Shown here piece after piece: positions 1 to 64,000 of a stretch of 64,000 nt of DNA (the stretch's first letter is position 1; each line of letters begins with the position of its first letter). The notes beneath the pieces are model-generated. The model was not told the DNA's origin, searched no databases, and saw nothing but the letters and a program-made list of their open reading frames with translations. The position numbers and the translations under genes are program-made. Source of the DNA: a bacterium (GTDB lineage Bacteria; Armatimonadota; Zipacnadia; Zipacnadales; UBA11051); assembly GCA_021372615.1 (NCBI GenBank), contig JAJFUB010000019.1, positions 62,001 to 126,000 on the forward strand, given 5' to 3'.

Positions 1-340
1 CCATGGCGCCGTGCAACTCGAGCAGGACACCATCCACCGGCAAGGCCTCCGCCAGGCGCACCAGCAGCATCCCGGCCAGCATCTCGAAGGCGGTCTGCTC
101 GACGAGGCCCGACGGCTGGGGGAAGGTCCACAGCAGCGGCACCAGTTCGGCATCGCCCGCCGCCTCGGCGGCGGCGATGAAGCCATCCGTGCAGCCGGAG
201 GTGCCGCGCATCGCGGTGATGACCTCCTCCCCCCGAATGAGCCCGGGATAGCGGCTGGAGCCCACGAAGTCGTCCAGTGTGGTCAGACCATGGGCAAAGG
301 TGTTCGTCTCGTGGGACAGGCCGGCGACAGCGAAACGCAT
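1..340 (-). CDS. MlrC-like (M81 family) metallopeptidase, C-terminus outside window
   Basis: The first 113 codons of a minus-strand gene; the frame is open to base 1, so most of the protein lies outside. It starts with ATG at 340 after an AAAGG ribosome-binding run and reads MRFAVAGLSHETNTFAHG. The AGLSHETNTF opening and the DGVLLELHGAM block at the window edge are signatures of the MlrC family. That family is named after the metalloprotease that opens linearised microcystin, but most members have unknown substrates and sit in sugar or amino-acid catabolic loci. The gene is divergent from the next one, with 184 bases between the starts. The family call is firm; the substrate cannot be told from this fragment. 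Confidence 0.85.
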   Translation of the reverse strand, partial: MRFAVAGLSHETNTFAHGLTTLDDFVGSSRYPGLIRGEEVITAMRGTSGCTDGFIAAAEAAGDAELVPLLWTFPQPSGLVEQTAFEMLAGMLLVRLAEALPVDGVLLELHGAM

Positions 341-450
341 GGGAGAAGCCTTTCGTGTGTCTGTTGTTCAGCGTGGGGCAGGCCGGCGGACCGGCCGCCC
401 GGAGCATTCCCCGCCCGCGGGCCGGGGTCCTTGCCGATACTCCGCTAGCC

Positions 451-479
451 TTGACCCCGGCGGCGGCGGGGGCCACAAT
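451..479 (+). promoter_or_regulatory. Candidate sigma-70-type promoter upstream of the 525 gene
   Basis: TTGACC at 451-456 and CACAAT at 474-479 are separated by exactly 17 bases and match the -35 and -10 consensus hexamers at five and four of six positions. Transcription would begin near 486, about 40 bases ahead of the ATG at 525. It lies in a divergent intergenic region, where a promoter is expected. In DNA this GC-rich a match of this quality is uncommon but could still occur by chance. Confidence 0.35.
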
Positions 480-524
480 GCGGGGCAGCGGCTGCCATCC
501 CCAGCCAGTGGAGCGGCGACACCC

Positions 525-2183
525 ATGCAGACCACGGCAGACACCTACGCGACCGCACTCGCCGCACGGCGAGAGGCGTATGTGGACTGGATATTGGAGC
601 ACTTCGGCGCGCTGGAGCCCAGGATGGCCGCGACCGATGGCCGCCGCTGGGCGCTCAACCACGTGCGGCTCGTGCGCGGGCAGCAGACCGACGAGGCCAA
701 CGAGTACTTCGCGTCCCTCGTCCTGACAAAGGACGCCGACATCCACTTCATTCGGTTCCTGAAGACACTACTCGACCACCGGGCCTCGCCTCACCTGTCC
801 GAGGCAGCCCGGGGGCGGATCGGTGAGGTCCTCACCGGCTGGCCCCGCAACGACCTGAGCAGCGTCGCCCACTGGCCCCCCCGCCACACCGAGAACCACG
901 ACCTGATGCACCTGACCATCGGCCTGTTCGCCCGGCAGCAACTGGGCGACGACCTGTCGGGTCAGGTGCGCGAGATCATGCAGGCCCTGCGCTGGCGCTT
1001 CGAGCGAGGCTGGGTCGAGTGGAACTCCGCCTGCTACCAGTGCCACTACGCCAACCCGCTCACCATCCTGGCCGACCACGCCCCGGTGACCCAGTTGCGC
1101 CGGGCCGCGCAGAACCTGCTCAACGTGCTGCTGGCCGAGCGCGCCGTGCTGGGGCTCAACGGCTTCCTCGGCGGCCCGTCGTTCCGCTGCCGCACTGCCG
1201 ATGCCATGCACTCGCTCACCCGGCGCAAGGTCGCGTACCTGCAAGACAGCCGCTACGACGGGTTCCTCCCCACGGTGTGGCTGGCGTTCGGGCTGGGGGA
1301 GCCGAGGTACGACTTCGCGCAGGCCCGGCAGGAGGGGCTCGAGCCGGCCACCACCGAGTATGCCAGCAGCAACGAGCCGCGCCTGAAGCAGGATGAGGGT
1401 CTGTTCTTTGCCTGCAGCTCGTTCGCGCCGCATCCGGTGGTGGTGGCCCTGGCCGCCGAGGGGGCGACCCGCGAGGTTCTCATGTACAATGGCCAACGCT
1501 TCCTGGGCTGGCCCGGCCCGGAGCATGGCGAGGTGATGTGGCGGACACAGCGGTGGATGCCCGGCGCGCTCACCGTCTACAACACCCCCCATGTCTCGAT
1601 GGGCTCGATCCACTCGTCCGGGTGGGTGTGCCAGAGCCGTTACGACCAGGTGCTATTCGCCGCGGACCCGGCGGTGGGCCTGCGGGTTGAGCTGCCGCTG
1701 CCGGCAGTGACACCGCACAAGCGGCGATACGAGGTGCGGGGGAGGGTGGTGCAGTACCGGAACTGGCTGCTGGGGCAGGGCACGCTGTTCGAGGACGGCG
1801 GCCTCACCGCGCGCCCGATGGGGCCATGGCGCCTGTACCGCGTCGGCCAGGGCCTGTGCGCCCACTATGCGCTGCCGGATTCCTACCATGTCCTGCAGGT
1901 CGCCGACCTGGATCAGTACCCCACCGAGGAGGCGTTCGTCAGGGTCCTGTCGGCACCCACGCTGGCCGGGCAGCAGGTCTGTGGCGACACCAGCAGTGGG
2001 GATCAGCTCACAGTGGATGTGCGGGACATGAGCCTCCGGATCAGCGGCGTCCCCCGGCCGCACCCCCCGGCGATGCTGCACGACTGCCCGCAGATGCAGT
2101 CCGAGTATGGCAGTGGTGAGATCACCCTCCACTCCGGGGTAGGCTCGGTGACCTTCTCTGCCGACGCAGGCGCAGAGCACTGA
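525..2183 (+). CDS. Unrecognised 552-residue protein, helical N-half and beta-rich C-half
   Basis: The frame is open from 279, but ATG at 525 (MQTTADTYAT) is preferred: it follows a GGAG run at 511-514 and a candidate promoter, and the upstream translation looks like non-coding proline/arginine-rich sequence. Residues 1 to about 260 are rich in helices and include an HTENHDLMH block at 121-129. The rest is rich in aromatic beta strands. The order, a helical half followed by a beta half, recalls (alpha/alpha)-toroid polysaccharide lyases, and TENH-type motifs occur in toroid enzymes, but I cannot name a family. There is no signal peptide, so the protein is probably cytoplasmic. It ends 24 bases from the convergent NHL gene. 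Confidence 0.75.
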   Translation: MQTTADTYATALAARREAYVDWILEHFGALEPRMAATDGRRWALNHVRLVRGQQTDEANEYFASLVLTKDADIHFIRFLKTLLDHRASPHLSEAARGRIGEVLTGWPRNDLSSVAHWPPRHTENHDLMHLTIGLFARQQLGDDLSGQVREIMQALRWRFERGWVEWNSACYQCHYANPLTILADHAPVTQLRRAAQNLLNVLLAERAVLGLNGFLGGPSFRCRTADAMHSLTRRKVAYLQDSRYDGFLPTVWLAFGLGEPRYDFAQARQEGLEPATTEYASSNEPRLKQDEGLFFACSSFAPHPVVVALAAEGATREVLMYNGQRFLGWPGPEHGEVMWRTQRWMPGALTVYNTPHVSMGSIHSSGWVCQSRYDQVLFAADPAVGLRVELPLPAVTPHKRRYEVRGRVVQYRNWLLGQGTLFEDGGLTARPMGPWRLYRVGQGLCAHYALPDSYHVLQVADLDQYPTEEAFVRVLSAPTLAGQQVCGDTSSGDQLTVDVRDMSLRISGVPRPHPPAMLHDCPQMQSEYGSGEITLHSGVGSVTFSADAGAEH

Positions 2184-2207
2184 GGACGCCGTGCGCACGT
2201 TGCTGCT

Positions 2208-3338
2208 TCAGGGGAGGGTGACGAGGCGGACGCAGTTGTTGCCGAAGTCGGCCACGTAGAGGTGCTTGCCATCCGGCGCCAGGGCCAGGCCGGCGGGACA
2301 GGCGAAGGCGCAGCGGTCGCCACTGCCGTCACTGAGCCCGGGACTGGGCTTCTGCACGTCCACGACGCCGGCCAGGAGCGTCTGCGGGCCAGTGGGGCGG
2401 GCCACGAGGCAGTGGGCGCCGGCGTCGGAGAAGATCAGGCCGCCGGCCACAGCAATCCCCGTCGGCAGCTTCCAGAAGGGTGGGTTCCCCAGGCCGGGCA
2501 GGGGCGCGACGGAGGCTCCGTTGACGACGAGGACGCGGGCGGTGCCGGGGTCGGTCACGTACACCGTGCCCCCGGCGAGCGCGAGGCCGAACGGCGCCTT
2601 GGCCCCGGCGGCGGACAGATCGGCCACGGTGCTCGTGACTCCCTGGGGCGTCACCCGGCGCAGCTTGAGGTTGCCCGAGTCCACCACCAGCAGACTCCCG
2701 TCAGGAGTGCGGCACAGGCCGGTCGGATAGCGGAAGCGGGCAGTGGAGCCGGGGCCGTCGGCAAAGCCGCCGGTGGGCAGGCCGGTCTCGTCAGTCGGTG
2801 TGTCGCCCCCGGCCAGCGTGCCCACTTGCCCTGCCCGCAGATAGCGGAGCCGGTGGTTGCCGGTGTCGGTGAAGACGATGGCGCCATCGGGCGCCACAGC
2901 CACGCCTGAGGGGTTCGACAGCAGGGCGGTGGCGGCCGGGCCATCCCGAAAGCCGCCCACGACAGTGGCCGTCGGGCCGCTGCCGGCGAGCGTGATGACC
3001 GCGCCGCCGGGGCTGACCTGGCGCAGGCGGTGGTTGCGGCTGTCGGTCACGATGAGTACGCCGCCGGGCCCGAGGGCCAGGGCGTTGGGGCCGTCGAAGC
3101 GCGCCTCGGCGCCCGTGCCGTCCTGCAGGCCACTCTCACCGTTGCCGGCCAGGGTGCTGACCTGCACGGCCGGGTTGCCCGATAGCGGCGGTGGGGGCAT
3201 GCCGCCGCCCCCGCCCGGTCCCCCGCCCGCGTCAGTCTTCGGCTCGTGCACCAGCCCGTACCAGTAGCCGACCAGCACCACCGTGCAGGCGAGCACGATC
3301 ACCAGGGCGGCCAGGGCCGGCGACATTCGTTGCTTCAC
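2208..3338 (-). CDS. Membrane-anchored NHL-repeat beta-propeller protein
   Basis: A 376-residue protein. Residues about 7-27 form one hydrophobic membrane segment, followed by a glycine/proline linker (about 36-53) and then about six repeats of the NHL type. The repeats show up as GVLIVTDSRNHRLRQV, AIVFTDTGNHRLRYL, SLLVVDSGNLKLRRV and, last, HLYVADFGNNCVRLV. NHL propellers usually bind proteins or carbohydrates rather than catalyse. The start at 3338 is GTG with an AAGGA run about a dozen bases upstream; ATG at 3326 is an alternative that would lose the positive n-region. It is the last gene of the ABC exporter operon, 27 bases after the preceding propeller gene, so it is probably an extracytoplasmic accessory of that transporter. 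Confidence 0.85.
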   Translation of the reverse strand: MKQRMSPALAALVIVLACTVVLVGYWYGLVHEPKTDAGGGPGGGGGMPPPPLSGNPAVQVSTLAGNGESGLQDGTGAEARFDGPNALALGPGGVLIVTDSRNHRLRQVSPGGAVITLAGSGPTATVVGGFRDGPAATALLSNPSGVAVAPDGAIVFTDTGNHRLRYLRAGQVGTLAGGDTPTDETGLPTGGFADGPGSTARFRYPTGLCRTPDGSLLVVDSGNLKLRRVTPQGVTSTVADLSAAGAKAPFGLALAGGTVYVTDPGTARVLVVNGASVAPLPGLGNPPFWKLPTGIAVAGGLIFSDAGAHCLVARPTGPQTLLAGVVDVQKPSPGLSDGSGDRCAFACPAGLALAPDGKHLYVADFGNNCVRLVTLP

Positions 3339-3365
3339 GCGTTACGGCATCCTTTCCGGTGTGCC

Positions 3366-4421
3366 TCAGGGCCCGAACAGGCCGCGCAGTCGCGCCGCGA
3401 GGGTCAGCGGGGCGCGGACCAGACGGCTGTCCTTGCCCTCACCCATTCGGCTGTAGAGCGCCCCGCCGTAGTCGGCCAGGCAGTCGGGGACCACCTTGAC
3501 CTTCGCGATGGGCCGGGCCTCACCCAGGCGCGACGGGATGCGCCAGACGGTGTCGGTGTCACAATACAGCGGCCGCCCCCGCAACAGGATCAGGCGGCCA
3601 TCGGTGCGCATCCAGTCCGTCAGCGTCCGCGGCTCGCCCCCGGCCGGCGGGACGCACCGCACGACCCGGCCCCCCATGGGCGGGTTCATCTCCTCCGACG
3701 GGGCCGTCCAGTAGAGCATGTTGCGGGCGAGCACGGCCTCCTGCAGGCCCTCGGCGCGCACGACCTCCTCGGCGACCCCGCCCCCCACGGGCGCTCGCGA
3801 GACTGTCATCGTCGGCCGGCCATATTGCTGGCCGAAGTGCTGCAGCCAGTACACGCGCCCGTCCCGTTCGCCCAGCAACCGGCCGGGGAAGTGCGTGTCG
3901 GCACTTTCCGAGACCGCCAGCAGCGTGCGGCCCTGGCCGTTGCGGTCGGCCGCGCAGATCAGGCTGAGGGGCTGCATCACCGGCACACAGGCGATGCCCG
4001 GGGTGGGGGAGGGCCGCGTCTCAGCCCAGTAGAGACGGTCGCCGGTGACCAGCAGCCCCTGAGGCGACTTCAGGCCCTGCACGAGGCTCTGGGGCGCGCC
4101 GCCCCCCCGGCCCGCGCGCCACAGTTGCCCGGAGTTCGGCTGCTTGTCCTCAGTCAGGTAGACAATGTCCCGGCCCGCGGCGGCCACGGAGCGAATGTCG
4201 ACAGCCGTGGCGACCGGCTGCCCCTCGCGTCCCACACGCCCCGCGCGCAGCAACGTGGCCTGGCCGTTCTCCGGCTGGCTCACCCAGTAGATGCCACTCC
4301 CCGAGGCGCACAGCAGCTTCACCTCGCCCGGTGGCGCGGCGGCCGGCCGGTGCAGTCGCACGTGGGTGGCCGCGAAGACCACCAGCAGCACCGCCAGGAT
4401 GAGGAACAGGGGCTTACGCAT
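3366..4421 (-). CDS. Membrane-anchored beta-propeller (DUF5050/TolB-like) protein
   Basis: 351 residues: an N-terminal membrane anchor (residues about 5-20, FLILAVLLVVFAATHV) followed by repeated beta-propeller strands of the type 'cGsgIYWVSQ', 'DIVYLTED', 'DRLYWAET' and 'RVYWLQHF'. These W/Y-rich blades are characteristic of DUF5050 and TolB-like propellers. There are no catalytic residues I can assign. The ATG at 4421 lies 12 bases after the stop of the permease-TPR gene, which points to co-transcription. With the NHL protein downstream, the exporter operon ends in two different membrane-tethered propellers, an unusual pair that may gate or sense the exported substrate (inference). Confidence 0.75.
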   Translation of the reverse strand: MRKPLFLILAVLLVVFAATHVRLHRPAAAPPGEVKLLCASGSGIYWVSQPENGQATLLRAGRVGREGQPVATAVDIRSVAAAGRDIVYLTEDKQPNSGQLWRAGRGGGAPQSLVQGLKSPQGLLVTGDRLYWAETRPSPTPGIACVPVMQPLSLICAADRNGQGRTLLAVSESADTHFPGRLLGERDGRVYWLQHFGQQYGRPTMTVSRAPVGGGVAEEVVRAEGLQEAVLARNMLYWTAPSEEMNPPMGGRVVRCVPPAGGEPRTLTDWMRTDGRLILLRGRPLYCDTDTVWRIPSRLGEARPIAKVKVVPDCLADYGGALYSRMGEGKDSRLVRAPLTLAARLRGLFGP

Positions 4422-4433
4422 GATAGATGTCGC

Positions 4434-6068
4434 TCACGGCGCGCCGCCGATCTCCCGCAGCTTGGCCTCGGCCTGCTTCTCCGCCCGCCGCACCTTGCCC
4501 CGGGCCCGGATCTGGTCGAGCGCCGCGTCTTCGTCGTCACCGGCGGCCACTGGCAGCGCGTCACGAGCGGCCCGGGCGGACGTGAGCGCCTGCCGGTACG
4601 CCCGGCGCGCCATCTCCAGCCGGCCGAGGGACCGCAGGAAGTCGCCGATGCCGATGAGCGCCGTCGGGTCGCCGCCCGCAGCCATGGCCCGCAGCGCCGT
4701 CTCGGCCGCGGCCGCCGCCTCGTCCGTGCGGCCCCGCTGGGCGTAGAAGGTCATCATCTTGTTGGCGGTCTCGCTGGCCAGCGGGTCGGCCGCGTAGGTC
4801 GTCACCAGCAGCTCATACGCCGACCGCATCTCGCCCTCGTCATCCATGGCCATGGCCAACGTGAGCATGCGCTCGGCCACCAGCGGCCCGAAGGGACTGG
4901 CGGGGTAGTTGCGCAGCAGTTCGTGGCCGTACTGCAGGGCGGAGCGGCGGTTGATGACCTCGCCCTGCGGGCCGGCCTGCGGGGCCCTGCGGTCGTCCAC
5001 CACCTGCGCCGCGGCGCGGATCAGCTCGTAGTAGGCGTTGTCGGCCCAGGGGCTCTCCGGGTAGGTGAAGGCCACCGTCCGGAGCTGGTCCACCTTGTGC
5101 TGGAGGCCCTTGACGCGCTCCCTCTCCAGGAAGTCGCGACGGACTGGGTAGCCGATGTAGTTGGCGTAGGCGGGCCCGAAGAGGTAGGCCACCGGCACGC
5201 GGCCGTAGGCCGCGAAGACCTGCTGGTGGGCCAGGCGCAGGTCAGGCAGTGCCGTGCGGTCGGACTCCAGCGCGACCAGTTGCTGCATGCGGACCGCAAC
5301 CCCCGACCCCACGTACAGCAGCAGCCCCAGCCCCACCGCCACTGCGGTGCGGGCGATCGAGCGCCACTTGACCGGGCTGGCTGGACGCCCCACCGCGCGG
5401 GCAGCGATCCACGCCAGCACCGCCCCGCCCAGGCACAGCAACGCCTTGCTCGCGAGTAGATCATCCCCGGCGGCCGGCACTTCGGCCAGCTTGTTGGCGT
5501 AGGCGTGGAGCGTCAGCAGCGGATTGAGGGCCGTGCCCAGCAGGGCATCCCCCGCCCAGACCGCCCCGGCCACGGCGAAGCCCACGACCGGGCTATGCCA
5601 GACGGCGGCGACAGCCAGGCTGAGCATGGACAGGAAGAACACCGACGGCAGCCCCGCCAGGACGACCGCGGACAAGTCGTAGTCCGACTTCAGGCCGACG
5701 CGATAGACCAGCAGCATCACGGCGATGAGGGCGGCGAGGAAGAGATACATCGTCACCAGGCGCGCCAGGACCGTCCGCGCGAACGGGACAGGACGCGAGA
5801 AGACGATGTCCTCGAGGCGGTTGCGGTACTCGGGGGCCAGGACATGGGCGCACAGGAAGGCGGCGAACAGCGGCGCCGCCAGTTCGGTCGTCCGGGCCAC
5901 GAAGGCGGCGTTGCCCTCGGTCAGCGATTTCATCGCCATGTGCCAAAACAGCATGAGCTGGCTCGCCACCAGCGGCACCACGAACAGCCAGTAGCTGTTG
6001 AGCACCACCAGCCGTGCGTTGTAGCGCAGCAGATCGGGCGAATAGCGGCGGGCGGGGGAGTTAGCCAC
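4434..6068 (-). CDS. ABC-2 type permease with C-terminal TPR region
   Basis: 544 residues. Residues about 25-260 hold six to seven hydrophobic segments of an ABC-2 permease, with the family-typical cytoplasmic stretch EYRNRLEDIVFSRPVPFART after the second helix. From about 265 to 535 the chain is soluble and built of helix pairs (YELLVTTYAADPLASETANK, LRSLGRLEMARRAYRQALTS) that read as tetratricopeptide-like repeats. The start is GTG at 6068; it overlaps the stop of the upstream permease gene by eight bases, so the two are translationally coupled. Two different permeases plus one ATPase suggest a heterodimeric exporter. The soluble TPR tail is not part of a usual ABC-2 permease and may recruit a partner or substrate protein. 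Confidence 0.88.
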   Translation of the reverse strand: MANSPARRYSPDLLRYNARLVVLNSYWLFVVPLVASQLMLFWHMAMKSLTEGNAAFVARTTELAAPLFAAFLCAHVLAPEYRNRLEDIVFSRPVPFARTVLARLVTMYLFLAALIAVMLLVYRVGLKSDYDLSAVVLAGLPSVFFLSMLSLAVAAVWHSPVVGFAVAGAVWAGDALLGTALNPLLTLHAYANKLAEVPAAGDDLLASKALLCLGGAVLAWIAARAVGRPASPVKWRSIARTAVAVGLGLLLYVGSGVAVRMQQLVALESDRTALPDLRLAHQQVFAAYGRVPVAYLFGPAYANYIGYPVRRDFLERERVKGLQHKVDQLRTVAFTYPESPWADNAYYELIRAAAQVVDDRRAPQAGPQGEVINRRSALQYGHELLRNYPASPFGPLVAERMLTLAMAMDDEGEMRSAYELLVTTYAADPLASETANKMMTFYAQRGRTDEAAAAAETALRAMAAGGDPTALIGIGDFLRSLGRLEMARRAYRQALTSARAARDALPVAAGDDEDAALDQIRARGKVRRAEKQAEAKLREIGGAP

Positions 6069-7419
6069 GGGGCCCCGCCCCCTGGCCCTGCGGCGGCAGT
6101 AGCGGCGTCAGCTTCTGCACCAGCCCCTCCCACACTCCGGCCGGCAGGCCATTCCAGTGCAGTACCACGCGGCGCTCGTCATCGGCCAGGAACACAGTCG
6201 GCAGGTCCGACAGCTCGTAGGCCTCGGCCAACGGCGCGGAGTCGCCCAGCTTCTCGGCCCAGTGGCAGCCGGTATCGGTCAGCATCGGGAAGCGGTAGCC
6301 GCGCTCGCGCGCCACGCGGCGGGCGACCGACCAGTCGTCCGCCAGGCAAATGGCGGCCACGCGCAGGCCCCGGGGGCCGTACTGCAGGTGCAGCGTCTGC
6401 AGGTTGGCCAGCACCGCCGCCGACTCCGGGCGCGCGGGTGACCAGAAGGCGATCACCAGCGGGGCCGGGCCGAGGTCGTGCAGGCCCGTGCGCCGGCCGT
6501 ACTGGTCGGGTAGCCAGAAGCCGGGCAGCACCTGGTTGCGGATGGACTGGCCGGCCATCGCCTGGGCCAGCGGCTTGGGATGGAAGGGGGGGTCGTGGCG
6601 GCCCATGACCAGGGCGTGCGCGGAGATCAGCCCCAGCAGCAAGCACCCGGCCGCGGCCCCGGCCAGCGGCGGCGACCACGGGCGAGTAACGCGTCCGCGC
6701 CAGCGCGTCACCTGCATCGTCAGGGCCAGCAGACCCGCCGTGAGCACCAAGTAGGGCACGGCGTTCTGGGTCAGGGCGAAGTCGAAGATGCGGGAGAGGT
6801 AGTCGCGGCCCAGCAGGATCAGCAGCCAGTACAGCGCGACGATCGCGACCGACAGCAGGTTGGGACACAGCACCGTGACACAGTAGGCCAGGGCGCTCAC
6901 GTAGAGCAGTGCCGGCAGGCCCGCCGTGAAGGCATGCACGGGCGCGCCCAGCGAGAAGCGGCTGCCGCTGCCGGCAGGAAGCGGGCCGCCCACGAAGAGC
7001 TGCGCCAGCCAGGCCGCGACGATCAGCACGGCGTAGGCCAGCAGCACGAACGCGAAGCTGCCCAGGAAGCGGACCAGCAGGCGGCTGACGGCGGGCTGGG
7101 GACGGGACTCGATGCTGTCCACGGCCCCCGACATCGCGTCCAGACGCGCCGCGACGGCCATCAGCGGCAGGGCCGCGAAGCCGACGAGCAGCACTCCGAG
7201 GCGCCAGGCCCGGTACGCGGCCAGCGAGGGGCCCAGGCCGGAGCCGAGCCCCGCGATGACCCCGGCGCAGCCGCACAGGACCAGCAGCGCCCACCCGAGC
7301 CGCGAGCGGCGGGGGACCAGGAACTCATAGCGCAGCCACGCGCGCCAGGCGCTCCAGTCCAGTCCTGTCGCGCCGGCGACGCTCTGCGTCCTGTCGGTTG
7401 GGGGTGCTGCTACGGCCAT
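6061..7419 (-). CDS. ABC-2 permease fused to a CXXC-less redoxin domain
   Basis: 452 residues from ATG at 7419. The open frame runs up to 7590 but overlaps the upstream ATPase gene, so the later start is chosen; the nearest GGAG is 14 bases upstream, so initiation looks weak. Residues about 40-270 contain six hydrophobic segments of an ABC-2 permease. Residues about 297-442 are a thioredoxin-like AhpC/TSA domain: VLPGFWLPDQYG, LVIAFWSPARPES, GLRVAAICLADDWSVA, and the cis-proline loop DLPTVFLADD (405-414). Where active redoxins have WCxxC, this one has WSPARPE (326-332), so thiol chemistry is not expected. The fold may serve for binding. The gene sits between the ATPase and the second permease. 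Confidence 0.87.
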   Translation of the reverse strand: MAVAAPPTDRTQSVAGATGLDWSAWRAWLRYEFLVPRRSRLGWALLVLCGCAGVIAGLGSGLGPSLAAYRAWRLGVLLVGFAALPLMAVAARLDAMSGAVDSIESRPQPAVSRLLVRFLGSFAFVLLAYAVLIVAAWLAQLFVGGPLPAGSGSRFSLGAPVHAFTAGLPALLYVSALAYCVTVLCPNLLSVAIVALYWLLILLGRDYLSRIFDFALTQNAVPYLVLTAGLLALTMQVTRWRGRVTRPWSPPLAGAAAGCLLLGLISAHALVMGRHDPPFHPKPLAQAMAGQSIRNQVLPGFWLPDQYGRRTGLHDLGPAPLVIAFWSPARPESAAVLANLQTLHLQYGPRGLRVAAICLADDWSVARRVARERGYRFPMLTDTGCHWAEKLGDSAPLAEAYELSDLPTVFLADDERRVVLHWNGLPAGVWEGLVQKLTPLLPPQGQGAGPRG

Positions 7420-7456
7420 GACGGCTACGTTACTCCGTGGGTTGTTGGGGCCCGAC

Positions 7457-8356
7457 CTAGGCGGCTGAGTCGGCTCCCGCGCGGGCGCGGGCGGCCTCGA
7501 TGATGCCAATGTAGGCATCCTCGAGCGTCGGCTCGACCGACACCGCTCGCGGGTGGTCCACCTCATCGGCCAGTAGACGGATGGCGACACCGTGGGCGCC
7601 GCGGAACACGCCGGTGAAGGTGTAGGCGGCCTTCAGGCGCGGGATCTCGTCCACCTCGACGTCAATGCTCCAGACCTTGCCCCGGGTGTCGTCTATGAGG
7701 CCCTCGACGGTGCCCTTGCGCAGCAACTCGCCCTGCCAGAGGATCACCAGTTGGTCGGCGGTGGCCTCCACGTCGGCGACGATGTGGGTGGACACGATGA
7801 TGACGCGGTCGTGCCCGAGCTCGGCCAGCAGGCTGCGAATGCGAATGCGTTCCTCGGGGTCCAGGCCGGCGGTGGGCTCGTCAATGATGAGCAACTGGGG
7901 GGACACGAGGAGGGCGGCGGCGATGCCGACCCGCTGCTTCATGCCGCCGGAGAGCTTGTCCACGTAGCGGTCGCGGAAGCCCTGCATGTTGACCTGGTGC
8001 AGGACCCGGTCCACGATCTGCTGGCGCTCCCCGGCCTGCGCGACATCGGACAGCAGCGCCAGGTAGTCAAGCTGCTCGGCCACGGTCAGGCCCGGGTAGA
8101 AGCCGAAATCCTGCGGGAGATAGCCCAGGAAGCGGCGGATGGCCGCGCGGTCGTGGCGCACGTCCAGGCCATTGACCTTCGCCGTGCCCGCGGTGGGCTC
8201 CAGCAGCGTCGCCAGGATGCGCATGAAGGTCGTCTTCCCCGAGCCGTTGGGCCCCAGGAGGGCGAAGACACCGTCACCGAAGTCCATCGTCAGGGATTTG
8301 AGGGCGCGCACCCCGCCCTCGTAGGTCTTGCTGAGGCCCTCGATCTGGATTTGCAG
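7457..8356 (-). CDS. ABC-2 exporter ATP-binding protein
   Basis: The ATPase of the exporter operon, about 299 residues. It shows Walker A GPNGSGKTT (about 35-43), Q-loop LPQDFGFYPG (Q82), signature LSGGMKQR (135-142), Walker B LLIIDEPTAGLDP (D159/E160) and switch histidine STHI (H191), plus the C-terminal extension typical of drug/Na+ exporter ATPases. A GTG at 8311 is possible but would cut off the first strand. The frame continues upstream to read LQIQIEGLSKTYEGG, the usual first strand and A-loop (aromatic Y) of these proteins. The only start candidate there with a ribosome-binding site is CTG at 8354-8356, six bases after GGGGAG. It is first in the operon, followed by both permeases. Confidence 0.92.
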   Translation of the reverse strand: MQIQIEGLSKTYEGGVRALKSLTMDFGDGVFALLGPNGSGKTTFMRILATLLEPTAGTAKVNGLDVRHDRAAIRRFLGYLPQDFGFYPGLTVAEQLDYLALLSDVAQAGERQQIVDRVLHQVNMQGFRDRYVDKLSGGMKQRVGIAAALLVSPQLLIIDEPTAGLDPEERIRIRSLLAELGHDRVIIVSTHIVADVEATADQLVILWQGELLRKGTVEGLIDDTRGKVWSIDVEVDEIPRLKAAYTFTGVFRGAHGVAIRLLADEVDHPRAVSVEPTLEDAYIGIIEAARARAGADSAA

Positions 8357-8362
8357 TGCAGA

Positions 8363-8368
8363 CTCCCC
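8363..8368 (-). promoter_or_regulatory. Ribosome-binding site that supports a CTG start
   Basis: GGGGAG on the minus strand, six bases before the CTG at 8356. It is the only good Shine-Dalgarno match near the 5' end of the ATPase gene and sits exactly where the conserved first beta strand of the protein should begin. No ATG, GTG or TTG lies in frame between it and residue 15. Confidence 0.5.
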
Positions 8369-8495
8369 TATGGTAGGTGAGATGATAGGCGTGGACGCCC
8401 GCGCCAGTCTACCCCATGGCGACGGTTCTGTAAACGTCCCCGCGCCCGACGAGGTGCCCTGGCCGTACAGCGTCGCCCCACAGAGCCTGCGCGCG

Positions 8496-9788
8496 TCAGA
8501 TCCGGTTCAGCAGGGCCTTCAGCCTGAGCATCGGCAGGCCCCGCTCCCATTCGCTGATGATGCGGGCCGCGTTGGCCTCGGCCATGATCGCTCCCGCCGG
8601 GCCCCCCTGCACCAGCGCCAGCAGCTTGGTCAGCTCCTCACCCCAGCCCTGGTAGCGCGCGGCGGCCTCCCTGTCATCGGGCACCAGCGCGAGGAAGCGC
8701 TGCACGTCGGCCTGCTTCTGCGCCAACGGCCAGGCCGTCAGGACGGGATCAGTGAAGGCGAAGGCTGCCAGCTCCTGCCGCAGCGCCGTCCCCCGGGCCT
8801 GCAGATCAGCTCGGGCGGCCTCGTTCTTGACGCCGGCGTCGTCGAAGAAGATGAACCGGAAATCCCGCAGTGTCGGCTGGAGGTCGAAGGCCGTGTCGGT
8901 GCCATAGCTGCCCACGGAGAAGCCCGCCTTGACGGTCTGCTCGGGTAGCCACAACATCGCGCACGGCCCGGCGCCCTTCTGTGTCGTCCCGACGTAGCCT
9001 GCGTCATAGAGGCTGTCGTAGTAGAACGTCCACCATTCGCTCGCGAGGTCCAGCTCTGCCCGCTGGCCCTGCTTCAGGTCCCGTGTGGGTGTGCAGACGT
9101 GGCGGTCGGAGTCACTGACATACGCCGACGGGTAGCAACGGGTGACGACGCGGACGGAGGTGAGCGTCTGCCGGGGCTCCAGCAGTACCTGCGCGTACAG
9201 GCAGTCGCCGCCGGCCAGGGCCACGAAACGGATGCGCACCAGCGCGAGGGGCGTGTCGAAGACGAAGTCAGCGGTCCCGCGGTCCCCGGAACTGCGCCCG
9301 GTCAGCGAGTGGATCGGCGTACTGCCGATGCTCTGCCCGTTGAGCTGCAGATCGAAGAAGCCGCCCGCGTACCAGTTGCAGTCCACCGGCTGCGGCATGC
9401 CGATGTAGCCCTCACCGGGGATGGCCACTCCGGGCCGCTTCGCGTCGCGCGCGACCCCGTAGCGCAGGCCGTAGGTCCGCTTGCCGGTGTCGAGCGTGAT
9501 GATCTGTCGCACGCCCTCCAGGCCGACCGTGTGGGCGGGGGCCCCGGGACCGATGGTGATGGTCTGCACACCGGAGTCCGAGACGAGCACCTGCGCCGGC
9601 AGCAGGCTGCACAGCAGCAGGGCGAGGCAGATGGCCAGTGCTGCGTCCCGCGAGAGACCGGTCTGCCCCTGTAGGGCGGGCGGCCTCGCCTGCCCTTTCC
9701 CCTCGCGCGCGGGCGGGGCCGCCCGCGCTAATGGGTGACGGAGCGCATTCGGGCGACACGGTACTTCAGCCAGGCGATGGGTGGTCAT
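8496..9788 (-). CDS. Secreted protein of unknown function with galactose-binding-like beta region
   Basis: 430 residues from ATG at 9788, which follows GGAGGGG by six bases and lies 11 bases after the stop of the CBM9-like gene. A hydrophobic signal (AALAICLALLLCSLLPAQ) begins only about 50 residues in. The stretch between start and signal is largely a translated intergenic repeat (9671-9730), so either this repeat inserted into the 5' end or the true start is a non-ATG codon after it. The mature part has a beta-rich first half (DLQLNGQSIGSTPIHSLTG, GGDCLYAQVLLEP) and a charged helical C-terminal half ending LRLKALLNRI. That tail nearly matches the end of the upstream neighbour (ARLKALLDRI). 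No family recognised. Confidence 0.7.
   Translation of the reverse strand: MTTHRLAEVPCRPNALRHPLARAAPPAREGKGQARPPALQGQTGLSRDAALAICLALLLCSLLPAQVLVSDSGVQTITIGPGAPAHTVGLEGVRQIITLDTGKRTYGLRYGVARDAKRPGVAIPGEGYIGMPQPVDCNWYAGGFFDLQLNGQSIGSTPIHSLTGRSSGDRGTADFVFDTPLALVRIRFVALAGGDCLYAQVLLEPRQTLTSVRVVTRCYPSAYVSDSDRHVCTPTRDLKQGQRAELDLASEWWTFYYDSLYDAGYVGTTQKGAGPCAMLWLPEQTVKAGFSVGSYGTDTAFDLQPTLRDFRFIFFDDAGVKNEAARADLQARGTALRQELAAFAFTDPVLTAWPLAQKQADVQRFLALVPDDREAAARYQGWGEELTKLLALVQGGPAGAIMAEANAARIISEWERGLPMLRLKALLNRI
9671..9730. repeat. REP/BIME-like element, family A, inside the apparent 5' coding region
   Basis: Two inverted hairpins. The left one is headed by GTAG with stem GGGCGGGCG / CGCCTGCCC (one mismatch). 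The right one is GCGCGGGCGG / CCGCCCGCGC, with a degenerate TTAG head on the other strand. It is the same two-hairpin unit found at 24834, 30892, 32004 and 62192, here in frame with the N-terminal codons of the gene ending at 8496. Confidence 0.8.
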
Positions 9789-9799
9789 GGCGCCCCTCC

Positions 9800-10855
9800 T
9801 CAGATGCGATCCAGCAGCGCCTTCAGGCGCGCTTCCCCGACGGTCTTCTGCAGCGTCGTCGCCAGGCTCTGGAGGGCCAGGTCCAGCCGCGTCCACTGCG
9901 CCGCGTCCAACGACCCGGCTGTCGTCCTCATGGCTGCCAGACGGGCCGCGTAGTCGTCCAGTCGTCGCTTGACCTCGGCGGCGGCCGCCGGGTCCTTCTC
10001 CTTCTGGCGCGCGGCGTCGAGGGAAGCGAGCAGCCTCTCGACCTCGGCGAACGCCGCCGTGGCCAGTTGGGCGTAGCTGGTCTGCGCGAAGCCCTCAGCG
10101 CTGTACACTGCGATGGGGCCGGTGCGTCCGCCCTTGCGGAAGTCCGCCGACAGCTTGCCGATGATCTCCGGCGTCCCTGACAGCACGAGGTGGGCGAAGC
10201 GCTCGGGGTCGTGGAAGCCGAGGGTGGTGTCCACACGCGCCCAGGTAGTGCAGGCCTGCGCGCCGACGTTGCGGTCGCGGCTGATGTTGAAGCCCACGAT
10301 CTGGCCTACGCGTGGTCGGGCCTTCATCGGTCCCCACGGCACGGCCATCTCAGCCGACCAGCCGTCCGTGCCCGCCCATGTCTTCACCTGCGCGTTGCTG
10401 TCCCACGTGGTCGTCATGCCCTCGCCGTCGTAGAGGCTGCCGGCGACGCTGAAGGCCAGTTGGTAGTAGCGACCATGCGTGTGCTCGGGCTCGATGAAGA
10501 CCTCGACGGTCTCGCTGCGGAAGATGTCATGCTCATCGTGGGCGTTGCGCACCGGGGTGACCTTAGCCATCAGCGGTTCATCGCACGTGAGGCCGAAGTA
10601 GAGGTTGTCGTCATCCCACAGTACGCGGAAGAACGTCTGGGGGTCGGCGGTCTGCCCCGACTCGTAGTGGACGAAACCTCCGACCAGCGGGGCCTGCTGC
10701 CAGGCGGCGTCATCGAGCTTGCCGTCGAGCCGCAGGGCGGGGGCCTGTGCCCCGCCGACCTTCGGGCACGGATAGACATTGATCGGGTAGCTGTCGGTGG
10801 CCGGGACCGGCCGGGCCAGCGCGAGCAGCAGTATCACGGCGCTGCAGTGCCTCAT
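9800..10855 (-). CDS. Secreted CBM9-like protein with helical C-terminal region
   Basis: 351 residues from ATG at 10855; this start has an AGGTGG site five bases upstream, although GTG at 10864 is also in frame. Signal peptide at residues 1 to about 20 (HCSAVILLLALARPVPAT). Residues about 25-225 match the carbohydrate-binding family 9-like fold: LDGKLDDAAWQQAP, VLWDDDNLYFGLTCDEP, DIFRSETVEVFIEP, WSAEMAVPWGPM and GFNISRD. The remaining 120 residues are charged helices (EVERLLASLDAARQKEKDPAAAAEVKRR is one long helix) and end in ARLKALLDRI. The fold in such proteins binds glycans or reports them to partner enzymes. It lies nine bases after the large GH42-like gene and is clearly in its operon. 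Confidence 0.88.
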   Translation of the reverse strand: MRHCSAVILLLALARPVPATDSYPINVYPCPKVGGAQAPALRLDGKLDDAAWQQAPLVGGFVHYESGQTADPQTFFRVLWDDDNLYFGLTCDEPLMAKVTPVRNAHDEHDIFRSETVEVFIEPEHTHGRYYQLAFSVAGSLYDGEGMTTTWDSNAQVKTWAGTDGWSAEMAVPWGPMKARPRVGQIVGFNISRDRNVGAQACTTWARVDTTLGFHDPERFAHLVLSGTPEIIGKLSADFRKGGRTGPIAVYSAEGFAQTSYAQLATAAFAEVERLLASLDAARQKEKDPAAAAEVKRRLDDYAARLAAMRTTAGSLDAAQWTRLDLALQSLATTLQKTVGEARLKALLDRI

Positions 10856-10864
10856 GCTTACCAC

Positions 10865-13800
10865 CTACTTCACGCTGAATTGCGCGGTCGAGGTCTGGCC
10901 GGTATACAGGTCCGTCGCGCTGACACTCCACGTGCCTGCGGGATCGTTGTAGGCCACGGGCACATCCACCGTCGCGCCCTGCGCGTCCACCAGGGCCACG
11001 CGGGCTGCCCAGTCGGCGCTCTGCCCGTTCGGGAGCTTCACCGTCACCTTCACCGCCTGCCGCCCCTGCGGCAGCACGGTCGCCAGCCGTACCCGCTGCA
11101 CGCTGCCCCGCACGGCGGCCGGAGCGGCCTTGAGCGTCACGGGCTTGAGTGGCTCCGCCGCGAAAGCGAAGAACTGCGCCCGGGACGGCGTGAGCGTCAC
11201 CGTGAAGGACGACTGCTTGCCCAGGCTGCGACGGCCCTTGAGGTCGTAGACAACCCGTGGCTGCGGCAGCCGTATGATTGCCTGGTCGGCGGCGCCGCCG
11301 TGGCGGAAGATCGAGACGATCTGCACCGGGCCGTTCGCCCAGCGCGTGACTTCGACGTTCCGCAGGCGGCGGCCCTGGGCGTCGCACAGGTCGAGCGCCG
11401 GCTTCACTGTCGCCTGTTCCAGGGCGGTGCGGAGCAGGCTGGCTGCCCGCTCGGGCGTGGTCTCGACGCCGAGCTTGGGGTAGCTCGCGAGCGCCAGGTT
11501 GAGCAGCAGCGTCCGCCCCTTGCCGAAGCTGTTGGTCAGCCACAGGGGAGCCTTGCCGGCAGCGCCGGCCGGTTGCGCTCCGGCCGCCTCGACGCCGGGA
11601 TCCGCGCGAACCTTCTCGACGGACAGGTCGCCGATCTGCCCGTCGGCGAGGGCGGCCTCGGACGTGCCCGTGCGCTTGATCCCGAAGGCATCATCCAGTT
11701 GCCCGGCTGTCAGCGGCTTGACATGCCCGTCATAGATGGCCGGGCGCACGTCGGCGATCAGTGTGCCGCCATTCTGCACGTACTGGCGGAAGAGCTGAGC
11801 CTCCTGGGCCCCCATGGCCTGCGTCAGCGGCAGGATGATGGCCTTGAACTTACTCAGGTCCACCTCACCCAGGCGCATCTGCCGGTCGGTGAAGTAACGG
11901 AAGTTGAGCCCCAGCTCCCGCAGCGCGGCATGGCAGGCGGCGTGGTTGGCCTCGTAGCCGCCGTAGCTGGGCGACGACTGCACCTTGGCGGCATATGCCG
12001 AAGGCTGGGAGTACAGGATGCCGATGCCATCGGTCTGCATGTCGGACTGCAGCAGCAGGTCGCCGAGGCCGTCGCGCACGATCTGGGTGTCGCGCAGGAT
12101 CTCCTGCACGGCGGGATAGGGGTCGAGGCTCGGGGCCAGCCAGCCGTGGAAGCGGCCAATGACTTCCCAGCGCCACCACCACACGGCATCACACCCGCGC
12201 GTGACCATCCGCCAGTACTTCTCCAGCAGCGAGTCGGCGTCTTTGGTGTAGCCCATCCAGTTGGCGCGCGGGAAGTCACGCGGGGCGATGGAACGCAGCA
12301 CCTCATCGGCCGTGCCCGGATACGGCGACCAGAAGGTGTTGTAGCGCACGAAGCCATCGAGGTCGTCGGCGCTGGTGAAGGTGCCAGCGCCCTCGAAGCC
12401 GCAACGGCTCTGCGGGTCAATGGTGCGGAAGCCCTTGCCGAAGCGCTCGCACAGCTTGCAGAAGTTGTAGGACTGGTAGGCCTGCCGGTCGTACCAGCGC
12501 GGGAAGTTGCCGGACTGCAGGGCCTCCGCCTCCTCGTTGTCAGTCGGCGTGCTCAGTTGCACCTGGTCGAAGCTCGCGTACTGGCTGCCCCACGAGGCGT
12601 TCAGTGCCGCGATGTCCTTGTACTGGTCCTGCAAGTAGCGCTGGTAGGCGGCGAGGCACTGCGGACTGAGGCACGAGCCGCGCACCGCGATCTCATCGCC
12701 CAGCGAGTAGACGAACACGCCGTGCTGGCGCGCGGGCAGGTGCTTCTGCACGACCTCGTCCACGCGCGCCTGGATCGCGGCCTCATCGTTCCAACAGGAG
12801 GGCTTCATCACTCCCTGTTCGTCTCGGCGGTTGGCGATGTCGGTGGTGTAGGGGATCCAGGCAATGTCCTGGGCGGCGAGGTACGGCGGGGGCGTGCCGC
12901 CGCCCAACTGCAAGGTGACGCTGTTGCGGGCCAGGCTCTCTTCGGCGACCGGCGCGAGATTCCCGCGGGGAGTGTCCCACATGACGAAGTTGAACTGACC
13001 GCGATGGCGCTTGACGACATGGGCGAACTGCCAGGCCGAAGCGACCTCGTGCTGCCAGCCCGGAGCCGCCGCCTCGACAAGGGCCGCACGCACCGTCACC
13101 AGCATCGGCATCCACGGCTCGAGCTTGACGGCAAAGGGGGTCTCAGGCTGCGCGGGAATAGCCTGCCGCACCAACTCGCGGCCCCGGCGGTCGAGCAGAC
13201 TCACCACGACGGTCTGGCCGGCCGTCGGCGCGTCACCGGCCAGTGTCACTACACCAGAGAGCGTATCGCCGATCTCGCCCCAGTCGCGCTCGAGCTTCAC
13301 GCCGCCGACGGACTGGGTGCTGGTGACTGTGAACGGCAGCGCGCCGAAGGCCGCCACGCTCTTCCCGGTGCGGGCGATCACATCGCAGAAGTAGTTCCCG
13401 GCCGGCAAGACGGAGAGGTTGACCTTCGCTCCCGCGGCGAGCATCCCGGCGGGCAGCGGGAAGTCCTGTGTCCAGCCATCGTCGCGGCGCAGCCGCACCC
13501 GCATGCTGACACCGGCCCCGGCCGGCAAGCCCTCGGCGGCTATGGTCAGGGGGTTCCGCGCCGCCTGGCGGCGGTCCACGGTGGTTGCCGGCATGGACAG
13601 CTTGAGCCGGACCTGCGGCTCTTTGCCCGCTGCCCACAGGATCGCCTTGCCCACACCCATGTCCCACTCGTCATAGGCGACCTCCCAGCCCGGACGGTAC
13701 TCGATGGTCGGCGTCCGGGTGATCCGCACCCCCCGGCCCTTCAGGACAGCGAAGGCAAGCGCGTCGGGCACGTCGCCCAGAAACGCGGGCAACTGCGCCA

Positions 13801-14281
13801 GCCGGTTCTTCTCCTTGAGGAGGCGCTTGTCATCAGTGCTGACGAGCACCAGCCCGGCGCCCTCGGTCACGGCCTCGATCATCGCGTACTGCTGGTCTAC
13901 GGGCATCAGCTCGGGTGAGACACCCATGAACACGAAGGCATCCCATTTCTGCGCGAGCAGGCGCGTCATGCGGCGCAGGCCATGCTCGCCCCCGTGCCAG
14001 TCGTCCCTGGTGGTGTCCACGAGGCGTCCCCAGAAGACCATCTGCGGCTCGAAGTCGAAGCGCTGCTTCAGCTCGATGACCTCGCGCGCCGCCGTGCCCC
14101 GGCCGTTGAGGAAGAACAGCACGCGCGCCTTGCCGAGGGCATAGGGGGTCGCCCAGTCGGTGTGGGTCGTGACGAAGGTGCTGTTGACGCTGTGGTCCGC
14201 TTCCACCTCGTCGGCGTCCTGGGCGAGGCCGAGTGAGGCCACGATCAGCAACAGCACCAGCGGGAGTGCTACGGTCTTCAT
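10865..14281 (-). CDS. Secreted multi-domain GH42-like glycoside hydrolase
   Basis: 1138 residues with a signal peptide (1-20, cleaved near GLAQD). Order: a GATase/ThuA-like alpha-beta domain (about 45-220), two beta-sandwich domains (about 225-410), a TIM barrel (about 420-760), a second GATase-like domain resembling the beta-galactosidase trimerisation domain (about 775-960, FKAIILPLTQAMG and GGTLIADVRP), and a C-terminal Ig-like domain. At the fourth barrel strand the sequence is YSLGDEIAV, giving D529-E530 where clan GH-A enzymes have Asn-Glu. A C537-x4-C542 pair follows. ATG at 14281 has a GGAGGGAG site. It heads a three-gene operon. Substrate unknown; a beta-galactosidase role is not assured because of the D-E substitution. 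Confidence 0.85.
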   Translation of the reverse strand: MKTVALPLVLLLIVASLGLAQDADEVEADHSVNSTFVTTHTDWATPYALGKARVLFFLNGRGTAAREVIELKQRFDFEPQMVFWGRLVDTTRDDWHGGEHGLRRMTRLLAQKWDAFVFMGVSPELMPVDQQYAMIEAVTEGAGLVLVSTDDKRLLKEKNRLAQLPAFLGDVPDALAFAVLKGRGVRITRTPTIEYRPGWEVAYDEWDMGVGKAILWAAGKEPQVRLKLSMPATTVDRRQAARNPLTIAAEGLPAGAGVSMRVRLRRDDGWTQDFPLPAGMLAAGAKVNLSVLPAGNYFCDVIARTGKSVAAFGALPFTVTSTQSVGGVKLERDWGEIGDTLSGVVTLAGDAPTAGQTVVVSLLDRRGRELVRQAIPAQPETPFAVKLEPWMPMLVTVRAALVEAAAPGWQHEVASAWQFAHVVKRHRGQFNFVMWDTPRGNLAPVAEESLARNSVTLQLGGGTPPPYLAAQDIAWIPYTTDIANRRDEQGVMKPSCWNDEAAIQARVDEVVQKHLPARQHGVFVYSLGDEIAVRGSCLSPQCLAAYQRYLQDQYKDIAALNASWGSQYASFDQVQLSTPTDNEEAEALQSGNFPRWYDRQAYQSYNFCKLCERFGKGFRTIDPQSRCGFEGAGTFTSADDLDGFVRYNTFWSPYPGTADEVLRSIAPRDFPRANWMGYTKDADSLLEKYWRMVTRGCDAVWWWRWEVIGRFHGWLAPSLDPYPAVQEILRDTQIVRDGLGDLLLQSDMQTDGIGILYSQPSAYAAKVQSSPSYGGYEANHAACHAALRELGLNFRYFTDRQMRLGEVDLSKFKAIILPLTQAMGAQEAQLFRQYVQNGGTLIADVRPAIYDGHVKPLTAGQLDDAFGIKRTGTSEAALADGQIGDLSVEKVRADPGVEAAGAQPAGAAGKAPLWLTNSFGKGRTLLLNLALASYPKLGVETTPERAASLLRTALEQATVKPALDLCDAQGRRLRNVEVTRWANGPVQIVSIFRHGGAADQAIIRLPQPRVVYDLKGRRSLGKQSSFTVTLTPSRAQFFAFAAEPLKPVTLKAAPAAVRGSVQRVRLATVLPQGRQAVKVTVKLPNGQSADWAARVALVDAQGATVDVPVAYNDPAGTWSVSATDLYTGQTSTAQFSVK

Positions 14282-14509
14282 GGGGTGAGGCTCCCTCCTT
14301 CGGGTTGCCGCAGGGGCGGCGCATCGCGCCCCAGAACGGCCGGCTTCGCCCTGAGGGGGTGGTCCTCCTCCTCGCCGTCGCGCACATGAAGCGACCTACA
14401 CACGGAGGAGAACCCGCCCCGCGCGGCGTACACTACCTCCAGTACCGGGCCGCGCGCTCCCGGACCGTGACCCGCCGCGCTTCTGGCCCGGCCTCGACAG
14501 GAGTCTCCC
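14282..14509. promoter_or_regulatory. Divergent promoter region between the GH42-like operon and the catabolic run
   Basis: 228 bases between two divergent starts at 14281 and 14510. It carries ribosome-binding sites at both ends (GGAGGGAG for the minus gene, CAGGAG for the plus gene). I see no convincing -35/-10 pair and no clear operator. The 14440-14470 stretch contains a GCGCGGC / GCCGCGC inverted pair separated by about 22 bases, which might be a regulator site or just GC-rich background. Confidence 0.3.
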
Positions 14510-15955
14510 ATGACAGTCTCAATCACCCTCGGCTTCGTGCCGTCCTATCGGCGCTGGAGCGACTGGACGGAGCAGATGCGCCGCGAGAGTCTGCAGGCCT
14601 TCGCGCAGCTCCCCGGTGTGCGCGTCGTGGCTCCCTCGGTCGCCCCGGCCGAGGCCGCGCCCGACCCCGCCACCGGCGCCACGGCCTATGGCGCCGTGCA
14701 CACGCTCGACGAGGCCGATGCCGTCGCGGACTTCTTCGCCCGCGAGCGCGTGGACGGCCTCGTGCTATGTCCGCTGGACTTCGGCGATGAGCGGTCGGCG
14801 GCGAAGGTGGCCGAGAAGCTGCGCGTGCCGGTGCTGCTGTACGCCACCAAGGAGCCACCGGGAGCGCCCGGCCCGGGCCTGCTGCGGGTGTCGGACTCGT
14901 ACTGCGGGAACCTCTCCATGGCCGCCGGGCTGCACCGCCGCCGCCTGCCGTTCCGCTTCGCGGGGGTGTTCTTCCCCGCTGAGCCGGGCTTGCGGGCTGA
15001 AGCGCAGGCCTTCGTGCAGGCCGTCGCCGTCGCCAAGGGCCTGCGCTATGCCCGCATCGGGCAGGTCGGGGTGCGGCCGCAGACCTTCGAGACCGTGGCC
15101 TATGATGAGATCGCCATGGCGCGCAAGTTCGGCCAGAACGTGATCTACGCCAACCTGGTTGACCTGCTGACCGAGGCGCGCGGCCTGGCGGATGGCGACC
15201 CGGCGGTGCAGGAGATCGTAGCCGACATGCGCCGCACCATCGCGGCGCTCACGGTGGCCGATGACTACGTGCTCAAGGCCGCGAAGCTGGAGGCGGCGCT
15301 GGCGGCGTTCTGGCAGCGCCAGGGCCTCTCGGTCATGACCATGCAGTGCTGGCACAGCATCCAAAGTGAGTACGGCATCTCCCTGTGTGCGCTGTTCGGG
15401 CGGCTGACCGGGCGGCATCTGCTCACGGCCTGCGAGGCGGATGTGATGGGCGCGCTCTCGATGCTCGCCCAGTACCAGGCGTCCCTCGGAGAGCGGCTGC
15501 CGCACTTCGTGGACTGGACGATCCAGCACCGTGACGACCCCAACCGCCTGCTGGCGTGGCATTGCGGCAATGCGCCGGTGTGCCTGGCGCGCAACCCGGC
15601 CGAGGTGGCCCTGCGGTCGCGGGCGGACATGACCGGCGCCGAGCCGATTGCCCCCGGCGACCCGAAGGCCGGCCTGTACCAGTTCCAGCTCCAGCCCGGC
15701 CCCGTGACCTTCTGCCGGATGGCGGAGTATGATGGCGACTGGAAGATGCTCATTGCGCGGGGGGAGATCATCCCCTCGGATGAGACCCTCGCCGGGACAT
15801 GGAGCTGGGTGGAGGTCCGCGACCACGCCCACCTGTACCGCACGCTCGTGGAGGAGGGCTTCGTGCACCATGCCAGCATGATGCACGGCGACCAGGTCGC
15901 GGCGTTGACCCGGGCCTGCGAGTTCCTCGATCTGCAACCCATCATCGTGGAGTAG
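14510..15955 (+). CDS. L-fucose/L-arabinose isomerase-family protein
   Basis: 481 residues, ATG at 14510 nine bases after AGGAG. The chain has the three-domain pattern of the FucI/AraA isomerases: an N-terminal alpha-beta domain with DGLVLCPLDFGDE (82-94), a substrate-domain segment with AYDEIAMARKFG, and the metal-site segment LLTACEADVMGALSMLA around E309 and D311, comparable to the GEGDVxGALT motif of known isomerases. A C-terminal barrel with FCRMAEYDGDWKMLIARGEI follows. Known members convert aldoses to ketoses using Mn2+. Only 10 bases separate it from a PfkB kinase, which would phosphorylate the ketose. Which sugar it uses cannot be read from the sequence, and many family members have unassigned substrates. 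Confidence 0.85.
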   Translation: MTVSITLGFVPSYRRWSDWTEQMRRESLQAFAQLPGVRVVAPSVAPAEAAPDPATGATAYGAVHTLDEADAVADFFARERVDGLVLCPLDFGDERSAAKVAEKLRVPVLLYATKEPPGAPGPGLLRVSDSYCGNLSMAAGLHRRRLPFRFAGVFFPAEPGLRAEAQAFVQAVAVAKGLRYARIGQVGVRPQTFETVAYDEIAMARKFGQNVIYANLVDLLTEARGLADGDPAVQEIVADMRRTIAALTVADDYVLKAAKLEAALAAFWQRQGLSVMTMQCWHSIQSEYGISLCALFGRLTGRHLLTACEADVMGALSMLAQYQASLGERLPHFVDWTIQHRDDPNRLLAWHCGNAPVCLARNPAEVALRSRADMTGAEPIAPGDPKAGLYQFQLQPGPVTFCRMAEYDGDWKMLIARGEIIPSDETLAGTWSWVEVRDHAHLYRTLVEEGFVHHASMMHGDQVAALTRACEFLDLQPIIVE

Positions 15956-15965
15956 TGACGCAAGC

Positions 15966-16916
15966 ATGGCCAATCTGGACATCGTCGGGCTGGGCCTGGC
16001 CACGCTCGACGTGCTGATGCGAATGGGCGACATGCCCACCTGGGACACGCCTCAGGGGATGAGCGACTTCGGGCTCGATGGCGGTGGGCCGGTGGGCACC
16101 GCCTGCGTGGCCGCCTCTCGGCTGAGCGCGCGGGTGGGCTTCATCGGCACTGTCGGCAACGACCTCGTGGGCGAGCTGAAGACCCGCTTCCTGGCGGACT
16201 ACGGCGTGGACCTGAGCCACCTCGTGCCCGTGGACAGCCCCGAGCGGCAAGTGGTCGGTGTCTATGTCCACGCGCAGAGCGGCGAGCGCCTGTTCTCCGC
16301 GCTGGCGGGTCTGCACACGACGCCTCTGCCGATGGCGGCGCTGGACCGGGCCTACATCACCTCGGCCCGCTTCCTGCACCTCGACGGCTTCTACCACGAC
16401 TGCGCGCTGCAGGCGGCCCAGTGGATGCACGAGGCCGGCGGCCGCGTCTGCATGGACTGCCGCCGCACCGATGACCTCACCGTCCCGGCCCCGACGCTGG
16501 AGTTGCTCCGGCATGTGGACATCCTCGTCTGCGGCAACGGCTTCTGCCGGGCACTGACCGGCGAGACGGACCTGGAGCGGGCCGGACCGGCGGTGCTGGC
16601 CCATGGGCCGCAAGTGGTCGTGGAGACCCACGGCGAGGCCGGCAGCTTCACCTTCACCGGCGACGAGGCATTTCACACACCTGCCTTCGCGGTCGAGGTC
16701 CTCGACACGACCGGCGCGGGCGACGTATTCCACGGCGCGTATCTCGTGGGGCAGTTGCACGGCTGGGACCTGCGCCAGACGGCGCAGTTCGCCGCGGCGG
16801 CCTCGGCGCTCAAATGCACCAAGCTTGGCGGCCGGCGCGGCATCCCGACATATGCCGAGACGATTCGCTTCCTGCACGAGCGAGGGGTGGCGCTGCCGGA
16901 CGGCGAAGAGGCGTAG
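15966..16916 (+). CDS. PfkB-family sugar kinase
   Basis: 316 residues. N-terminal GGGPVGTACVAASRL (39-53) matches the first PfkB signature; the second is DTTGAGDVFHGAY with catalytic base D253. The middle holds the expected lid and substrate strands (ARVGFIGTVGNDLVGE, FLHLDGFY, VCMDCRRTDD). These kinases phosphorylate ribose, fructose, 2-keto-3-deoxygluconate or related sugars. There is no strong ribosome-binding site just upstream; GGAG about 14 bases away at the end of the isomerase gene and the 10-base gap suggest translational coupling. It probably acts on the product of the upstream isomerase in the cytoplasm (inference). Confidence 0.93.
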   Translation: MANLDIVGLGLATLDVLMRMGDMPTWDTPQGMSDFGLDGGGPVGTACVAASRLSARVGFIGTVGNDLVGELKTRFLADYGVDLSHLVPVDSPERQVVGVYVHAQSGERLFSALAGLHTTPLPMAALDRAYITSARFLHLDGFYHDCALQAAQWMHEAGGRVCMDCRRTDDLTVPAPTLELLRHVDILVCGNGFCRALTGETDLERAGPAVLAHGPQVVVETHGEAGSFTFTGDEAFHTPAFAVEVLDTTGAGDVFHGAYLVGQLHGWDLRQTAQFAAAASALKCTKLGGRRGIPTYAETIRFLHERGVALPDGEEA

Positions 16917-16930
16917 GACGGGGCCTCGCT

Positions 16931-16993
16931 GGTACGCCCGACACTCTTGTCGGGCGCATCGCCCCGTCGCCCGACAGGAGTGTCGGGCGTACC
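16931..16993. repeat. Inverted pair of REP-like hairpins, family B
   Basis: Two copies of the hairpin CGCCCGACA-4nt-TGTCGGGCG, at 16935-16956 and 16968-16989, in opposite orientation and flanked outside by GGTA / TACC. The loops are CTCT and GGAG. They sit between the kinase and the enolase-superfamily gene. A single copy is found at 20739. Confidence 0.85.
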
Positions 16994-17069
16994 CCCGTCC
17001 TGCAGACTGTGTAGGAGGGGTCACCGACCCCGACCGGGTGCCAATGACGACGCAAAGGCGGCAAGTTGC

Positions 17070-18200
17070 ATGAAGATCACAGACGTGAAGGCGCTGGCAG
17101 TCAAGGGGCGGCACTGGCCGCGCTTCCCGATGGTGTTCGTCGAGGTCTACACCGACGAGGGCATCGTGGGGGTAGGGGAGGCGCTGGCTTTCCAGGCCAC
17201 CGGGGTGATGGAGTCGGTCGTGCAGATCGGTGGTTGGCTGCGGGACGAGAACCCGCTGCAGATCGAGCGCCTGTGGGAGCGGTGCTTCCGGCGCGGGGCA
17301 GGCATGGCGGCGCTCAGCGGCATCGAGATCGCCCTGTGGGACATCCTGGGACAGGTGGCCGGGCTGCCCATCTACCAGTTGCTCGGTGGCGCGTGCCATG
17401 GCCGGGTGCGCGTGTACGCCGACGGGTTCTTCCGCGGCGCGGACCCGACCCCGGAGGCCTATGGCGACAAGGCCGAAGCGGCCGTCGCCACCGGCCTGAC
17501 GGCGCTCAAGCTGGACATTGACGACTTCCTGTACCTGGGCGAGCGCCCAGCGCTCATCCGCTGCCACGGCGCCGACCTGGGCCGGCACATCACCAACGCC
17601 GAGATCCGCCAGGTCGCCGCCAGCGTCGCGGCCATCCGCGAGCGCCTCGGCCCGGATGTGGACCTCGCCCTGGACTGCCACTGGGCTTTCGATGTCCCCT
17701 CGGCCCTGCGGCTGGGGCGGGCGCTGGAGCCGTACGGGCTGATGTGGCTCGAAGACCCCACGCCCTCGGCCAGCGCCCCGGCGCTGGCGAAGCTGGCGAG
17801 CGAGCTACCCGTGCCGCTGTGCCTGGGCGAGGCGCTCGCGACGCGCTTTGAGTTCCGCGAGATACTGGAACGCGGCGCCGCCCATATCATCATGCCCGAT
17901 GTCGCCAGCAGCGGCGGCCTCCTGGAGATGAAGAAGATCGCCGCCCTGGCCGACACGTACTATGTGCCGATGGCGCCGCACGACATGGTGGGGCCGGTGG
18001 CCACCGCCGCCTCGGTGCAGCTCTGCCTCACCATCCCCAACCTGCTCATCATGGAGCACCAACTGACCGACGTGCCGTGGCGGCATGAGCTGACCGACGA
18101 GCCGCTGCTGGTGCAGGACGGCCACTATGCCGTGCCCACCCGCCCGGGGCTGGGCCTGAAGCTCAACCACGACGCCGTGCGCAAGTACCGGGCCGAGTAG
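17070..18200 (+). CDS. Enolase-superfamily (mandelate racemase/galactonate dehydratase-like) enzyme
   Basis: 376 residues from ATG at 17070; the open frame extends upstream through the family B repeat, so the later start is chosen (AAAGG lies about ten bases before it). The barrel carries the metal and catalytic signature of the mandelate racemase group: K147 in ALKLDID, D202 and H204 in LALDCHW, E228 in MWLEDPTP, E254 in CLGEALATR, D277 in IIMPDVASSGG and H304 in MAPHD. The D-H-E-E set plus the late histidine is what sugar-acid dehydratases such as galactonate dehydratase use. It would remove water from an aldonate to give a 2-keto-3-deoxy acid. The next gene, 22 bases on, is an aldehyde dehydrogenase. 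Confidence 0.92.
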   Translation: MKITDVKALAVKGRHWPRFPMVFVEVYTDEGIVGVGEALAFQATGVMESVVQIGGWLRDENPLQIERLWERCFRRGAGMAALSGIEIALWDILGQVAGLPIYQLLGGACHGRVRVYADGFFRGADPTPEAYGDKAEAAVATGLTALKLDIDDFLYLGERPALIRCHGADLGRHITNAEIRQVAASVAAIRERLGPDVDLALDCHWAFDVPSALRLGRALEPYGLMWLEDPTPSASAPALAKLASELPVPLCLGEALATRFEFREILERGAAHIIMPDVASSGGLLEMKKIAALADTYYVPMAPHDMVGPVATAASVQLCLTIPNLLIMEHQLTDVPWRHELTDEPLLVQDGHYAVPTRPGLGLKLNHDAVRKYRAE

Positions 18201-18222
18201 TCTGTTCCGTGGAGGAAGACCT

Positions 18223-19653
18223 ATGCCGAACGATGTCGTAGCACTGCTGATCAACGGTGAGCGCGTGACCACCGGCCGCACCTTCGCGGTCGTGGACCCC
18301 GCCACCGAAGAGACCATCGCGCAGGTGGCCAACGCCGGCGTGGCCACCATGCAGGCAGCCCTTGCCGCCGCACAGGGGGCCTTTGCCTCCTGGGCGCAGG
18401 CTCCGCACGCCGAGCGCAAGGCCGCCGTCCTGCGCCTCACCGACCTGCTTGAGCGCGAGCGGGAGCGCCTGGCCGGCCTGCTGGTGCGCGAGGCCGGCAA
18501 GACCTGCGACGTCGCCTCGTACGAGGTGACCTGTCTGATCGGGTCGCTGCGGTACTTCATCGAGGAAGCCGAGCGCCTGCGGCAGGATGTGATACCCGAC
18601 CCGACTGGCCGCTTCCTGCACTACACGCTGCGCCAACCGCTGGGTGTCGTCGTGGGCTTCCTGGCGTGGAACTACCCGCTGCTGAACCTGGGCTACAAGC
18701 TGGGCCCCGTGCTGGCCTCCGGCTGCACGGCGGTCATCAAGCCCTCGCAGCACACGCCGCTGGCGACGCTGGCGGTCGGGGAGTTGCTGGCCGAGGCGGG
18801 CGTGCCGGCGGGCGTCGTCAATGTCGTGGCGTGCGATGACCGAGCCACGGGCGATGCGCTGCTGCAGAGCCCGGTCCCCTCGCTCATCACGATGATCGGC
18901 TCGACGGCCTCGGGCGTGAAGCTCATGAACACGGCGGCCACGACCATCAAGCACTTCTCGCTCGAGCTGGGCGGGAATGCCCCGGCGCTGGTCTACCCGG
19001 ACGCCGACCTGGCCGACGCGGCGGTGCGGATCGTGAACCTGAAGTTCAGCAACACCGGGCAGGTCTGCGTGGCCCCCAACCGGGCGTTGGTGCATGAGGC
19101 GGTGTACGAGGAGTTCCTGAAGCTGGCGGCAGAGCGCGCCGCGCAGTTCACGCTCGGCAGCGGCAAGAGCGACCGCCCGCTGATGGGACCGCTGATGACC
19201 CCGGGGGCGCGCGACCACATGCTGGCGCTCGTGCAGGAGGCCGTGGCCGAGGGCGCACAGATCGTGTGCGGCGGTCGGCGTCCCGAGCAGCCCGCGCGCG
19301 GGTACTATGTGGAGCCGACGATCCTGCGCGATGTCCGCATGGACATGAAGATCGCCAACCAGGAGATCTTCGGCCCGATCCTGCCGGTCATTCGCACCAC
19401 CGACGCCGACGACATGGTGGCGATGGGCAACGCCACAACCTACGGCCTGGCCGCCTATGTCTTCACCCAAGACCTGAGTACGGCGCTGCGCGCGGCCGAG
19501 GGCCTGCAAGCAGGAAGCATCTGCATCAACGAGCCGCACTTCGGGGTGCACCTGCCCCACAGCGGCCTCAAGCAAAGCGGCGTGGGGCTGGACCGCTCGA
19601 CCTACAGCCTCGAAGAGTATCTCACCCTCAAGCGGGTGAGCATTCGCAAATAG
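18223..19653 (+). CDS. NAD(P)-dependent aldehyde dehydrogenase
   Basis: 476 residues, ATG at 18223 after GGAGGAAG. Catalytic cysteine C282 in FSNTGQVCVAPNR, general base E248 in SLELGGNAP, oxyanion asparagine N150 in FLAWNYPLLN, and the cofactor strand VIKPSQHTPL are all in place, as is the late EIFGPILPV block. Members oxidise glycolaldehyde, lactaldehyde, succinate semialdehyde or 2-oxoglutarate semialdehyde. In this setting, after an isomerase, a kinase and a sugar-acid dehydratase, lactaldehyde or a keto-acid semialdehyde is most likely, but that is inference. It is soluble and cytoplasmic. Confidence 0.95.
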   Translation: MPNDVVALLINGERVTTGRTFAVVDPATEETIAQVANAGVATMQAALAAAQGAFASWAQAPHAERKAAVLRLTDLLERERERLAGLLVREAGKTCDVASYEVTCLIGSLRYFIEEAERLRQDVIPDPTGRFLHYTLRQPLGVVVGFLAWNYPLLNLGYKLGPVLASGCTAVIKPSQHTPLATLAVGELLAEAGVPAGVVNVVACDDRATGDALLQSPVPSLITMIGSTASGVKLMNTAATTIKHFSLELGGNAPALVYPDADLADAAVRIVNLKFSNTGQVCVAPNRALVHEAVYEEFLKLAAERAAQFTLGSGKSDRPLMGPLMTPGARDHMLALVQEAVAEGAQIVCGGRRPEQPARGYYVEPTILRDVRMDMKIANQEIFGPILPVIRTTDADDMVAMGNATTYGLAAYVFTQDLSTALRAAEGLQAGSICINEPHFGVHLPHSGLKQSGVGLDRSTYSLEEYLTLKRVSIRK

Positions 19654-19713
19654 GCGCGCCTGCGGCGCGTGACAGCCGCCGGGGCAGATGGCGGCAATCT
19701 GAGGAGCACTGAC

Positions 19714-20712
19714 ATGAGCAAGATCGGTTTTGGCGTCGTGGGTTGTGGCCGCATCAGCGAGAGTCATTTGGCAGGTCTGGCAAAGCTGCCCGACGCGCAG
19801 TTCGTGTGCGGGGCCGACGTGAACCTCGACTCCGCCCGCGAGAAGGCCGAGAAGTACGGCGCCGCCAAGTGGGTGGCCGACTACCATGAGATGCTCGCTC
19901 TGCCGGAAGTGGACGCCGTCATCGTGTGCGTGCCCACGTTCCTGCACGCCGAGGTGGTCTGCGCGGCGGCCGCGGCGGGCAAGCACGTGCTGTGCGAGAA
20001 GCCCATCGCCCTGAAGATGGAGGACGCCGTGCGGATGACGGAGGCCTGCGCGACCGCCGATGTGCGCTTCATGATCGGCTTCGTGCGGCACTACTCCACC
20101 GAGTGGCTCAAGCTGCGGGAGATCATTGCCAGCGGTCGCATCGGGCGGCCCGTACTGTGGCGCAACACCTCGGCCATCCGCGTGCCCTTCCTGCGCTGGT
20201 TCGTGGACGGCGAGAAGGGCGGCGGCCCGTTCATTGACGGCCTCGTGCATGACTACGACTTTGCCCGCTCGATCTTCGGCGAGGCGGAATGGGCGATGGG
20301 CAGCCTGATGACCTTCAGCGAGCACTCCACCGCCCTGGACACCGGCAGCGCCGTCATCCACTTCCGCTCGGGCGATGAGCTGGTGCGCAGTTGGTCGTGG
20401 GGCATGCCGGGGCCGAGCTGCACCTCCGCTCCGTGGCACGATGTCATCGGTCCGGGAGGCGCCCTGCGCTTCCCGAAGGGTAACGAGGGCGCCAACCTGT
20501 TCGTGGTCAACCCCGACAACAGCGAGGAAGCCGTACCCTTCGAGCCCAGTGGCGGCCAGGACTGGTTCGACCAGCAGATCGCGCACTTCGTCCAATGCGT
20601 GCAGGACGGGACCGAGCCGCTGGCAGGCGGCGAGCGCGGGCAGAAGGCGCTGGCGATCGCACTGGCGGTGCTCGAGGCCGGCCGCACGCACCAGACGGTG
20701 GCGATTCCCTGA
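19714..20712 (+). CDS. Gfo/Idh/MocA-family oxidoreductase (first of four)
   Basis: 332 residues from ATG at 19714, which follows GAGGAG; an ATG at 19669 is also in frame but lacks a site and adds a low-complexity leader. Rossmann motif GVVGCGRISESH near the start, followed by AVIVCVPTFLHAEV and the diagnostic HVLCEKPIAL with the catalytic lysine. The C-terminal beta-sheet domain contains GGGPFIDGLVHDYDFARSIFG, with the Asp/His usual at the active site. The family oxidises or reduces cyclitols and pyranoses with NAD(P). It is separated from the aldehyde dehydrogenase by 60 bases and probably shares its transcript. Confidence 0.94.
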   Translation: MSKIGFGVVGCGRISESHLAGLAKLPDAQFVCGADVNLDSAREKAEKYGAAKWVADYHEMLALPEVDAVIVCVPTFLHAEVVCAAAAAGKHVLCEKPIALKMEDAVRMTEACATADVRFMIGFVRHYSTEWLKLREIIASGRIGRPVLWRNTSAIRVPFLRWFVDGEKGGGPFIDGLVHDYDFARSIFGEAEWAMGSLMTFSEHSTALDTGSAVIHFRSGDELVRSWSWGMPGPSCTSAPWHDVIGPGGALRFPKGNEGANLFVVNPDNSEEAVPFEPSGGQDWFDQQIAHFVQCVQDGTEPLAGGERGQKALAIALAVLEAGRTHQTVAIP

Positions 20713-20730
20713 CGCATCAGAGTTGAGCCG

Positions 20731-20764
20731 CCCTACAGCGCCCGACAGGAGTGTCGGGCGTACC
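20731..20764. repeat. Single REP-like hairpin, family B, with a family A/C-like GTAG remnant
   Basis: Stem CGCCCGACA / TGTCGGGCG with loop GGAG, followed by TACC, as at 16968. Just to its left, 20731-20738 reads CCCTACAG, the reverse complement of the CTGTAGGG that heads the family A and C elements. This looks like a hybrid of two repeat families. Confidence 0.7.
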
Positions 20765-20782
20765 CCCCACAGGACGACTGAG

Positions 20783-21658
20783 GTGAGTGCAGGTTTGCAG
20801 TTCGCGAATGCTTCTGCCGAGTTATACGTGCCCGATGGCGTCGCCGAGGAGATGGCGCTGTCGCGCGTGACGCATCTGGCGATTGCCGCCCATCAGGACG
20901 ACATCGAGATCATGGCCTACCACGGCATCGCCGCGTGCTTCGGCAACCCGGCGCGCTGGTTCGCCGGGGTGGTCGTGAGCAACGGGGCGGGCTGCCCGCG
21001 CACCGGCGACTACGCGGCCCTGACCGAGGACGAGATGCTCGCCATACGCCGCCGGGAGCAGAAGACGGCGGCCTTCGTGGGCGAGTATGCGGCGGTGGCG
21101 CTGCTGGACTACCCGCCTCTGGAGAACCGCAATCCCGACAACCCCGCGCCCACGCACGACCTGCGCGCGCTGCTGGCCGCCACGCGCCCGCAGGTCGTCT
21201 ACACGCACAACCTCGCCGACAAGCATGACGCACACGTGGCGGTCGTGCTGCGGACGCTGGCGGCCCTGCGGTCGCTGGCGCCCGAGGACCGCCCGGCGCT
21301 GCTGCTGGGCTGTGAAGTGTGGCGCGACCTGGACTGGCTGGCCGACGCGGACCAGACGCTGCTGGATGTGAGCGCGCACGAGAACCTGGCGACGGCGCTA
21401 CTGGGGCTGTATGACTCGCAGATTGACGGGGGCAAGCGCTACGACCTGGCGGCGCTGGGGCGGCGACGGGCGCACGCGACGTACAACGCCCCGCTGGAGA
21501 CCGACGCGACCTCGCAGCTCTCCCTGGCGATGGACCTCACGCCCCTGATGCACGACGCGGACTGCGACCCCGGCGAGTTCGTGGACGAGCACATCGCGCG
21601 GTTCGCCGAGGATGTCCGGGCGCGGCTGGGGCGCGTCCGGCCGCGCTACCGGCTGTAG
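20783..21658 (+). CDS. PIG-L family N-acetylglucosaminyl deacetylase-like protein
   Basis: 291 residues from GTG at 20783, eight bases after AGGA; the open frame begins much earlier inside the neighbouring oxidoreductase gene. The zinc motif of PIG-L/LmbE proteins is present as AIAAHQDDIEI (H37, D39, D40) with the second half THNLADKHDAHVAV (H142, H148, H151). These enzymes remove acetyl groups from GlcNAc derivatives or other acylated sugars. Only 23 bases separate it from a glucosamine-6-phosphate-deaminase-like gene, so the pair would deacetylate and then deaminate an amino sugar. It has no signal peptide. Confidence 0.9.
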   Translation: MSAGLQFANASAELYVPDGVAEEMALSRVTHLAIAAHQDDIEIMAYHGIAACFGNPARWFAGVVVSNGAGCPRTGDYAALTEDEMLAIRRREQKTAAFVGEYAAVALLDYPPLENRNPDNPAPTHDLRALLAATRPQVVYTHNLADKHDAHVAVVLRTLAALRSLAPEDRPALLLGCEVWRDLDWLADADQTLLDVSAHENLATALLGLYDSQIDGGKRYDLAALGRRRAHATYNAPLETDATSQLSLAMDLTPLMHDADCDPGEFVDEHIARFAEDVRARLGRVRPRYRL

Positions 21659-21681
21659 GCCCAAGAAGGAAGGCACTCTCC

Positions 21682-22578
21682 ATGGCGTTCGAGTTTGACC
21701 TCGCCCGCTTCATCCCGTTTCGCGACCAGGAGGCCTGTGCGCGGGTGCGCGCGATTCGGCGCGAGGACCTGACCCGCCACCCGAACCCCGACTTCCACGT
21801 CCGCATCATCGAGGACACGGACGACTTCTTCCTGGCCTTCGCGCTGGACCTCGTGCGGCGCATCCAGACTGCCGCGGCCGAAGGGCGCCGCTTCGTCGCG
21901 ATCCTGCCGTGTGGCCCCCTGGCCCAGTACGACAAGGCCGCGGCCATCATCAACGAGCTGCGCCTCTCGCTGGCGCATGTCCACACCTTCAACATGGACG
22001 AGTTCGCCGACCAGGACGGACGCTCGGCGCCGGGCGATTGGCCGGGCTCCTTCCAGTACGCCATGTGGCAGCGCTTCTTCTCGCGGATTGACGAGGACCT
22101 GCGCCCACCCGCCGCACAGATCCACTTTCCCTCCTCCGCCAACATCGCCGACTACGGGCAGCAGATCGCCGACCTGGGCGGGGCGGAGGTGTGCTACGGC
22201 GGCATCGGTTGGTGCGGGCACGTGGCCTTCTGGGAAGCGCACCTGGGCAGCGAGTTCGCCACGCTGGAGGAGTTCTGCCAGGCCCGCGGGCGCGTGGTGG
22301 AGCTGCACCCGATGACGATCATGCAGGCGGCGCTGCACCACGGCGGCGACTGGTCGGTCGTGCCGCCGCAGGCCGTGACCATCGGCCCGGCGGAGATCCT
22401 GGCCTGCCAGCGGCGCTCGTTCTGGCTGAACGTGAACCTGGCCGGGGTAAGTTGGCAGCGGTTCATTGGGCGCCTGGTCGCCTTTGGCCCGGTCACCCCG
22501 TGGGTACCCGGCAGCCTCCTGCAACTGGCCCCCACCGACTACACGCTCATCGGCGCCGTGGCCGACAACCTGGAGTAG
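21682..22578 (+). CDS. Glucosamine-6-phosphate deaminase-like protein with altered active site
   Basis: 298 residues, ATG at 21682 after AAGGAAGG. NagB-type fold: NMDEFAD (D106, equivalent of the deaminase catalytic Asp72) and YGGIGWCGHVAFWE. In NagB this second motif reads GGxGxDGHIAFNE; here the Asp is C178, while H180 and E185 are kept. The chain is somewhat longer than NagB (about 266 residues). The known reaction is conversion of glucosamine-6-phosphate to fructose-6-phosphate and ammonia. The substitution suggests either a different isomerase/lactonase-like chemistry or a different amino sugar. It follows the PIG-L gene directly. Confidence 0.85.
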   Translation: MAFEFDLARFIPFRDQEACARVRAIRREDLTRHPNPDFHVRIIEDTDDFFLAFALDLVRRIQTAAAEGRRFVAILPCGPLAQYDKAAAIINELRLSLAHVHTFNMDEFADQDGRSAPGDWPGSFQYAMWQRFFSRIDEDLRPPAAQIHFPSSANIADYGQQIADLGGAEVCYGGIGWCGHVAFWEAHLGSEFATLEEFCQARGRVVELHPMTIMQAALHHGGDWSVVPPQAVTIGPAEILACQRRSFWLNVNLAGVSWQRFIGRLVAFGPVTPWVPGSLLQLAPTDYTLIGAVADNLE

Positions 22579-22609
22579 CCCCCGACGCTTCGGCGAGAGG
22601 AGATCCCCC

Positions 22610-23800
22610 GTGGCCGACCCGTCCTTCCTGACACCCAATGACTTCACCGGCTCGGATGTCGAGCGCATCAACCAGGCGCTGGCCGCCGCCGCCGGCACCG
22701 GCCGGCGCGTCGTCATCCCGCGCTGCAACCGCGCTGCCGACGGCGACCGCGACGTGTGGCTGCTCGACTCGGCCATCCTCATTCCCGGTGACAGCACGCT
22801 CGAGCTGGACAACTGCCACCTGAAGCTGTCCGACCGCTGTCGCGACAACATGATTCGCAGCGCCAACTGCGGGCTGGGTGTGGCCGACATCCAGCCCCTG
22901 CGCGGCCTCCACATCATCGGGAGGGGGAACGTGCTGCTGGAGGGCGCCGATCACCCGCGCGCCACCGGTGACAGCGGCAAGACACTGGGGGAGCGGACCT
23001 ATGGCACCGACGCCGGCGTAGACGGGGAGAGCCAGACCGGCGACTGGCGCAACATCGGCATCCTGATGGCCTATGTCGAGGACTTCAGCGTCGAGCATCT
23101 CGCGATGCAGGACTCGCACTGCTGGGCGATCTCGCTGGAACGCTGCGCGCACGGGACGCTGCGCGACCTGAGCTTCACCTCCAGCGGCGTGAAGACGATT
23201 GACGGCGTGGAGCAGACGATTCTGAACCAGGACGGTGTGGACTTGCGGATGGGGTGCCACGACCTCCTCATCGAGAACATCAGCGGCTACAGCGGGGACG
23301 ACCTGATCGCCCTGACGGGCATTCCGCGCGCCGACAGCGTCGCCGGGAGCCTGGGGTCCACCATGGTCAGTTCGCTGTGCCCCCGGGGCGAGGGCGCCGA
23401 CGACATCCGGCACGTCATCATCCGCAATGTGCAGGGCTACTGCCGGGGTGGGCATCACATCGTGCGGCTGCTGAACACCCCCGGCGTGCGGATGTATGAC
23501 ATCGTGCTCGACGGCCTGGTGGACACCTCACCGGCCGGGACGCGGTGCAAGGCCGCCGTGAAGATCGGGGATCACCACTACGGGGGCGGCATGGCGCCGC
23601 TGGGCGACACCAGCCGGATCATCGTCAGCAACGTCATCAGCCGCTCGGAGCACACGATCATGATCGGCGGGTCGCTGTGCGACTCGGTCCTCAGCAACAT
23701 CATCCGGCACGACCTCCCCGGCGAGGCCGTCACGCTGGTGGCGGGCCCCGAGTCCATCCGCGACGTCACCTGCGCCAACATCCGGGTCGTGGGCGACTGA
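22610..23800 (+). CDS. Right-handed beta-helix glycosidase or lyase (pectate-lyase-like fold)
   Basis: 396 residues from GTG at 22610, seven bases after GAGAGGAG; the open frame upstream overlaps the previous gene. An early pectin-lyase-fold start (NDFTGSDVERINQALAAA) is followed by coils such as RGLHIIGRGNVLLEG, FSVEHLAMQDSHCW, LLIENISGYSGDDLIAL, HVIIRNVQGYCRGG and YDIVLDGLVDTS. The SGDDLIAL Asp pair and the later GGHHI block resemble the acidic and histidine sites of GH28 polygalacturonases. There is no signal peptide, so it would act inside the cell on oligosaccharides. Substrate not determined. Confidence 0.85.
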   Translation: MADPSFLTPNDFTGSDVERINQALAAAAGTGRRVVIPRCNRAADGDRDVWLLDSAILIPGDSTLELDNCHLKLSDRCRDNMIRSANCGLGVADIQPLRGLHIIGRGNVLLEGADHPRATGDSGKTLGERTYGTDAGVDGESQTGDWRNIGILMAYVEDFSVEHLAMQDSHCWAISLERCAHGTLRDLSFTSSGVKTIDGVEQTILNQDGVDLRMGCHDLLIENISGYSGDDLIALTGIPRADSVAGSLGSTMVSSLCPRGEGADDIRHVIIRNVQGYCRGGHHIVRLLNTPGVRMYDIVLDGLVDTSPAGTRCKAAVKIGDHHYGGGMAPLGDTSRIIVSNVISRSEHTIMIGGSLCDSVLSNIIRHDLPGEAVTLVAGPESIRDVTCANIRVVGD

Positions 23801-23818
23801 CAAGCTCGTTGCCACCGC

Positions 23819-23844
23819 GCGCGGGCGAGGCGGCCCGCGCTACT
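23819..23844. repeat. Single REP-like hairpin, family A
   Basis: Stem GCGCGGGC / GCCCGCGC with a six-base loop, followed by TACT, i.e. a GTAG head on the other strand. It corresponds to the second half of the paired family A unit. It lies in the gap between the beta-helix gene and the isomerase. Confidence 0.7.
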
Positions 23845-23922
23845 GAGAGCGAGCGGTCTTCCTCCGGGACAGCACACTGACCGGAGCCGCGGCACAGGCC
23901 GCACAACTACGGAGGGTTACAG

Positions 23923-24837
23923 ATGAAGATCGGAGCGAGTACCTACAGCCTGCGGACAGCCATCCAGGCGGGCGATCTGGACATGTGGGGCGTGTTCGAC
24001 TGGCTGGCCGGGAACGACGCCGCCCACATCGAGATTGTGCCGCTGGTCAACCTCGGCTTCACGGTCACGCCGGACGTGGCCGAGGCCATCGCGGCGAAAG
24101 CCGCGGCCGTGGGACTGGAGGTCTCCTGCTACACCTTCGGGGCCAGCTTCATAGACAAAGCCACCGACGAGTACGAGGCGGAGTTGGCGCGCGTGCGGGG
24201 CGAGATTGACAACGCCGCGCGGATGGGCACGAAGCTCGTGCGGCACGATGTCGCCTCCCGCCCCGCCGATCAGGCCACCGACGAGCGCTTCGAGCAGGAC
24301 GTACCCGTGCTCGTCGAGGCCATCCGGCAGCTCGCCGACTACGCCACGCGGTATGGCATCACCACGATGATCGAGAACCACGGGTTCTACGTCCAGGGGG
24401 CGCGGCGGGTGCTGCGGCTGCAGCGCGAGGTGGCGCGGGACAACTTCCGCCTGCTCGTGGACACCGGCAACTTCTACCCGGTGGAGTTCGACAACACGCT
24501 GCACGCCATCGCCCAGTGCGCGCCCTGCGCGGCCATGGCGCACATCAAGGACCACCTCATCCGCACCTCGGCGCCTGAGTCGCTCGACAACTGGCGCGAG
24601 CGCGGCCGGGGCATCTACACCCAGGCGACCATCGCCGGCGACGGCGACATCGGCATCCCCCAGGCCATCAAGTCCCTTCAGGACGCCGGCTATGACGGCT
24701 TCCTGTCGCTGGAGTACGAGGGGCCGGACGAGGCGCGCTACGCCAACCGGAAGGGCCTGGACAACCTGCGGCGCATCCTGGGCCAGCGCCCTGCGGAGGG
24801 TGGCGCGAGCGGCAATCGTGACAGACGACGACAGTAG
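23923..24837 (+). CDS. Sugar phosphate isomerase/epimerase (xylose-isomerase-like TIM barrel)
   Basis: 304 residues, ATG at 23923 seven bases after GGAGGG. TIM barrel of the AP-endonuclease-2 family: KIGASTYSLRTAI, HIEIVPLVNLG, TKLVRHDVAS, ITTMIENHGFYVQG (metal Glu), LLVDTGNFYP, MAHIKDHLIR and FLSLEYEGPDE. The Glu-Asp-His-Glu metal set is recognisable (E in MIENH, D in VDTGN, H in AHIKD, E in LEYEG). Such enzymes interconvert keto-sugars or 3-keto-glycosides, and in these loci they commonly partner with Gfo/Idh proteins. The last codons (NRDRRRQ then TAG) run into a family A repeat that supplies the stop, so the original C-terminus may have been altered. Confidence 0.92.
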   Translation: MKIGASTYSLRTAIQAGDLDMWGVFDWLAGNDAAHIEIVPLVNLGFTVTPDVAEAIAAKAAAVGLEVSCYTFGASFIDKATDEYEAELARVRGEIDNAARMGTKLVRHDVASRPADQATDERFEQDVPVLVEAIRQLADYATRYGITTMIENHGFYVQGARRVLRLQREVARDNFRLLVDTGNFYPVEFDNTLHAIAQCAPCAAMAHIKDHLIRTSAPESLDNWRERGRGIYTQATIAGDGDIGIPQAIKSLQDAGYDGFLSLEYEGPDEARYANRKGLDNLRRILGQRPAEGGASGNRDRRRQ

Positions 24838-24893
24838 CGCGGGCGGCCTCGCCCGCGCGGCGGGGACCGGGCAGGCGAGGCCGCCTGCCCTAC
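24834..24893. repeat. REP/BIME-like element, family A, overlapping a stop codon
   Basis: GTAG-headed hairpin (GCGCGGGCG / CGCCCGCGC) followed by the inverted partner hairpin (GGGCAGGCG / CGCCTGCCC) ending CTAC. The TAG of the head at 24835-24837 is the stop codon of the isomerase gene. Confidence 0.85.
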
Positions 24894-24950
24894 GGGGAAG
24901 GCGCGGCGTACGTCCGCGCGCGGATCAGACCAACAAGGGAGCATCAGGCA

Positions 24951-25967
24951 ATGAGCGAGAGCACCATTCGGGTTGGCCTCATCGGCTGTGGCATGATCAC
25001 CCAGCGCAGTCACGCACCGCGCCTGGCGGAGGTCCCGGGCGTGACGATCACGGCTGTGTGCGACCTGGACACCGAGCGCGCGACGAAGGCGCGCGATGAG
25101 CACGCCCCCGCAGCGGCCCTGTTCACAGACTATCAGGAGCTGCTGGCCTCGGGGCTCGTGGACGCCGTGACCGTCGCGACTCCGGTCGCGCTGCACTGCC
25201 CGATGACGCTGGCAGCGCTGCAGGCGGACTGCCACGTGCTGTGCGAGAAGCCGATGGGGATGTCGCAGGTGGAGACGGCGCAGATGGTAGCGGCGTCGCG
25301 GGCGGCGGGGAAGGTGCTGCAGATCAACCTGTCGCGCCGCTACGACCCGTTCTACCAGACGGTCGCCCGACTGCTGGCCGAGGGCGCCATCGGCGAGGTG
25401 TGGCACATGCGCGCCATCCGCGTCCACACTTCCGCGCCCGACAAGGGCTGGTCACCGGGGGCGACGTGGTTCGTCACCCGGAGCCAGGGCGGGGGCATCG
25501 TGGGCGACATCGGCGTGCATGTCGGCGACACGATGCAGTGGTACTGCGGCGCAGTGGCCAGCGTCTCAGCCCAGACCGACAGCCGCCGGGAGGACATAGA
25601 CGTGGTGGACAACGCTACGGCCCTGTTCCGCTTCCACAACGGCGCCACGGGCGTGCTGGAGCTGAGCTGGACCAGCCCGACCAACCACATGAGCTTCGAG
25701 ATCTTCGGCAGCGAGGGGATACTGTCGGCCGGGGCGCCCGGCGAGGGCCTCCAGATCCGCGGCCGCGACGGGAAGACGACCACGGTGCCGCCGGCGGACC
25801 TCAACCCGGCCGGCCCCAACAGCTTCCAGTGCTTCGCCGACGCCATCGCCGGTGTGGCGCCCACGCCGGTGCCCGGCGAGACCGGGCACGCCATCCAACT
25901 CGTGCTGGACGCCATCCTCGCCTCAGGCGAACAGGGCGGCGCGCCGGTGACGATCGCGGGGGCGTGA
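24951..25967 (+). CDS. Gfo/Idh/MocA-family oxidoreductase (second of four)
   Basis: 338 residues, ATG at 24951 with AGGGAG upstream. Rossmann motif VGLIGCGMITQRSH, then AVTVATPVALHC and HVLCEKPMGM with the EKP lysine. In the C-terminal domain, GGGIVGDIGVHVGDTMQWYCG carries the Asp and His expected at the active site, followed by a sheet with TGVLELSWTSP. The family works on pyranoses or inositols with bound NAD(P). Next to the isomerase, it may form a 3-keto-sugar oxidation/epimerisation pair (inference from other loci of this type). Confidence 0.94.
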   Translation: MSESTIRVGLIGCGMITQRSHAPRLAEVPGVTITAVCDLDTERATKARDEHAPAAALFTDYQELLASGLVDAVTVATPVALHCPMTLAALQADCHVLCEKPMGMSQVETAQMVAASRAAGKVLQINLSRRYDPFYQTVARLLAEGAIGEVWHMRAIRVHTSAPDKGWSPGATWFVTRSQGGGIVGDIGVHVGDTMQWYCGAVASVSAQTDSRREDIDVVDNATALFRFHNGATGVLELSWTSPTNHMSFEIFGSEGILSAGAPGEGLQIRGRDGKTTTVPPADLNPAGPNSFQCFADAIAGVAPTPVPGETGHAIQLVLDAILASGEQGGAPVTIAGA

Positions 25968-25974
25968 CGCGCCG

Positions 25975-26053
25975 TTGCAGGGCGGGGGCTTGTACCCCGC
26001 CGCGACGCTCATCCGCCAGCCCCTCCGGCGGGGTACCAGCCCCCGCCCTACAG
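25975..26053. repeat. Inverted pair of REP-like hairpins, family C
   Basis: Hairpin GGCGGGG / CCCCGCC at 25981-26001 and its inverted copy at 26027-26047, the latter headed by GTAG on the minus strand (CTGTAGGGCGGGGGC). About 25 bases separate the two hairpins. The element fills most of the gap between the oxidoreductase gene and the next gene. Confidence 0.8.
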
Positions 26054-26129
26054 GACAGCACCCGCGCCCTGCCTCGCGCGTGGCGCGGACGACACGACAG
26101 AACGCACAGACGAACAGACAGGTGAGACC

Positions 26130-27881
26130 ATGGCAGCAGGAAACCGCAGTGCACTCGTCGTTCTGGACAGCCGCCAGACCGCCGCGCGCCTCGGGGCGGA
26201 TCAGACCATCTTCGCCGCTCTCGATCACTTCGGGATCGCGTGCGAAGTGCTGGACGGCGGGGACTACATGGGCGCGATCCCGGCGTACATCGCCCCGCGC
26301 GCGCTCTATGTCATCGCCCATGACGGCGCAGCCGGCTGGCTGAAGCCCGAGGTGGCCGTGCAGATCGCCGAGGCCGTGGCGCAGGGCGCGGGGCTGGTGA
26401 GCTTCGACCGGTGGCCCCAGGACTGGCCCGCGCCCCTGCGGGAGCTGTTGCCGGCCGACCTGGGCGACGCGCGCACGGGCTTGCTGCGCTTCGGCCCGGA
26501 GGCTTCGTTTGTCACCTTCGGCCACGAGGCAGGGGAGGAGATCGAGCTGGGGGAGGAGATCGCGGCCCTCGCCCTGCCCGCCGGGGCGCCGTGGCAGACC
26601 CTCGCCACCGACGCCGCCGACCGGCCCGTGATCGCCTGCGGCCAGGCCGGGCAGGGGCGCATCGTCCTCTTCGGTACCGGCAACGAACTCTACGCCGAGG
26701 GCGTCTACGGCCATGTGCGTGGGATTGACGGGCTCATGTGGCGCTCGCTGGTGTGGGCCGCCGCGAAGCCCTTCCCCATGCGCTGCGTCCCGCCGTATGT
26801 CACCGCCCGTATGGATGACTGCAACGGCACCTACAACGCCTTCGACTACGTGCGGGTGATGAACCGCTATGGCATCGGCCCGAACCTGGGGCTGTTCACC
26901 GACGAGATGGGGCCGACCGACTGGGCGGCCGCCAAGCGGCTACACGACGCTGGTGGCGCGGACTTCTCGATGCACGCCTTCCGCGATGACTTCTACATGG
27001 CCCGGCCCGACTACAAGCCCTACGCGGTGCTGGCCGACAAGCCTGACCTGTCCTGTGGCGGCACGCAGACGCTGTTCGAGGGGCTGTCGCTGGATCACAA
27101 CACCGGCCTGGACCTGCCGGTCGAGACCATCCGGCGCAGCTTCCGCCGCATGGACGAGGCCTTCGCGCAGGCCGGCATCCGCCACAGCCGCGTCCTCAAC
27201 GCACACTTCGGCGAGGTGGGCTGGCCGGCGGTGCCGCTGTTCCTGGAGCGCGGGGTGGACATGCCCTGCAACAACTCGGCTCTCGGGCAGCTCTACAGCA
27301 ACCAGCCGGTGTGGCGCCCCCGGCCCTACGGCATTCGGGGCCGCACCGGGCGCCATGGCCTGACCATTGACCGCTGCCCGCAACACCCCGGCATGACCTT
27401 CATCGCCATGAGCGTCTCGCACGTGGGCAAGACGCACATGACCACCGACATTCTCAGCGGCCGGGTGCCGTTCATCGGCGAGTCGGACACGCCCAAGCTG
27501 GCCGAGGCCTCGGCCGCCGGGGTCGCGAACATCAAGCTGGGTCTGGACGCCCTGGCCTACGGCCTGCTGTTCACCCACGAGGAGCGCATCAACGCCATCA
27601 GCTTGGACGACTGGGAGACGGTCGTCACCGCAATCGTCGCGGGACTGGGCGGCTGGGATGTGCAGTACGCCGAACGGGAGCATGTCGGCATCATCTGCAA
27701 GCGGCTGCTAGACTCCCGGCTGGTGCGGGCCAACATGACCGACCAGGGCCTGCAGTGCGAGCTGTGCGGGCAGACCGACGGCCCCTCCCCGCTGACGATC
27801 TGGGAGAACGAGGGGGACGGCTGCACCCGGCGGGTGGTGGAAGTGGACACGATAGACGGGTACGCAGCTACGCTGATATAG
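26130..27881 (+). CDS. Polysaccharide-deacetylase-like protein with N-terminal GATase-like domain
   Basis: 583 residues, ATG at 26130 preceded by AGGTGAG. Residues 1 to about 210 form an alpha-beta domain (ALVVLDSRQTAARLG, ALYVIAHDGAAGWL, RIVLFGTGNELYAEGVYG) resembling class I GATase or ThuA folds without an evident nucleophile. Residues about 215-500 look like a NodB-type barrel: VTARMDDCNGTYNAFDYV, where D229-D230 could be the metal Asp and base, GLFTDEM, FSMHAFRDDFY with H282, and HSRVLNAHFGE. The C-terminus has a CELC pair. Family assignment rests on these motifs only; a glycoside hydrolase is the alternative. There is no signal peptide. Confidence 0.75.
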   Translation: MAAGNRSALVVLDSRQTAARLGADQTIFAALDHFGIACEVLDGGDYMGAIPAYIAPRALYVIAHDGAAGWLKPEVAVQIAEAVAQGAGLVSFDRWPQDWPAPLRELLPADLGDARTGLLRFGPEASFVTFGHEAGEEIELGEEIAALALPAGAPWQTLATDAADRPVIACGQAGQGRIVLFGTGNELYAEGVYGHVRGIDGLMWRSLVWAAAKPFPMRCVPPYVTARMDDCNGTYNAFDYVRVMNRYGIGPNLGLFTDEMGPTDWAAAKRLHDAGGADFSMHAFRDDFYMARPDYKPYAVLADKPDLSCGGTQTLFEGLSLDHNTGLDLPVETIRRSFRRMDEAFAQAGIRHSRVLNAHFGEVGWPAVPLFLERGVDMPCNNSALGQLYSNQPVWRPRPYGIRGRTGRHGLTIDRCPQHPGMTFIAMSVSHVGKTHMTTDILSGRVPFIGESDTPKLAEASAAGVANIKLGLDALAYGLLFTHEERINAISLDDWETVVTAIVAGLGGWDVQYAEREHVGIICKRLLDSRLVRANMTDQGLQCELCGQTDGPSPLTIWENEGDGCTRRVVEVDTIDGYAATLI

Positions 27882-27894
27882 CACCGGCAGACGC

Positions 27895-27920
27895 GTAGGC
27901 GGGTCCGTCTCCGAACCCGC
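27895..27920. repeat. Single REP-like hairpin, family E
   Basis: GTAG at 27895-27898 directly followed by a hairpin with outer stem GCGGGT / ACCCGC and a further two-pair inner stem around a TCTC loop. It lies in the short gap before the ceramidase-like gene. I see only one copy in the window. Confidence 0.5.
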
Positions 27921-27948
27921 ACTCCAATGGAACCGAGGCAGACGGCAC

Positions 27949-29403
27949 ATGAGCACCAAGATCCGGATCGGTTGGTCACAGCAGGACATCACCCCCCATC
28001 GGCCGGTGTCACTGCGCGGGCAGTTCAACCTGCGCATCGCCACGCGGGTGCAGGACCCGCTCACGGTGACAGCCCTGGCCGTGGAGAGCGGTGACGCAGG
28101 CGTCATCATCGCCTCCATGGACTTCTGCGCGGTGGACGAGGAGGTGCTGACGAAGGCACGGGCGGCCGTGGCGGAGCGCCTGCCGGGCTTCGACGCGCGG
28201 CGGCTGCTGGTCAGCGCCACCCACACCCACACCGCGCCCTTCGGCGGCCAGCAGGCGGGGCTGCAGCGGGATCTTGAATACGTTGCGGCACTCAAGCAGC
28301 GCTATCCCGACTACCTGTCCGTGGATGAGTACAGCGCGTTCCTGGTTGAGCAACTGGCGACCGCCGCTTGCGAGGCCTGGGAGCGGCGCGCCGAGGGTTA
28401 CGTGGGCTGGGGCTACTCCCACGCGGTCATCGGCGAGAACCGGCGCGTGCGCTACTTCGATGACCGCGCGGTGATGTACGGCAGTACCAGCGCGGCGGAC
28501 TTCTCCCACATCGAGGGCCACGTGGACCACAGCGTCAACCTGCTGTGCACCTACGACGCCGCGCAGAACCTGACGGGTGTGCTGATCAACGTGGCCTGCC
28601 CCTCGCAGGCCAGCGAGAGCGGGCAGGACTTCATCTCGGCCGACTTCTGGCACGACGTGCGTGAGGCAGTGCGCCGCCGGCATGGCGCGGGGCTGTTCGT
28701 CCTGCCGCAGTGCTCCGCCGCCGGCGACCAGAGCCCCCACCGGCTGATCGCCAAGGCCGCCGAGAACCGCATGTTGCAGCTCAAGTACGGCGGCGGGGTC
28801 GAGCGCCCGCTCAACGCCGCGCTGCGCGCAGACATCGGCCGCCGCCTCGCCGACGCGGTGGATGACGCCGAGCCCGCCCTCCGCAAAGACCTGCGCGACG
28901 AGCTGGTCGTCAAGCACGAGCACAAGACCCTCGCCCTGAAGCACTGGGACTTGAGCGCCGAGGAGTACGCCACGCTGCAGACGCAGATGGCCGAGGCGCA
29001 GCAGCGTCTGGCGGAGCTGGGCGACGCCGACCCGCTGGGCGGGGAGGTGACGTCCCTGCGCTCGCGCGTGGCCTGGTGCAAGCGCGCGGCCGATCGCTAT
29101 GAGCACCCGCTGACCAGCGTGCCCAGCGAGGTGAACGTCCTGCGTCTGGGCGACATCGCCTTTGTGACCGCGGGGTTCGAGTACTACCTCGACTATGGCG
29201 ACCGCATCAAGGGCCGCTCGCCGGCAGTGCAGACCTTTGTGGTACAGCTTGCCTCCGGCGGCACATACCTGCCGACTGACCGGGCGGCAGCGGGCTTAAG
29301 CTACGGGGCCATCCCCGCGAGCTGCAAGGTCTCGCCGACCGGCGGGCAGCAGATAGTGGACGAGGCCGTCGCGATCCTGGAGGGGATGTTCGCGGCGGAG
29401 TAG
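27949..29403 (+). CDS. Neutral-ceramidase-like protein (first of two)
   Basis: 484 residues, ATG at 27949 with a GAGGCAG site. The N-terminus IRIGWSQQDITPHRPVSLRG and the metal-site block LLVSATHTHTAPFGG match the neutral/alkaline non-lysosomal ceramidase N-terminal domain, as does LINVACPSQA...FISADFWHD. Family members are zinc amidases. The lack of a signal peptide, and a chain much shorter than true ceramidases, suggest another amide or ester substrate, as is usual for these cytoplasmic homologues in carbohydrate loci. A charged helical insertion (about 320-370) replaces part of the usual domain. It is the last gene of the plus-strand catabolic run and faces a second family member. Confidence 0.85.
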   Translation: MSTKIRIGWSQQDITPHRPVSLRGQFNLRIATRVQDPLTVTALAVESGDAGVIIASMDFCAVDEEVLTKARAAVAERLPGFDARRLLVSATHTHTAPFGGQQAGLQRDLEYVAALKQRYPDYLSVDEYSAFLVEQLATAACEAWERRAEGYVGWGYSHAVIGENRRVRYFDDRAVMYGSTSAADFSHIEGHVDHSVNLLCTYDAAQNLTGVLINVACPSQASESGQDFISADFWHDVREAVRRRHGAGLFVLPQCSAAGDQSPHRLIAKAAENRMLQLKYGGGVERPLNAALRADIGRRLADAVDDAEPALRKDLRDELVVKHEHKTLALKHWDLSAEEYATLQTQMAEAQQRLAELGDADPLGGEVTSLRSRVAWCKRAADRYEHPLTSVPSEVNVLRLGDIAFVTAGFEYYLDYGDRIKGRSPAVQTFVVQLASGGTYLPTDRAAAGLSYGAIPASCKVSPTGGQQIVDEAVAILEGMFAAE

Positions 29404-29418
29404 GGGGCTGCGGACAGC

Positions 29419-29481
29419 TTGGAGCGCGGCTCTCCCGAGCCGCAGGTACATGGCCTGCGGCTCGGGAGAGCCGCGCTCCAA
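29419..29481. repeat. Perfect 28-bp inverted repeat (REP-like pair, family D) between convergent genes
   Basis: 29419-29446 and 29454-29481 are perfect reverse complements around a seven-base loop. Each arm is itself a small hairpin (GCGGCTC / GAGCCGC, loop TCCC) with GGAG just 5' of it, the second known REP head tetranucleotide. Placed between two convergent genes, it could also act as a bidirectional transcription terminator, but there is no T-tract on either side. Confidence 0.9.
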
Positions 29482-29484
29482 CGG

Positions 29485-30843
29485 CTACAGCTCGGTGATC
29501 ATCTCCGTCGTCTGCTCCGCGGCGCGCTCCAGCGTGCCGGGCGGGAGCTTCCCCCACGCTTCATAGCCACCCCGCTGCGCCGCGCTCAGCGTCGGCAGAT
29601 AGCCGCACTCGTCGTTGCACTCGTGGGCGACGACCACCAGTCGCGGGTGGGCCTTGAGCTTCACCTCAAGCTGCGCCTCGACGAACGGCTCGCCGGGCCA
29701 GCCGACCACCACCAGCTCACCGAGGCGCAGGACCTGGATCTCGAAGTCGTAGTTCGGGTTGGCCGCCAGCTTGTGGAGCTTGTCCAGGTCGCGCAGGGCG
29801 AAGACCCACTCCCAGGCGATGCTGGCCCTGGCCTCGTCGCGCCAGATCGGCTCGGGGTGCTCGGCGACCATGCGGCGCGCCGCCTCGGCCGCCTCAGGCG
29901 GCGGCTGGTTCCAGGGCACCGGCATGAGGCGACTGACGGCCTGCAGCGGCAGTGCCTCGATGGGGCGCAGCTTGCCCAGCAGCACGTCGGCGGTCTGCCC
30001 CAGGCGCCGCAGCATGAGCAGCAGGTTGGTGCGCCCGTCGTAGTCGAGGCTGGTGTGATCGTTGGGGCTGATGTTCCCGCAGGCGCCATTGAGGCAGCCC
30101 ACGACGCAGTCCCCGCCCAGCTTTCGGGCCACGCCCTCGCTCCACAGCCCCGGCCAGTCGGCCGAGATGTAACGGTGCGGGTAGCCGTGCGTGGGGTGGC
30201 AGGTGTAGTGCAGCAGGCAGGCGATCGGTCTGCCCTCGTCGCTCTCGAACAGCGTCAGCGAGGCCTCCGGGTCCACCGGCCCCTCGACGTGCAGTACGTC
30301 TTCGTTGCAGTACCCCGGATGGGTCTTGGCGGTGCCGTCGCGCATGATGAAGCGGCGGTTGAAGGCACAGCGCCCCTCGAGCATGCGGGCATAGCGGGCG
30401 GTGGCCGGAGCCATGGCGTCACGCGCCTGCGCCACCCCGTCCAGGACGGCCCGGAAGAACAGCTCATTGTAGGCGGGGGTCTCGCCGCGCACCCACCACA
30501 GGTCCGGGGTCAGGAGGCCCTCGGGGTCGTCGAACATCCCGCCCACGCGGGCCGCCGAGTGTGACTGGACGCAGTGGATGACGACGGCCTCGGGCGTCGT
30601 GTCGAGAGCCTCGGCGATGCGGGCGCGCAAGTTCCGCGAATGGTTCTGGCTGATGCAGGCCATGTCGCAGGCGACCAGGCAGGCCGTCACGCCGCCGGAC
30701 CGGAAGACGAAGATGCGCGCATAGAGCCGGTCGCGGATCTGCTCCACGGGCCGGTAGCGCCCGATGTCGCCGGAGATCTGCGTGCCGTAGTCCGGCGTGA
30801 TGTCCGCCCTGGCCGCCCCGACGAGCAAGCGTTCAACTGCCAT
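29485..30843 (-). CDS. Neutral-ceramidase-like protein (second of two)
   Basis: 452 residues, ATG at 30843 after GGAGGGG. Ceramidase-type motifs: VGAARADITPDYG at the N-terminus, VIHCVQSHSAARVG for the first metal site, LLHYTCHPTHGYP, ISADWPGLW (SADFPG in the family) and CVVGCLNGACGNISP (NGACGDINP in the family). The later LGELVVVGWPGEPFVE and VAHECNDECGYLP also fit. It is more typical of the family than the neighbour at 27949, with which it converges; the two are paralogous but diverged. Zinc-dependent amide hydrolysis is expected; the substrate is unknown. No signal peptide. It is the last gene of the long minus-strand train. Confidence 0.88.
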   Translation of the reverse strand: MAVERLLVGAARADITPDYGTQISGDIGRYRPVEQIRDRLYARIFVFRSGGVTACLVACDMACISQNHSRNLRARIAEALDTTPEAVVIHCVQSHSAARVGGMFDDPEGLLTPDLWWVRGETPAYNELFFRAVLDGVAQARDAMAPATARYARMLEGRCAFNRRFIMRDGTAKTHPGYCNEDVLHVEGPVDPEASLTLFESDEGRPIACLLHYTCHPTHGYPHRYISADWPGLWSEGVARKLGGDCVVGCLNGACGNISPNDHTSLDYDGRTNLLLMLRRLGQTADVLLGKLRPIEALPLQAVSRLMPVPWNQPPPEAAEAARRMVAEHPEPIWRDEARASIAWEWVFALRDLDKLHKLAANPNYDFEIQVLRLGELVVVGWPGEPFVEAQLEVKLKAHPRLVVVAHECNDECGYLPTLSAAQRGGYEAWGKLPPGTLERAAEQTTEMITEL

Positions 30844-30891
30844 AGGAGCCCCTCCATCGTGTCGTGTCCCGCAAGTCCCTGCGGTTCCGCA

Positions 30892-30939
30892 GTAGCGCGG
30901 GCGGCCCGCCCGCGCGGGCAGGCGAGCCGCCTGCCCTAC
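30892..30939. repeat. REP/BIME-like element, family A
   Basis: GTAG-headed GCGCGGGCGG hairpin and an inverted GGCAGGCG-type partner ending CTAC, shortened compared with the other copies. It lies between the ceramidase-like and ornithine-cyclodeaminase-like genes. Confidence 0.8.
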
Positions 30940-30971
30940 TGGGTTAGCGAGTCTCTCAGGCAGACGCGAGC

Positions 30972-31964
30972 CTAGTCGTGCCGCAGGCAGACGCGATGCC
31001 CGCGCCCCGCGGCCACAGCCCGGCGGTAAACCTGCCCGGCGATGTACACATCATGCGCGCCCAGGCCGACGAGGACCGCCAGGATGCGCTCCTGCGGGCT
31101 CGTGCGTCCGGGCTTCACCCCGGCGGCGACGCAGCCCAGCTCGGCCGCGACATCGGCCTCCGAGAGCCGTCCGGCCTCGACCAGGGGCTTGAGCTCCCCG
31201 CGGTGCTCCGCCTGCCCCCAACAGTCCACGATGATCTTGTCCGCCCCCAGGATGAGGTCGTCCTCGGCCTGCTGGTAGGAGCCCATGCCCAGCGTGAGAC
31301 ACCCCTTGGCGATCCACTCCGCCTTGACGAAGGGCTGCTGGGCCGTGGTGAGCAGGACCACGACGTCGGCCCCCTCGACCGCCGCCCGCACCGTCGGGGC
31401 CGCGCTGACCGGCACACCGTACTGCTCCTGCAGATCGCGGCAGAAGGCCTCGCGCCGGTCTGCCGAGAGGTCGGCCACCACCAGGCTGGCCTGCGGGAAC
31501 ACGGTTTGCAGGCAGACGGCGGCCGTCCGGCCCTGGGTGCCGGCGCCGACCATCGCGATCCTTGCCGTTCCCTCGCGGGCCAGGTACTTGGCGGCGATGG
31601 CCGCCGAGGCTCCGGTGCGCCAGTCGGAGATGTGGTTCCCGTCCATGAGCGCCAGCGCGTGCCCGGTCTCGGGGTCGGTCAGCACGACGATCCCCATGAT
31701 GTACGGCAGGCCCCGGGCCGGGTTGTCGCCATAGCCGCCGACCCACTTCAGCCCGCCGACGTTGTCGGTGGCCATGTAGGCGGGCATGGCGTTAGCCCAC
31801 GACGGATGGCCGCTGCGCGACATGTCCAGGTTGACCTTCGGCGGCATGACGACATTGCCGCGCCCCCATTCCTGGAAGACGGTGTCCACCATGCCGACGA
31901 CTTCCTCGTGCGGCAATAGCGCGGTCACGTCCTGATCCGACAGAATGATCGTCTCTCTACTCAC
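30972..31964 (-). CDS. Ornithine cyclodeaminase/mu-crystallin family protein
   Basis: 330 residues from GTG at 31964, eight bases after AGGAG. Family hallmarks: an N-terminal LSDQDVTALLPHEEVV, MPPKVNLDMS, a GGLKWVGGYGDNPARGLP stretch with the conserved substrate lysine, TGHALALMDGNHISDWRTGASAAIAAKYL, and the Rossmann GAGTQGRTAAV. Members are NAD-dependent and include ornithine cyclodeaminase, alanine dehydrogenase, ketimine reductases and opine-type enzymes, so the exact reaction is open. It lies downstream of the glycyl radical activase gene but is separated from it by 272 bases with repeats, so it may be transcribed separately. Confidence 0.9.
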   Translation of the reverse strand: MSRETIILSDQDVTALLPHEEVVGMVDTVFQEWGRGNVVMPPKVNLDMSRSGHPSWANAMPAYMATDNVGGLKWVGGYGDNPARGLPYIMGIVVLTDPETGHALALMDGNHISDWRTGASAAIAAKYLAREGTARIAMVGAGTQGRTAAVCLQTVFPQASLVVADLSADRREAFCRDLQEQYGVPVSAAPTVRAAVEGADVVVLLTTAQQPFVKAEWIAKGCLTLGMGSYQQAEDDLILGADKIIVDCWGQAEHRGELKPLVEAGRLSEADVAAELGCVAAGVKPGRTSPQERILAVLVGLGAHDVYIAGQVYRRAVAAGRGHRVCLRHD

Positions 31965-32003
31965 AGTGATGGCTCCTGGTTGGTGTGCGGCACATCATTT
32001 CCC

Positions 32004-32133
32004 GTAGGGCAGGCGGCCTCGCCTGCCCGGCCCCGGGGGCGCGGGCGGGGCCGCCCGCGCTACTGGTGCAACGGTGCCGCGCGCCGTCTCGCCTGCCCGG
32101 CCCCGGGGGCGCGGGCAGGGCCGCCCGCGCTAC
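32004..32133. repeat. Tandem REP/BIME-like elements, family A (two units)
   Basis: Unit one (32004-32063) is complete: GTAG head, GGGCAGGCG / CGCCTGCCC hairpin, GCGCGGGCG / CGCCCGCGC hairpin, CTACT. Unit two (32085-32133) repeats the same sequence from CTCGCCTGCCCGGCCCC onward but lacks the first head. The whole 31965-32236 gap holds nothing else I can recognise; 32134-32236 has no gene or clear signal. Confidence 0.85.
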
Positions 32134-32236
32134 TGATGAAATGGCGAGCTGGCCAACCGAATCGCAAGCTGGCGGGTGTCGCGTCGTGCGCGACGGGCCC
32201 CGCCAGCACCCCTGGCGTGGACCCCACAGGCGGACG

Positions 32237-33130
32237 CTACGCCAGGACCGTCAGGCCGTGCTGCCGCAAGATGTCTGCCAGGCGGGCGATGGTGGGGGCG
32301 TCGGGCAGGGGGACATCAGGCATGGTGTCCGGGTGGCCCACCGTCTCGTACTTCGACCGGGCCAGGTGGTAGGGCAACAGGCGTACCCCCACGAGGTTCG
32401 GCAGGCCGCTGAGCAGTTCCGCGATGCCGGTGAAGCTCGCCTCGTCGGCGTTGAAGCCAGGGATCGTCGGAATGCGGACCTCAATCGGCACGCCGCACCC
32501 GGCCAGCTTCCGCAGGTTGTCGAGGATCCCGGCCACGGGGCTGCCGGTGTGCTGCTGGTGGTGGCGGTCGTCGGTGTGCTTGACATCGAGCAGGAACAGG
32601 TCGGTCACGGGCACGACCGTGGCAAAGGCCTCCCAGTCCACCGCGCCGGAGGTGTCCACGGCGCAGTGGATGCCCTCGGCGCGCAGAAGCCTGAAGACCT
32701 CCGCGCAGAACGCCGCCTGCCACAACGGCTCTCCGCCCGACATCGTGCAGCCTCCGCCGGAGGTGGCGTAGAAGGTGCGGTCCTCCAGCACCGCCGCCGC
32801 CACGTCATCGGCTGACATCTCCTGGCCAAACATCTCCAGCGCACCGAGCAGGCAGGCGGCCACGCACTGACCGCAGACCGTGCACACCTCGCGGTTGAAG
32901 GTGTGCTCGCCGTCGCGAAGGATGTGCGCCCCGGTCGGGCAGACCTCGGCGCACTTGCCGCAGCCGACGCACTTGCGGCGGGCGAAGCCGATCTCGGGCG
33001 TGGGGGAGACGCTCTCGGGGTTGTGGCACCAGCGGCACTGCAGGGGGCAACCCTTCAGGAAAACAGTCGTCCGCAGGCCCGGCCCGTCGTGGACGCACAG
33101 GCGCTTGAGGTCCAGCACCATCCCCCGCAT
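32237..33130 (-). CDS. Glycyl-radical enzyme activating protein (radical SAM)
   Basis: 297 residues from ATG at 33130, whose A is also the last base of the upstream stop (TGATG), so the two genes are translationally coupled. The radical SAM cluster motif is C28-x3-C32-x2-C35 (GCPLQCRWCHNPES). It is followed by two ferredoxin-type CxxCxxCxxxC clusters (C54, C57, C60, C64 and C83, C86, C89, C93) typical of activases for dehydratase or decarboxylase-type glycyl radical enzymes, and by TMSGGEPLWQ for SAM binding. It installs the glycyl radical on the enzyme encoded immediately upstream. Oxygen sensitivity implies anaerobic expression. Confidence 0.95.
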   Translation of the reverse strand: MRGMVLDLKRLCVHDGPGLRTTVFLKGCPLQCRWCHNPESVSPTPEIGFARRKCVGCGKCAEVCPTGAHILRDGEHTFNREVCTVCGQCVAACLLGALEMFGQEMSADDVAAAVLEDRTFYATSGGGCTMSGGEPLWQAAFCAEVFRLLRAEGIHCAVDTSGAVDWEAFATVVPVTDLFLLDVKHTDDRHHQQHTGSPVAGILDNLRKLAGCGVPIEVRIPTIPGFNADEASFTGIAELLSGLPNLVGVRLLPYHLARSKYETVGHPDTMPDVPLPDAPTIARLADILRQHGLTVLA

Positions 33131-35190
33131 CACGCGACCTCCGCCTTGGTGATGAACATCTCCTGCTCCTCGGGGCCGAGGTCCACGAACCGCACGTTCC
33201 AGCCGCACAGCCGCACCTGAAGATTAGCGTAGCGCTCGGGATGCTGCTGGGCGTCGCGCAGCAAGTCGGCGTCAAAGATGTTGAACTGCAGGGCCATGCC
33301 GCCCTGGGCGAAGTGGCTGCGGATGACCGAACAGATCGTCCGGATGCCCTCGGGTCCGCGGGCGACGCTCGGGTGAAGCATGATGTCCAGCACCGTGCCG
33401 TTGGGGAACTGGGCCAGGTCCACCCGCGTGACGGAGTTGATGAGCGAGGTGACGCCGTCCTGGTCCATGCCGATGGTCGCGCCGGTGTTGATGGTCAGCG
33501 GCTCCCCGGCCAGGTGGCCGTCGGGCAGCGCCCCGGTCTGCCGGCCGTACGAGCGGACGGTGTCTATGATCCCGTAGAGCGCGGCCTGGAAGACCCCGCC
33601 CCGGGCGTTGGGCTCGTGGTTGATGCGCCGCCCCAGGAAGTCCGTGATCCGCACGGCCAGGTCATCCACGGCGGGGTCATTGTTGCCCCACTTGGGGACG
33701 CGGTGTTGAGCGGTCAAGCGCAGCTCCTCATGGCCTTCCCAGTTGGCCGCCAGCGCCGCGCGCAGCTCCTCCAGCGTACAGCGCCGCTCCTCGTAGACAA
33801 GCTGCTTGATGACCGCGAGGGAGTCCACGGCATTGGCCAGACCGGGGCAGCAGCAGCCGCTGGTGTTGTAGGCCGCGCCGCCCTCGGAGACATCCCGGCC
33901 GCTCGCGAAGCACGAGTCCATGGCGCCCGACAGCAGGGGCGAGGGGCTCACCCGCGCCCAGAGCCGCTCGTCGCGGCGGACGCGGTCCGCCGCCTTCGTG
34001 AAGTGCGCGTCCAGCGTGTCCAGGTACGCCGCCATGAAGTCCTCGAAGGCGGCGTAGTCGCTGCCCGCCATCAGCATCTCGACGGGCTTGGCCAGGTTCA
34101 GGCTGCACGCCCCCGAGCAGTTCAGCTCGCGGCCCATGACCGCCGGCTCATAGCAGCCGATGAGGATGTACTCGTCGGCATCGGCCAGGGCCTTGCCGTT
34201 GTCGCACAGCATGGCGACCTGGGCGGTGTCGTTGACCGCCACAATGCCGGTACAGCCGGCCTGGATGCAGCCGACCACGTGCTCGAGCAGGTCCTGGGGC
34301 GTGCGCGGCCCCAGCCGGAAGTGGAGCTTCGGGTCCACGATCTGGATCTCGCGATAGACCTCGAAGGCCAGGTACGACAGTTCGTTGGCCTCCGGGCCGA
34401 ACAGGAACGGCTTGCCGTACATCTTGCCCTGCGTCCGGGCGAAGAACTTGACCCAGAAGTACTTGAGCAGCTCCTTGGCCTGGTCGCGGGTGAAGCGGCC
34501 GGACTGCAAGTCGCCGACGAGGAAGTCGTTGTAGAGCTGGTCGAAGCGGCCCATGGAGCGGACCGAGTAGCCGTTCTCCATCTCCTGCAACTCGTGGTGC
34601 AGGTACCCCAGTTGCAGGGCCTCGTGGAAGGTCTGCGGGGGGCGCTGCGTGAGGGCCTCCAGCACTGGCCGGGCCGGAGCGTCCGCAGGCAGTGCGTCCG
34701 CCAGGCGCCGGGCCAGGATGATCGCGCCCTCGTAGACGAGGGCCACCGCTTCGTAGAAGACGCCCTTCCGCGCGGCGGCGCGGTCGCGCAGGCCGGTCCA
34801 GCCATGCCGCAGGAGGCTCCGCCAGTCCGGGCAGGTGTGCCCCGTGTCGAGCTGGCCCGTCCAGGCGCCCGGCACAGCGGGTGGGTCGCCCGCGAACTCC
34901 CGCGCCTCCTCCTCGCGCCGCCACTCTTCCCGCAGCGCCACGAGCAGGTTGTGGTGCTCCAGCTTGTCGGCGAAGTAGTCGTCCGGCTCCACGGCCAGCC
35001 GTGCCCGCGAGCACAGCAGGTGGAAGAGCCAGGCGCGCGTCAGGAGGCGGGGCTCGTCGGGATGCGCGGCGCGATGCCGGGCCAACTCCGCGACCAGCTC
35101 CTCCTTGGAGAGCCCCGAGGCCGGGTCGAACCGGGCGTCGAGGTACTGGCGCTCAAGCTGTGGGCGTGCCTCATCGAAGGGCTTAGGCAT
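33130..35190 (-). CDS. Glycyl radical enzyme of the pyruvate formate-lyase-like family, substrate unknown
   Basis: 686 residues from ATG at 35190; the open frame to 35505 overlaps the epimerase gene and is not used. The active-site loop reads ILIGCYEPAVMG, giving C346-x-E348. A Cys-x-Glu pair is the mark of eliminase and decarboxylase-type enzymes (glycerol/propanediol dehydratase, choline lyase), whereas pyruvate formate-lyase has Cys-Cys. The glycyl loop near the C-terminus is VRLCGWNVRF with G663; the more common form is RVxGY. The chain is shorter than the characterised members (about 780-850). With the activase, epimerase and oxidoreductase it forms a tightly overlapped cytoplasmic block behind secreted glycan-degrading enzymes, so a sugar-derived diol or acid is a reasonable substrate guess. 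Confidence 0.93.
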   Translation of the reverse strand: MPKPFDEARPQLERQYLDARFDPASGLSKEELVAELARHRAAHPDEPRLLTRAWLFHLLCSRARLAVEPDDYFADKLEHHNLLVALREEWRREEEAREFAGDPPAVPGAWTGQLDTGHTCPDWRSLLRHGWTGLRDRAAARKGVFYEAVALVYEGAIILARRLADALPADAPARPVLEALTQRPPQTFHEALQLGYLHHELQEMENGYSVRSMGRFDQLYNDFLVGDLQSGRFTRDQAKELLKYFWVKFFARTQGKMYGKPFLFGPEANELSYLAFEVYREIQIVDPKLHFRLGPRTPQDLLEHVVGCIQAGCTGIVAVNDTAQVAMLCDNGKALADADEYILIGCYEPAVMGRELNCSGACSLNLAKPVEMLMAGSDYAAFEDFMAAYLDTLDAHFTKAADRVRRDERLWARVSPSPLLSGAMDSCFASGRDVSEGGAAYNTSGCCCPGLANAVDSLAVIKQLVYEERRCTLEELRAALAANWEGHEELRLTAQHRVPKWGNNDPAVDDLAVRITDFLGRRINHEPNARGGVFQAALYGIIDTVRSYGRQTGALPDGHLAGEPLTINTGATIGMDQDGVTSLINSVTRVDLAQFPNGTVLDIMLHPSVARGPEGIRTICSVIRSHFAQGGMALQFNIFDADLLRDAQQHPERYANLQVRLCGWNVRFVDLGPEEQEMFITKAEVA

Positions 35191-36187
35191 GGGTTTTCTC
35201 CGCGATCTCATCCATCTTGTGGTCGAAGGCCTCATCCACGACCTGGAACTCCGGGTGGTCATAGTAGAACTGGATCGTGCGCTGGATCCCTTCGGCAAAG
35301 TGGGTGGTGCAGACGAACTCCGGGACCGCCGCCCGGATCTTGCTGCTGTCATACACCCCGTTGCGCGAGAAGGAGATGAGCTTCTCGCCGAAGTCCCCGC
35401 CCAGCTCGAACCCCAGATCATGCGCTGGAACATAGCACAGGTTCGGCGGGCGGCCCAGCGCGTCGCCCACCATCTGGGCGACACGGTTCCAAGTGTAGCA
35501 CTCATCGGAGGTAATGTGGTAGGCCTCTCCGCACGCCGCCGGGTTGCCGCACAGGCCGACGAAGGCCTTGGCGAAGTCCTCGGTGTGGGTCACGGTGCAC
35601 AGCGCGGTGCCGTCATCGTGCATCAACAGGGGCCGGCCCTGCAAGATGCGCCGGGCAATGGTCCAGGAGTACTGCTGGTGGTTCGGCCCCACGGGGTGCA
35701 GGATGCGGAGCCTGTTGTAGGTGAAGGCCGGGCGGACGATGGTGTAGTCCAGGCCGGTGGCCTCGTGCTCGGCCTGCAACCGGCGCTCGCACAGGATCTT
35801 GTTGCGCCCGTATGACCACAGCGTGTTGCCGACCATCGTGTGTGCTTCGGTGATGATCTCGCGGTCGGTGCGAGTGCGGTAGACGGCGCCCGAGGAGACG
35901 AAGATGTACTGGCCGCAGCGCCCGCGGAAGACCTCCAGATTGCGTTCCAGGGCGTCCACGCCATAGGTCAGGAAGTCCGCCACCACGTCGAAGGTCAGAT
36001 CCCCGATCTGGGCGCGGACCTCGTCGGGCTTGCCGATGTCGGCCTGCAGGCAGTGCGTCGCGGCAGGGACGAACTGCGGGCGGCTGCCCCGGTTCAGCAC
36101 GTACAGCTCAAGGTCGCTGCGCTGCGCCGCCAGCGCGGCGATGTCGCCGCTAAGGCACCCGGTGCCGCCCAACAGCAGGACTCTCAT
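35183..36187 (-). CDS. NAD-dependent epimerase/dehydratase
   Basis: 334 residues from ATG at 36187. Rossmann start MRVLLLGGTGCLSGDIA, then FDVVADFLTYGVDALERN, YIFVSSGAVYR and SYGRNKILCE, in which Y-x3-K-like residues form the short-chain-type active site. A later TVTHTEDFAKAFVGL segment is typical of extended SDR proteins that act on nucleotide or free sugars. The start overlaps the stop of the oxidoreductase gene by four bases (ATGA), and its own end overlaps the glycyl radical enzyme start by eight, so the three genes must be co-expressed. Substrate unknown; it is likely a step that prepares the glycyl radical enzyme substrate. Confidence 0.9.
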   Translation of the reverse strand: MRVLLLGGTGCLSGDIAALAAQRSDLELYVLNRGSRPQFVPAATHCLQADIGKPDEVRAQIGDLTFDVVADFLTYGVDALERNLEVFRGRCGQYIFVSSGAVYRTRTDREIITEAHTMVGNTLWSYGRNKILCERRLQAEHEATGLDYTIVRPAFTYNRLRILHPVGPNHQQYSWTIARRILQGRPLLMHDDGTALCTVTHTEDFAKAFVGLCGNPAACGEAYHITSDECYTWNRVAQMVGDALGRPPNLCYVPAHDLGFELGGDFGEKLISFSRNGVYDSSKIRAAVPEFVCTTHFAEGIQRTIQFYYDHPEFQVVDEAFDHKMDEIAEKTHA

Positions 36188-37194
36188 GATGGTTCCTCCC
36201 ACAGCACCGGTTCCACGCGGCCGCTCGCCAGCGAGCGGAAGACGGCGTCGGTGATGACTTCCGTCTTGACGGCGCTCTCGAGCACGCACACCGGCGGGCG
36301 CCCCGTCAGCAGGGCCTGCACGTAGTCTTCGATCATCGGCAGGTGCCAGTTCTCGTCCGTATGGGCGGGGAACTCCTGCGTCCCGGCGCCGGCGAGCTTG
36401 ACGACCGGCCCATTGCCATGCGGGGGCCAGGCCGGCCAGTAGATGCGCCCCTGTGTGCCGAACAGCTCGAACTCATGCCGCGTGCCCGGCGATGTGCAGT
36501 TGAAGAGGATCGTGAACATCGCGCCGCCGGGGAACTTCAGGACGACGGTGGCGATCTCCTCCACGTCGTTCATCACTTCGGGGTGCAGAATGCTGCCCTG
36601 CGCCACGACCTCCGACGGCATCCCCAGGAAGTTGTGGGCGATGTCAATCAGATAATAGCCCAGCTCCTTGATGCGGCTGAGGCCCGACGCCTGGCAGACA
36701 TGGGCCTTCGCCGGGTTGTAGAACGGGGTGGAGTAGATGGCCCAGCCACCGGTCAGCTCCCCGATCTCGCCCCGGGCCAGCAGCGCCTCGGTCAGCTTCA
36801 CCTGCTCGGACAGGCGGCGGTAGTTGGAGCAACTGGTCACGCGGTCCGAGCGCCGAGCCGCCGCCAGCAGGCGCAGACATTCCGCCCCGTTGAGCCCCAG
36901 CGGCTTCTCGCACAGCAGGTGCTTGCCCGCCGCGAGCACGGCCAGACTCAGCTCAATGTGCGTGGTCTGCGGGGTCGCGATGTACACGGCCTCGGCCGCG
37001 CACTCGGCCAGGGCGACGGCGGGATCGGTGTAGACCGTCGCGACGCCGAGCTGCGCGGCCACGGCGGCGGCGCGCTCCGGGCTCAGGTCGCACACCGCGA
37101 CGAGTTCGGAGTTCTCAGTCTTCACCAGGGCGGGGCCGACCCGCCGGCTGGCGATGTCACCGGCCCCGATGAGAAGCCATGTCACCTTGTCCAT
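36184..37194 (-). CDS. Gfo/Idh/MocA-family oxidoreductase (third of four)
   Basis: 336 residues, ATG at 37194. Rossmann GAGDIASRRVGPAL, AVYIATPQTTHIEL and HLLCEKPLGL with the EKP lysine. The C-terminal domain carries IKELGYYLIDIAHNFLG, with the Asp-x2-His pair expected at the active site. NAD(P)-linked oxidation of a sugar or cyclitol is the likely role. It opens the cytoplasmic block of the minus-strand train (oxidoreductase, epimerase, glycyl radical enzyme, activase). The secreted proteins lie upstream, 47 bases away. Confidence 0.93.
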   Translation of the reverse strand: MDKVTWLLIGAGDIASRRVGPALVKTENSELVAVCDLSPERAAAVAAQLGVATVYTDPAVALAECAAEAVYIATPQTTHIELSLAVLAAGKHLLCEKPLGLNGAECLRLLAAARRSDRVTSCSNYRRLSEQVKLTEALLARGEIGELTGGWAIYSTPFYNPAKAHVCQASGLSRIKELGYYLIDIAHNFLGMPSEVVAQGSILHPEVMNDVEEIATVVLKFPGGAMFTILFNCTSPGTRHEFELFGTQGRIYWPAWPPHGNGPVVKLAGAGTQEFPAHTDENWHLPMIEDYVQALLTGRPPVCVLESAVKTEVITDAVFRSLASGRVEPVLWEEPS

Positions 37195-37241
37195 TGCCTC
37201 GCTACCGCTCCCGCTGCCGAAAGGTTGAGCCTCGGCGCGCC

Positions 37242-39494
37242 TCAGGGGCGCACCTCCAGCCTGACTGCGCCGACGTACATCGTCGTCTTGCTGCTGTTCG
37301 GGCCGAACTCCACGGTCTGAATGCGGTGGATGTCCGGGTGGGTGAAGGGCAAGCCCTGGGCCGTCTTCCCCTCGACCGTCAGGTCGAACGTGCTGTGCAG
37401 CAGGTCGGCCTGGATGACCACCTGCTGCCAGGTGTCCGGCCTGATCGTCAGCCCCGCGATGGGCTGCTCCTTCTCGCTGTCATAGTAGCTCACCAGGCCC
37501 TTGGGCGAGAAGCGCACATGGAAGGCCCGGGCGCGGAAGACGTCGGGCTGGGAGTCAAAGGCATCAATGTCCACGAGATAGGCATTGGTGGAGGGGACAC
37601 AGACCCGGGCCGAGAGGGTGAGACTGCCGTTGGTCATGTCGGCCACATCCGCTGGGCTGAGCACCAGCCAGAGACACCCGCCCTCATTCCGCTTCTCGTC
37701 CCGGCGGACGAGACTGAGATAGTGGGTCGTCCCGCGTTTGCCGCTGCCGGGCGGGTCGTCGCACAGCACCTGCACCCGGTCCGGCGCGCCCTCGGTGACA
37801 TGCCACGCGGCGCCCTCCGGCCGCGTCGGCGGGTCCAGGTCGTCCGGTGTCGGGCTCACCCCGGCCGGGGCGGCGGCGAAGTCGTCATCCAGCGCCACGA
37901 AGGGCTGGCGGCTCGCATTCTTGCGCGGGATGAGGCCGGCGGCCTTCGGCAGCGGCGGATCGGGGGCGTAGGGCACGAACTGCAGGGAGTACAGATCGGC
38001 ATCCTTGAGCACGAAGCGCAGGCGCACCGGCTTGCCCGCCAGCGGCCGCAGGTCGCCCCCCACCTGCGCCCAGCGCACGATGTACTGCAGGTGGTCGCCG
38101 TAGATCGGCGGGCAGTCCTCCAGCGCGTACCCTTTCAGGGGCTGGCCGGCCTCGTCCTGTACCTCAACCTGCACCGACCCGGCGCCGGAGGTCTCGAAGT
38201 TGAGCGCGAGATTGCCGCCCGCGAAGCGCAGCGGCTTGGTCACGATCTCCCCGCCCGACATCGGCGCGCACGCCGAGACGAAGCCGTCCATGCGGATCGT
38301 GTAGCGCCGCACGTTCATGCTTGTGCCTTCCCAGTAGCCCTCGGTGGCGAACAGGGACAGCTCGTTGGGGGCATCGGCCAGCGACGAGGGGGTCTCCAGC
38401 ATGCCCCAGAACACGAAGTTGTCGCCATAGACCCAACTGTCGTGCCGGCGCGGCCCCGGCCGGATGAAGGCCTCCGGCCAGCGGCGGAAGGTCTTGCCGT
38501 CGCGACTGCTCATGAACACCGCATCGGTGACAGCGGTGCCATAGCGCGCGCTGCCGGCGGAGGCCCGGGCCAGGCGCTCGGGCAGCCCCGGCAGGAGGGT
38601 CACCGGCTCGGACCACCCGCGGTCCGTGTAGCGCATCGGGAACCCCAGGAAGATATGCGGGGCCCGGTAGTAGGGCTGGATCTGGTTGGTGTAGAGGTGC
38701 TCGGGCGTGACGCCGGGGTATTCGAGCCACTCCGGCGCCGGGAAGGGGGCCGTGAGCGTCCTGGCGGCGGCGGTCATGATGCCCCGCACGCCGTCCTTGA
38801 AGCCACGGTGGTACTCGCGGTACTCCTGCCGCACGGGGTCCCAGAACAGCAGGTTCTGCGAGTCGAACGCTCCCTCGGTCACGAGCGGCTCTTTGCTCAG
38901 CGGAGTGAAGTGAACACCGTCACCGGACTTGAGGACATAGAGCCCCGTCTTGGGCTTGCCGCCCAGAATGATGATCTTGATGCGCTCCTCGGGCGGACAG
39001 GCGGGGTTCTGATCCAGCACCACGGCTGTGTGGGCCGGGTCGCCCCCGACTGCGGCCGCCAGCTCGGGCGTGAGGACGATGTTGTTGTCCTTGGAGCCCT
39101 TGAACTCGACGACCCCGAGGTTCGGCCGCTCCCAGTGCAGGCCGTCCTTGCTCAGCGCCAGGCACAGGTTCCACGGGTGGTTCTCGAGCGCCAGCGTCGC
39201 CGGGCCGCCGGTGTTGTACTGCAGCCCCCGGTAGTACATGCGGTACACGTCGCCATCCTTGAACACCGACTGGTACGCGCTGGCATTGCCTTCCCAGGGA
39301 GCGTCGGTGGTGAAGACGACCTCACGCCGCTCGGGGCGGTGAAGCTGCAGTTGCGCGGCGCCCGTGAAGCCCTGGATCAGATAGTCGTCCACGAGCAACT
39401 CCAGGCGCGAGCCGATGTCAGTCGGCTCCGGCGCCGGCCAGGCAGTGGCCGCCAGGCCGACAGCCAGCAGGACGGCCAGCATGGTCCTCATCAT
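37242..39494 (-). CDS. Secreted five-bladed-propeller glycosidase-like protein with LamG-like tail
   Basis: 750 residues, ATG at 39494 (a second ATG follows) behind AGGAGG. Signal peptide 1-20. LELLVDDYLIQGFTGAAQLQ and repeated blades such as YRMYYRGLQYN, LALSKDGLHWERPNLGVVEF, GLYVLKSGDGVHFTPLS and AVFMSSRDGKTFRRWPEAF match the GH32/GH43/GH62-like beta-propeller group. From about 540 a jelly-roll resembling LamG or 3-keto-disaccharide hydrolase domains follows, ending FGPNSSKTTMYVGAVRLEV. The catalytic acids cannot be assigned with confidence. It is part of the secreted set in the minus-strand train. Confidence 0.85.
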   Translation of the reverse strand: MMRTMLAVLLAVGLAATAWPAPEPTDIGSRLELLVDDYLIQGFTGAAQLQLHRPERREVVFTTDAPWEGNASAYQSVFKDGDVYRMYYRGLQYNTGGPATLALENHPWNLCLALSKDGLHWERPNLGVVEFKGSKDNNIVLTPELAAAVGGDPAHTAVVLDQNPACPPEERIKIIILGGKPKTGLYVLKSGDGVHFTPLSKEPLVTEGAFDSQNLLFWDPVRQEYREYHRGFKDGVRGIMTAAARTLTAPFPAPEWLEYPGVTPEHLYTNQIQPYYRAPHIFLGFPMRYTDRGWSEPVTLLPGLPERLARASAGSARYGTAVTDAVFMSSRDGKTFRRWPEAFIRPGPRRHDSWVYGDNFVFWGMLETPSSLADAPNELSLFATEGYWEGTSMNVRRYTIRMDGFVSACAPMSGGEIVTKPLRFAGGNLALNFETSGAGSVQVEVQDEAGQPLKGYALEDCPPIYGDHLQYIVRWAQVGGDLRPLAGKPVRLRFVLKDADLYSLQFVPYAPDPPLPKAAGLIPRKNASRQPFVALDDDFAAAPAGVSPTPDDLDPPTRPEGAAWHVTEGAPDRVQVLCDDPPGSGKRGTTHYLSLVRRDEKRNEGGCLWLVLSPADVADMTNGSLTLSARVCVPSTNAYLVDIDAFDSQPDVFRARAFHVRFSPKGLVSYYDSEKEQPIAGLTIRPDTWQQVVIQADLLHSTFDLTVEGKTAQGLPFTHPDIHRIQTVEFGPNSSKTTMYVGAVRLEVRP

Positions 39495-39519
39495 CGGTCA
39501 TCCCTCCTGGGCACGCCAG

Positions 39520-42500
39520 TCATTTCACTGCGAAGCTCCCGGTGGCCTCCGCGCCGTCCCACAGGCTCCGGGCGCGGAGGGTCCACTTCCCGGCGGGGGC
39601 GTTGACTGGCAGGCGGAAGCGACGGCGGCAGGTGGCATCCTCGGTGCAGGTCAGGGCCGAGAAGGCCTGCAGCTTGCGCCCGTCCGGGGTCGTGACGGAT
39701 ACGTCCAGCAGGTAGTTGCCGCGGATGCTCTTGCCGCCCACGATCAGGCCATAGGCCACCTCCGCCCCGCGGCTGTAGGAGGCGCCGAGGCCTTCGAGGC
39801 GCAGGCCCTGCGGGTCCGAGGGAAACAGCCCCAGTACCCGCGTGCCGCCCCACGGGCACTTCAGCATCAGCGTGTGCTTCGGCCCGGGCTTGAGGCGCTC
39901 GCCGGTGACCATGTCGCGCACGACGCCACCCGCCTGTAGATACGGCAGCGTCACCTGGGTTGTCTCGAGCTTGCTCTCGTGGTTGATGAGCAGCAGCAGC
40001 GTCGTGCCCTGCGCCGTCTGGCGCAGCGCCGCCTCGATGCCGGGCGTGCTGGACGTCACGTTGGCCGGGCAGCCGGCGGCAGCGTTGCGGAGCAGGTCGA
40101 GAATGGCGTCGGCTGCCCCGTCCGCGTTCTGGCGCACGAGGGCGTCGAGGTAGCAGTCCTTGAGCTGGAAGTTCAGCAGCGTCGCCCGACCCTTGCCGCA
40201 CGGGCTGTTGTAGACCAGGGCCGTCTGGCCCTGCTGCTGGTAGCTCCGCCGGCCGGGCAGTTGCGCCTTGGTGCCGGGAATGGTGACAGGCACATCGGCG
40301 ATGTCCGCATCGCCCGTGACGCCGAAGACGGGCTCGAAGACCCCGAGCGGCTGCTTGCCCTCATCCTGGGAGGGCACCTCATCGGCGATCAGCAGGCCGC
40401 CCCGCTGCACCCACGCGCGGATCGCCTCAGCCTCCTGGCGCTTGAGCAGATGGATGTCGCACAGGACCAGCACCCGGTAGTTGTCCAGGCCGCCCTTCGC
40501 GATCTGCTCCTCGTGCAGGCAGTCCAGCTCGCCATAGGCCTGCCGGAAAGCTTCCAGGGCCACCATCACGTTCCAGTATTCCTCCTGCAGCAGAACATGC
40601 TGGGTGCGCGGGAAGAGGAACGCGGCCTTGGCCCGGGGGACAGCACTGCGGGTCAGCAAGGGCGCGAGGGACTTGACCTCGCTCATCGTGCTCCGGTACG
40701 TCTCCCACCACGCCGGGTCCTCGGGGAGGCCCCAGAAGGTGTTCAGGTAGTCGCAGCCGGCCGCGACGGAGGTGTAGGTCAACTCGCGCGGCGACCAGGG
40801 ATACCGGCGACCGGGCGCCTCGGGGCCCAGGTTCGTCCCCCAGCCCGCCTCGACCCAGAAGCCCAGCTTCTTGTGATAGGTGTAGGCCAGGTTGCGCATC
40901 TGCGCGAACGCCATGTGCATGCCGGCGATACGCGGCAGGCGGTTCTCCTGGAACTTGCCGCTGCGGAAGTCTGTGGACAGGTAGGGGTAGATGTCGTAGT
41001 TTACCGAGTCAAACGGCGCTCCCCAGTGGAACACATCGTCCACGGCCCAGAAGCCCTTGAAGTTGCGCCCGGCCGCGCCGAAGGTGCAGTGCGAATCGTG
41101 CGTCAGCTCCACCCAGAAGTCCGCGTCCAGCTCCTTGACCAGCGCGTAGCCCTGCCGCCAGTCTGCCGCGAAGCAGTCACTCCAGAAGTCCACGTACTTC
41201 AGCCACAGGGCCGGGTCGGCCATGGCCTGCTCGCGGGTGGGCATCTCGATCCCGTAGCGGCGCTTGAACTCCGCCTGCGCGGGCGGGCGGTTGTCGCAGG
41301 TCTGACCGCTGACCTGGAAGGGCTCATCCATGTAGCCCTGCACGTTGAGCAGGCGCGGGACCTGCTTGCACGTAGCGATGGCGGCCTCTATGCGGGGGCG
41401 GAGCGCCTCCTTGTACTCGGGGGAGAAGACCGATACCGGCGGCAGGCCGTCCCGCCGCAGCAGTGAGAAGTCGCCCTGGAAGGAGTAGCTGACCGCCATG
41501 CCCTTCTGCTGGGCGAGGTCCTCGGCCACGTCATAGGGTGAGCCGGGCTTGGCGCCCAGGCGACGGGCGCTGAAGGTGAGCGTGTTGAACCCGTGGGCGA
41601 TGATGTCGTCAATCTCGCGCGCGATGGCCGCCGGGTCCGACGTCCGCAGCGGCGACAGGCGCATGGTGGTGGGGTAGAAGTCCCTGAGGTCCAGCCGGGG
41701 CACGACCGTGAAGGGCGCCCCGAAGCTGTCGGCAACCTGGCCGCCGGCCAGCAGCGTCACCACGAGACGGTAGTCGCCCTCCATCAGGTCGGGGATGGGG
41801 ACGGCCCAGGTGTAGACGCCCTCCTTCACCGTCGGTTCGGGCACAGGCTGCTCGCGCCCCCAGGGGTCCACCACGGCGGCCTTGAGCGTCTTGCCCTCGG
41901 TCAGCAGGCCCTTCAGGTCGCCCTGCACCTGCAGCGTCATTCCCTGCGCCACCACGTGACGGTTGCCGGGCAGCGAGAGCGGGTTGGTAACTTCGCAGAC
42001 CAGGCTGCGATGGAAGACCGGCTGGCCCGCCGTGTCGGTGGCGGCCAGGTCCAGTTGCCACGGCCCGTCTGCGTCGGCGCTCCGGGTCTGGGCACCGGTC
42101 CACGCGGCCTGGAGCGCTTGCCCCGCGTGCAGCGGGTACGTGCCGACGACCGTGGCCTGCGCGTTGTGAGTGACGGTCGCCGTCAGCGTGCCGTCTACCG
42201 TCGGGGTGACGCCATCGAGGGCATAGCTCAGTTGCACGCCGCCGCCCCGGCGTAGCGTCGGGGGCGGGTACACTGGTCGCGCGACGGTCAGCCCTTCCGT
42301 CTGCCGGCCCAGCCACAGGATCGCCGTGGCCAGCAGGTCATCGCTCAGGTCGCCGGTGAGCAGGCCGCTGCCCGGGAGCGCGTCCATGAGCACTACGCGG
42401 CCCTGCCCGTACTCGCTGCACAGCACCAGCGGGCGCCCGCCGGCGGCGACGACGGTCGTGGCCCCCGACCGGGGGAGGACGCCGCGCAGATGATGCGCCG

Positions 42501-43413
42501 TGCCGAAGCGATCCGTGAGGGCGTTGGTGATCGGGTGGGGCGTCGGGAACGTCACTGGGCCCTCCACATCCACGCCCCGGTCATAGATGTGCGTGTGCTG
42601 GGCCATTGGCTTGATGTCGGCGGCCGGTCGCCAGGCGGAGTCGTCGTAGTCCACGGCCGCCCAATTGGGCTCCTCGGGGATGTGGAACTTCCAGGCCTTG
42701 CCGCTGACGATGAGCTGCTTCGTGCCGTCCTCGTACTCCAGACCGATCTGGGCGAAGAAGCCGCCCGGCCCGTCTACGTTGCGGGCCTTGAAGGCCACGG
42801 TGTTCTTGCCCTGGCGCAGCTTCGCGCCGAGGTCCCACAGCTCGTTGTCGAACCAGCTCCAGTGGTACCCGATCTGCTCGCCGTTGAGGTAGACCCAGTA
42901 CAGGTTGTCCGCGGTGCAGCGCACGAAGGCGCGCTTGACGGGCTTGGTGATCTCGAAGCTGCGGCGGATGTAGCGGATGTGGTCGTCGGACTCGCCCGGC
43001 TGCGTGCCGATCCACATCCAGTTGCCGGAGTCATCGGGGAAGAGGTCGGCGGCGATGGCATCGGCCGGTGCGGCCGCGCCGAGTGCCCGCCACAGCGGCG
43101 CGGTCGCTGGCAGCGAATCCGGCAACCCGGCGATCAGCACGCCACCGCCCTGGCTCACGAAGCCCTCCAGCGCCTTGTCGCCGGCGGGCAGCTTGCTCAG
43201 GTCCGAGGCGCCATCCAGCACGACGACGCCCGGGGGAATCGGGAGCGCCTCGCCTGCCGGGAGCGTCTGGACGCGACCGTGCAGGTCCGTCAGCGCCTGC
43301 GCCATCGGCAGCCCCGACGAGCCGCCGGTGAGGTCCACGATGCGGATGGTGTCGGCTCGGGCGCCCCCGGTCAGCAGCGCCAGGAGCGAAACGGTAGTCA
43401 GCGTGGCACGCAC
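39520..43413 (-). CDS. Very large secreted GH42-like protein with GH2-type sugar-binding domain
   Basis: 1297 residues from GTG at 43413, seven bases after GGAGGG. Signal peptide 1-20. Order: an alpha-beta domain (22-125) interrupted by a GH2-like jelly roll (about 145-260, WVYLNGEQIGYHWSWFDNELWDL), return of the first domain (about 290-370), beta sandwiches (380-570), TIM barrel (575-930), GATase-like domain (about 950-1150, DNYRVLVLCDIHLLKRQEAEAIRAWV), and an Ig-like tail. The fourth-strand motif is VQGYMDEPF (D696-E697), again Asp-Glu rather than Asn-Glu. The C-terminal LPVNAPAGKWTLRARS resembles the tails of the proteins at 10865 and 56396. Likely a glycoside hydrolase; substrate unknown. 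Confidence 0.85.
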   Translation of the reverse strand: MRATLTTVSLLALLTGGARADTIRIVDLTGGSSGLPMAQALTDLHGRVQTLPAGEALPIPPGVVVLDGASDLSKLPAGDKALEGFVSQGGGVLIAGLPDSLPATAPLWRALGAAAPADAIAADLFPDDSGNWMWIGTQPGESDDHIRYIRRSFEITKPVKRAFVRCTADNLYWVYLNGEQIGYHWSWFDNELWDLGAKLRQGKNTVAFKARNVDGPGGFFAQIGLEYEDGTKQLIVSGKAWKFHIPEEPNWAAVDYDDSAWRPAADIKPMAQHTHIYDRGVDVEGPVTFPTPHPITNALTDRFGTAHHLRGVLPRSGATTVVAAGGRPLVLCSEYGQGRVVLMDALPGSGLLTGDLSDDLLATAILWLGRQTEGLTVARPVYPPPTLRRGGGVQLSYALDGVTPTVDGTLTATVTHNAQATVVGTYPLHAGQALQAAWTGAQTRSADADGPWQLDLAATDTAGQPVFHRSLVCEVTNPLSLPGNRHVVAQGMTLQVQGDLKGLLTEGKTLKAAVVDPWGREQPVPEPTVKEGVYTWAVPIPDLMEGDYRLVVTLLAGGQVADSFGAPFTVVPRLDLRDFYPTTMRLSPLRTSDPAAIAREIDDIIAHGFNTLTFSARRLGAKPGSPYDVAEDLAQQKGMAVSYSFQGDFSLLRRDGLPPVSVFSPEYKEALRPRIEAAIATCKQVPRLLNVQGYMDEPFQVSGQTCDNRPPAQAEFKRRYGIEMPTREQAMADPALWLKYVDFWSDCFAADWRQGYALVKELDADFWVELTHDSHCTFGAAGRNFKGFWAVDDVFHWGAPFDSVNYDIYPYLSTDFRSGKFQENRLPRIAGMHMAFAQMRNLAYTYHKKLGFWVEAGWGTNLGPEAPGRRYPWSPRELTYTSVAAGCDYLNTFWGLPEDPAWWETYRSTMSEVKSLAPLLTRSAVPRAKAAFLFPRTQHVLLQEEYWNVMVALEAFRQAYGELDCLHEEQIAKGGLDNYRVLVLCDIHLLKRQEAEAIRAWVQRGGLLIADEVPSQDEGKQPLGVFEPVFGVTGDADIADVPVTIPGTKAQLPGRRSYQQQGQTALVYNSPCGKGRATLLNFQLKDCYLDALVRQNADGAADAILDLLRNAAAGCPANVTSSTPGIEAALRQTAQGTTLLLLINHESKLETTQVTLPYLQAGGVVRDMVTGERLKPGPKHTLMLKCPWGGTRVLGLFPSDPQGLRLEGLGASYSRGAEVAYGLIVGGKSIRGNYLLDVSVTTPDGRKLQAFSALTCTEDATCRRRFRLPVNAPAGKWTLRARSLWDGAEATGSFAVK

Positions 43414-43452
43414 GATGCAACCCTCCGGTGTGGGTCAGATTGGCGCGGCGTC

Positions 43453-46029
43453 TCAGTGCGCATAGGTGAGGATCAAGTCAATCCAGGTGATGCTGAGCGG
43501 CTCGGCGGTGGTCTGCGCCGGGCGCGTGTACACCAGGCGAAGATCATTGGGCCCCAGGCGCCACCAGGCCGCGTCGGCGGGCAGCCTGTGCTCCCCGCGA
43601 CGCCACCACTCGGCCTCGAAGATGTAGGCCTGGTCCCGGGCAGTGCGCGGGTCCACGGTCTGGGCGCCGCGCCGGGCCTGCTCGGACTCGGCGTCGCCCG
43701 AGATCGTCAGCGGGCCCTGCCCGTTGACGGTCAGTTCCAGGCGCTCCCCGGTCTCCAGCGGCCGGCAGTAGATGACCACCTCGGCCTTGGCAGTGTAGCC
43801 CCGGCGCTGCATCCCGGGAATGTCGTCCCCCAGGCGCAGGCCCACGGTACACTCGCCCCGCTGCCCGCCCGCCGCGTCCGTCATGGCGAAGGGCTTGGCG
43901 CGCAGGGCGATGGGGTCCACCATATAGTGCTTGTCGGCGGTGAGGACCTGCTCCGGGTCGGCCAGGTCGTTGAGCCACGGCATGTGGCGCCACTGGTCCT
44001 CGGAGAAGCCAAGCTGGAGGCCATCCGCCCCGGCACGGTGGAACAGGAGCGCCTGGGCGAAGTACATGCCCTTCGTCTTGGGCTTGTCATAGCGGCGACG
44101 GCCCGTGGCCTCGTCGCCGGGGCGCTGGTCGGTGTCCACGAAGCCGAGCGCCTGCCACTCGGTCGGGTAGACCTTGACGCCCGTCTCGGCCCCCAGCTTG
44201 ACGAAGTCCTCCACGCGGATGTCGAAGTAGTCGCCGGGGCGCAGGTGGGTGGGGACGATGATGTCCACCAGGTGCTCGCGCAGCCATGTCGGCCAGTCCA
44301 GGCCCAACTCCGCATACCCATACGCCGGCACGCGGACCATCATGTCCAGATGCTTCCCCCGGCGGGCGCCGAACTCGTCCAGCAGTTGCCGCACCTCGCG
44401 CAGGAAGCTGGTCATGGTTGCGGGGTCCGGCTGCTCAAAGAACGGGGGGTAGACGGCGAGGTCGAGTTCCAGGCCGTCGGCCTCGGCCTCCAGCGCCTCG
44501 CGGAAGATCGCGAGCTTGAAGGCCCGCACCTCGGGATGCTTGAAGTCCAGCAGCACGCGGCCGGGGATGCGGTACTCCGGGTGCTCCTTGTTCAGGCGGC
44601 CCACGAAGGCCACCCACATCCAGTTGTCGGCGGCGGCAGGGCCGTACTCGTGGTTCATCTCCAGACGGGCCAGGAGCTTGAGCCCCACGGCGTGGGCGCG
44701 CTCCACCGCCATCCGCAGCGGGCCGGGGCCCTCGCGGATCAGCCCCATCACGTTCTCATGGACCCACAGGTCGCCCTCGCGCAGCAGCCCCCGCTGCCGC
44801 TCGTCGAGGCCCTCGCCGAAGACCTCGCCTACCTTCGTCTCGTAGCAGAAGACGCTGCCCGGCCCCAGGCCCCATACGAGGAGGCCGGCATTGCTGCCGG
44901 CCAGCGGGTCCACGTAGCGCTCCTCCAGCGTGCGCCGCGTGAACGGGGGGCGGGTGTAAAAGGGGCTGAAGCCATCGTGGCGATAGGCCAGGTCCAGCTT
45001 GCGCAGCGGCTGCTTGCTCCAGTCCACCGGCGGCGCCTCCGGCGCGAGCCCCAGCGCCCGCTGGGCTGTGCGCACATAGCGTTCGTTGATCGTGAACAGC
45101 CCCAGGGCCTTCGCTTCGGCGTAGGGGCGCTGGCCGTAGTGATAGCGCGTCGCATCGGCCAGGCTGTAGTTCTCCAGTCCGTTGACCTCCAACGGGCTGA
45201 AGTACATCGTCTCGCACTTGCGCGCCCGCAGGTCCCAGCCCCACTGTGCGCTGGCGTCGGCCCGGACGGCCGGGCTCTGCTGCCCCACGAGTGCCGGGTT
45301 GCGCCACAGCTCGCGCAGCGAGGCCAGGTGGCCGTCGGGCTTGACGAAGTACATCCCGCAGCGCGGGTCCATGTACGCCCAGCCGCCCTCGACGTAGATC
45401 TCGGTGGTGATGTGCCCGCCGAGGATGTGCATGACCAGCCGCCCGGGAAGGCCCGCGACCTCACACAGCGCCACGTGCAGGCGGCTGAGCGTCTCGCAGA
45501 GGATCTCCGGCTTGGCGACCATCTGCTCCTCGGTGCCGCCGTAGACATAGCGGGTGAAGTCCGCGTCCGGGGCCTGCCGGCGCAGGTCGCGGCAGAAGCG
45601 CATGAGCGCCAGGGCGCGTTCGCGGTCGGTGCGGCAGCCGGCGGTGAGGCGGCCGACCAGGGCATCGAGTTCGGGCCGGTCGCCACGCCGGTAGCGGGGT
45701 GTCAGCGGGGTGAACTCGGTGTAAAGGACCGCCTCGGTCTGCGGGCAGAGGATCACCAGTTCGTCGCGAAGCTGGGCCTCCACGTTGGGCCCGTAGTTGA
45801 TCCCGAGTTGCTCCTGGTTGAGGCGATAGGCCTCGGCCCGGTCGTCGCCCACGAGGCGGTCGGCGGCGGCCCGGCCGGTGTACGGGGCCAGGTCGGCCAC
45901 GGAATGCGCGCGCGGCCCGCGATAGAGCTTCTCCTGTGCCCGGGTCCAGGCGTCATCCGCGAGGGCGTCGGTGCTGGTCAGCAGGCACAACACGACGCCC
46001 GCGACCAGCCAGGGCGCGAAACAGTCCAT
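43453..46029 (-). CDS. Secreted transglutaminase-like/TIM-barrel fusion protein
   Basis: 858 residues, ATG at 46029 after GGGGAG, signal peptide 1-24. Residues about 110-230 have the cysteine-protease-like transglutaminase core: EILCETLSRLHVALCEVAGLPGR with C178, GGHITTEIYV with H206 and WAYMDPRCG with D221, all in the right order and spacing. Residues about 370-740 form a TIM barrel resembling hypothetical glycosyl hydrolase family 10-like proteins (AHAVGLKLLARLEMNHEY, VRAFKLAIFREALEAEADGL, ELDLAVYPPF). A beta-rich tail follows. Joining these two modules is unusual; the first may cleave or cross-link peptide, the second act on glycan. It lies in the secreted part of the train. Confidence 0.8.
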   Translation of the reverse strand: MDCFAPWLVAGVVLCLLTSTDALADDAWTRAQEKLYRGPRAHSVADLAPYTGRAAADRLVGDDRAEAYRLNQEQLGINYGPNVEAQLRDELVILCPQTEAVLYTEFTPLTPRYRRGDRPELDALVGRLTAGCRTDRERALALMRFCRDLRRQAPDADFTRYVYGGTEEQMVAKPEILCETLSRLHVALCEVAGLPGRLVMHILGGHITTEIYVEGGWAYMDPRCGMYFVKPDGHLASLRELWRNPALVGQQSPAVRADASAQWGWDLRARKCETMYFSPLEVNGLENYSLADATRYHYGQRPYAEAKALGLFTINERYVRTAQRALGLAPEAPPVDWSKQPLRKLDLAYRHDGFSPFYTRPPFTRRTLEERYVDPLAGSNAGLLVWGLGPGSVFCYETKVGEVFGEGLDERQRGLLREGDLWVHENVMGLIREGPGPLRMAVERAHAVGLKLLARLEMNHEYGPAAADNWMWVAFVGRLNKEHPEYRIPGRVLLDFKHPEVRAFKLAIFREALEAEADGLELDLAVYPPFFEQPDPATMTSFLREVRQLLDEFGARRGKHLDMMVRVPAYGYAELGLDWPTWLREHLVDIIVPTHLRPGDYFDIRVEDFVKLGAETGVKVYPTEWQALGFVDTDQRPGDEATGRRRYDKPKTKGMYFAQALLFHRAGADGLQLGFSEDQWRHMPWLNDLADPEQVLTADKHYMVDPIALRAKPFAMTDAAGGQRGECTVGLRLGDDIPGMQRRGYTAKAEVVIYCRPLETGERLELTVNGQGPLTISGDAESEQARRGAQTVDPRTARDQAYIFEAEWWRRGEHRLPADAAWWRLGPNDLRLVYTRPAQTTAEPLSITWIDLILTYAH

Positions 46030-46067
46030 GGTAGCATTCTCCCCTGTTGTGGGCCGTAACGGCCCCG

Positions 46068-49000
46068 TCAGCGCGAGTTCAGATCGTTGGACAGCACGAG
46101 CTTCTGCACGCCGAGCTTGCTGCTGGCCGGCCAGGCCAGCTTGAGGACGTGCTCACCCGGCTGCAGCGATACGACAACAGGCTTGTCGGCAGCGGTCGTC
46201 GGCAGCCACTGCCAGAAGGTCTCGGTCGCCGAGGCGCTGCCAGCGGGCTGGCCGTCGCAGGTGACGGCCACTTGCCCCGGTCCGCCCATCGCCCGGCCCC
46301 GCAGCCACACGCGGTACTGCCCGGCCTCGACCACCTGCAGCTTGAGGACGGCCTCGCCCGGCTGCTTGCCGGTGAGGGCCGCGAGCTTCCAGGTCGGTCC
46401 GCTGCGCAGGGCCGTCAGGCCCACACCACCACTCAGCTGCGCCTCGTCGGCGGTCACGGCGGGGTAGCTGTAGGTGGGCAGATCGGGCGACGCGGCGGCG
46501 GTCAGGTTCACATCATCCACGCACAGCTTGATCGTCACCGGCTCGCGCGTGTTCATGTTGACGGCGACGTAGGCGCTGTTGCCATAGTCGGGGACGGTGA
46601 AGCTGCAACTGAGACGCTGCCACGTCCCCGGCTTCGTGTCATCGTACGTCGTTGTCGCGAAGGCGGTGCGTGTCTGGACCTTGTCGCGAATGGCGCAGCG
46701 CAGGCTCACGGGCGGGGTGCCGGGCGTGATCTCGACGACCTTCACCCAGGCCGAGAGGCGATACTGCTGGCCGGCCTGCAGGCTCATGATCTCCCACGGC
46801 GGGCCGCAGGCGTAGCGGGTGACGAGGTATTCGTTCTGGCCCTGGCCCGTGCCGGTGACGAGGGCGCCGAGCTTGCCGCTGTGCGCGGCCTCCGGCGAGG
46901 GGTTCACCACGAAGCCCAGACGCGTGACCCAGCCTGAGATGCCCTCCTCGAAGTCGGGGTTGGGCATGAGGGTCGGCAGGGCAGACAGGGCGGGCGAGCG
47001 GGCCTCCCGGAGTTGCTGGGCGTAGAACGTGCCGAAGTCCGGGCCGGGGAACTTGCCAATCTCGGTGATGGCCCCGGGCATAGAGTGGATGAGGTATCCG
47101 GCGCTCTTGCCCCCGGAGGCTGTGCTTTGCAGGCCGATCATCGCCCCCGCGAAGCTGAGGCGCACGATCTCCCGGAGGTCCTCGTTGTGGGTGCGGTTGG
47201 CGGCGAAGGCGAGGCCTTCGTCCATGATGCCGCCACTGCCCGAGCCGGCCGCGGTCAGGGGGCAGGAGGTGTAGCGGAAGCCGTTCTCGGCCGGCACCCA
47301 CATCGTGTCCACGATGAACTTGGCGATGCCCACGATGTCATCGGCGACCTGCTCGCGGCCGGTCTCCTGGTAGAAGCGCTTCATGCCGGTCATCAGCACG
47401 CCGGCCATGAAGCCCGCCTCACCGGAGTGCTTCTGGTCGTCGGGGCAGTTGCAGTGGCCCGTCGGGAGCTTGTGGTAGTACAGGCCATACTCGGGCCGTG
47501 TCGCCTGGGCCTTCTCGTGCACCTTGGTCAGCATGATGTCGGCGGCGTTGAGGTAGTACGGGTCGCGCGTGGCGCGGTAGGCGCTCATGACCGCGATGGT
47601 CATCCAGCCGGGCTCACGCGCGTTGCCGAAGTCGAAGTTGGTGGTGTTAGGACCGGCCATCCAGTCGGCGGCGAGGCGGGCGCTGGCCAGGACCAGCGGG
47701 TCACCCGAGAGCATCCCGTACAGGAAGTTGCCGCCGGTCCACATGTGCCCGCGGTTGGTGGCGTAGCCGAGGGAGTAGACTTCCATGTCCTTGTAGTTGC
47801 GCGGGTAGTAGCCGCCGGTGTGGCCCATGCAGTGGACCCATATCTCGCCCGGCATCGGCTCGACGCCGCGGTCGGGTAGCCGCGTGGGCTCCTCGGCCCA
47901 ATGGATCGTGTCAATGTCCGTGTTGTGGCGCGAGGCAGCCTCGCCCAGATAGAAGAAACGCGGGTCGCCGGTGCGCAGGTACTGCTGCAGCATGCCGACC
48001 TGCAGGTCGTACTCGATGTTGCCCCAGTTCAGGCGGCGCTCGCCCCACCAGTCGCCGTAGTTCATCAGCCCGTACTCGTGGTCGCGCTCGCGCCCATCGA
48101 GGTAGGCCGTGAGGCCGTCAGCCAGGATCTGGTCATAGGCGGCCCAGGCGGCAGCGTTGTCGGCGAGGATGTCGCCGGCCGCCTGCGCGGCCTGGTAGTA
48201 CCGCGCCGGGGCCACGGCGGTGAGCGGGCGGGCGGCGCGCGCCATCACTTCGGCCGCGTCGGCCGGCGGGCCCAGCCATAGCTCGTGGCGCTTCATCAGG
48301 CCGCGCCGGTAGGTGTAGTTGCCATCGCGCAGGTAGTAGTACAGCTTCTCCTCATCGGGCTTGTTGGCGTACAGGTCGGCGGGGGAGATGGGCGGGCAGA
48401 GGCCCAGGCGCAGACCCGACGCGGTCGCGCCCAGCGACTTGGGGTACTGCTGCCAGAAGTCCTTGACCGCGAGCGTCAGGGCGTCGGTCTTCACCCAGCC
48501 GGCGAGGCGCTTGCCCGACGCGGCGCCGACGAACTTGTCGTCGAACTGCTGGACGACGTCGGCCCCACCGGCGAGGCTGACGGGAGTGGCGTCCACGACC
48601 CCGACGGTAGTGCTGGTCGGGGCGGCGGCGGTTGCCGCGTCCAGCGACAGCGACTTGATGGCCGTCAGGTTCTCGTGAATGAGGTCATTGCCGAAGACGT
48701 GGTCCACGCGGACGTACGACTTGCCCGCGAAGGCCGTAACGAGCAGGGCGCCCATGAAGTGCTTGCGCCCGGCGGCGGTGTAGTGGCCATCCATGCGGAC
48801 GGTCGTGCGGAGAGCGCCGCGCTCGATAATCTGCACGTCCTCGGTCTCGAAGGCGAACGCGGTTCCGTCCTTGTCGGTGAGCGTGCTGGTCAGGCCGGCG
48901 AGGAGAGCATCGCCGGCGGCGGCGCGCAGCTCGGCGGCGCCCGCGCGCGGCGCGATGACATGCGCCGGGCCGGTGTCCACGAGCACGCCGCCGCGCCCGG

Positions 49001-49679
49001 ACAGCTCGGCCAGCTTCAGCGGGGCGGCCACCGGCGGGCTGGCGGCCTTCGCCCCGTACTCGAGCACGAGGCCGAGCCTCTGGTCAGCCTTCAGGTCAAG
49101 CTGGGTGTCCAGCAGCAGCCACTTGATGCTGCCATCCTCCCAGCGCGACTCCGCACGGGCTTGCAGGGGCAGCGGCCCTGAGGGGGCCAGCAGGCGGGTG
49201 TTGGTCGCCTCGAACAGCGCGCCCTTCGCGAGGGGCACGCCGCAGGTCAGCGGCGTTCGGGCGCGATCCTGGCCGGCGGGCTCGGCGACGGTCAACTCCA
49301 CCTTGCCGGCGGGCACGGGGCGTGGGGCGGCGGGGCTGGCGACGGGAACTGTCTGCTCGACGGCGGCCTTGTCCAGGCCGGTCAGCACCAGACGGAGCGT
49401 CCGGTTCGGGCCGACAGACAGACCGGGGAAGTCCAGCCGGTGGTTGTTGCAGGCGTACTTCTCCGGCCCCGCGCCTGGCGCGCCGGTCAGCTCGCCCGTC
49501 GCCACGGCAGGCGCATTGGTGATGAAGCGGACCTGCAGGTCGTAGGTCTTGCCGACCTCACGCCAGACCGGGCGAACGGTGAGGGCCCGCAGGGCCAGGG
49601 GTGGCGGCGGGGTCGCCGGGGCCTGGGCGAAGGCGGCACAGGCAAGCAGGAGTGTCAGCAGTGGCAAGACGCGGCGCAT
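46068..49679 (-). CDS. Secreted PcRGLX/YetA-like polysaccharide lyase relative with CBMs
   Basis: 1203 residues, ATG at 49679 after GGAGG, signal peptide 1-18. The region PLQARAESRWEDGSIKWLLL (about 170-190) is the hallmark of the RIFT-barrel domain of exo-rhamnogalacturonan lyase PcRGLX and YetA proteins. It is followed by a central beta domain (FMGALLVTAFAGKSYVRVDH) and an (alpha/alpha) toroid (about 490-830; YGDWWGERRLNWGN, HWAEEPTRLPDRG, HCMGHTGGYYPRNYKD). Two beta-sandwich modules are added at the end: a CBM4/9-like one (about 865-1050, NPDFEEGISGW) and another of about 140 residues. It probably cleaves acidic, rhamnose-containing or pectin-like chains, but the substrate is inferred from the family. 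Confidence 0.85.
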   Translation of the reverse strand: MRRVLPLLTLLLACAAFAQAPATPPPPLALRALTVRPVWREVGKTYDLQVRFITNAPAVATGELTGAPGAGPEKYACNNHRLDFPGLSVGPNRTLRLVLTGLDKAAVEQTVPVASPAAPRPVPAGKVELTVAEPAGQDRARTPLTCGVPLAKGALFEATNTRLLAPSGPLPLQARAESRWEDGSIKWLLLDTQLDLKADQRLGLVLEYGAKAASPPVAAPLKLAELSGRGGVLVDTGPAHVIAPRAGAAELRAAAGDALLAGLTSTLTDKDGTAFAFETEDVQIIERGALRTTVRMDGHYTAAGRKHFMGALLVTAFAGKSYVRVDHVFGNDLIHENLTAIKSLSLDAATAAAPTSTTVGVVDATPVSLAGGADVVQQFDDKFVGAASGKRLAGWVKTDALTLAVKDFWQQYPKSLGATASGLRLGLCPPISPADLYANKPDEEKLYYYLRDGNYTYRRGLMKRHELWLGPPADAAEVMARAARPLTAVAPARYYQAAQAAGDILADNAAAWAAYDQILADGLTAYLDGRERDHEYGLMNYGDWWGERRLNWGNIEYDLQVGMLQQYLRTGDPRFFYLGEAASRHNTDIDTIHWAEEPTRLPDRGVEPMPGEIWVHCMGHTGGYYPRNYKDMEVYSLGYATNRGHMWTGGNFLYGMLSGDPLVLASARLAADWMAGPNTTNFDFGNAREPGWMTIAVMSAYRATRDPYYLNAADIMLTKVHEKAQATRPEYGLYYHKLPTGHCNCPDDQKHSGEAGFMAGVLMTGMKRFYQETGREQVADDIVGIAKFIVDTMWVPAENGFRYTSCPLTAAGSGSGGIMDEGLAFAANRTHNEDLREIVRLSFAGAMIGLQSTASGGKSAGYLIHSMPGAITEIGKFPGPDFGTFYAQQLREARSPALSALPTLMPNPDFEEGISGWVTRLGFVVNPSPEAAHSGKLGALVTGTGQGQNEYLVTRYACGPPWEIMSLQAGQQYRLSAWVKVVEITPGTPPVSLRCAIRDKVQTRTAFATTTYDDTKPGTWQRLSCSFTVPDYGNSAYVAVNMNTREPVTIKLCVDDVNLTAAASPDLPTYSYPAVTADEAQLSGGVGLTALRSGPTWKLAALTGKQPGEAVLKLQVVEAGQYRVWLRGRAMGGPGQVAVTCDGQPAGSASATETFWQWLPTTAADKPVVVSLQPGEHVLKLAWPASSKLGVQKLVLSNDLNSR

Positions 49680-49706
49680 GGCATGCCTCCGAGAGGAAGT
49701 GGGGGA

Positions 49707-52094
49707 TCAGTGCTTGGTGATGAAGGCCTGGACCAGGGGTGCATCGAGGTCGCGGTCGGTGAGCACGAGATAGACGGGCAGGTAGATGCCGCCCATGGCC
49801 AGGCGGTTGAGGACACGCACGGCAACCGTGTTGCCCTGCCCGGCGCGCAACTGTGACGCGACATCCGCCAGGAAGGGTGTGGTCCAGATCTGCTCGGGGG
49901 TCAGGCCGGTGCTGGGGCAGGAGTGCTCGCAGACCTGCCGGCCATTGACGTAGACCCACGCGTCCTCATCTACGGCCCCGAAGTACAGATAGGCATGTTT
50001 GCGCGCGGGGCCGGCGGGCAGCGTGAGCTGCTGGCGGTACCAGCCGAACCCCGTGTAGTCGGGGAAGCCCTGGCTCTCCCAGCCGTTCCCCTTGTCGCTG
50101 CGCACGACGGCCCAGCGGGAGTCGTCCGCACCCTCGGAGAACCAGCCGTCCTTGACGCCGACATCGCGCGGGTCGGTGGTGAAACGCCACTCGGGCGCCA
50201 GCGGACGGACGGTGACCTCCTCCGGCTTGATCTGCTGCAGGCTCTGCTTGACGCGGATCGCGTCGCGCCACCCCTTCAGCTTCTCCTCCAGGTCCGGACC
50301 GCCCTCACGCAGGTACTGCACCTTCTCGCGGCGGGCGATGGTCTCGAACTCCGCGAGTACAGCGGCGTACTGGTCCGGCCAGGCGTCCGGGCCCTGCACG
50401 AGCTTCACGTACAGGATCGGCAGCTTGGCGAGGTCCACACGCCGGCGCGCCTCGCCGGTGGGGCATTGCTGCTGCGCGTCGTCGAACAGCCGCGTGGACT
50501 GGTCGAGGAATTCCCTGGACAGGAACGGGGAGGTCATCGGGTAGCGGATGCCGCCCTCGGGCTTCTCCATCGTGTCCATGTGCTTGGCCTTGTTGGCATA
50601 GGACAAGTCCCAGTACGCCAGGAGGTCGCCAGCGGCGCGGCCGTAGTAGCCGGTGATGAAGTCAGTGACGAGGTCGGGCACCTGGAGCGACGGGTCCCAC
50701 AGGACTTTGGCCATCACCCACGACCGCAGGGCGGCGAACTCGCTGCCGAAGCCCTGGTAGGCCGCCTGCATCATGATGCCCTTGACCTTGTGGCTCACGT
50801 AGAAGTCCACGGTCGGCTGCAGCACATCCATGTTGGGCATGGGGGCCGAGTAGTGGCTGAAGTTGACGAAGTAGTCCCAGATGCTCAGGTTGTCGGCGAC
50901 CTTCGACCAGGCGATGATGGCGTCGCGGTAGCGCTTGCTCCGCGGGCCGGTGTTGTCGGTGAAGCAGGTGAAGGGATACGGCCACGAGTGCAGGTCGTTG
51001 CACAGGCGGATGATGACATTGTGGCGCGGGCGCACAAGCTTCGGCGCGTCCACGGTGTCGAGGTAGGCCAGGGTCGAGACCATGACCTCCGGCCGCTCCT
51101 GCTCCACGGCCTCGGCAATGTGGTTGAGGAAGGTGATGAGCGTCCCCGAGGGGCTGCCGTTGGCGTTGTCCACGGCCTGGCAGTTCGGGCACAGGCAGTG
51201 CTGCCCGCCGTCGTTGGGCGAGACTTCCACGATCTCGGTGTGCGGGTTCTTGCGCAGGATGGCCAGGAGGCTCTCGGTGGCGAGGCGCAGCACTTCGGGG
51301 TTGGTCAGGCAGAGCTGCTGGGCCGACCGCTTGCCGCTCTTGGCGAGCATGAAGTACTCCGGGTGTTTCTCGAAGTACTGGCCGGGCGGGACGAGCGTGT
51401 TGAACGTGTGGACGAAGAGGCCGTCGTAGTCCACGTGGCCGCCCCATTCCTCGGGGACGGCGGCGCCGGGGGCGTTCGTGCGGTTGCGCAGCGACCACGT
51501 GGCATCGAAGGCGTCGAAGTAGAACGGATCGCGCAGGAACAGGCGGGGCGCAAAGCCGCGCGGGACGGGAGCGAAGGTCAGCGTGCGACGGTGGGGGATA
51601 CGGGCCGAGGTGCGGTCATACCAGCGACAGCCCAGGTCCTCCTCGAGCAGGGCGTAGACGGCGTTGATGGCTCCGCGGGCCTTGCCGCCCACGAGCAGCA
51701 GGCGCTGGCCGGAGACGGCGATGGCGTAGCCCTCGTTGCCGAGCCCGCCGCGCGGCAGCGGCAGCTTCACTCCGGCCAGCCGGTTGGTCTGGCCGACGCT
51801 GATCTCGGTCGGCCGGGCGGGCTCCGAGTCCGGGACGATCGCGAGCTTCGCGTCGGTCATCTCGCCGAGCCATTGGGCGAGATCGGCGGCGGCCTTCTGG
51901 TCCTGGGTGGTCGGGGCCGCCGGGATGACGATGACATAGTCCGTGGCCCCGCCCTTGGCCAGCGTCAGGGGCGCGGCGGCCTGACCCGTCGGCTGCAGGC
52001 TGTTGTGCCAGCGGGCCGGCGCGGCAACACACACCGCGGAGATCAGGAGCAGCGGCAGGGCGATCGGTAGCCAGGGCGCGGTCGGTCGGTTCAT
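49707..52094 (-). CDS. Secreted DUF4838 protein with alpha-glucuronidase-like N-terminal domain
   Basis: 795 residues, ATG at 52094 with a GAGGTGA site, signal peptide 1-25. Residues about 50-180 resemble the N-terminal domain of alpha-glucuronidases (DYVIVIPAAPTTQDQKAAAD, GYAIAVSGQRLLLVGGKARG, NAVYALLEEDLGCRWY). Residues about 210-480 are the DUF4838 barrel with the cysteine cluster QHCLCPNCQAVDN (C300, C302, C305) and a GIMMQAAYQGFGSEF segment. The last 150 residues form a GH2-type sugar-binding jelly roll (GFGWYRQQLTLP, YLYFGAVDEDAWVYVNGRQV). The function of DUF4838 is unproven, though it is generally taken as a glycosidase. It is the first gene of the 22 kb minus-strand train. Confidence 0.87.
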   Translation of the reverse strand: MNRPTAPWLPIALPLLLISAVCVAAPARWHNSLQPTGQAAAPLTLAKGGATDYVIVIPAAPTTQDQKAAADLAQWLGEMTDAKLAIVPDSEPARPTEISVGQTNRLAGVKLPLPRGGLGNEGYAIAVSGQRLLLVGGKARGAINAVYALLEEDLGCRWYDRTSARIPHRRTLTFAPVPRGFAPRLFLRDPFYFDAFDATWSLRNRTNAPGAAVPEEWGGHVDYDGLFVHTFNTLVPPGQYFEKHPEYFMLAKSGKRSAQQLCLTNPEVLRLATESLLAILRKNPHTEIVEVSPNDGGQHCLCPNCQAVDNANGSPSGTLITFLNHIAEAVEQERPEVMVSTLAYLDTVDAPKLVRPRHNVIIRLCNDLHSWPYPFTCFTDNTGPRSKRYRDAIIAWSKVADNLSIWDYFVNFSHYSAPMPNMDVLQPTVDFYVSHKVKGIMMQAAYQGFGSEFAALRSWVMAKVLWDPSLQVPDLVTDFITGYYGRAAGDLLAYWDLSYANKAKHMDTMEKPEGGIRYPMTSPFLSREFLDQSTRLFDDAQQQCPTGEARRRVDLAKLPILYVKLVQGPDAWPDQYAAVLAEFETIARREKVQYLREGGPDLEEKLKGWRDAIRVKQSLQQIKPEEVTVRPLAPEWRFTTDPRDVGVKDGWFSEGADDSRWAVVRSDKGNGWESQGFPDYTGFGWYRQQLTLPAGPARKHAYLYFGAVDEDAWVYVNGRQVCEHSCPSTGLTPEQIWTTPFLADVASQLRAGQGNTVAVRVLNRLAMGGIYLPVYLVLTDRDLDAPLVQAFITKH

Positions 52095-52271
52095 GTCCAG
52101 TCACCTCAGCAGGGGCCTCGGGGGCCGTATGGCGGCTTCTTCGCGCCGGCGACGCCCGTGCCCTCCCTGGAGCGCCGCACCTTGCGCCCCGCGCAGGTCA
52201 CGGACGCGCGGGCAGCGAATTGCAGCGAGCGCCGTGGCGCACTGCCGATGCCCCCAAGGAGAGGTTGAGCC
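52095..52271. promoter_or_regulatory. Divergent promoter region of the 22 kb gene train
   Basis: 177 bases between the divergent starts at 52094 and 52272. The region must hold the promoters of the long minus-strand train and of the dehydrogenase/radical SAM transcript. I can see the ribosome-binding sites at both ends but no clear hexamers or palindromic operator. Confidence 0.3.
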
Positions 52272-53243
52272 TTGAAGATACTGCAGATCACAGCCCCGGG
52301 CGAGTTCGCCCTTCTCGATGTGCCCATCCCCGAGCCGGGAGAGGGCCAGGTGCTCATGCGGGTGGACGCGGTCACCACTTGCGTCCAGTGGGACCTGCAC
52401 TGCTGGCACAATGAGCCCATGTTCATCGGACACCAGTTCAAGTACCCGTACACGCTGGGGCGCTGCGGGCATGAGGCCACCGGGTGGATTGAGGCGGTCG
52501 GGCCGGGCGTCACCGAGTTCGCCCCGGGCGACCGCGTGAGCGCCTGGCGGGACCATTCCGAGAACGTTCAGGGCGCCTACGCGCAGTACTACGCCCTGCC
52601 GGCCGCGAGCACGATCCGCGTGCCCGAGGGGCCCCCGCCGGAGGCGCTGGCGCCGATCGAGATGGCCATGTGCATGGCCACGGTCTTCCGGATGCTCCGC
52701 GAGATGAACGTCATCGAGGGGCGCGTGTTCGGGCTGACGGGCCTGGGCCCGGCCGGGCTGATCGCCCTGCAGATGGCGCGGGCGGAAGGGGCGGCCGAGG
52801 TCATCGGCTTCGACCCGCTGCCCGAACGGCGCGAGTTGGCCCTGAAGCTGGGCGCGGATGCCTGCTACGACTCCACGACCGACCTCAGCGACAGCTTCCC
52901 CGCCCGTCCGGCGGCGCCGCGGCTGGAGACGACCGTGGACTGCGTGGGCGCCAGGCAGACGGTGGAGTTCGCCATGGATCACACCTCGGACGTGGTGGCG
53001 CTCTTCGGCGTGCAGCGCGAGGACTACATCTATGCGCCGCGCCATGGGCGCCTGCGCCTGTGCGGCTACAAGGGCCACTTCCGCGAGTCCGCGGAGTATG
53101 CCGTGGCGCTGATTGAGCAGGGCAAGCTCGACCTGGCGGCGCTCGTATCGCACAACTTACCCCTGGAGCGCTACGCCGAGGGGACGGCCCTGCTGGAGGC
53201 CCGGCAGGCCATCAAGGTCTGCTACTGGCCCTGGAAGTCCTGA
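52272..53243 (+). CDS. Zinc-type medium-chain alcohol dehydrogenase
   Basis: 323 residues from TTG at 52272 with AGGAGAGG nine bases upstream. GroES-like N-terminal half: VTTCVQWDLHCW with C37, and RCGHEATGWIEAVG with H67-E68, the catalytic zinc ligands of the family. The structural four-cysteine loop is missing, as in some sugar dehydrogenases. Cofactor domain: VFGLTGLGPAGLIALQMARAEGA. It probably oxidises a polyol or sugar alcohol with NAD(P). It stands divergent to the 22 kb train and 81 bases ahead of the radical SAM gene. Confidence 0.9.
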   Translation: MKILQITAPGEFALLDVPIPEPGEGQVLMRVDAVTTCVQWDLHCWHNEPMFIGHQFKYPYTLGRCGHEATGWIEAVGPGVTEFAPGDRVSAWRDHSENVQGAYAQYYALPAASTIRVPEGPPPEALAPIEMAMCMATVFRMLREMNVIEGRVFGLTGLGPAGLIALQMARAEGAAEVIGFDPLPERRELALKLGADACYDSTTDLSDSFPARPAAPRLETTVDCVGARQTVEFAMDHTSDVVALFGVQREDYIYAPRHGRLRLCGYKGHFRESAEYAVALIEQGKLDLAALVSHNLPLERYAEGTALLEARQAIKVCYWPWKS

Positions 53244-53324
53244 GCGCGGCACGGGGCGAGCGGCGGGAGGTCATCGGCAGTTGGCGGGGAAGGGGCGGCA
53301 AACCTGTCCCGAGGAGCCCTGCTG

Positions 53325-54611
53325 ATGTACCGATTGGATCCCGCTGCTGTCTATGCCTGGCCGCAACTGCTCGACGACCCGAGGCATGCCGCCCGCATCG
53401 AGCGCATCCTGCGTGCCTGCGACCGCTCGCTGAATGACCTCGTCCTCATCACTCCCGATTCGTTGGCGGATGTCATCAGCCAACTGCGCGACCTGGAGCG
53501 CCCGGCGCCGCGCCGCCGCGCGCTCGTGTTCGGCCAACTGAAGACCGACGACACCGACCCCGACTGGGAGGACCTGCTCAGCACCTGTCCCGAAGGCACG
53601 AGCCAGAACGAGTTGGTGACGCTGTACGGCTACGGGACGAACCTGAACCTACGGCGGCGGGAGTATGACCAGCAGGCCAACCACGTCTGCTGGTGCGCGC
53701 GGGAGTTCAACACCATCTGGGGCTGCTCGCACGGCTGTCAGTATTGCGGCATGGGGCGCGGGGGCAATCGGTTGGTCCTCGGCGTGAACCTCGAGGACTA
53801 CGCCGAGAAGATCGTGCGGCCGGCGCTGGAGCAGTACCCGTGGCAGAAGTGCTACCGCCTCATCGGCGCGGCGGCCGACCAGATCACCTTCGAGCCCGAG
53901 TACGGCGCCTACGAGGCCATCGGGCGCCTGTTCTCCGAGTTCCCGGACCGCCACCTCATCACCCACACGGCCAGTGACAACGTCTACTGGCTGGGCGACT
54001 TCCCCTACCGCGACCGGGTCATCCACGTCTACAGCCTCACCTCGGATGAATACGCGGCGGCGCTGGAGCCGGATACGCCGACCCCGGCGGAGCGTCTGGC
54101 CGCGGCCGCGTACTGCGAGAGCATCGGCATCCCCTCGCGGCCGAAGCTCAAGCCCGTCATCCCGGTCCGCAACTGGCGGGAGGACTACGAGCGCCTGATC
54201 GCCGACCTGTTCGCCCAGACCCACCCCCAGTCCGTCGGTCTGTGTGTGATGATGTGGATGAACCTGCAGACGGCCCGCGAGTTCCTGGACATGGACCAAC
54301 TCGAGCCCGCCTTCGCCCAGGCCATGCAGGACCAGGAGGAGGCCCTGCGCGGCGTGGACACCGGGCCCTTCCCGCCCGAGGTCCGCAAGGAGATCTACCG
54401 CTACCTGATCGGGCAGATCCGGCGCTGGGACGCGCAGGTGCCGATCTACATCAGCACCGAGACGCGCGAGATGTGGGACGAGATGGAGAGCGAGCTGGGG
54501 CAGAGCAAGACGGCCTTCATCTGCGGCTGCGGCCCGATGGCGACCCCCGATGCGAAGCTGACCCTGTCCCCTGACATGAAGTACACGACCTACGCGGCCA
54601 CGGACTGCTGA
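53325..54611 (+). CDS. Radical SAM protein, spore-photoproduct-lyase-like
   Basis: 428 residues, ATG at 53325 after GAGGAG. The 4Fe-4S motif is WGCSHGCQYCGMG with C134-x3-C138-x2-C141. The following GVNLEDYAEKIVRPALE and ITHTASDNVYWL segments are laid out as in spore photoproduct lyases, which also have a NLEDF-type strand after the cluster. The C-terminal tail holds a CGCG pair (FICGCGPMATPD). Nothing else in the window hints at sporulation, so another radical reaction may be meant. The neighbours are a dehydrogenase and two secreted glycan proteins. Confidence 0.85.
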   Translation: MYRLDPAAVYAWPQLLDDPRHAARIERILRACDRSLNDLVLITPDSLADVISQLRDLERPAPRRRALVFGQLKTDDTDPDWEDLLSTCPEGTSQNELVTLYGYGTNLNLRRREYDQQANHVCWCAREFNTIWGCSHGCQYCGMGRGGNRLVLGVNLEDYAEKIVRPALEQYPWQKCYRLIGAAADQITFEPEYGAYEAIGRLFSEFPDRHLITHTASDNVYWLGDFPYRDRVIHVYSLTSDEYAAALEPDTPTPAERLAAAAYCESIGIPSRPKLKPVIPVRNWREDYERLIADLFAQTHPQSVGLCVMMWMNLQTAREFLDMDQLEPAFAQAMQDQEEALRGVDTGPFPPEVRKEIYRYLIGQIRRWDAQVPIYISTETREMWDEMESELGQSKTAFICGCGPMATPDAKLTLSPDMKYTTYAATDC

Positions 54612-54673
54612 GCCCGGACGCCGGGCGGCGAGCAGTGAGGGCACTGGCCCCGGGGGCCCAAAGGAGACGGAGA

Positions 54674-56356
54674 ATGCGCATACGGACAGCCGTGAGACTG
54701 GCGGCGGCGCTGCTGGCGGCTGGGACCCTGGTGTGGGCACAGGACAGCGGTCCGGCGAAGAAGCTGATCGAGGTCGGCTGGGACCTGCCCAACGCTGAAC
54801 GTCTCCGCGCCAATCTCACGGTGATGGAAACCACGCCGCTGCAGGGCTGCGGGGTGCGCTTCGCCGGGCCGGGCAACAAGCCCGCCCTGTGGTTCTCCTT
54901 CAGCCGCGAGCCGTATGACAAGCAGGTGGTGGCACAGATCGTCAGCGACCTCAAGGCCGTGCAGCCCCGGCGGCTGCGCTCCCTCTTCCTGCTGATGAAC
55001 GCCAACCCTGGCGATGTGGACTGGTTCGATGACGCCGGCTGGAAGGTGATCGTGGACCACTGGCGCACGGCGGCCCGCGTCACGCGAGAGGCCGGGATGG
55101 CGGGGATCATGTTCGATCCCGAAGCCTACCGCGACCCGTACCGGGCCTTCGACTGGTCGGCGCAGGCCCAGGCCGGGAAGCACACCTTCGCCCAGTACAC
55201 GGAGATGGCGCGGCGGCGGGGGCGCGAGGTGATGGCGGCGGTCGCCAAAGAGAACCCGAAGGCCACGATCCTGGCGTTCTTCCTGCTCTCGATCCACCGG
55301 CAGGCTGCCGAGCGCGCCGACCCCATGGGCGCGTTGGCGGGCAGCCCATACGGGCTGCTGCCGGCCTTCGTCAATGGGTGGCTCGATGTGGCGCCCCCGA
55401 CGCTGACCTTCGTGGATGGCTGCGAGAATGCCTACCGGTACAACAACCGGCTGGACTACCTGACCGGCGCGAACCTGATCCGCAACACCTGCGTGCGGCT
55501 GGTCGCGCCCGAGAACCGCTACAAGTACCGGGCGCAGGTGCAGGTGGGCTTCGGTGTATATCTGGATGCGTATGTGAATCCGCCGACGAGTTCCTGGTAC
55601 ATCAACCCGGGCACGCAGACGCCGGTGCGACGGCTGGCCGAGAATGTCACCACCGCGCTCGAGGTGGCCGACGAGTACGTGTGGATCTACGGCGAGCAGT
55701 GCAGTTGGTGGCCGGTGCCCCATCCGGCCGCGGACAAGGTGCGCTGGCCGCAGAAGCTGCCGGGGATCGAGCAGGCCCTGCGCATGGCCGCCGATCCGCT
55801 AGGCTATGTGCTGGAGCAGTTGGCCAGACCGGGGGAGCGCCAGAACCCCCTGGTGAATGCCGACTTCGGGTCCGCCACGGCCGCCGCGCCGACCGGCCCG
55901 CAGCCGTCCGACTGGAAGCAGGGGACCGCGCCGCCGGGGTGGAGCTACTGGCAGAGCGGGGCCTCCAAGGGCCACCCGAACTGGGACCGCACGGTGGGGC
56001 GAACGGCCCTCGGCTCCGGCGCGCTGGTGGGCATGAGGAACGGTTGCCTGATCCAGAGCGTCCCGGTGACACCGGGCGAGCGCTGGGCGGTGGCGGCATG
56101 GTGCCGGGTGCAGGGGGCGGGCACGCCGTCCTTCGCCATGCGCTGGCAGACCCCCGAGGGCAAGTGGCACGCCGAGGCGCTCGATGTGAGCCTGAGCACC
56201 GCCCGGACCGAAGGTGAATGGGCACTGATGGCCGGCGCGGGCGTCGTGCCCGAGGGCGCCGGGAAGCTGGTGCTGCTGCCTTCCGTGACCGGGCAGCAGT
56301 CGGACCAGGACACCATCTGGTGGGATGACGTAGTGGCTTTCCGCATGGACGACTGA
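54674..56356 (+). CDS. Secreted TIM-barrel-like protein with C-terminal CBM-like domain
   Basis: 560 residues from ATG at 54674, which follows GGAGACGGAGA; an ATG at 54635 is in frame but has no site. Signal peptide 1 to about 22 (AALLAAGTLVWAQD). Residues about 30-390 have an alternating strand/helix layout suggestive of a TIM barrel: FSFSREPYDKQVVAQIVSDL, MAGIMFDPEAYRDPY with acidic residues at a likely active site, GREVMAAVAKENPKATILAF and ADEYVWIYGEQCSWWP. Residues about 400-560 form a CBM4/9-like jelly roll (NPLVNADFGS, VGMRNGCLIQSVPVTPGERW, DTIWWDDVVAFRMDD). No catalytic family recognised. It is followed by the 1486-residue GH42-like gene after 39 bases. Confidence 0.8.
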   Translation: MRIRTAVRLAAALLAAGTLVWAQDSGPAKKLIEVGWDLPNAERLRANLTVMETTPLQGCGVRFAGPGNKPALWFSFSREPYDKQVVAQIVSDLKAVQPRRLRSLFLLMNANPGDVDWFDDAGWKVIVDHWRTAARVTREAGMAGIMFDPEAYRDPYRAFDWSAQAQAGKHTFAQYTEMARRRGREVMAAVAKENPKATILAFFLLSIHRQAAERADPMGALAGSPYGLLPAFVNGWLDVAPPTLTFVDGCENAYRYNNRLDYLTGANLIRNTCVRLVAPENRYKYRAQVQVGFGVYLDAYVNPPTSSWYINPGTQTPVRRLAENVTTALEVADEYVWIYGEQCSWWPVPHPAADKVRWPQKLPGIEQALRMAADPLGYVLEQLARPGERQNPLVNADFGSATAAAPTGPQPSDWKQGTAPPGWSYWQSGASKGHPNWDRTVGRTALGSGALVGMRNGCLIQSVPVTPGERWAVAAWCRVQGAGTPSFAMRWQTPEGKWHAEALDVSLSTARTEGEWALMAGAGVVPEGAGKLVLLPSVTGQQSDQDTIWWDDVVAFRMDD

Positions 56357-56395
56357 CAACTCCCAGACCGCCGTGGACCTGTGAGGTGCGTTCCG

Positions 56396-59300
56396 GTGAA
56401 GCGACTCGCGTTGCTTGCGCTTGTGTGCGTCGGGGCCTGGGGCCCCGCGCTCAGCCAGACTCTGGTGGCGGGGCGGTGCGCGCAAGCCCCGGCCCTCGAC
56501 GGCCAGCCGGCGGATGCCTGCTGGCAGGAGGCCATGGTCGCCACGGACTTCTCGGTGCTGGGCAGCGGCGGGACGGAGCGCGCTTTCCGCCAGACCACCG
56601 CCCGCGCCGTCTGGGACGACCAGGCGCTGTACCTGCACGTGATCTGCCTGGAGCCCGATCCGGCATCCGTCACGGCCGAGGTCAAGAACCGCGATGGCGA
56701 GGTCTGGATGGAAGACGCCGTCGAGGTGTTCCTGCAGCCTGACCTCGCGCGGACGGACTTCCTGCACTTTGTCATCAACGCCCGCGGCGTCCGCTACGAG
56801 GAGCGCAACACCGACCCCGCGTTCGACCCCGACGTCCAGGTCCGAGCCGTGGCTCTGCCGCAGGCGTGGCAGGTGGAAATGGCCCTGCCCTGGCAGCAGC
56901 TGGGGGTCGCGGCGCCGCGTGAGGACGCTGCCTGGGGCTTCAACGTCGGGCGCGAGCATCGGCCGCAGCGACCCCAGGAATGGAGCACCTGGGCGCCTTT
57001 GGCCAAGGGCGAGGCCAAGTTCCATCGCCCCAACCTGTTCGGGCGGCTGCAGTTCGCCGCCCAGCCCCGGCCTGGTCGCGTCTCGGGCTATCAGGCCACC
57101 GACGGCCTGGTCGTCAACCCGGACTTCAGCCGCGTCAAGGACGGGAAGCCGGAGGGCTGGGGCCTTGCCGCGTCGTCCCGGTGCGCTGAAGTCTCCCCGG
57201 CCTCGGGCCACTGGGGGGTGCGCAACGACGGGGACTATGGCGTCGCCAGCCAGCCCCTCAACCTGCCCGTGAAGGCCGGGGACGCCTTCACGATCTATGC
57301 CGTCATGCGCGGCTCCCCGGACACGCTGGCGGGGGTCGCCGCCGTGCAGGAGATGGAGGACGGCAGCCCCGACGATCTGTACCCCTTCTGGAAGCTGGAA
57401 GTGACCGGCGACTACCGGCTCTACAGCGGCCGCATCATCGTGGACAAGGGGGCCCGGCGCCTCAAGTCCTTCAACCTGTACCGGGCCAACCGGCAGGGCT
57501 GGATCGAGTATGCTTACGTGCAGATGGTCCCCGGGATCCGCGGCGCCAGCGGCATTGCCGATGCCACCCGCTGTACCCGCCAGGAGCACCGGGGGATCGG
57601 CGAGCCCGCCGCGACCCCGGCGCTGCCGGCCTTCGAGCCCCTCCCCGGCGGCCCGCTGCGGGCCCTGATCTTCATCGGCGAGTTCCAGCGCGATGTGGTG
57701 GAGCTGGCCCAACGCCTCGATCTGAACTATGACCTCGTCTACTGCCCGACCTACCGGCCCTCCGGCAAGGTAGACTCGGTGGTCGCCTACGACCCGGAGA
57801 CCGTCCTGCGACGGCTGGCGTCAGGCGACTATGATCTCATCATCCTCGCCGGGAACCCCTCCGCCTCGGAAGTGGTAGACGGCCTGCTGTCGGCGGCCGG
57901 GCGCGGGGTGGGGGTGCTGTGCGTGGATCCCGTCGGGGGCGGCGGTCCGGTGGACGCTGGCCAGTACAAGCGCCTGCGTGCGGCCCTGAAGGCCACCGCG
58001 CTCCCGGGGGAGCGGTGGGCCGAGGTGCTGGGGGCGCTCGACCCCGCGGCTCTGGCAGTCACCACGGACGGCCCCCCGGCGCTCAAGGCCGTGGCCGCGA
58101 GTGAGGTCGGCAAGGCACGGGTGGCCTGCCTGACCTGGGCCGATCCCGTGAGCGGTCTGATCCCCTTCACGCCCGGGTGGGGCGAGTACTGGGAGTACCG
58201 CTGGGCGGCCCTGTGCCGGGCGGCCCTGTGGGTGGCGCGACGGCCCAGCCCCGGGCACCTCGAGGCCCTGGAAGTCGGCCAGAACGTGACCGCACAGGTC
58301 ACCGGCCCTCCCGGCCAGCCCCTGACGGTCGAGGTGCGCTGGGACGCGCGGTTTGGGGGCCTGGGTTCGCTGCAGCGCACCGTGACGCCCGGTGTGGCCG
58401 GGCCGGCGACGGTCACCTTCACCGCCCCGGCCGCGGCGGCCAGGACGCGCGGGCCGGTGGTCGCGCAGGTGCTGCTGCGCGACAGAGCCGGGCATGCCCT
58501 CGACTTTGCGGCCCGGCCGCTGCTGGCCACGACGCCGCCGGTGACGATCCAGAGCGTGACCGCCCCGGCCGAGGTGGCCCCCGGGGCCGTGTGCGACGTG
58601 CAGGCCACCTGCGCCATCGCCGAGGGCGCCAGGCCGACCCTCCGGGCAGAACTGGTGGACGCCTTCGGGCGCGTGCTGTCCCGGGCTGAGACAAGGCCCT
58701 CGGCCGCCGGCACCCAGCAGGTCAAGCTGGCGCTGCGCGTGGCGAGCCCGCTGTCGGTGTACCATCGGGCCGTCGTGTCGGCATGGGAGGGCGAGGTGCT
58801 GGTGGACCGGGCCGGCGCCGAGGTGCTGGTGCCACAGGCGGCGGACGATCTGGACGACTTCGCGCTGGCCACCGGGTTCGCCGCCTCGCAGATCCGGTGC
58901 CCGGAGCACCTGCGTGATGAGCTGGCGGCATTCCTGCGCGCGCAGGGCGTACGCTCGTGCACGATCAGCGAGTACCTTGTGCAGCGCGGGTTCTCGGCCT
59001 TCGGCGGGGTGCTGCACTCGGGGATGCGCAACACCGGCAAGGCCCCGGTGCGCGTGCGCTGCTTCAGCGATCCGGCGGAGCTGGCGGGGCTGGCGGAGCG
59101 CACGACCGCCGCCGTGGCCGCCAAGCGCCGCTGGGGCTTCATCGGCTACAACATGGATGACGAGACGCACCTGTCGCAGCAGGGCAACGAGGAGTTCTGC
59201 GCCTGTGACTTCTGCCGCCAGGGCTTTCAGGACTGGGCCCGAAGCTGCTATGGCGACATCGCGCAGGCCAACCGCGAGTGGGGGACACAGTACGCGAGCT

Positions 59301-60856
59301 TCGACGAGATCACCGTGCCGCTGCTTCACGACCTGAGGGGGCAGACGAACCCGGCCCGCTGGGTGGACTTCCGCCTGCACATGGACCGCGTGTGGGCCCG
59401 GGCGTACGCCACCGCCCACGAGGCGGTCCGGGCCCGGTTCCCCGACGTGCGGCTGAGCTTCACCAACCCCTACGCCTACAACTCCCTGTCCGGCACCGAC
59501 TTCTCGCTGTGGACGCCGCACGAGGAGTTGCTGCTGCGCTACTTCTACCGGCAGGTCGTGGACCGGAACAAGTCGTGGTCGCACGCGCCGATGATCTCGT
59601 GGTTCGGCTACGAATCTACGGCGCCGGAGTGCCGGCAGTTCCTGTGGTGGTTTGCGCTCAACGGCGGCGTCAGCCCGATCTGGTGGGACCCGCTGGAGCC
59701 CTGGGGCTACACCGGCAAGGACGGCTTCACGCCCTGGCAGATGCTCGATCCGCTGTGGCGGCCCACGGGGCGCAGCGTGGCCGTCACCGAGGCGGCCCGC
59801 GACCTGCAGGGAGGGATCGGCAAGGTGCTGCGCCTGGCGCAGCCGGCCGCGGCCGAGGCGCTCGTGATCCATTCCCAGGCCAGCCTGCACAGCCTGTACG
59901 CCGAGGCCGCGCTGCCGGTGGGGCGGCCGGTGAACACGGGCTACCAGCGGTATGCATCAGCCGATGATGCGCTGGCCGCGGCGCTCAAGCGGGCGGGCCT
60001 GTGCTATCGCTACGCGCTCCCCGAGCAACTGACCCGGGAGCGGCTACGGGGTGTGTCGCTGGTTGTTCTGCCGTGCTGCGTGGCGCTGAGCGACGAGGCG
60101 GTGGCGGCGCTGCGGCAGTTCGTCGCCGGCGGCGGGCGGTTGCTGGCGGACCTGATGCCCGCCACGCAGACGGCCCATGGCTGCCCGCGGGCGGCGTCGC
60201 CGCTGGCGGAGGTGTTCGCCGGGCCGCGGGCGGTGTGCCTGGGGAGTGCAGCGACGGCGACACAGGCCGAGGCGATTGACACCGCACTGGCGAAACTCGG
60301 CGTGCAGGCGGCGCTCTCCTGGCGGCTGGCCAGGGGCGGGTTGCCGGCGCAGACGGAGGCCTACCGGTTCACGCTGGGGGCGGCGGAATATGTGGGGCTG
60401 GTGCGCGCGGCGACGGGGGAAGCGGCCCGGGAGGGCGATGTAGTCCTGCGGCTGCCCGAGCGCCGGTTCGTGTACGACGCCCGGGCCGGGCGACTGCTGG
60501 GGCAGCTTGAGGAGCTGAAGATCGCAGTTCCGCCGGCGGATGCGCGCTTCCTGGCGTTGCTGCCGTACCGCGTGGAGGGGCTGGGCCTGCAGTGCCGCTT
60601 GCAGGGGAGACAGTTGCAGGTCACCGCGGCGGTCCGGTGCGCCGGCCGTCCGACGGACCATGTGCTGCACCTGGAGCTGACCGCGCCGGGGCAGCAGGCC
60701 CCGGTCTTCGCCTACACGCGCAATGTGGCGGCCCCGGGCGGGCGTGTGACCACGACCATCCCGTTGGCGCTGAATGACCCGTCAGGGGCGTGGCAGGTCA
60801 CGGTGCGCGACGTGGCCAGCGGCGTGAAGGCGGCGGGGACGTTCCGCGTGCCCTGA
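56396..60856 (+). CDS. Giant secreted CBM9/GH42-like protein
   Basis: 1486 residues from GTG at 56396, nine bases after GAGG; GTG at 56381 is also in frame. Signal peptide 1 to about 21. Order: CBM9-like domain (about 25-225, ALDGQPADACWQEA, VFLQPDLARTDFLHFV), CBM4/9-like domain (about 235-385), GATase-like domain (about 415-610), beta sandwiches (615-810), TIM barrel (about 820-1180), second GATase-like domain (about 1200-1320), and Ig-like tail. The motif IGYNMDDETH gives D922-E923 at the acid/base position, followed by the C935-x4-C940 pair and a WGTQYASFDEI block nearly identical to that of the protein at 10865. It is a paralogue of that enzyme with extra binding modules. Confidence 0.87.
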   Translation: MKRLALLALVCVGAWGPALSQTLVAGRCAQAPALDGQPADACWQEAMVATDFSVLGSGGTERAFRQTTARAVWDDQALYLHVICLEPDPASVTAEVKNRDGEVWMEDAVEVFLQPDLARTDFLHFVINARGVRYEERNTDPAFDPDVQVRAVALPQAWQVEMALPWQQLGVAAPREDAAWGFNVGREHRPQRPQEWSTWAPLAKGEAKFHRPNLFGRLQFAAQPRPGRVSGYQATDGLVVNPDFSRVKDGKPEGWGLAASSRCAEVSPASGHWGVRNDGDYGVASQPLNLPVKAGDAFTIYAVMRGSPDTLAGVAAVQEMEDGSPDDLYPFWKLEVTGDYRLYSGRIIVDKGARRLKSFNLYRANRQGWIEYAYVQMVPGIRGASGIADATRCTRQEHRGIGEPAATPALPAFEPLPGGPLRALIFIGEFQRDVVELAQRLDLNYDLVYCPTYRPSGKVDSVVAYDPETVLRRLASGDYDLIILAGNPSASEVVDGLLSAAGRGVGVLCVDPVGGGGPVDAGQYKRLRAALKATALPGERWAEVLGALDPAALAVTTDGPPALKAVAASEVGKARVACLTWADPVSGLIPFTPGWGEYWEYRWAALCRAALWVARRPSPGHLEALEVGQNVTAQVTGPPGQPLTVEVRWDARFGGLGSLQRTVTPGVAGPATVTFTAPAAAARTRGPVVAQVLLRDRAGHALDFAARPLLATTPPVTIQSVTAPAEVAPGAVCDVQATCAIAEGARPTLRAELVDAFGRVLSRAETRPSAAGTQQVKLALRVASPLSVYHRAVVSAWEGEVLVDRAGAEVLVPQAADDLDDFALATGFAASQIRCPEHLRDELAAFLRAQGVRSCTISEYLVQRGFSAFGGVLHSGMRNTGKAPVRVRCFSDPAELAGLAERTTAAVAAKRRWGFIGYNMDDETHLSQQGNEEFCACDFCRQGFQDWARSCYGDIAQANREWGTQYASFDEITVPLLHDLRGQTNPARWVDFRLHMDRVWARAYATAHEAVRARFPDVRLSFTNPYAYNSLSGTDFSLWTPHEELLLRYFYRQVVDRNKSWSHAPMISWFGYESTAPECRQFLWWFALNGGVSPIWWDPLEPWGYTGKDGFTPWQMLDPLWRPTGRSVAVTEAARDLQGGIGKVLRLAQPAAAEALVIHSQASLHSLYAEAALPVGRPVNTGYQRYASADDALAAALKRAGLCYRYALPEQLTRERLRGVSLVVLPCCVALSDEAVAALRQFVAGGGRLLADLMPATQTAHGCPRAASPLAEVFAGPRAVCLGSAATATQAEAIDTALAKLGVQAALSWRLARGGLPAQTEAYRFTLGAAEYVGLVRAATGEAAREGDVVLRLPERRFVYDARAGRLLGQLEELKIAVPPADARFLALLPYRVEGLGLQCRLQGRQLQVTAAVRCAGRPTDHVLHLELTAPGQQAPVFAYTRNVAAPGGRVTTTIPLALNDPSGAWQVTVRDVASGVKAAGTFRVP

Positions 60857-60871
60857 GCGGCCCGCGAGCGG

Positions 60872-62131
60872 CTACACGTTCCAGTCCGGGCGCAACTCGC
60901 GGGCGCGTTTGGCGATCTTCTCGCGGAGCTGCTTAGGCTTATTGATGTCCCCCAGGATGCTCGGCAGCGGCTGGCCCGGCCCGGCATCCGCCGGATCGGC
61001 CGACCAGTTGTCCCCCTCGTAGGGCGCCAGTTCGACGGCGTTGTCGAAGCTCGGCACGTCCAGGGCCACGTTGTTGTTCAGGGCGCTCCTGTAGGCCAGG
61101 ATCCCCAGGCAGCTCATCTGCAGGCCGCGGTAGACATCGAAGTACGGCGGCACCCCCGTGCGGATGGCCTGGACGAACTCGTGCAGCATGAAGAAGTCCG
61201 CCCCGCCATGGCCGGTGCGGGCCGCCAGGTCGTGGTGCTGGCGGAACTCCGGCCGGTACGTCATGTCGGCGGGCTCCCCCGGCTGCTTGTTCCAGGACTC
61301 CTTGTGGATCAGCAGTTGCGTGTAGTCGGTCCGCGAGTTCTCCAGGCAGCCCTTGTGGCCGTAGATGCGGTACCACAGCAGGTGCTTCTCCAGGGCGCCC
61401 AGGAGGAGCTTGGCGTAGGCCCCGTTCTCCATCTGCACCATGATCACCGCCGCGAGGTCGTTGCGCTTGTAGGTGTCGCTGCACGCGGGGGTCATGGCGT
61501 CCCACGGCACCACAAAGCCATTCACCTTCACCGGGCGCAGGCGGGTGACGTACATGATCGGGCTCATGCTGTGGGTGCAGTAGTACGTCGCGGGCATCCA
61601 GTTGCGCCAGTGGTCGAAGGTGGGCGAGAGGCTGATCTTGGTGTCAGCCGAGACGGGGTGGACGTACTCGCCCTCGCCATAGCGGAACTCGCCAATCTCG
61701 CCCTTCTGGTACAGGTAGGCCATCTCCTGGGCGAAGTTCATGTACGCACAGTTCTCGGCGAACATGTAGATCCTGCCGCTGGCCTCGACGGCCCGCACCA
61801 GCTCGACGGCCTCGCCCATGGTCTTGACGGCGATGCACTCGCTCTGCACGTGCAGCCCCGCCTGCAGCGCCTGGACGGCGGCGGGGGCGTGCTCGGTGCA
61901 GTAGTTGGCCAGCACCACTGCGTCCAGGTCGTGCTCCAGCATCTGGCTGTAGTCGGCGTAGCCCGTGACGCCGGGATGGGCGCGCAGGAAGTCCTGCAGG
62001 GCCTGCTCCCGCTGCTCGCAGATGGCCGCCAGCTCGACGCCCTCCATGGCGGCGGCCTGTTCGGCGAAGGAACGACCGCGTCCGATGCCATAGACGCCCA
62101 CGCGGATGGTCTTGCGGCTGCGCCTGGCCAT
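60872..62131 (-). CDS. Gfo/Idh/MocA-like protein without the EKP lysine (fourth of four)
   Basis: 419 residues from ATG at 62131 with AGGAGAG upstream; the frame to 62500 passes through a repeat and is not used. Rossmann start IRVGVYGIGRGRSFAEQA, then AVVLANYCTEHAP. The usual HVLCEKPLAL motif reads HVQSECIAVKT here, so the catalytic lysine is lost while the glutamate stays. A long C-terminal domain includes PATYYCTHSMSPIMYVTRL, HLLWYRIYGHKGCLEN and FFMLHEFVQAIRTG. Such EKP-less members are known among glycosidase-type relatives (GH109 keeps a different set), so a hydrolytic or non-redox role is possible. It converges with the giant GH42-like gene at 60856. Confidence 0.85.
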   Translation of the reverse strand: MARRSRKTIRVGVYGIGRGRSFAEQAAAMEGVELAAICEQREQALQDFLRAHPGVTGYADYSQMLEHDLDAVVLANYCTEHAPAAVQALQAGLHVQSECIAVKTMGEAVELVRAVEASGRIYMFAENCAYMNFAQEMAYLYQKGEIGEFRYGEGEYVHPVSADTKISLSPTFDHWRNWMPATYYCTHSMSPIMYVTRLRPVKVNGFVVPWDAMTPACSDTYKRNDLAAVIMVQMENGAYAKLLLGALEKHLLWYRIYGHKGCLENSRTDYTQLLIHKESWNKQPGEPADMTYRPEFRQHHDLAARTGHGGADFFMLHEFVQAIRTGVPPYFDVYRGLQMSCLGILAYRSALNNNVALDVPSFDNAVELAPYEGDNWSADPADAGPGQPLPSILGDINKPKQLREKIAKRARELRPDWNV

Positions 62132-62191
62132 AGCTGCACTCTCCTGCTGCTCGGTGTTCGCGTGGTGCTCCGGGCGCGCCCCCCATCGCCA

Positions 62192-62250
62192 GTAGCGCGG
62201 GCGGCCTCGCCCGCGCGGTGGAGAAGGGCAGGCGAGGCCGCCTGCCCTAC
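62192..62250. repeat. REP/BIME-like element, family A
   Basis: GTAG-headed hairpin GCGCGGGCG / CGCCCGCGC, a short spacer, then the inverted hairpin GGGCAGGCG / CGCCTGCCC ending CTAC. Complete and in the same orientation as the copy at 24834. Confidence 0.85.
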
Positions 62251-62419
62251 GAGACCGGTGGTTCCTCCCGGAACGCGCTGTCGGACACGGACCGGTTCTG
62301 GCCGGTCGGGCCCGACGGGGGGCGGACTTCGGCGCGACGCGAAGGAATCCCTCCTGCGTATCACGCGCGCAGCGCACGGGCAGGTCTTGGGCGCGTACGC
62401 CCGGAAGAGACTGCCGCGA

Positions 62420-62442
62420 GGCGCTGCCTGCGGGCAGGCGCC
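62420..62442 (+). promoter_or_regulatory. Hairpin abutting the start codon of the sugar ABC ATPase
   Basis: GGCGCTGCC and GGCAGGCGCC pair around a TGCG loop with a single bulged base, ending exactly at the ATG at 62443. The only Shine-Dalgarno-like bases (GCAGG) are inside the right arm, so a folded leader would block translation from this ATG. Alternatively, the true start is the TTG at 62470 behind TGAGG. Confidence 0.4.
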
Positions 62443-64000
62443 ATGGACCGGTCACTGAGGTTGGCTGCCTTGTCTGACCCTCCGCCCCCCATCCTGGCAT
62501 GTCGCGACCTGGGCAAGGCCTATCCGGGGCTGCTGGCTCTGGACGGCGTCAGCCTGGAGATGGCGGCGGGTGAGTTGTGGGCGCTGGTGGGGGAGAACGG
62601 CGCCGGCAAGAGCACCCTGGTCAAGATCATTGCGGGGCAGACGGCGCCCAGCGCGGGGGAGCTGCGCCTGAGCGGGCGGCCGGTCACGACGTTCAGCCCT
62701 CGCATGGCCCGCTCCCTGGGCGTGGCCATCGTCCCCCAGCACCCCGACCTGTTTCCCTCCCTGACTGCCCTGGAGAACCTGTTCGTCGGCGAATGGCCGC
62801 GCGGCGTCGCGGGCCTGATCTCGTGGCCCGAGATGCGCCGCCGGGCCACCGCCATCCTGTCCGAGATGGGCGTATCGCTGGACCTGGACGCCCGCGCGGG
62901 CGACCTGACCGTGGCCGAGCGGCAGTTGCTGCAGATCGCCCGGGCCCTGCTGGCTGACGCCCGTTTGCTGATCCTGGACGAGCCGACCGCGCCGCTGGGG
63001 CAGGAGGAGACCGAGCGGCTGTTCGCGCTCATACGACGGCTCCATGGGCGCGGGGTGGCGATGGTCTACATCAGCCATCGCCTGGCCGAGGTGTTCGAGC
63101 TGGCCGAGCGCGTGGCGGTGCTGCGGGATGGCCGTCTCGTAGCCACGCGCCCCATCGGCGAGGTCAGCCGCGAGGAGCTCGTGCGGCTGATGGTGGGGGA
63201 GGCGGCGGAGGGCGCAGCCCCGGCGGCAGCACAGCATGCGAGGCAGCCGGAGGGCGCGGCATTGCTGGAAGTGCAGGGCCTCAGCGTGCCGGGCAAGGTG
63301 GCCGACGTGAGCTTCACCGTGGGGCGCGGGGAGATTGTGGGCCTGGCCGGAGTGGCCGGGTCGGGGCGCAATGAGGTGTTGCGGGCCCTGGGGGGCGTGG
63401 AGCCCGGCACGGCGGCACGGCTGCTGATCGGGGGGCAGCCGCTGCCGATCTGCAGTCCCCACGACGCCCTGCAGGCCGGGGTGTCCCTGGTACCCGCCGA
63501 CCGGCACCGCGAGGCCCTGATCCTGCCCATGAACGTGCGCGAGAACATCACGCTGGGGGCGCTGCGACGCTGCGCCTCGCGGCTTGGGCTGATCCGTCGC
63601 CGGGAGGAAGCCGAGCGCGCCACGGAGCTGGCGCGGGCCTTCACGGTGAAGGCGGCCGGGGTGGAGCAACCCGTGGCGGCCCTGTCAGGCGGCAACCAGC
63701 AGAAGGTGGCGCTGGCCGCGCGGCTCGCCACGGAGCCGCGCGTGCTGCTGCTCGAGGAGCCGACACAGGGCGTGGATGTCCGGGCCCGGGCGGAACTGCA
63801 CCGGCAGGTTCGCGATCTGGCCGCCCGGGGCGTGGGGATTGTCCTGGTGTCCTCGGACATGCCGGAGTTGCTGTCGCTGAGCGACCGGCTGCTGGTGCTG
63901 CACCGGGGACAGCTGGTGGGGACGCTGAATGCCGCGCAGGCCACGCAGGAGCAGGTGCTGGACCTGGCACTGGGCACTGCCGCGGAGGGGGTGGTGGGCG
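62443..64000 (+). CDS. Sugar ABC-transporter ATP-binding protein (RbsA/MglA type), 3' end outside window
   Basis: The frame runs from ATG at 62443 (or TTG at 62470) to the right edge, about 519 codons, so only the last residues are missing. It has two ABC domains in tandem, as in carbohydrate-uptake transporter family 2. The first has Walker A GENGAGKST, signature LTVAERQL and Walker B LLILDEPTAPLG. The second has the degenerate Walker A GLAGVAGSGRNEVLRAL normal for this family, signature LSGGNQQKV, and LLLEEPTQGVDV, where Glu replaces the Walker B Asp. It powers import of a monosaccharide by permeases expected just beyond the window. It fits with the catabolic genes here. Confidence 0.93.
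   Translation, partial: MDRSLRLAALSDPPPPILACRDLGKAYPGLLALDGVSLEMAAGELWALVGENGAGKSTLVKIIAGQTAPSAGELRLSGRPVTTFSPRMARSLGVAIVPQHPDLFPSLTALENLFVGEWPRGVAGLISWPEMRRRATAILSEMGVSLDLDARAGDLTVAERQLLQIARALLADARLLILDEPTAPLGQEETERLFALIRRLHGRGVAMVYISHRLAEVFELAERVAVLRDGRLVATRPIGEVSREELVRLMVGEAAEGAAPAAAQHARQPEGAALLEVQGLSVPGKVADVSFTVGRGEIVGLAGVAGSGRNEVLRALGGVEPGTAARLLIGGQPLPICSPHDALQAGVSLVPADRHREALILPMNVRENITLGALRRCASRLGLIRRREEAERATELARAFTVKAAGVEQPVAALSGGNQQKVALAARLATEPRVLLLEEPTQGVDVRARAELHRQVRDLAARGVGIVLVSSDMPELLSLSDRLLVLHRGQLVGTLNAAQATQEQVLDLALGTAAEGVVG

Follow-up and report, generated by a model that had tools for sequence, protein, structure and literature searches.

The fused gene described here (43453..46029, minus strand) lies in a window of 64,000 nucleotides, which is the whole stretch of DNA that was analysed, and its product joins a transglutaminase-like cysteine-hydrolase module to a barrel and a beta-sandwich that are GH156 by fold but, by their residues, not a GH156 sialidase. 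We propose, at a probability of roughly one half, that this protein is a secreted two-module hydrolase which breaks two bonds of a single glycoconjugate, one an amide and the other glycosidic but not a sialoside. This would amount to a testable two-step glycoconjugate-breaking enzyme in poorly known phyla. The clade in question keeps the GH156 scaffold and base, with the residues behind sialidase action replaced, and annotation by fold only could name these proteins sialidases; the E/Y/V signature of their pocket says otherwise. The link between a family of cysteine hydrolases and barrel proteins also points to an amide-bearing glycan that is worth finding.

The fused gene and its surroundings

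The gene starts with ATG and encodes 858 amino acids followed by a stop codon. Its GC3 is 0.93, with 0.92-0.93 in three neighbouring genes on the minus strand and only 0.70 in the ORF on the opposite strand (42490-46059). Judged by eye, the N-terminus (residues 1-24; 45958..46029, minus strand) looks like a Sec signal peptide, a hydrophobic stretch ending in ALA, and the earlier claim of a secreted single chain appears to hold.

Upstream, on the same strand, lie a gene with DUF4838 and a GH2 sugar-binding domain (49707..52094) and a PcRGLX-like gene with CBM_4_9 (46068..49679). Downstream are a gene with a rhamnosidase N-domain (39520..43413; 25.6 bits, cut-off 25) and a sub-threshold GH42-like match, all of these being Pfam assignments, and a gene for a 750-aa protein (37242..39494) with neither a meaningful Pfam match nor a match among solved structures. 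The gaps in this five-gene minus-strand run, from 52094 to 37242, are of 27, 38, 39 and 25 bp, and by these short distances the two genes before and the two after the fused gene look like parts of one operon with it. The adjacent genes look like enzymes of plant or algal polysaccharides (PcRGLX, DUF4838, rhamnosidase-like).

The cysteine-hydrolase module

With its helical flanks, the module covers approximately residues 26-325 (45055..45954, minus strand), as supported by AlphaFold2 and VIA. Its core, residues 123-222 (45364..45663, minus strand), matches PF01841 (Transglut_core) with 29.3 bits, above the cut-off of 23; it is the sole Pfam family in the 858-aa protein at E 0.1. A search of the own genome found the same place at 34.1 bits, the weakest of four matches, the other three reaching 84-108 bits. 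The sequence-only reading had named C178, H206 and D221 as a triad in transglutaminase-like order, and these residues are indeed where it had put them: the predicted nucleophile C178 (45496..45498), the predicted triad His H206 (45412..45414) and the predicted triad Asp D221 (45367..45369), all on the minus strand, are each invariant in 14/14 copies of the module. These copies comprise eight from fused genes (including that of G255, which is cut further on by a contig end), one piece from G293 and five stand-alone modules. Their alignment has 28 invariant columns among 308, and the chance that three columns named beforehand would all be among them is ~0.0007 by simple multiplication.

An AlphaFold2 model of residues 26-333, obtained with four sequences, had a pTM of 0.71 and a mean pLDDT of 68.9. 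Foldseek gave 3isr as the best match of this module (E 0.04), with none at E 0.001. VIA-align also placed 3isr first (Z 8.0, 116 aligned residues, 3.7 A), followed by TG2, TG3, TglA and factor XIII, and lower by LapG, PNGase and acyltransferases of the same fold, with some unrelated rows between; families absent from the VIA lists were given no weight as evidence. A profile of the 14 copies places the triad on the Cys, His and Asp of 3ISR, but at E 0.57. An SIS-domain protein stood ahead of it (E 0.39), and the same protein was also the single match of the G262 module copy when phmmer was run against solved structures (E 0.053); both were taken as chance. A Z of 7-8 alone can reflect a common arrangement, and the assignment to the transglutaminase fold is carried by the coherent VIA list together with the Pfam score and the conserved triad. 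The superfamily is described in PMC4866520 as one in which Cys-His-Asp/Glu serves varied reactions. The fold of the module therefore indicates acyl or amide chemistry and leaves the bond that is cut unspecified.

The GH156-like barrel and its pocket

As the sequence-only reading had it, a glycosidase-like TIM barrel follows the cysteine module (approximately residues 343-703; 43921..45003, minus strand; its boundary with the sandwich is a rough one). It is followed by a C-terminal beta-sandwich, as in EnvSia156 (approximately residues 714-857; 43459..43890, minus strand; from the VIA range and the strands in the model). All four approaches used point to GH156: phmmer against solved structures found the GH156 exosialidase 6rzd at 6.5e-11 (query residues 494-619), a profile of five barrel sequences reached 6rzd at 3.5e-18, Foldseek found 6s00 at 1.7e-18, and VIA aligned 6s04 with a Z of 20.2 over 361 residues (343-856 against 6-502), at an rmsd of 8.0 A in a model with a mean pLDDT of 64. 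From the other direction, a profile built from nine further GH156-like proteins in the phylum recovered 6rzd at 1.9e-63 (residues 11-486) and the window protein at 1.6e-74. GHL10 (PF02638) had no match in the 858-aa protein at E 0.1, and none of the NCBIfam families matched it. Structure prediction supported the two folds, the one through its list of transglutaminase-fold proteins and the other as GH156, but the model of the full-length protein was poor (mean pLDDT 64.0, pTM 0.42).

In EnvSia156, according to the part of PMC6811678 drawn on here, Asp14 is the base, His134 the acid, and Arg129, Arg202 and Asn346 act on the carboxylate. We compared these positions in a MAFFT alignment that included EnvSia156 residues 9-488, 10 rows of the window clade and 22 other GH156-like rows, the latter being a selection from the best 30 loci of the own-phylum search (L004, L009 (the window itself) and L010, on the same contig as L006, were not counted a second time; L035:2940-4001, which is another ORF of one locus, was left out; and L012 is without the C-terminal columns). 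The general base is kept in 10/10 clade rows as D352 (44974..44976). Also in 10/10, E457 (44659..44661) replaces the carboxylate-binding Arg129, Y462 (44644..44646) replaces the acid His134, and V526 (44452..44454) replaces the carboxylate-binding Arg202, which is Arg in 22/22 of the others; all four codons are on the minus strand. At the Asn346 position the clade has F in five rows, M in three, Q in one and one unread, and thus no Asn in 9/9 readable rows, with the alignment less certain in the two G591 copies, where an Asn stands beside this position. D199 is kept in the clade as D523, and R246 corresponds to R566, with R in seven of the nine readable rows. The loop RLEM(N/Q)HEYGP is specific to the clade and, apart from the N/Q, identical in 10/10. 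Another register, in which R455 and H460 (same spacing of five) would stand for R129 and H134, is disfavoured by the ungapped alignment that runs from a conserved Gly and by a shared Met-Asn, and the comparison of sequences thus favours E457/Y462.

The 22 other rows are themselves diverse: all keep Arg202, while Arg129 is kept in 10, His134 in 10 and Asn346 in 11. The ten rows with His134 have Asp (6) or Cys (2) at position 14, with two unread, and a group of 11 combines Gly129 and Tyr134 with Glu at position 14 (9, two unread) and Gln at position 346 (10, one unread). L033 has an intermediate pocket (D, R, Y, R, N), and position 14 of L017 and L019 differs between two alignments. These GH156-like rows thus fall into three or more pocket types, of which only that of the window lacks Arg202 in this alignment.

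Distribution and phylogeny of the fusion

The same fusion, for which the sequence-only reading had proposed a search in other genomes, was found as seven complete genes in six genomes (G000, G246, G265, G291, G292 and twice in G591) and as two genes broken by contig ends (G255, and G293 in two pieces on two contigs). The phyla concerned are Armatimonadota, Hydrogenedentota and that of a Lentisphaerae genome; JALGUG010000018.1 (L006, Candidatus Zipacnadia) and G246, which belongs to the class of the window, have the same protein. In the own phylum, with no more than three candidates per genome scored, matches at E 0.001 were obtained in at least 69 of 291 genomes, mostly through other GH156-like proteins, and at least four have the fusion (G000, G246, G265 and G255, the last cut by a contig end). 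At 1e-20, matches were obtained in at least 8 of 68 genomes in the phylum of G292 (fusion in G292 and G293) and in at least 8 of 387 in the phylum of G291, which was sampled, with no more than two candidates per genome scored (G291 has the fusion once and G591 twice). A peptide-pattern scan of 84,980 species genomes returned only 4 loci, and divergent copies were therefore missed by that scan. The peptide pattern had no match in viral contigs, and plasmids gave no match.

The barrel clade is monophyletic with a support of 100/100. Each half also occurs on its own, G259 having the barrel but no module, and G262 and G276 the module but no barrel. In the trees G262 groups with G246 (99/97) and G259 falls among the fused barrels (91/99, not starred), placements that fit a later loss of the partner module. 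The stand-alone modules of G655, G420 and G611 group with G591 (88/93, not starred). In both trees, the copy from the Lentisphaerae-labelled genome (14.1 Mb) clusters with those of the window and G255, a placement that points to transfer or mis-binning. The G293 module (L049) was left out of the module tree.

Neighbours of stand-alone modules and of other fused genes

We surveyed the stand-alone modules of five genomes (G655, G420, G611, G262 and G276), leaving out more distant transglutaminase-type matches such as those of G205, G004, G248, G063 and G217. In three of the five, the module is near a barrel-type gene, adjoining it in G655 and G420 and ~1.9 kb off in G611. The G655 module is flanked directly on both sides by barrel genes that fall in the third pocket group (4e-109 and 2e-132 by profile), and an SSF symporter comes after the next barrel gene. 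In G420, a 565-aa protein is encoded 6 bp upstream of the module (3 bp more with the stop codon set aside) and an SSF (sodium:solute) symporter directly downstream; in G611, a 583-aa homologue of this protein stands ~1.9 kb from the module, with a GntR-type gene between. These proteins of 565-583 aa are probably barrels, as judged from weak matches to the barrel profiles (E 0.014-0.28) and from a link to a GHL10-like, GH156-like gene of G591 (via L078:13540-15000, E 1.5e-11); the G420 protein had no match among solved structures. A further homologue piece (L077:1-1056) lies ~5.7 kb from one of the G591 fused genes. The G262 module is located between heparinase II/III-like genes, and no barrel was found within the 12 kb taken around that of G276 (34% identity). 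The pairing of a stand-alone module with a barrel-type gene speaks for one substrate, common to both, that contains an amide as well as a glycosidic bond. These counts (3/5, one non-adjacent) lend it modest support, which did not alter the probabilities of the readings given below, and the symporters near the G420 and G655 modules suggest uptake of a small product.

Around the fused genes themselves, the neighbours mostly differ among the loci examined (G255 has little flanking sequence and G293 was left out). The links to the window neighbourhood are a close homologue of the 37242-39494 protein, which adjoins the G265 fusion (1.5e-240), a ceramidase-like link near the G292 fusion (1e-18) and a DUF4838-type link near one G591 copy (1.3e-8). 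The sequence-only reading had also expected the fusion to move the view of the whole gene set from pectin towards glycoprotein or mucin, and this we could not support: the barrel is without the sialic-acid site, no NanE was found in the own genome, the same-strand neighbours still have the look of enzymes for plant or algal polysaccharides, and little of the neighbourhood recurs at the other fusion loci examined. A peptidoglycan-like target, also named in that reading, would be conceivable.

Proposed function and alternatives

In the two-module hydrolase that we propose, C178, activated by H206, oriented by D221, would attack and hydrolyse an amide or similar acyl bond. The GH156-type barrel would cut a glycosidic bond with D352 as base, and the proton donor in place of His134 may be E457 or another residue of the RLEM(N/Q)HEYGP loop. 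The sugar is proposed to have no anomeric carboxylate and would therefore not be sialic acid. Both modules would act on one glycoconjugate with an amide-linked part, possibly a glycopeptide or else a polysaccharide that bears N-acyl groups or amino acids in amide linkage, and a small product would then be imported by a symporter. The notion that one protein acts on two bond types, put forward from the sequence alone, is reasonable: a substrate with both bonds is favoured by three of the five neighbourhoods. With the acid His134 changed to Tyr, catalysis by the barrel is not assured, and our literature search found no activity for any member of the barrel clade. In a bolder version, which we regard as speculative and a long shot, the cysteine module would release glycans as a secreted amidase, a bacterial counterpart of peptide:N-glycanase. 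The barrel would be the first member to be recognised of a new glycosidase family that arose from GH156 when an acidic pocket took the place of the sialic-acid grip, and a single chain would free and trim an amide-linked glycan whose use as a substrate has so far not been described for these phyla.

The kept Asp14, and a nearest solved relative that is a GH156 exosialidase of the same barrel-sandwich architecture, would also be expected of an exosialidase joined to a protease, stripping sialic acid and cutting the peptide of sialoglycoproteins. However, the replacement of Arg129, His134 and Arg202 in every clade row, the readable Asn346 positions and the own genome, where NanE (sought as PF04131 only) was not found, make this highly improbable, and we dropped the sialidase identity because the carboxylate triad and the acid are lost. 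PF04131 had no match in G000, G259, G262 and G265; G255 had a partial match of 29.3 bits, over the cut-off of 27, and G246 a match that fell short of it. The same losses, of the general acid and of the carboxylate-binding positions, could mean that only the cysteine module is catalytic, with the barrel as a glycan-binding pseudoenzyme that brings the hydrolase to its substrate. This is a minor possibility that we keep in mind, but E, Y and V are uniform throughout the clade, the loop is constant but for its N/Q, D352 and D523 are kept, and G259 has the barrel without the module; uniform replacements and a constant loop fit a new active site better than decay.

The cysteine module, for its part, has a fold common to TG2, factor XIII and arylamine N-acetyltransferases, and it might cross-link or transfer acyl groups rather than hydrolyse, the protein then modifying the envelope of its own cell. 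The active-site motif of animal transglutaminases is Gly-Gln-Cys-Trp, whereas the Cys stands here in the context ILCETL, and the same-strand neighbours look degradative; we find this reading quite improbable. It is also unlikely, if less so, that the two modules serve different substrates and were fused for joint secretion or regulation. The unpartnered modules of G262 and G276 and the unpartnered barrel of G259 would be in keeping with this, but pairing with barrel-type genes is seen also when the module is unfused, in three of the five stand-alone genomes. The reading that we prefer is the hydrolase with two active modules and one substrate.

Comparison with known systems

Within the texts covered by our literature search, no paper combined GH156 and transglutaminase or described a module-barrel fusion. 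For archaeal adhesin-like proteins, the relevant part of PMC11532034 names transglutaminase domains and putative glycosyl hydrolase domains but does not state there that one protein has both, and the main text of the Zipacnadia paper (PMC10290634) has no occurrence of sialic, GH156 or transglutaminase. The transglutaminase-like cysteine proteases 3ISR (Cytophaga hutchinsonii) and 3KD4 share the fold of the window module (VIA Z 8.0 and 6.5) and its Cys-His-Asp order, with 16% and 11% of the aligned residues identical. Compared with them, the window module has extra helical flanks, a conserved GG(T/F)EE stretch and a fused glycosidase-type barrel.

Peptide:N-glycanase carries zinc-binding CxxC motifs, unlike the window module, which has no CxxC pair in residues 26-333. 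The enzyme (2F4O, 2F4M) acts on glycopeptides, as stated in the part of PMC2791212 used here, and is of the same superfamily, with a VIA Z of 5.8 over 158 residues that is tied with other transglutaminase-fold rows; it was not among the sequence matches of the module or of the protein to solved structures. On the side of the barrel, the peptidoglycan lytic transglycosylase Cwp19 (5OQ2) has a related barrel that is more distant than GH156 (VIA Z 15.9, against 20.2 for 6s04), and GHL10 (PF02638) is likewise a related barrel more distant than GH156.

The closest known system is EnvSia156, a GH156 inverting exosialidase (6rzd, 6s00, 6s04; described in the parts of PMC6811678 and PMC6254351 used here), which has in common with the window protein the barrel and the C-terminal beta-sandwich (residues 343-856 here), the sequence match being local (126 query residues, phmmer). 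Unlike EnvSia156, the window protein has an N-terminal cysteine-hydrolase module. Within the pocket, the two share Asp14 (D352), D199 (D523) and R246 (R566), and they differ where R129 has become E457, H134 Y462, R202 V526 and N346 F675.

Gene context of the fused gene

The fused gene (43453-46029, minus strand) is preceded on its own strand by two genes annotated through Pfam. The nearer one encodes a PcRGLX-like protein, resembling rhamnogalacturonan exolyases, that also carries a CBM_4_9 domain (46068-49679, -); the product of the other contains both DUF4838 (304.8 bits) and a sugar-binding domain of the GH2 type (49707-52094, -). A weak homologue of the latter (1.3e-8) lies near one fused copy in G591, a genome of another phylum. 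Downstream, and again on the same strand, a 1297-aa protein (39520-43413, -) carries a rhamnosidase N-domain barely above the Pfam cut-off, together with GH42 and MG2-like matches that are both sub-threshold. The 750-aa protein at 37242-39494 (-) looks secreted and had no meaningful match in Pfam or among solved structures; a close homologue adjoins the fused gene of the Armatimonadota genome G265 (L079:6754-8319, E 1.5e-240).

Elsewhere in the window lie a PFL-type glycyl-radical enzyme adjoining a radical-SAM activase-like gene (32237-35505, -) and a neutral ceramidase-like protein (29485-30843, -), a homologue of which (L007:4574-6367, E 1e-18) is found near the fused gene of G292, from another phylum. 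On the plus strand, the open frame at 54635-56353 encodes a 573-aa protein with no Pfam match at E 0.001. A 1189-aa antisense frame overlapping the fused gene (42490-46059, +) is a GC-rich shadow (GC3 0.70 versus 0.93 for the fused gene).

Copies and related pockets in other genomes

The two fused copies of G591, on separate contigs (L077:6758-9418 and L078:6183-8720), are highly alike (phmmer, 1744 bits). In trees, the copy from G291 (L005), a 14.1-Mb genome labelled Lentisphaerae, clusters with those of Armatimonadota, which suggests transfer or a mixed bin. In G262, the stand-alone cysteine module is flanked by two heparinase II/III-like genes (L074:4899-10110).

Armatimonadota also hold a third GH156-like pocket group (loci L021, L023, L024, L027-L032, L037 and L038), with open frames spanning 509-800 aa. 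Aligned to the exosialidase EnvSia156, its residues at positions 14, 129, 134, 202 and 346 are, where readable, Glu, Gly, Tyr, Arg and Gln.
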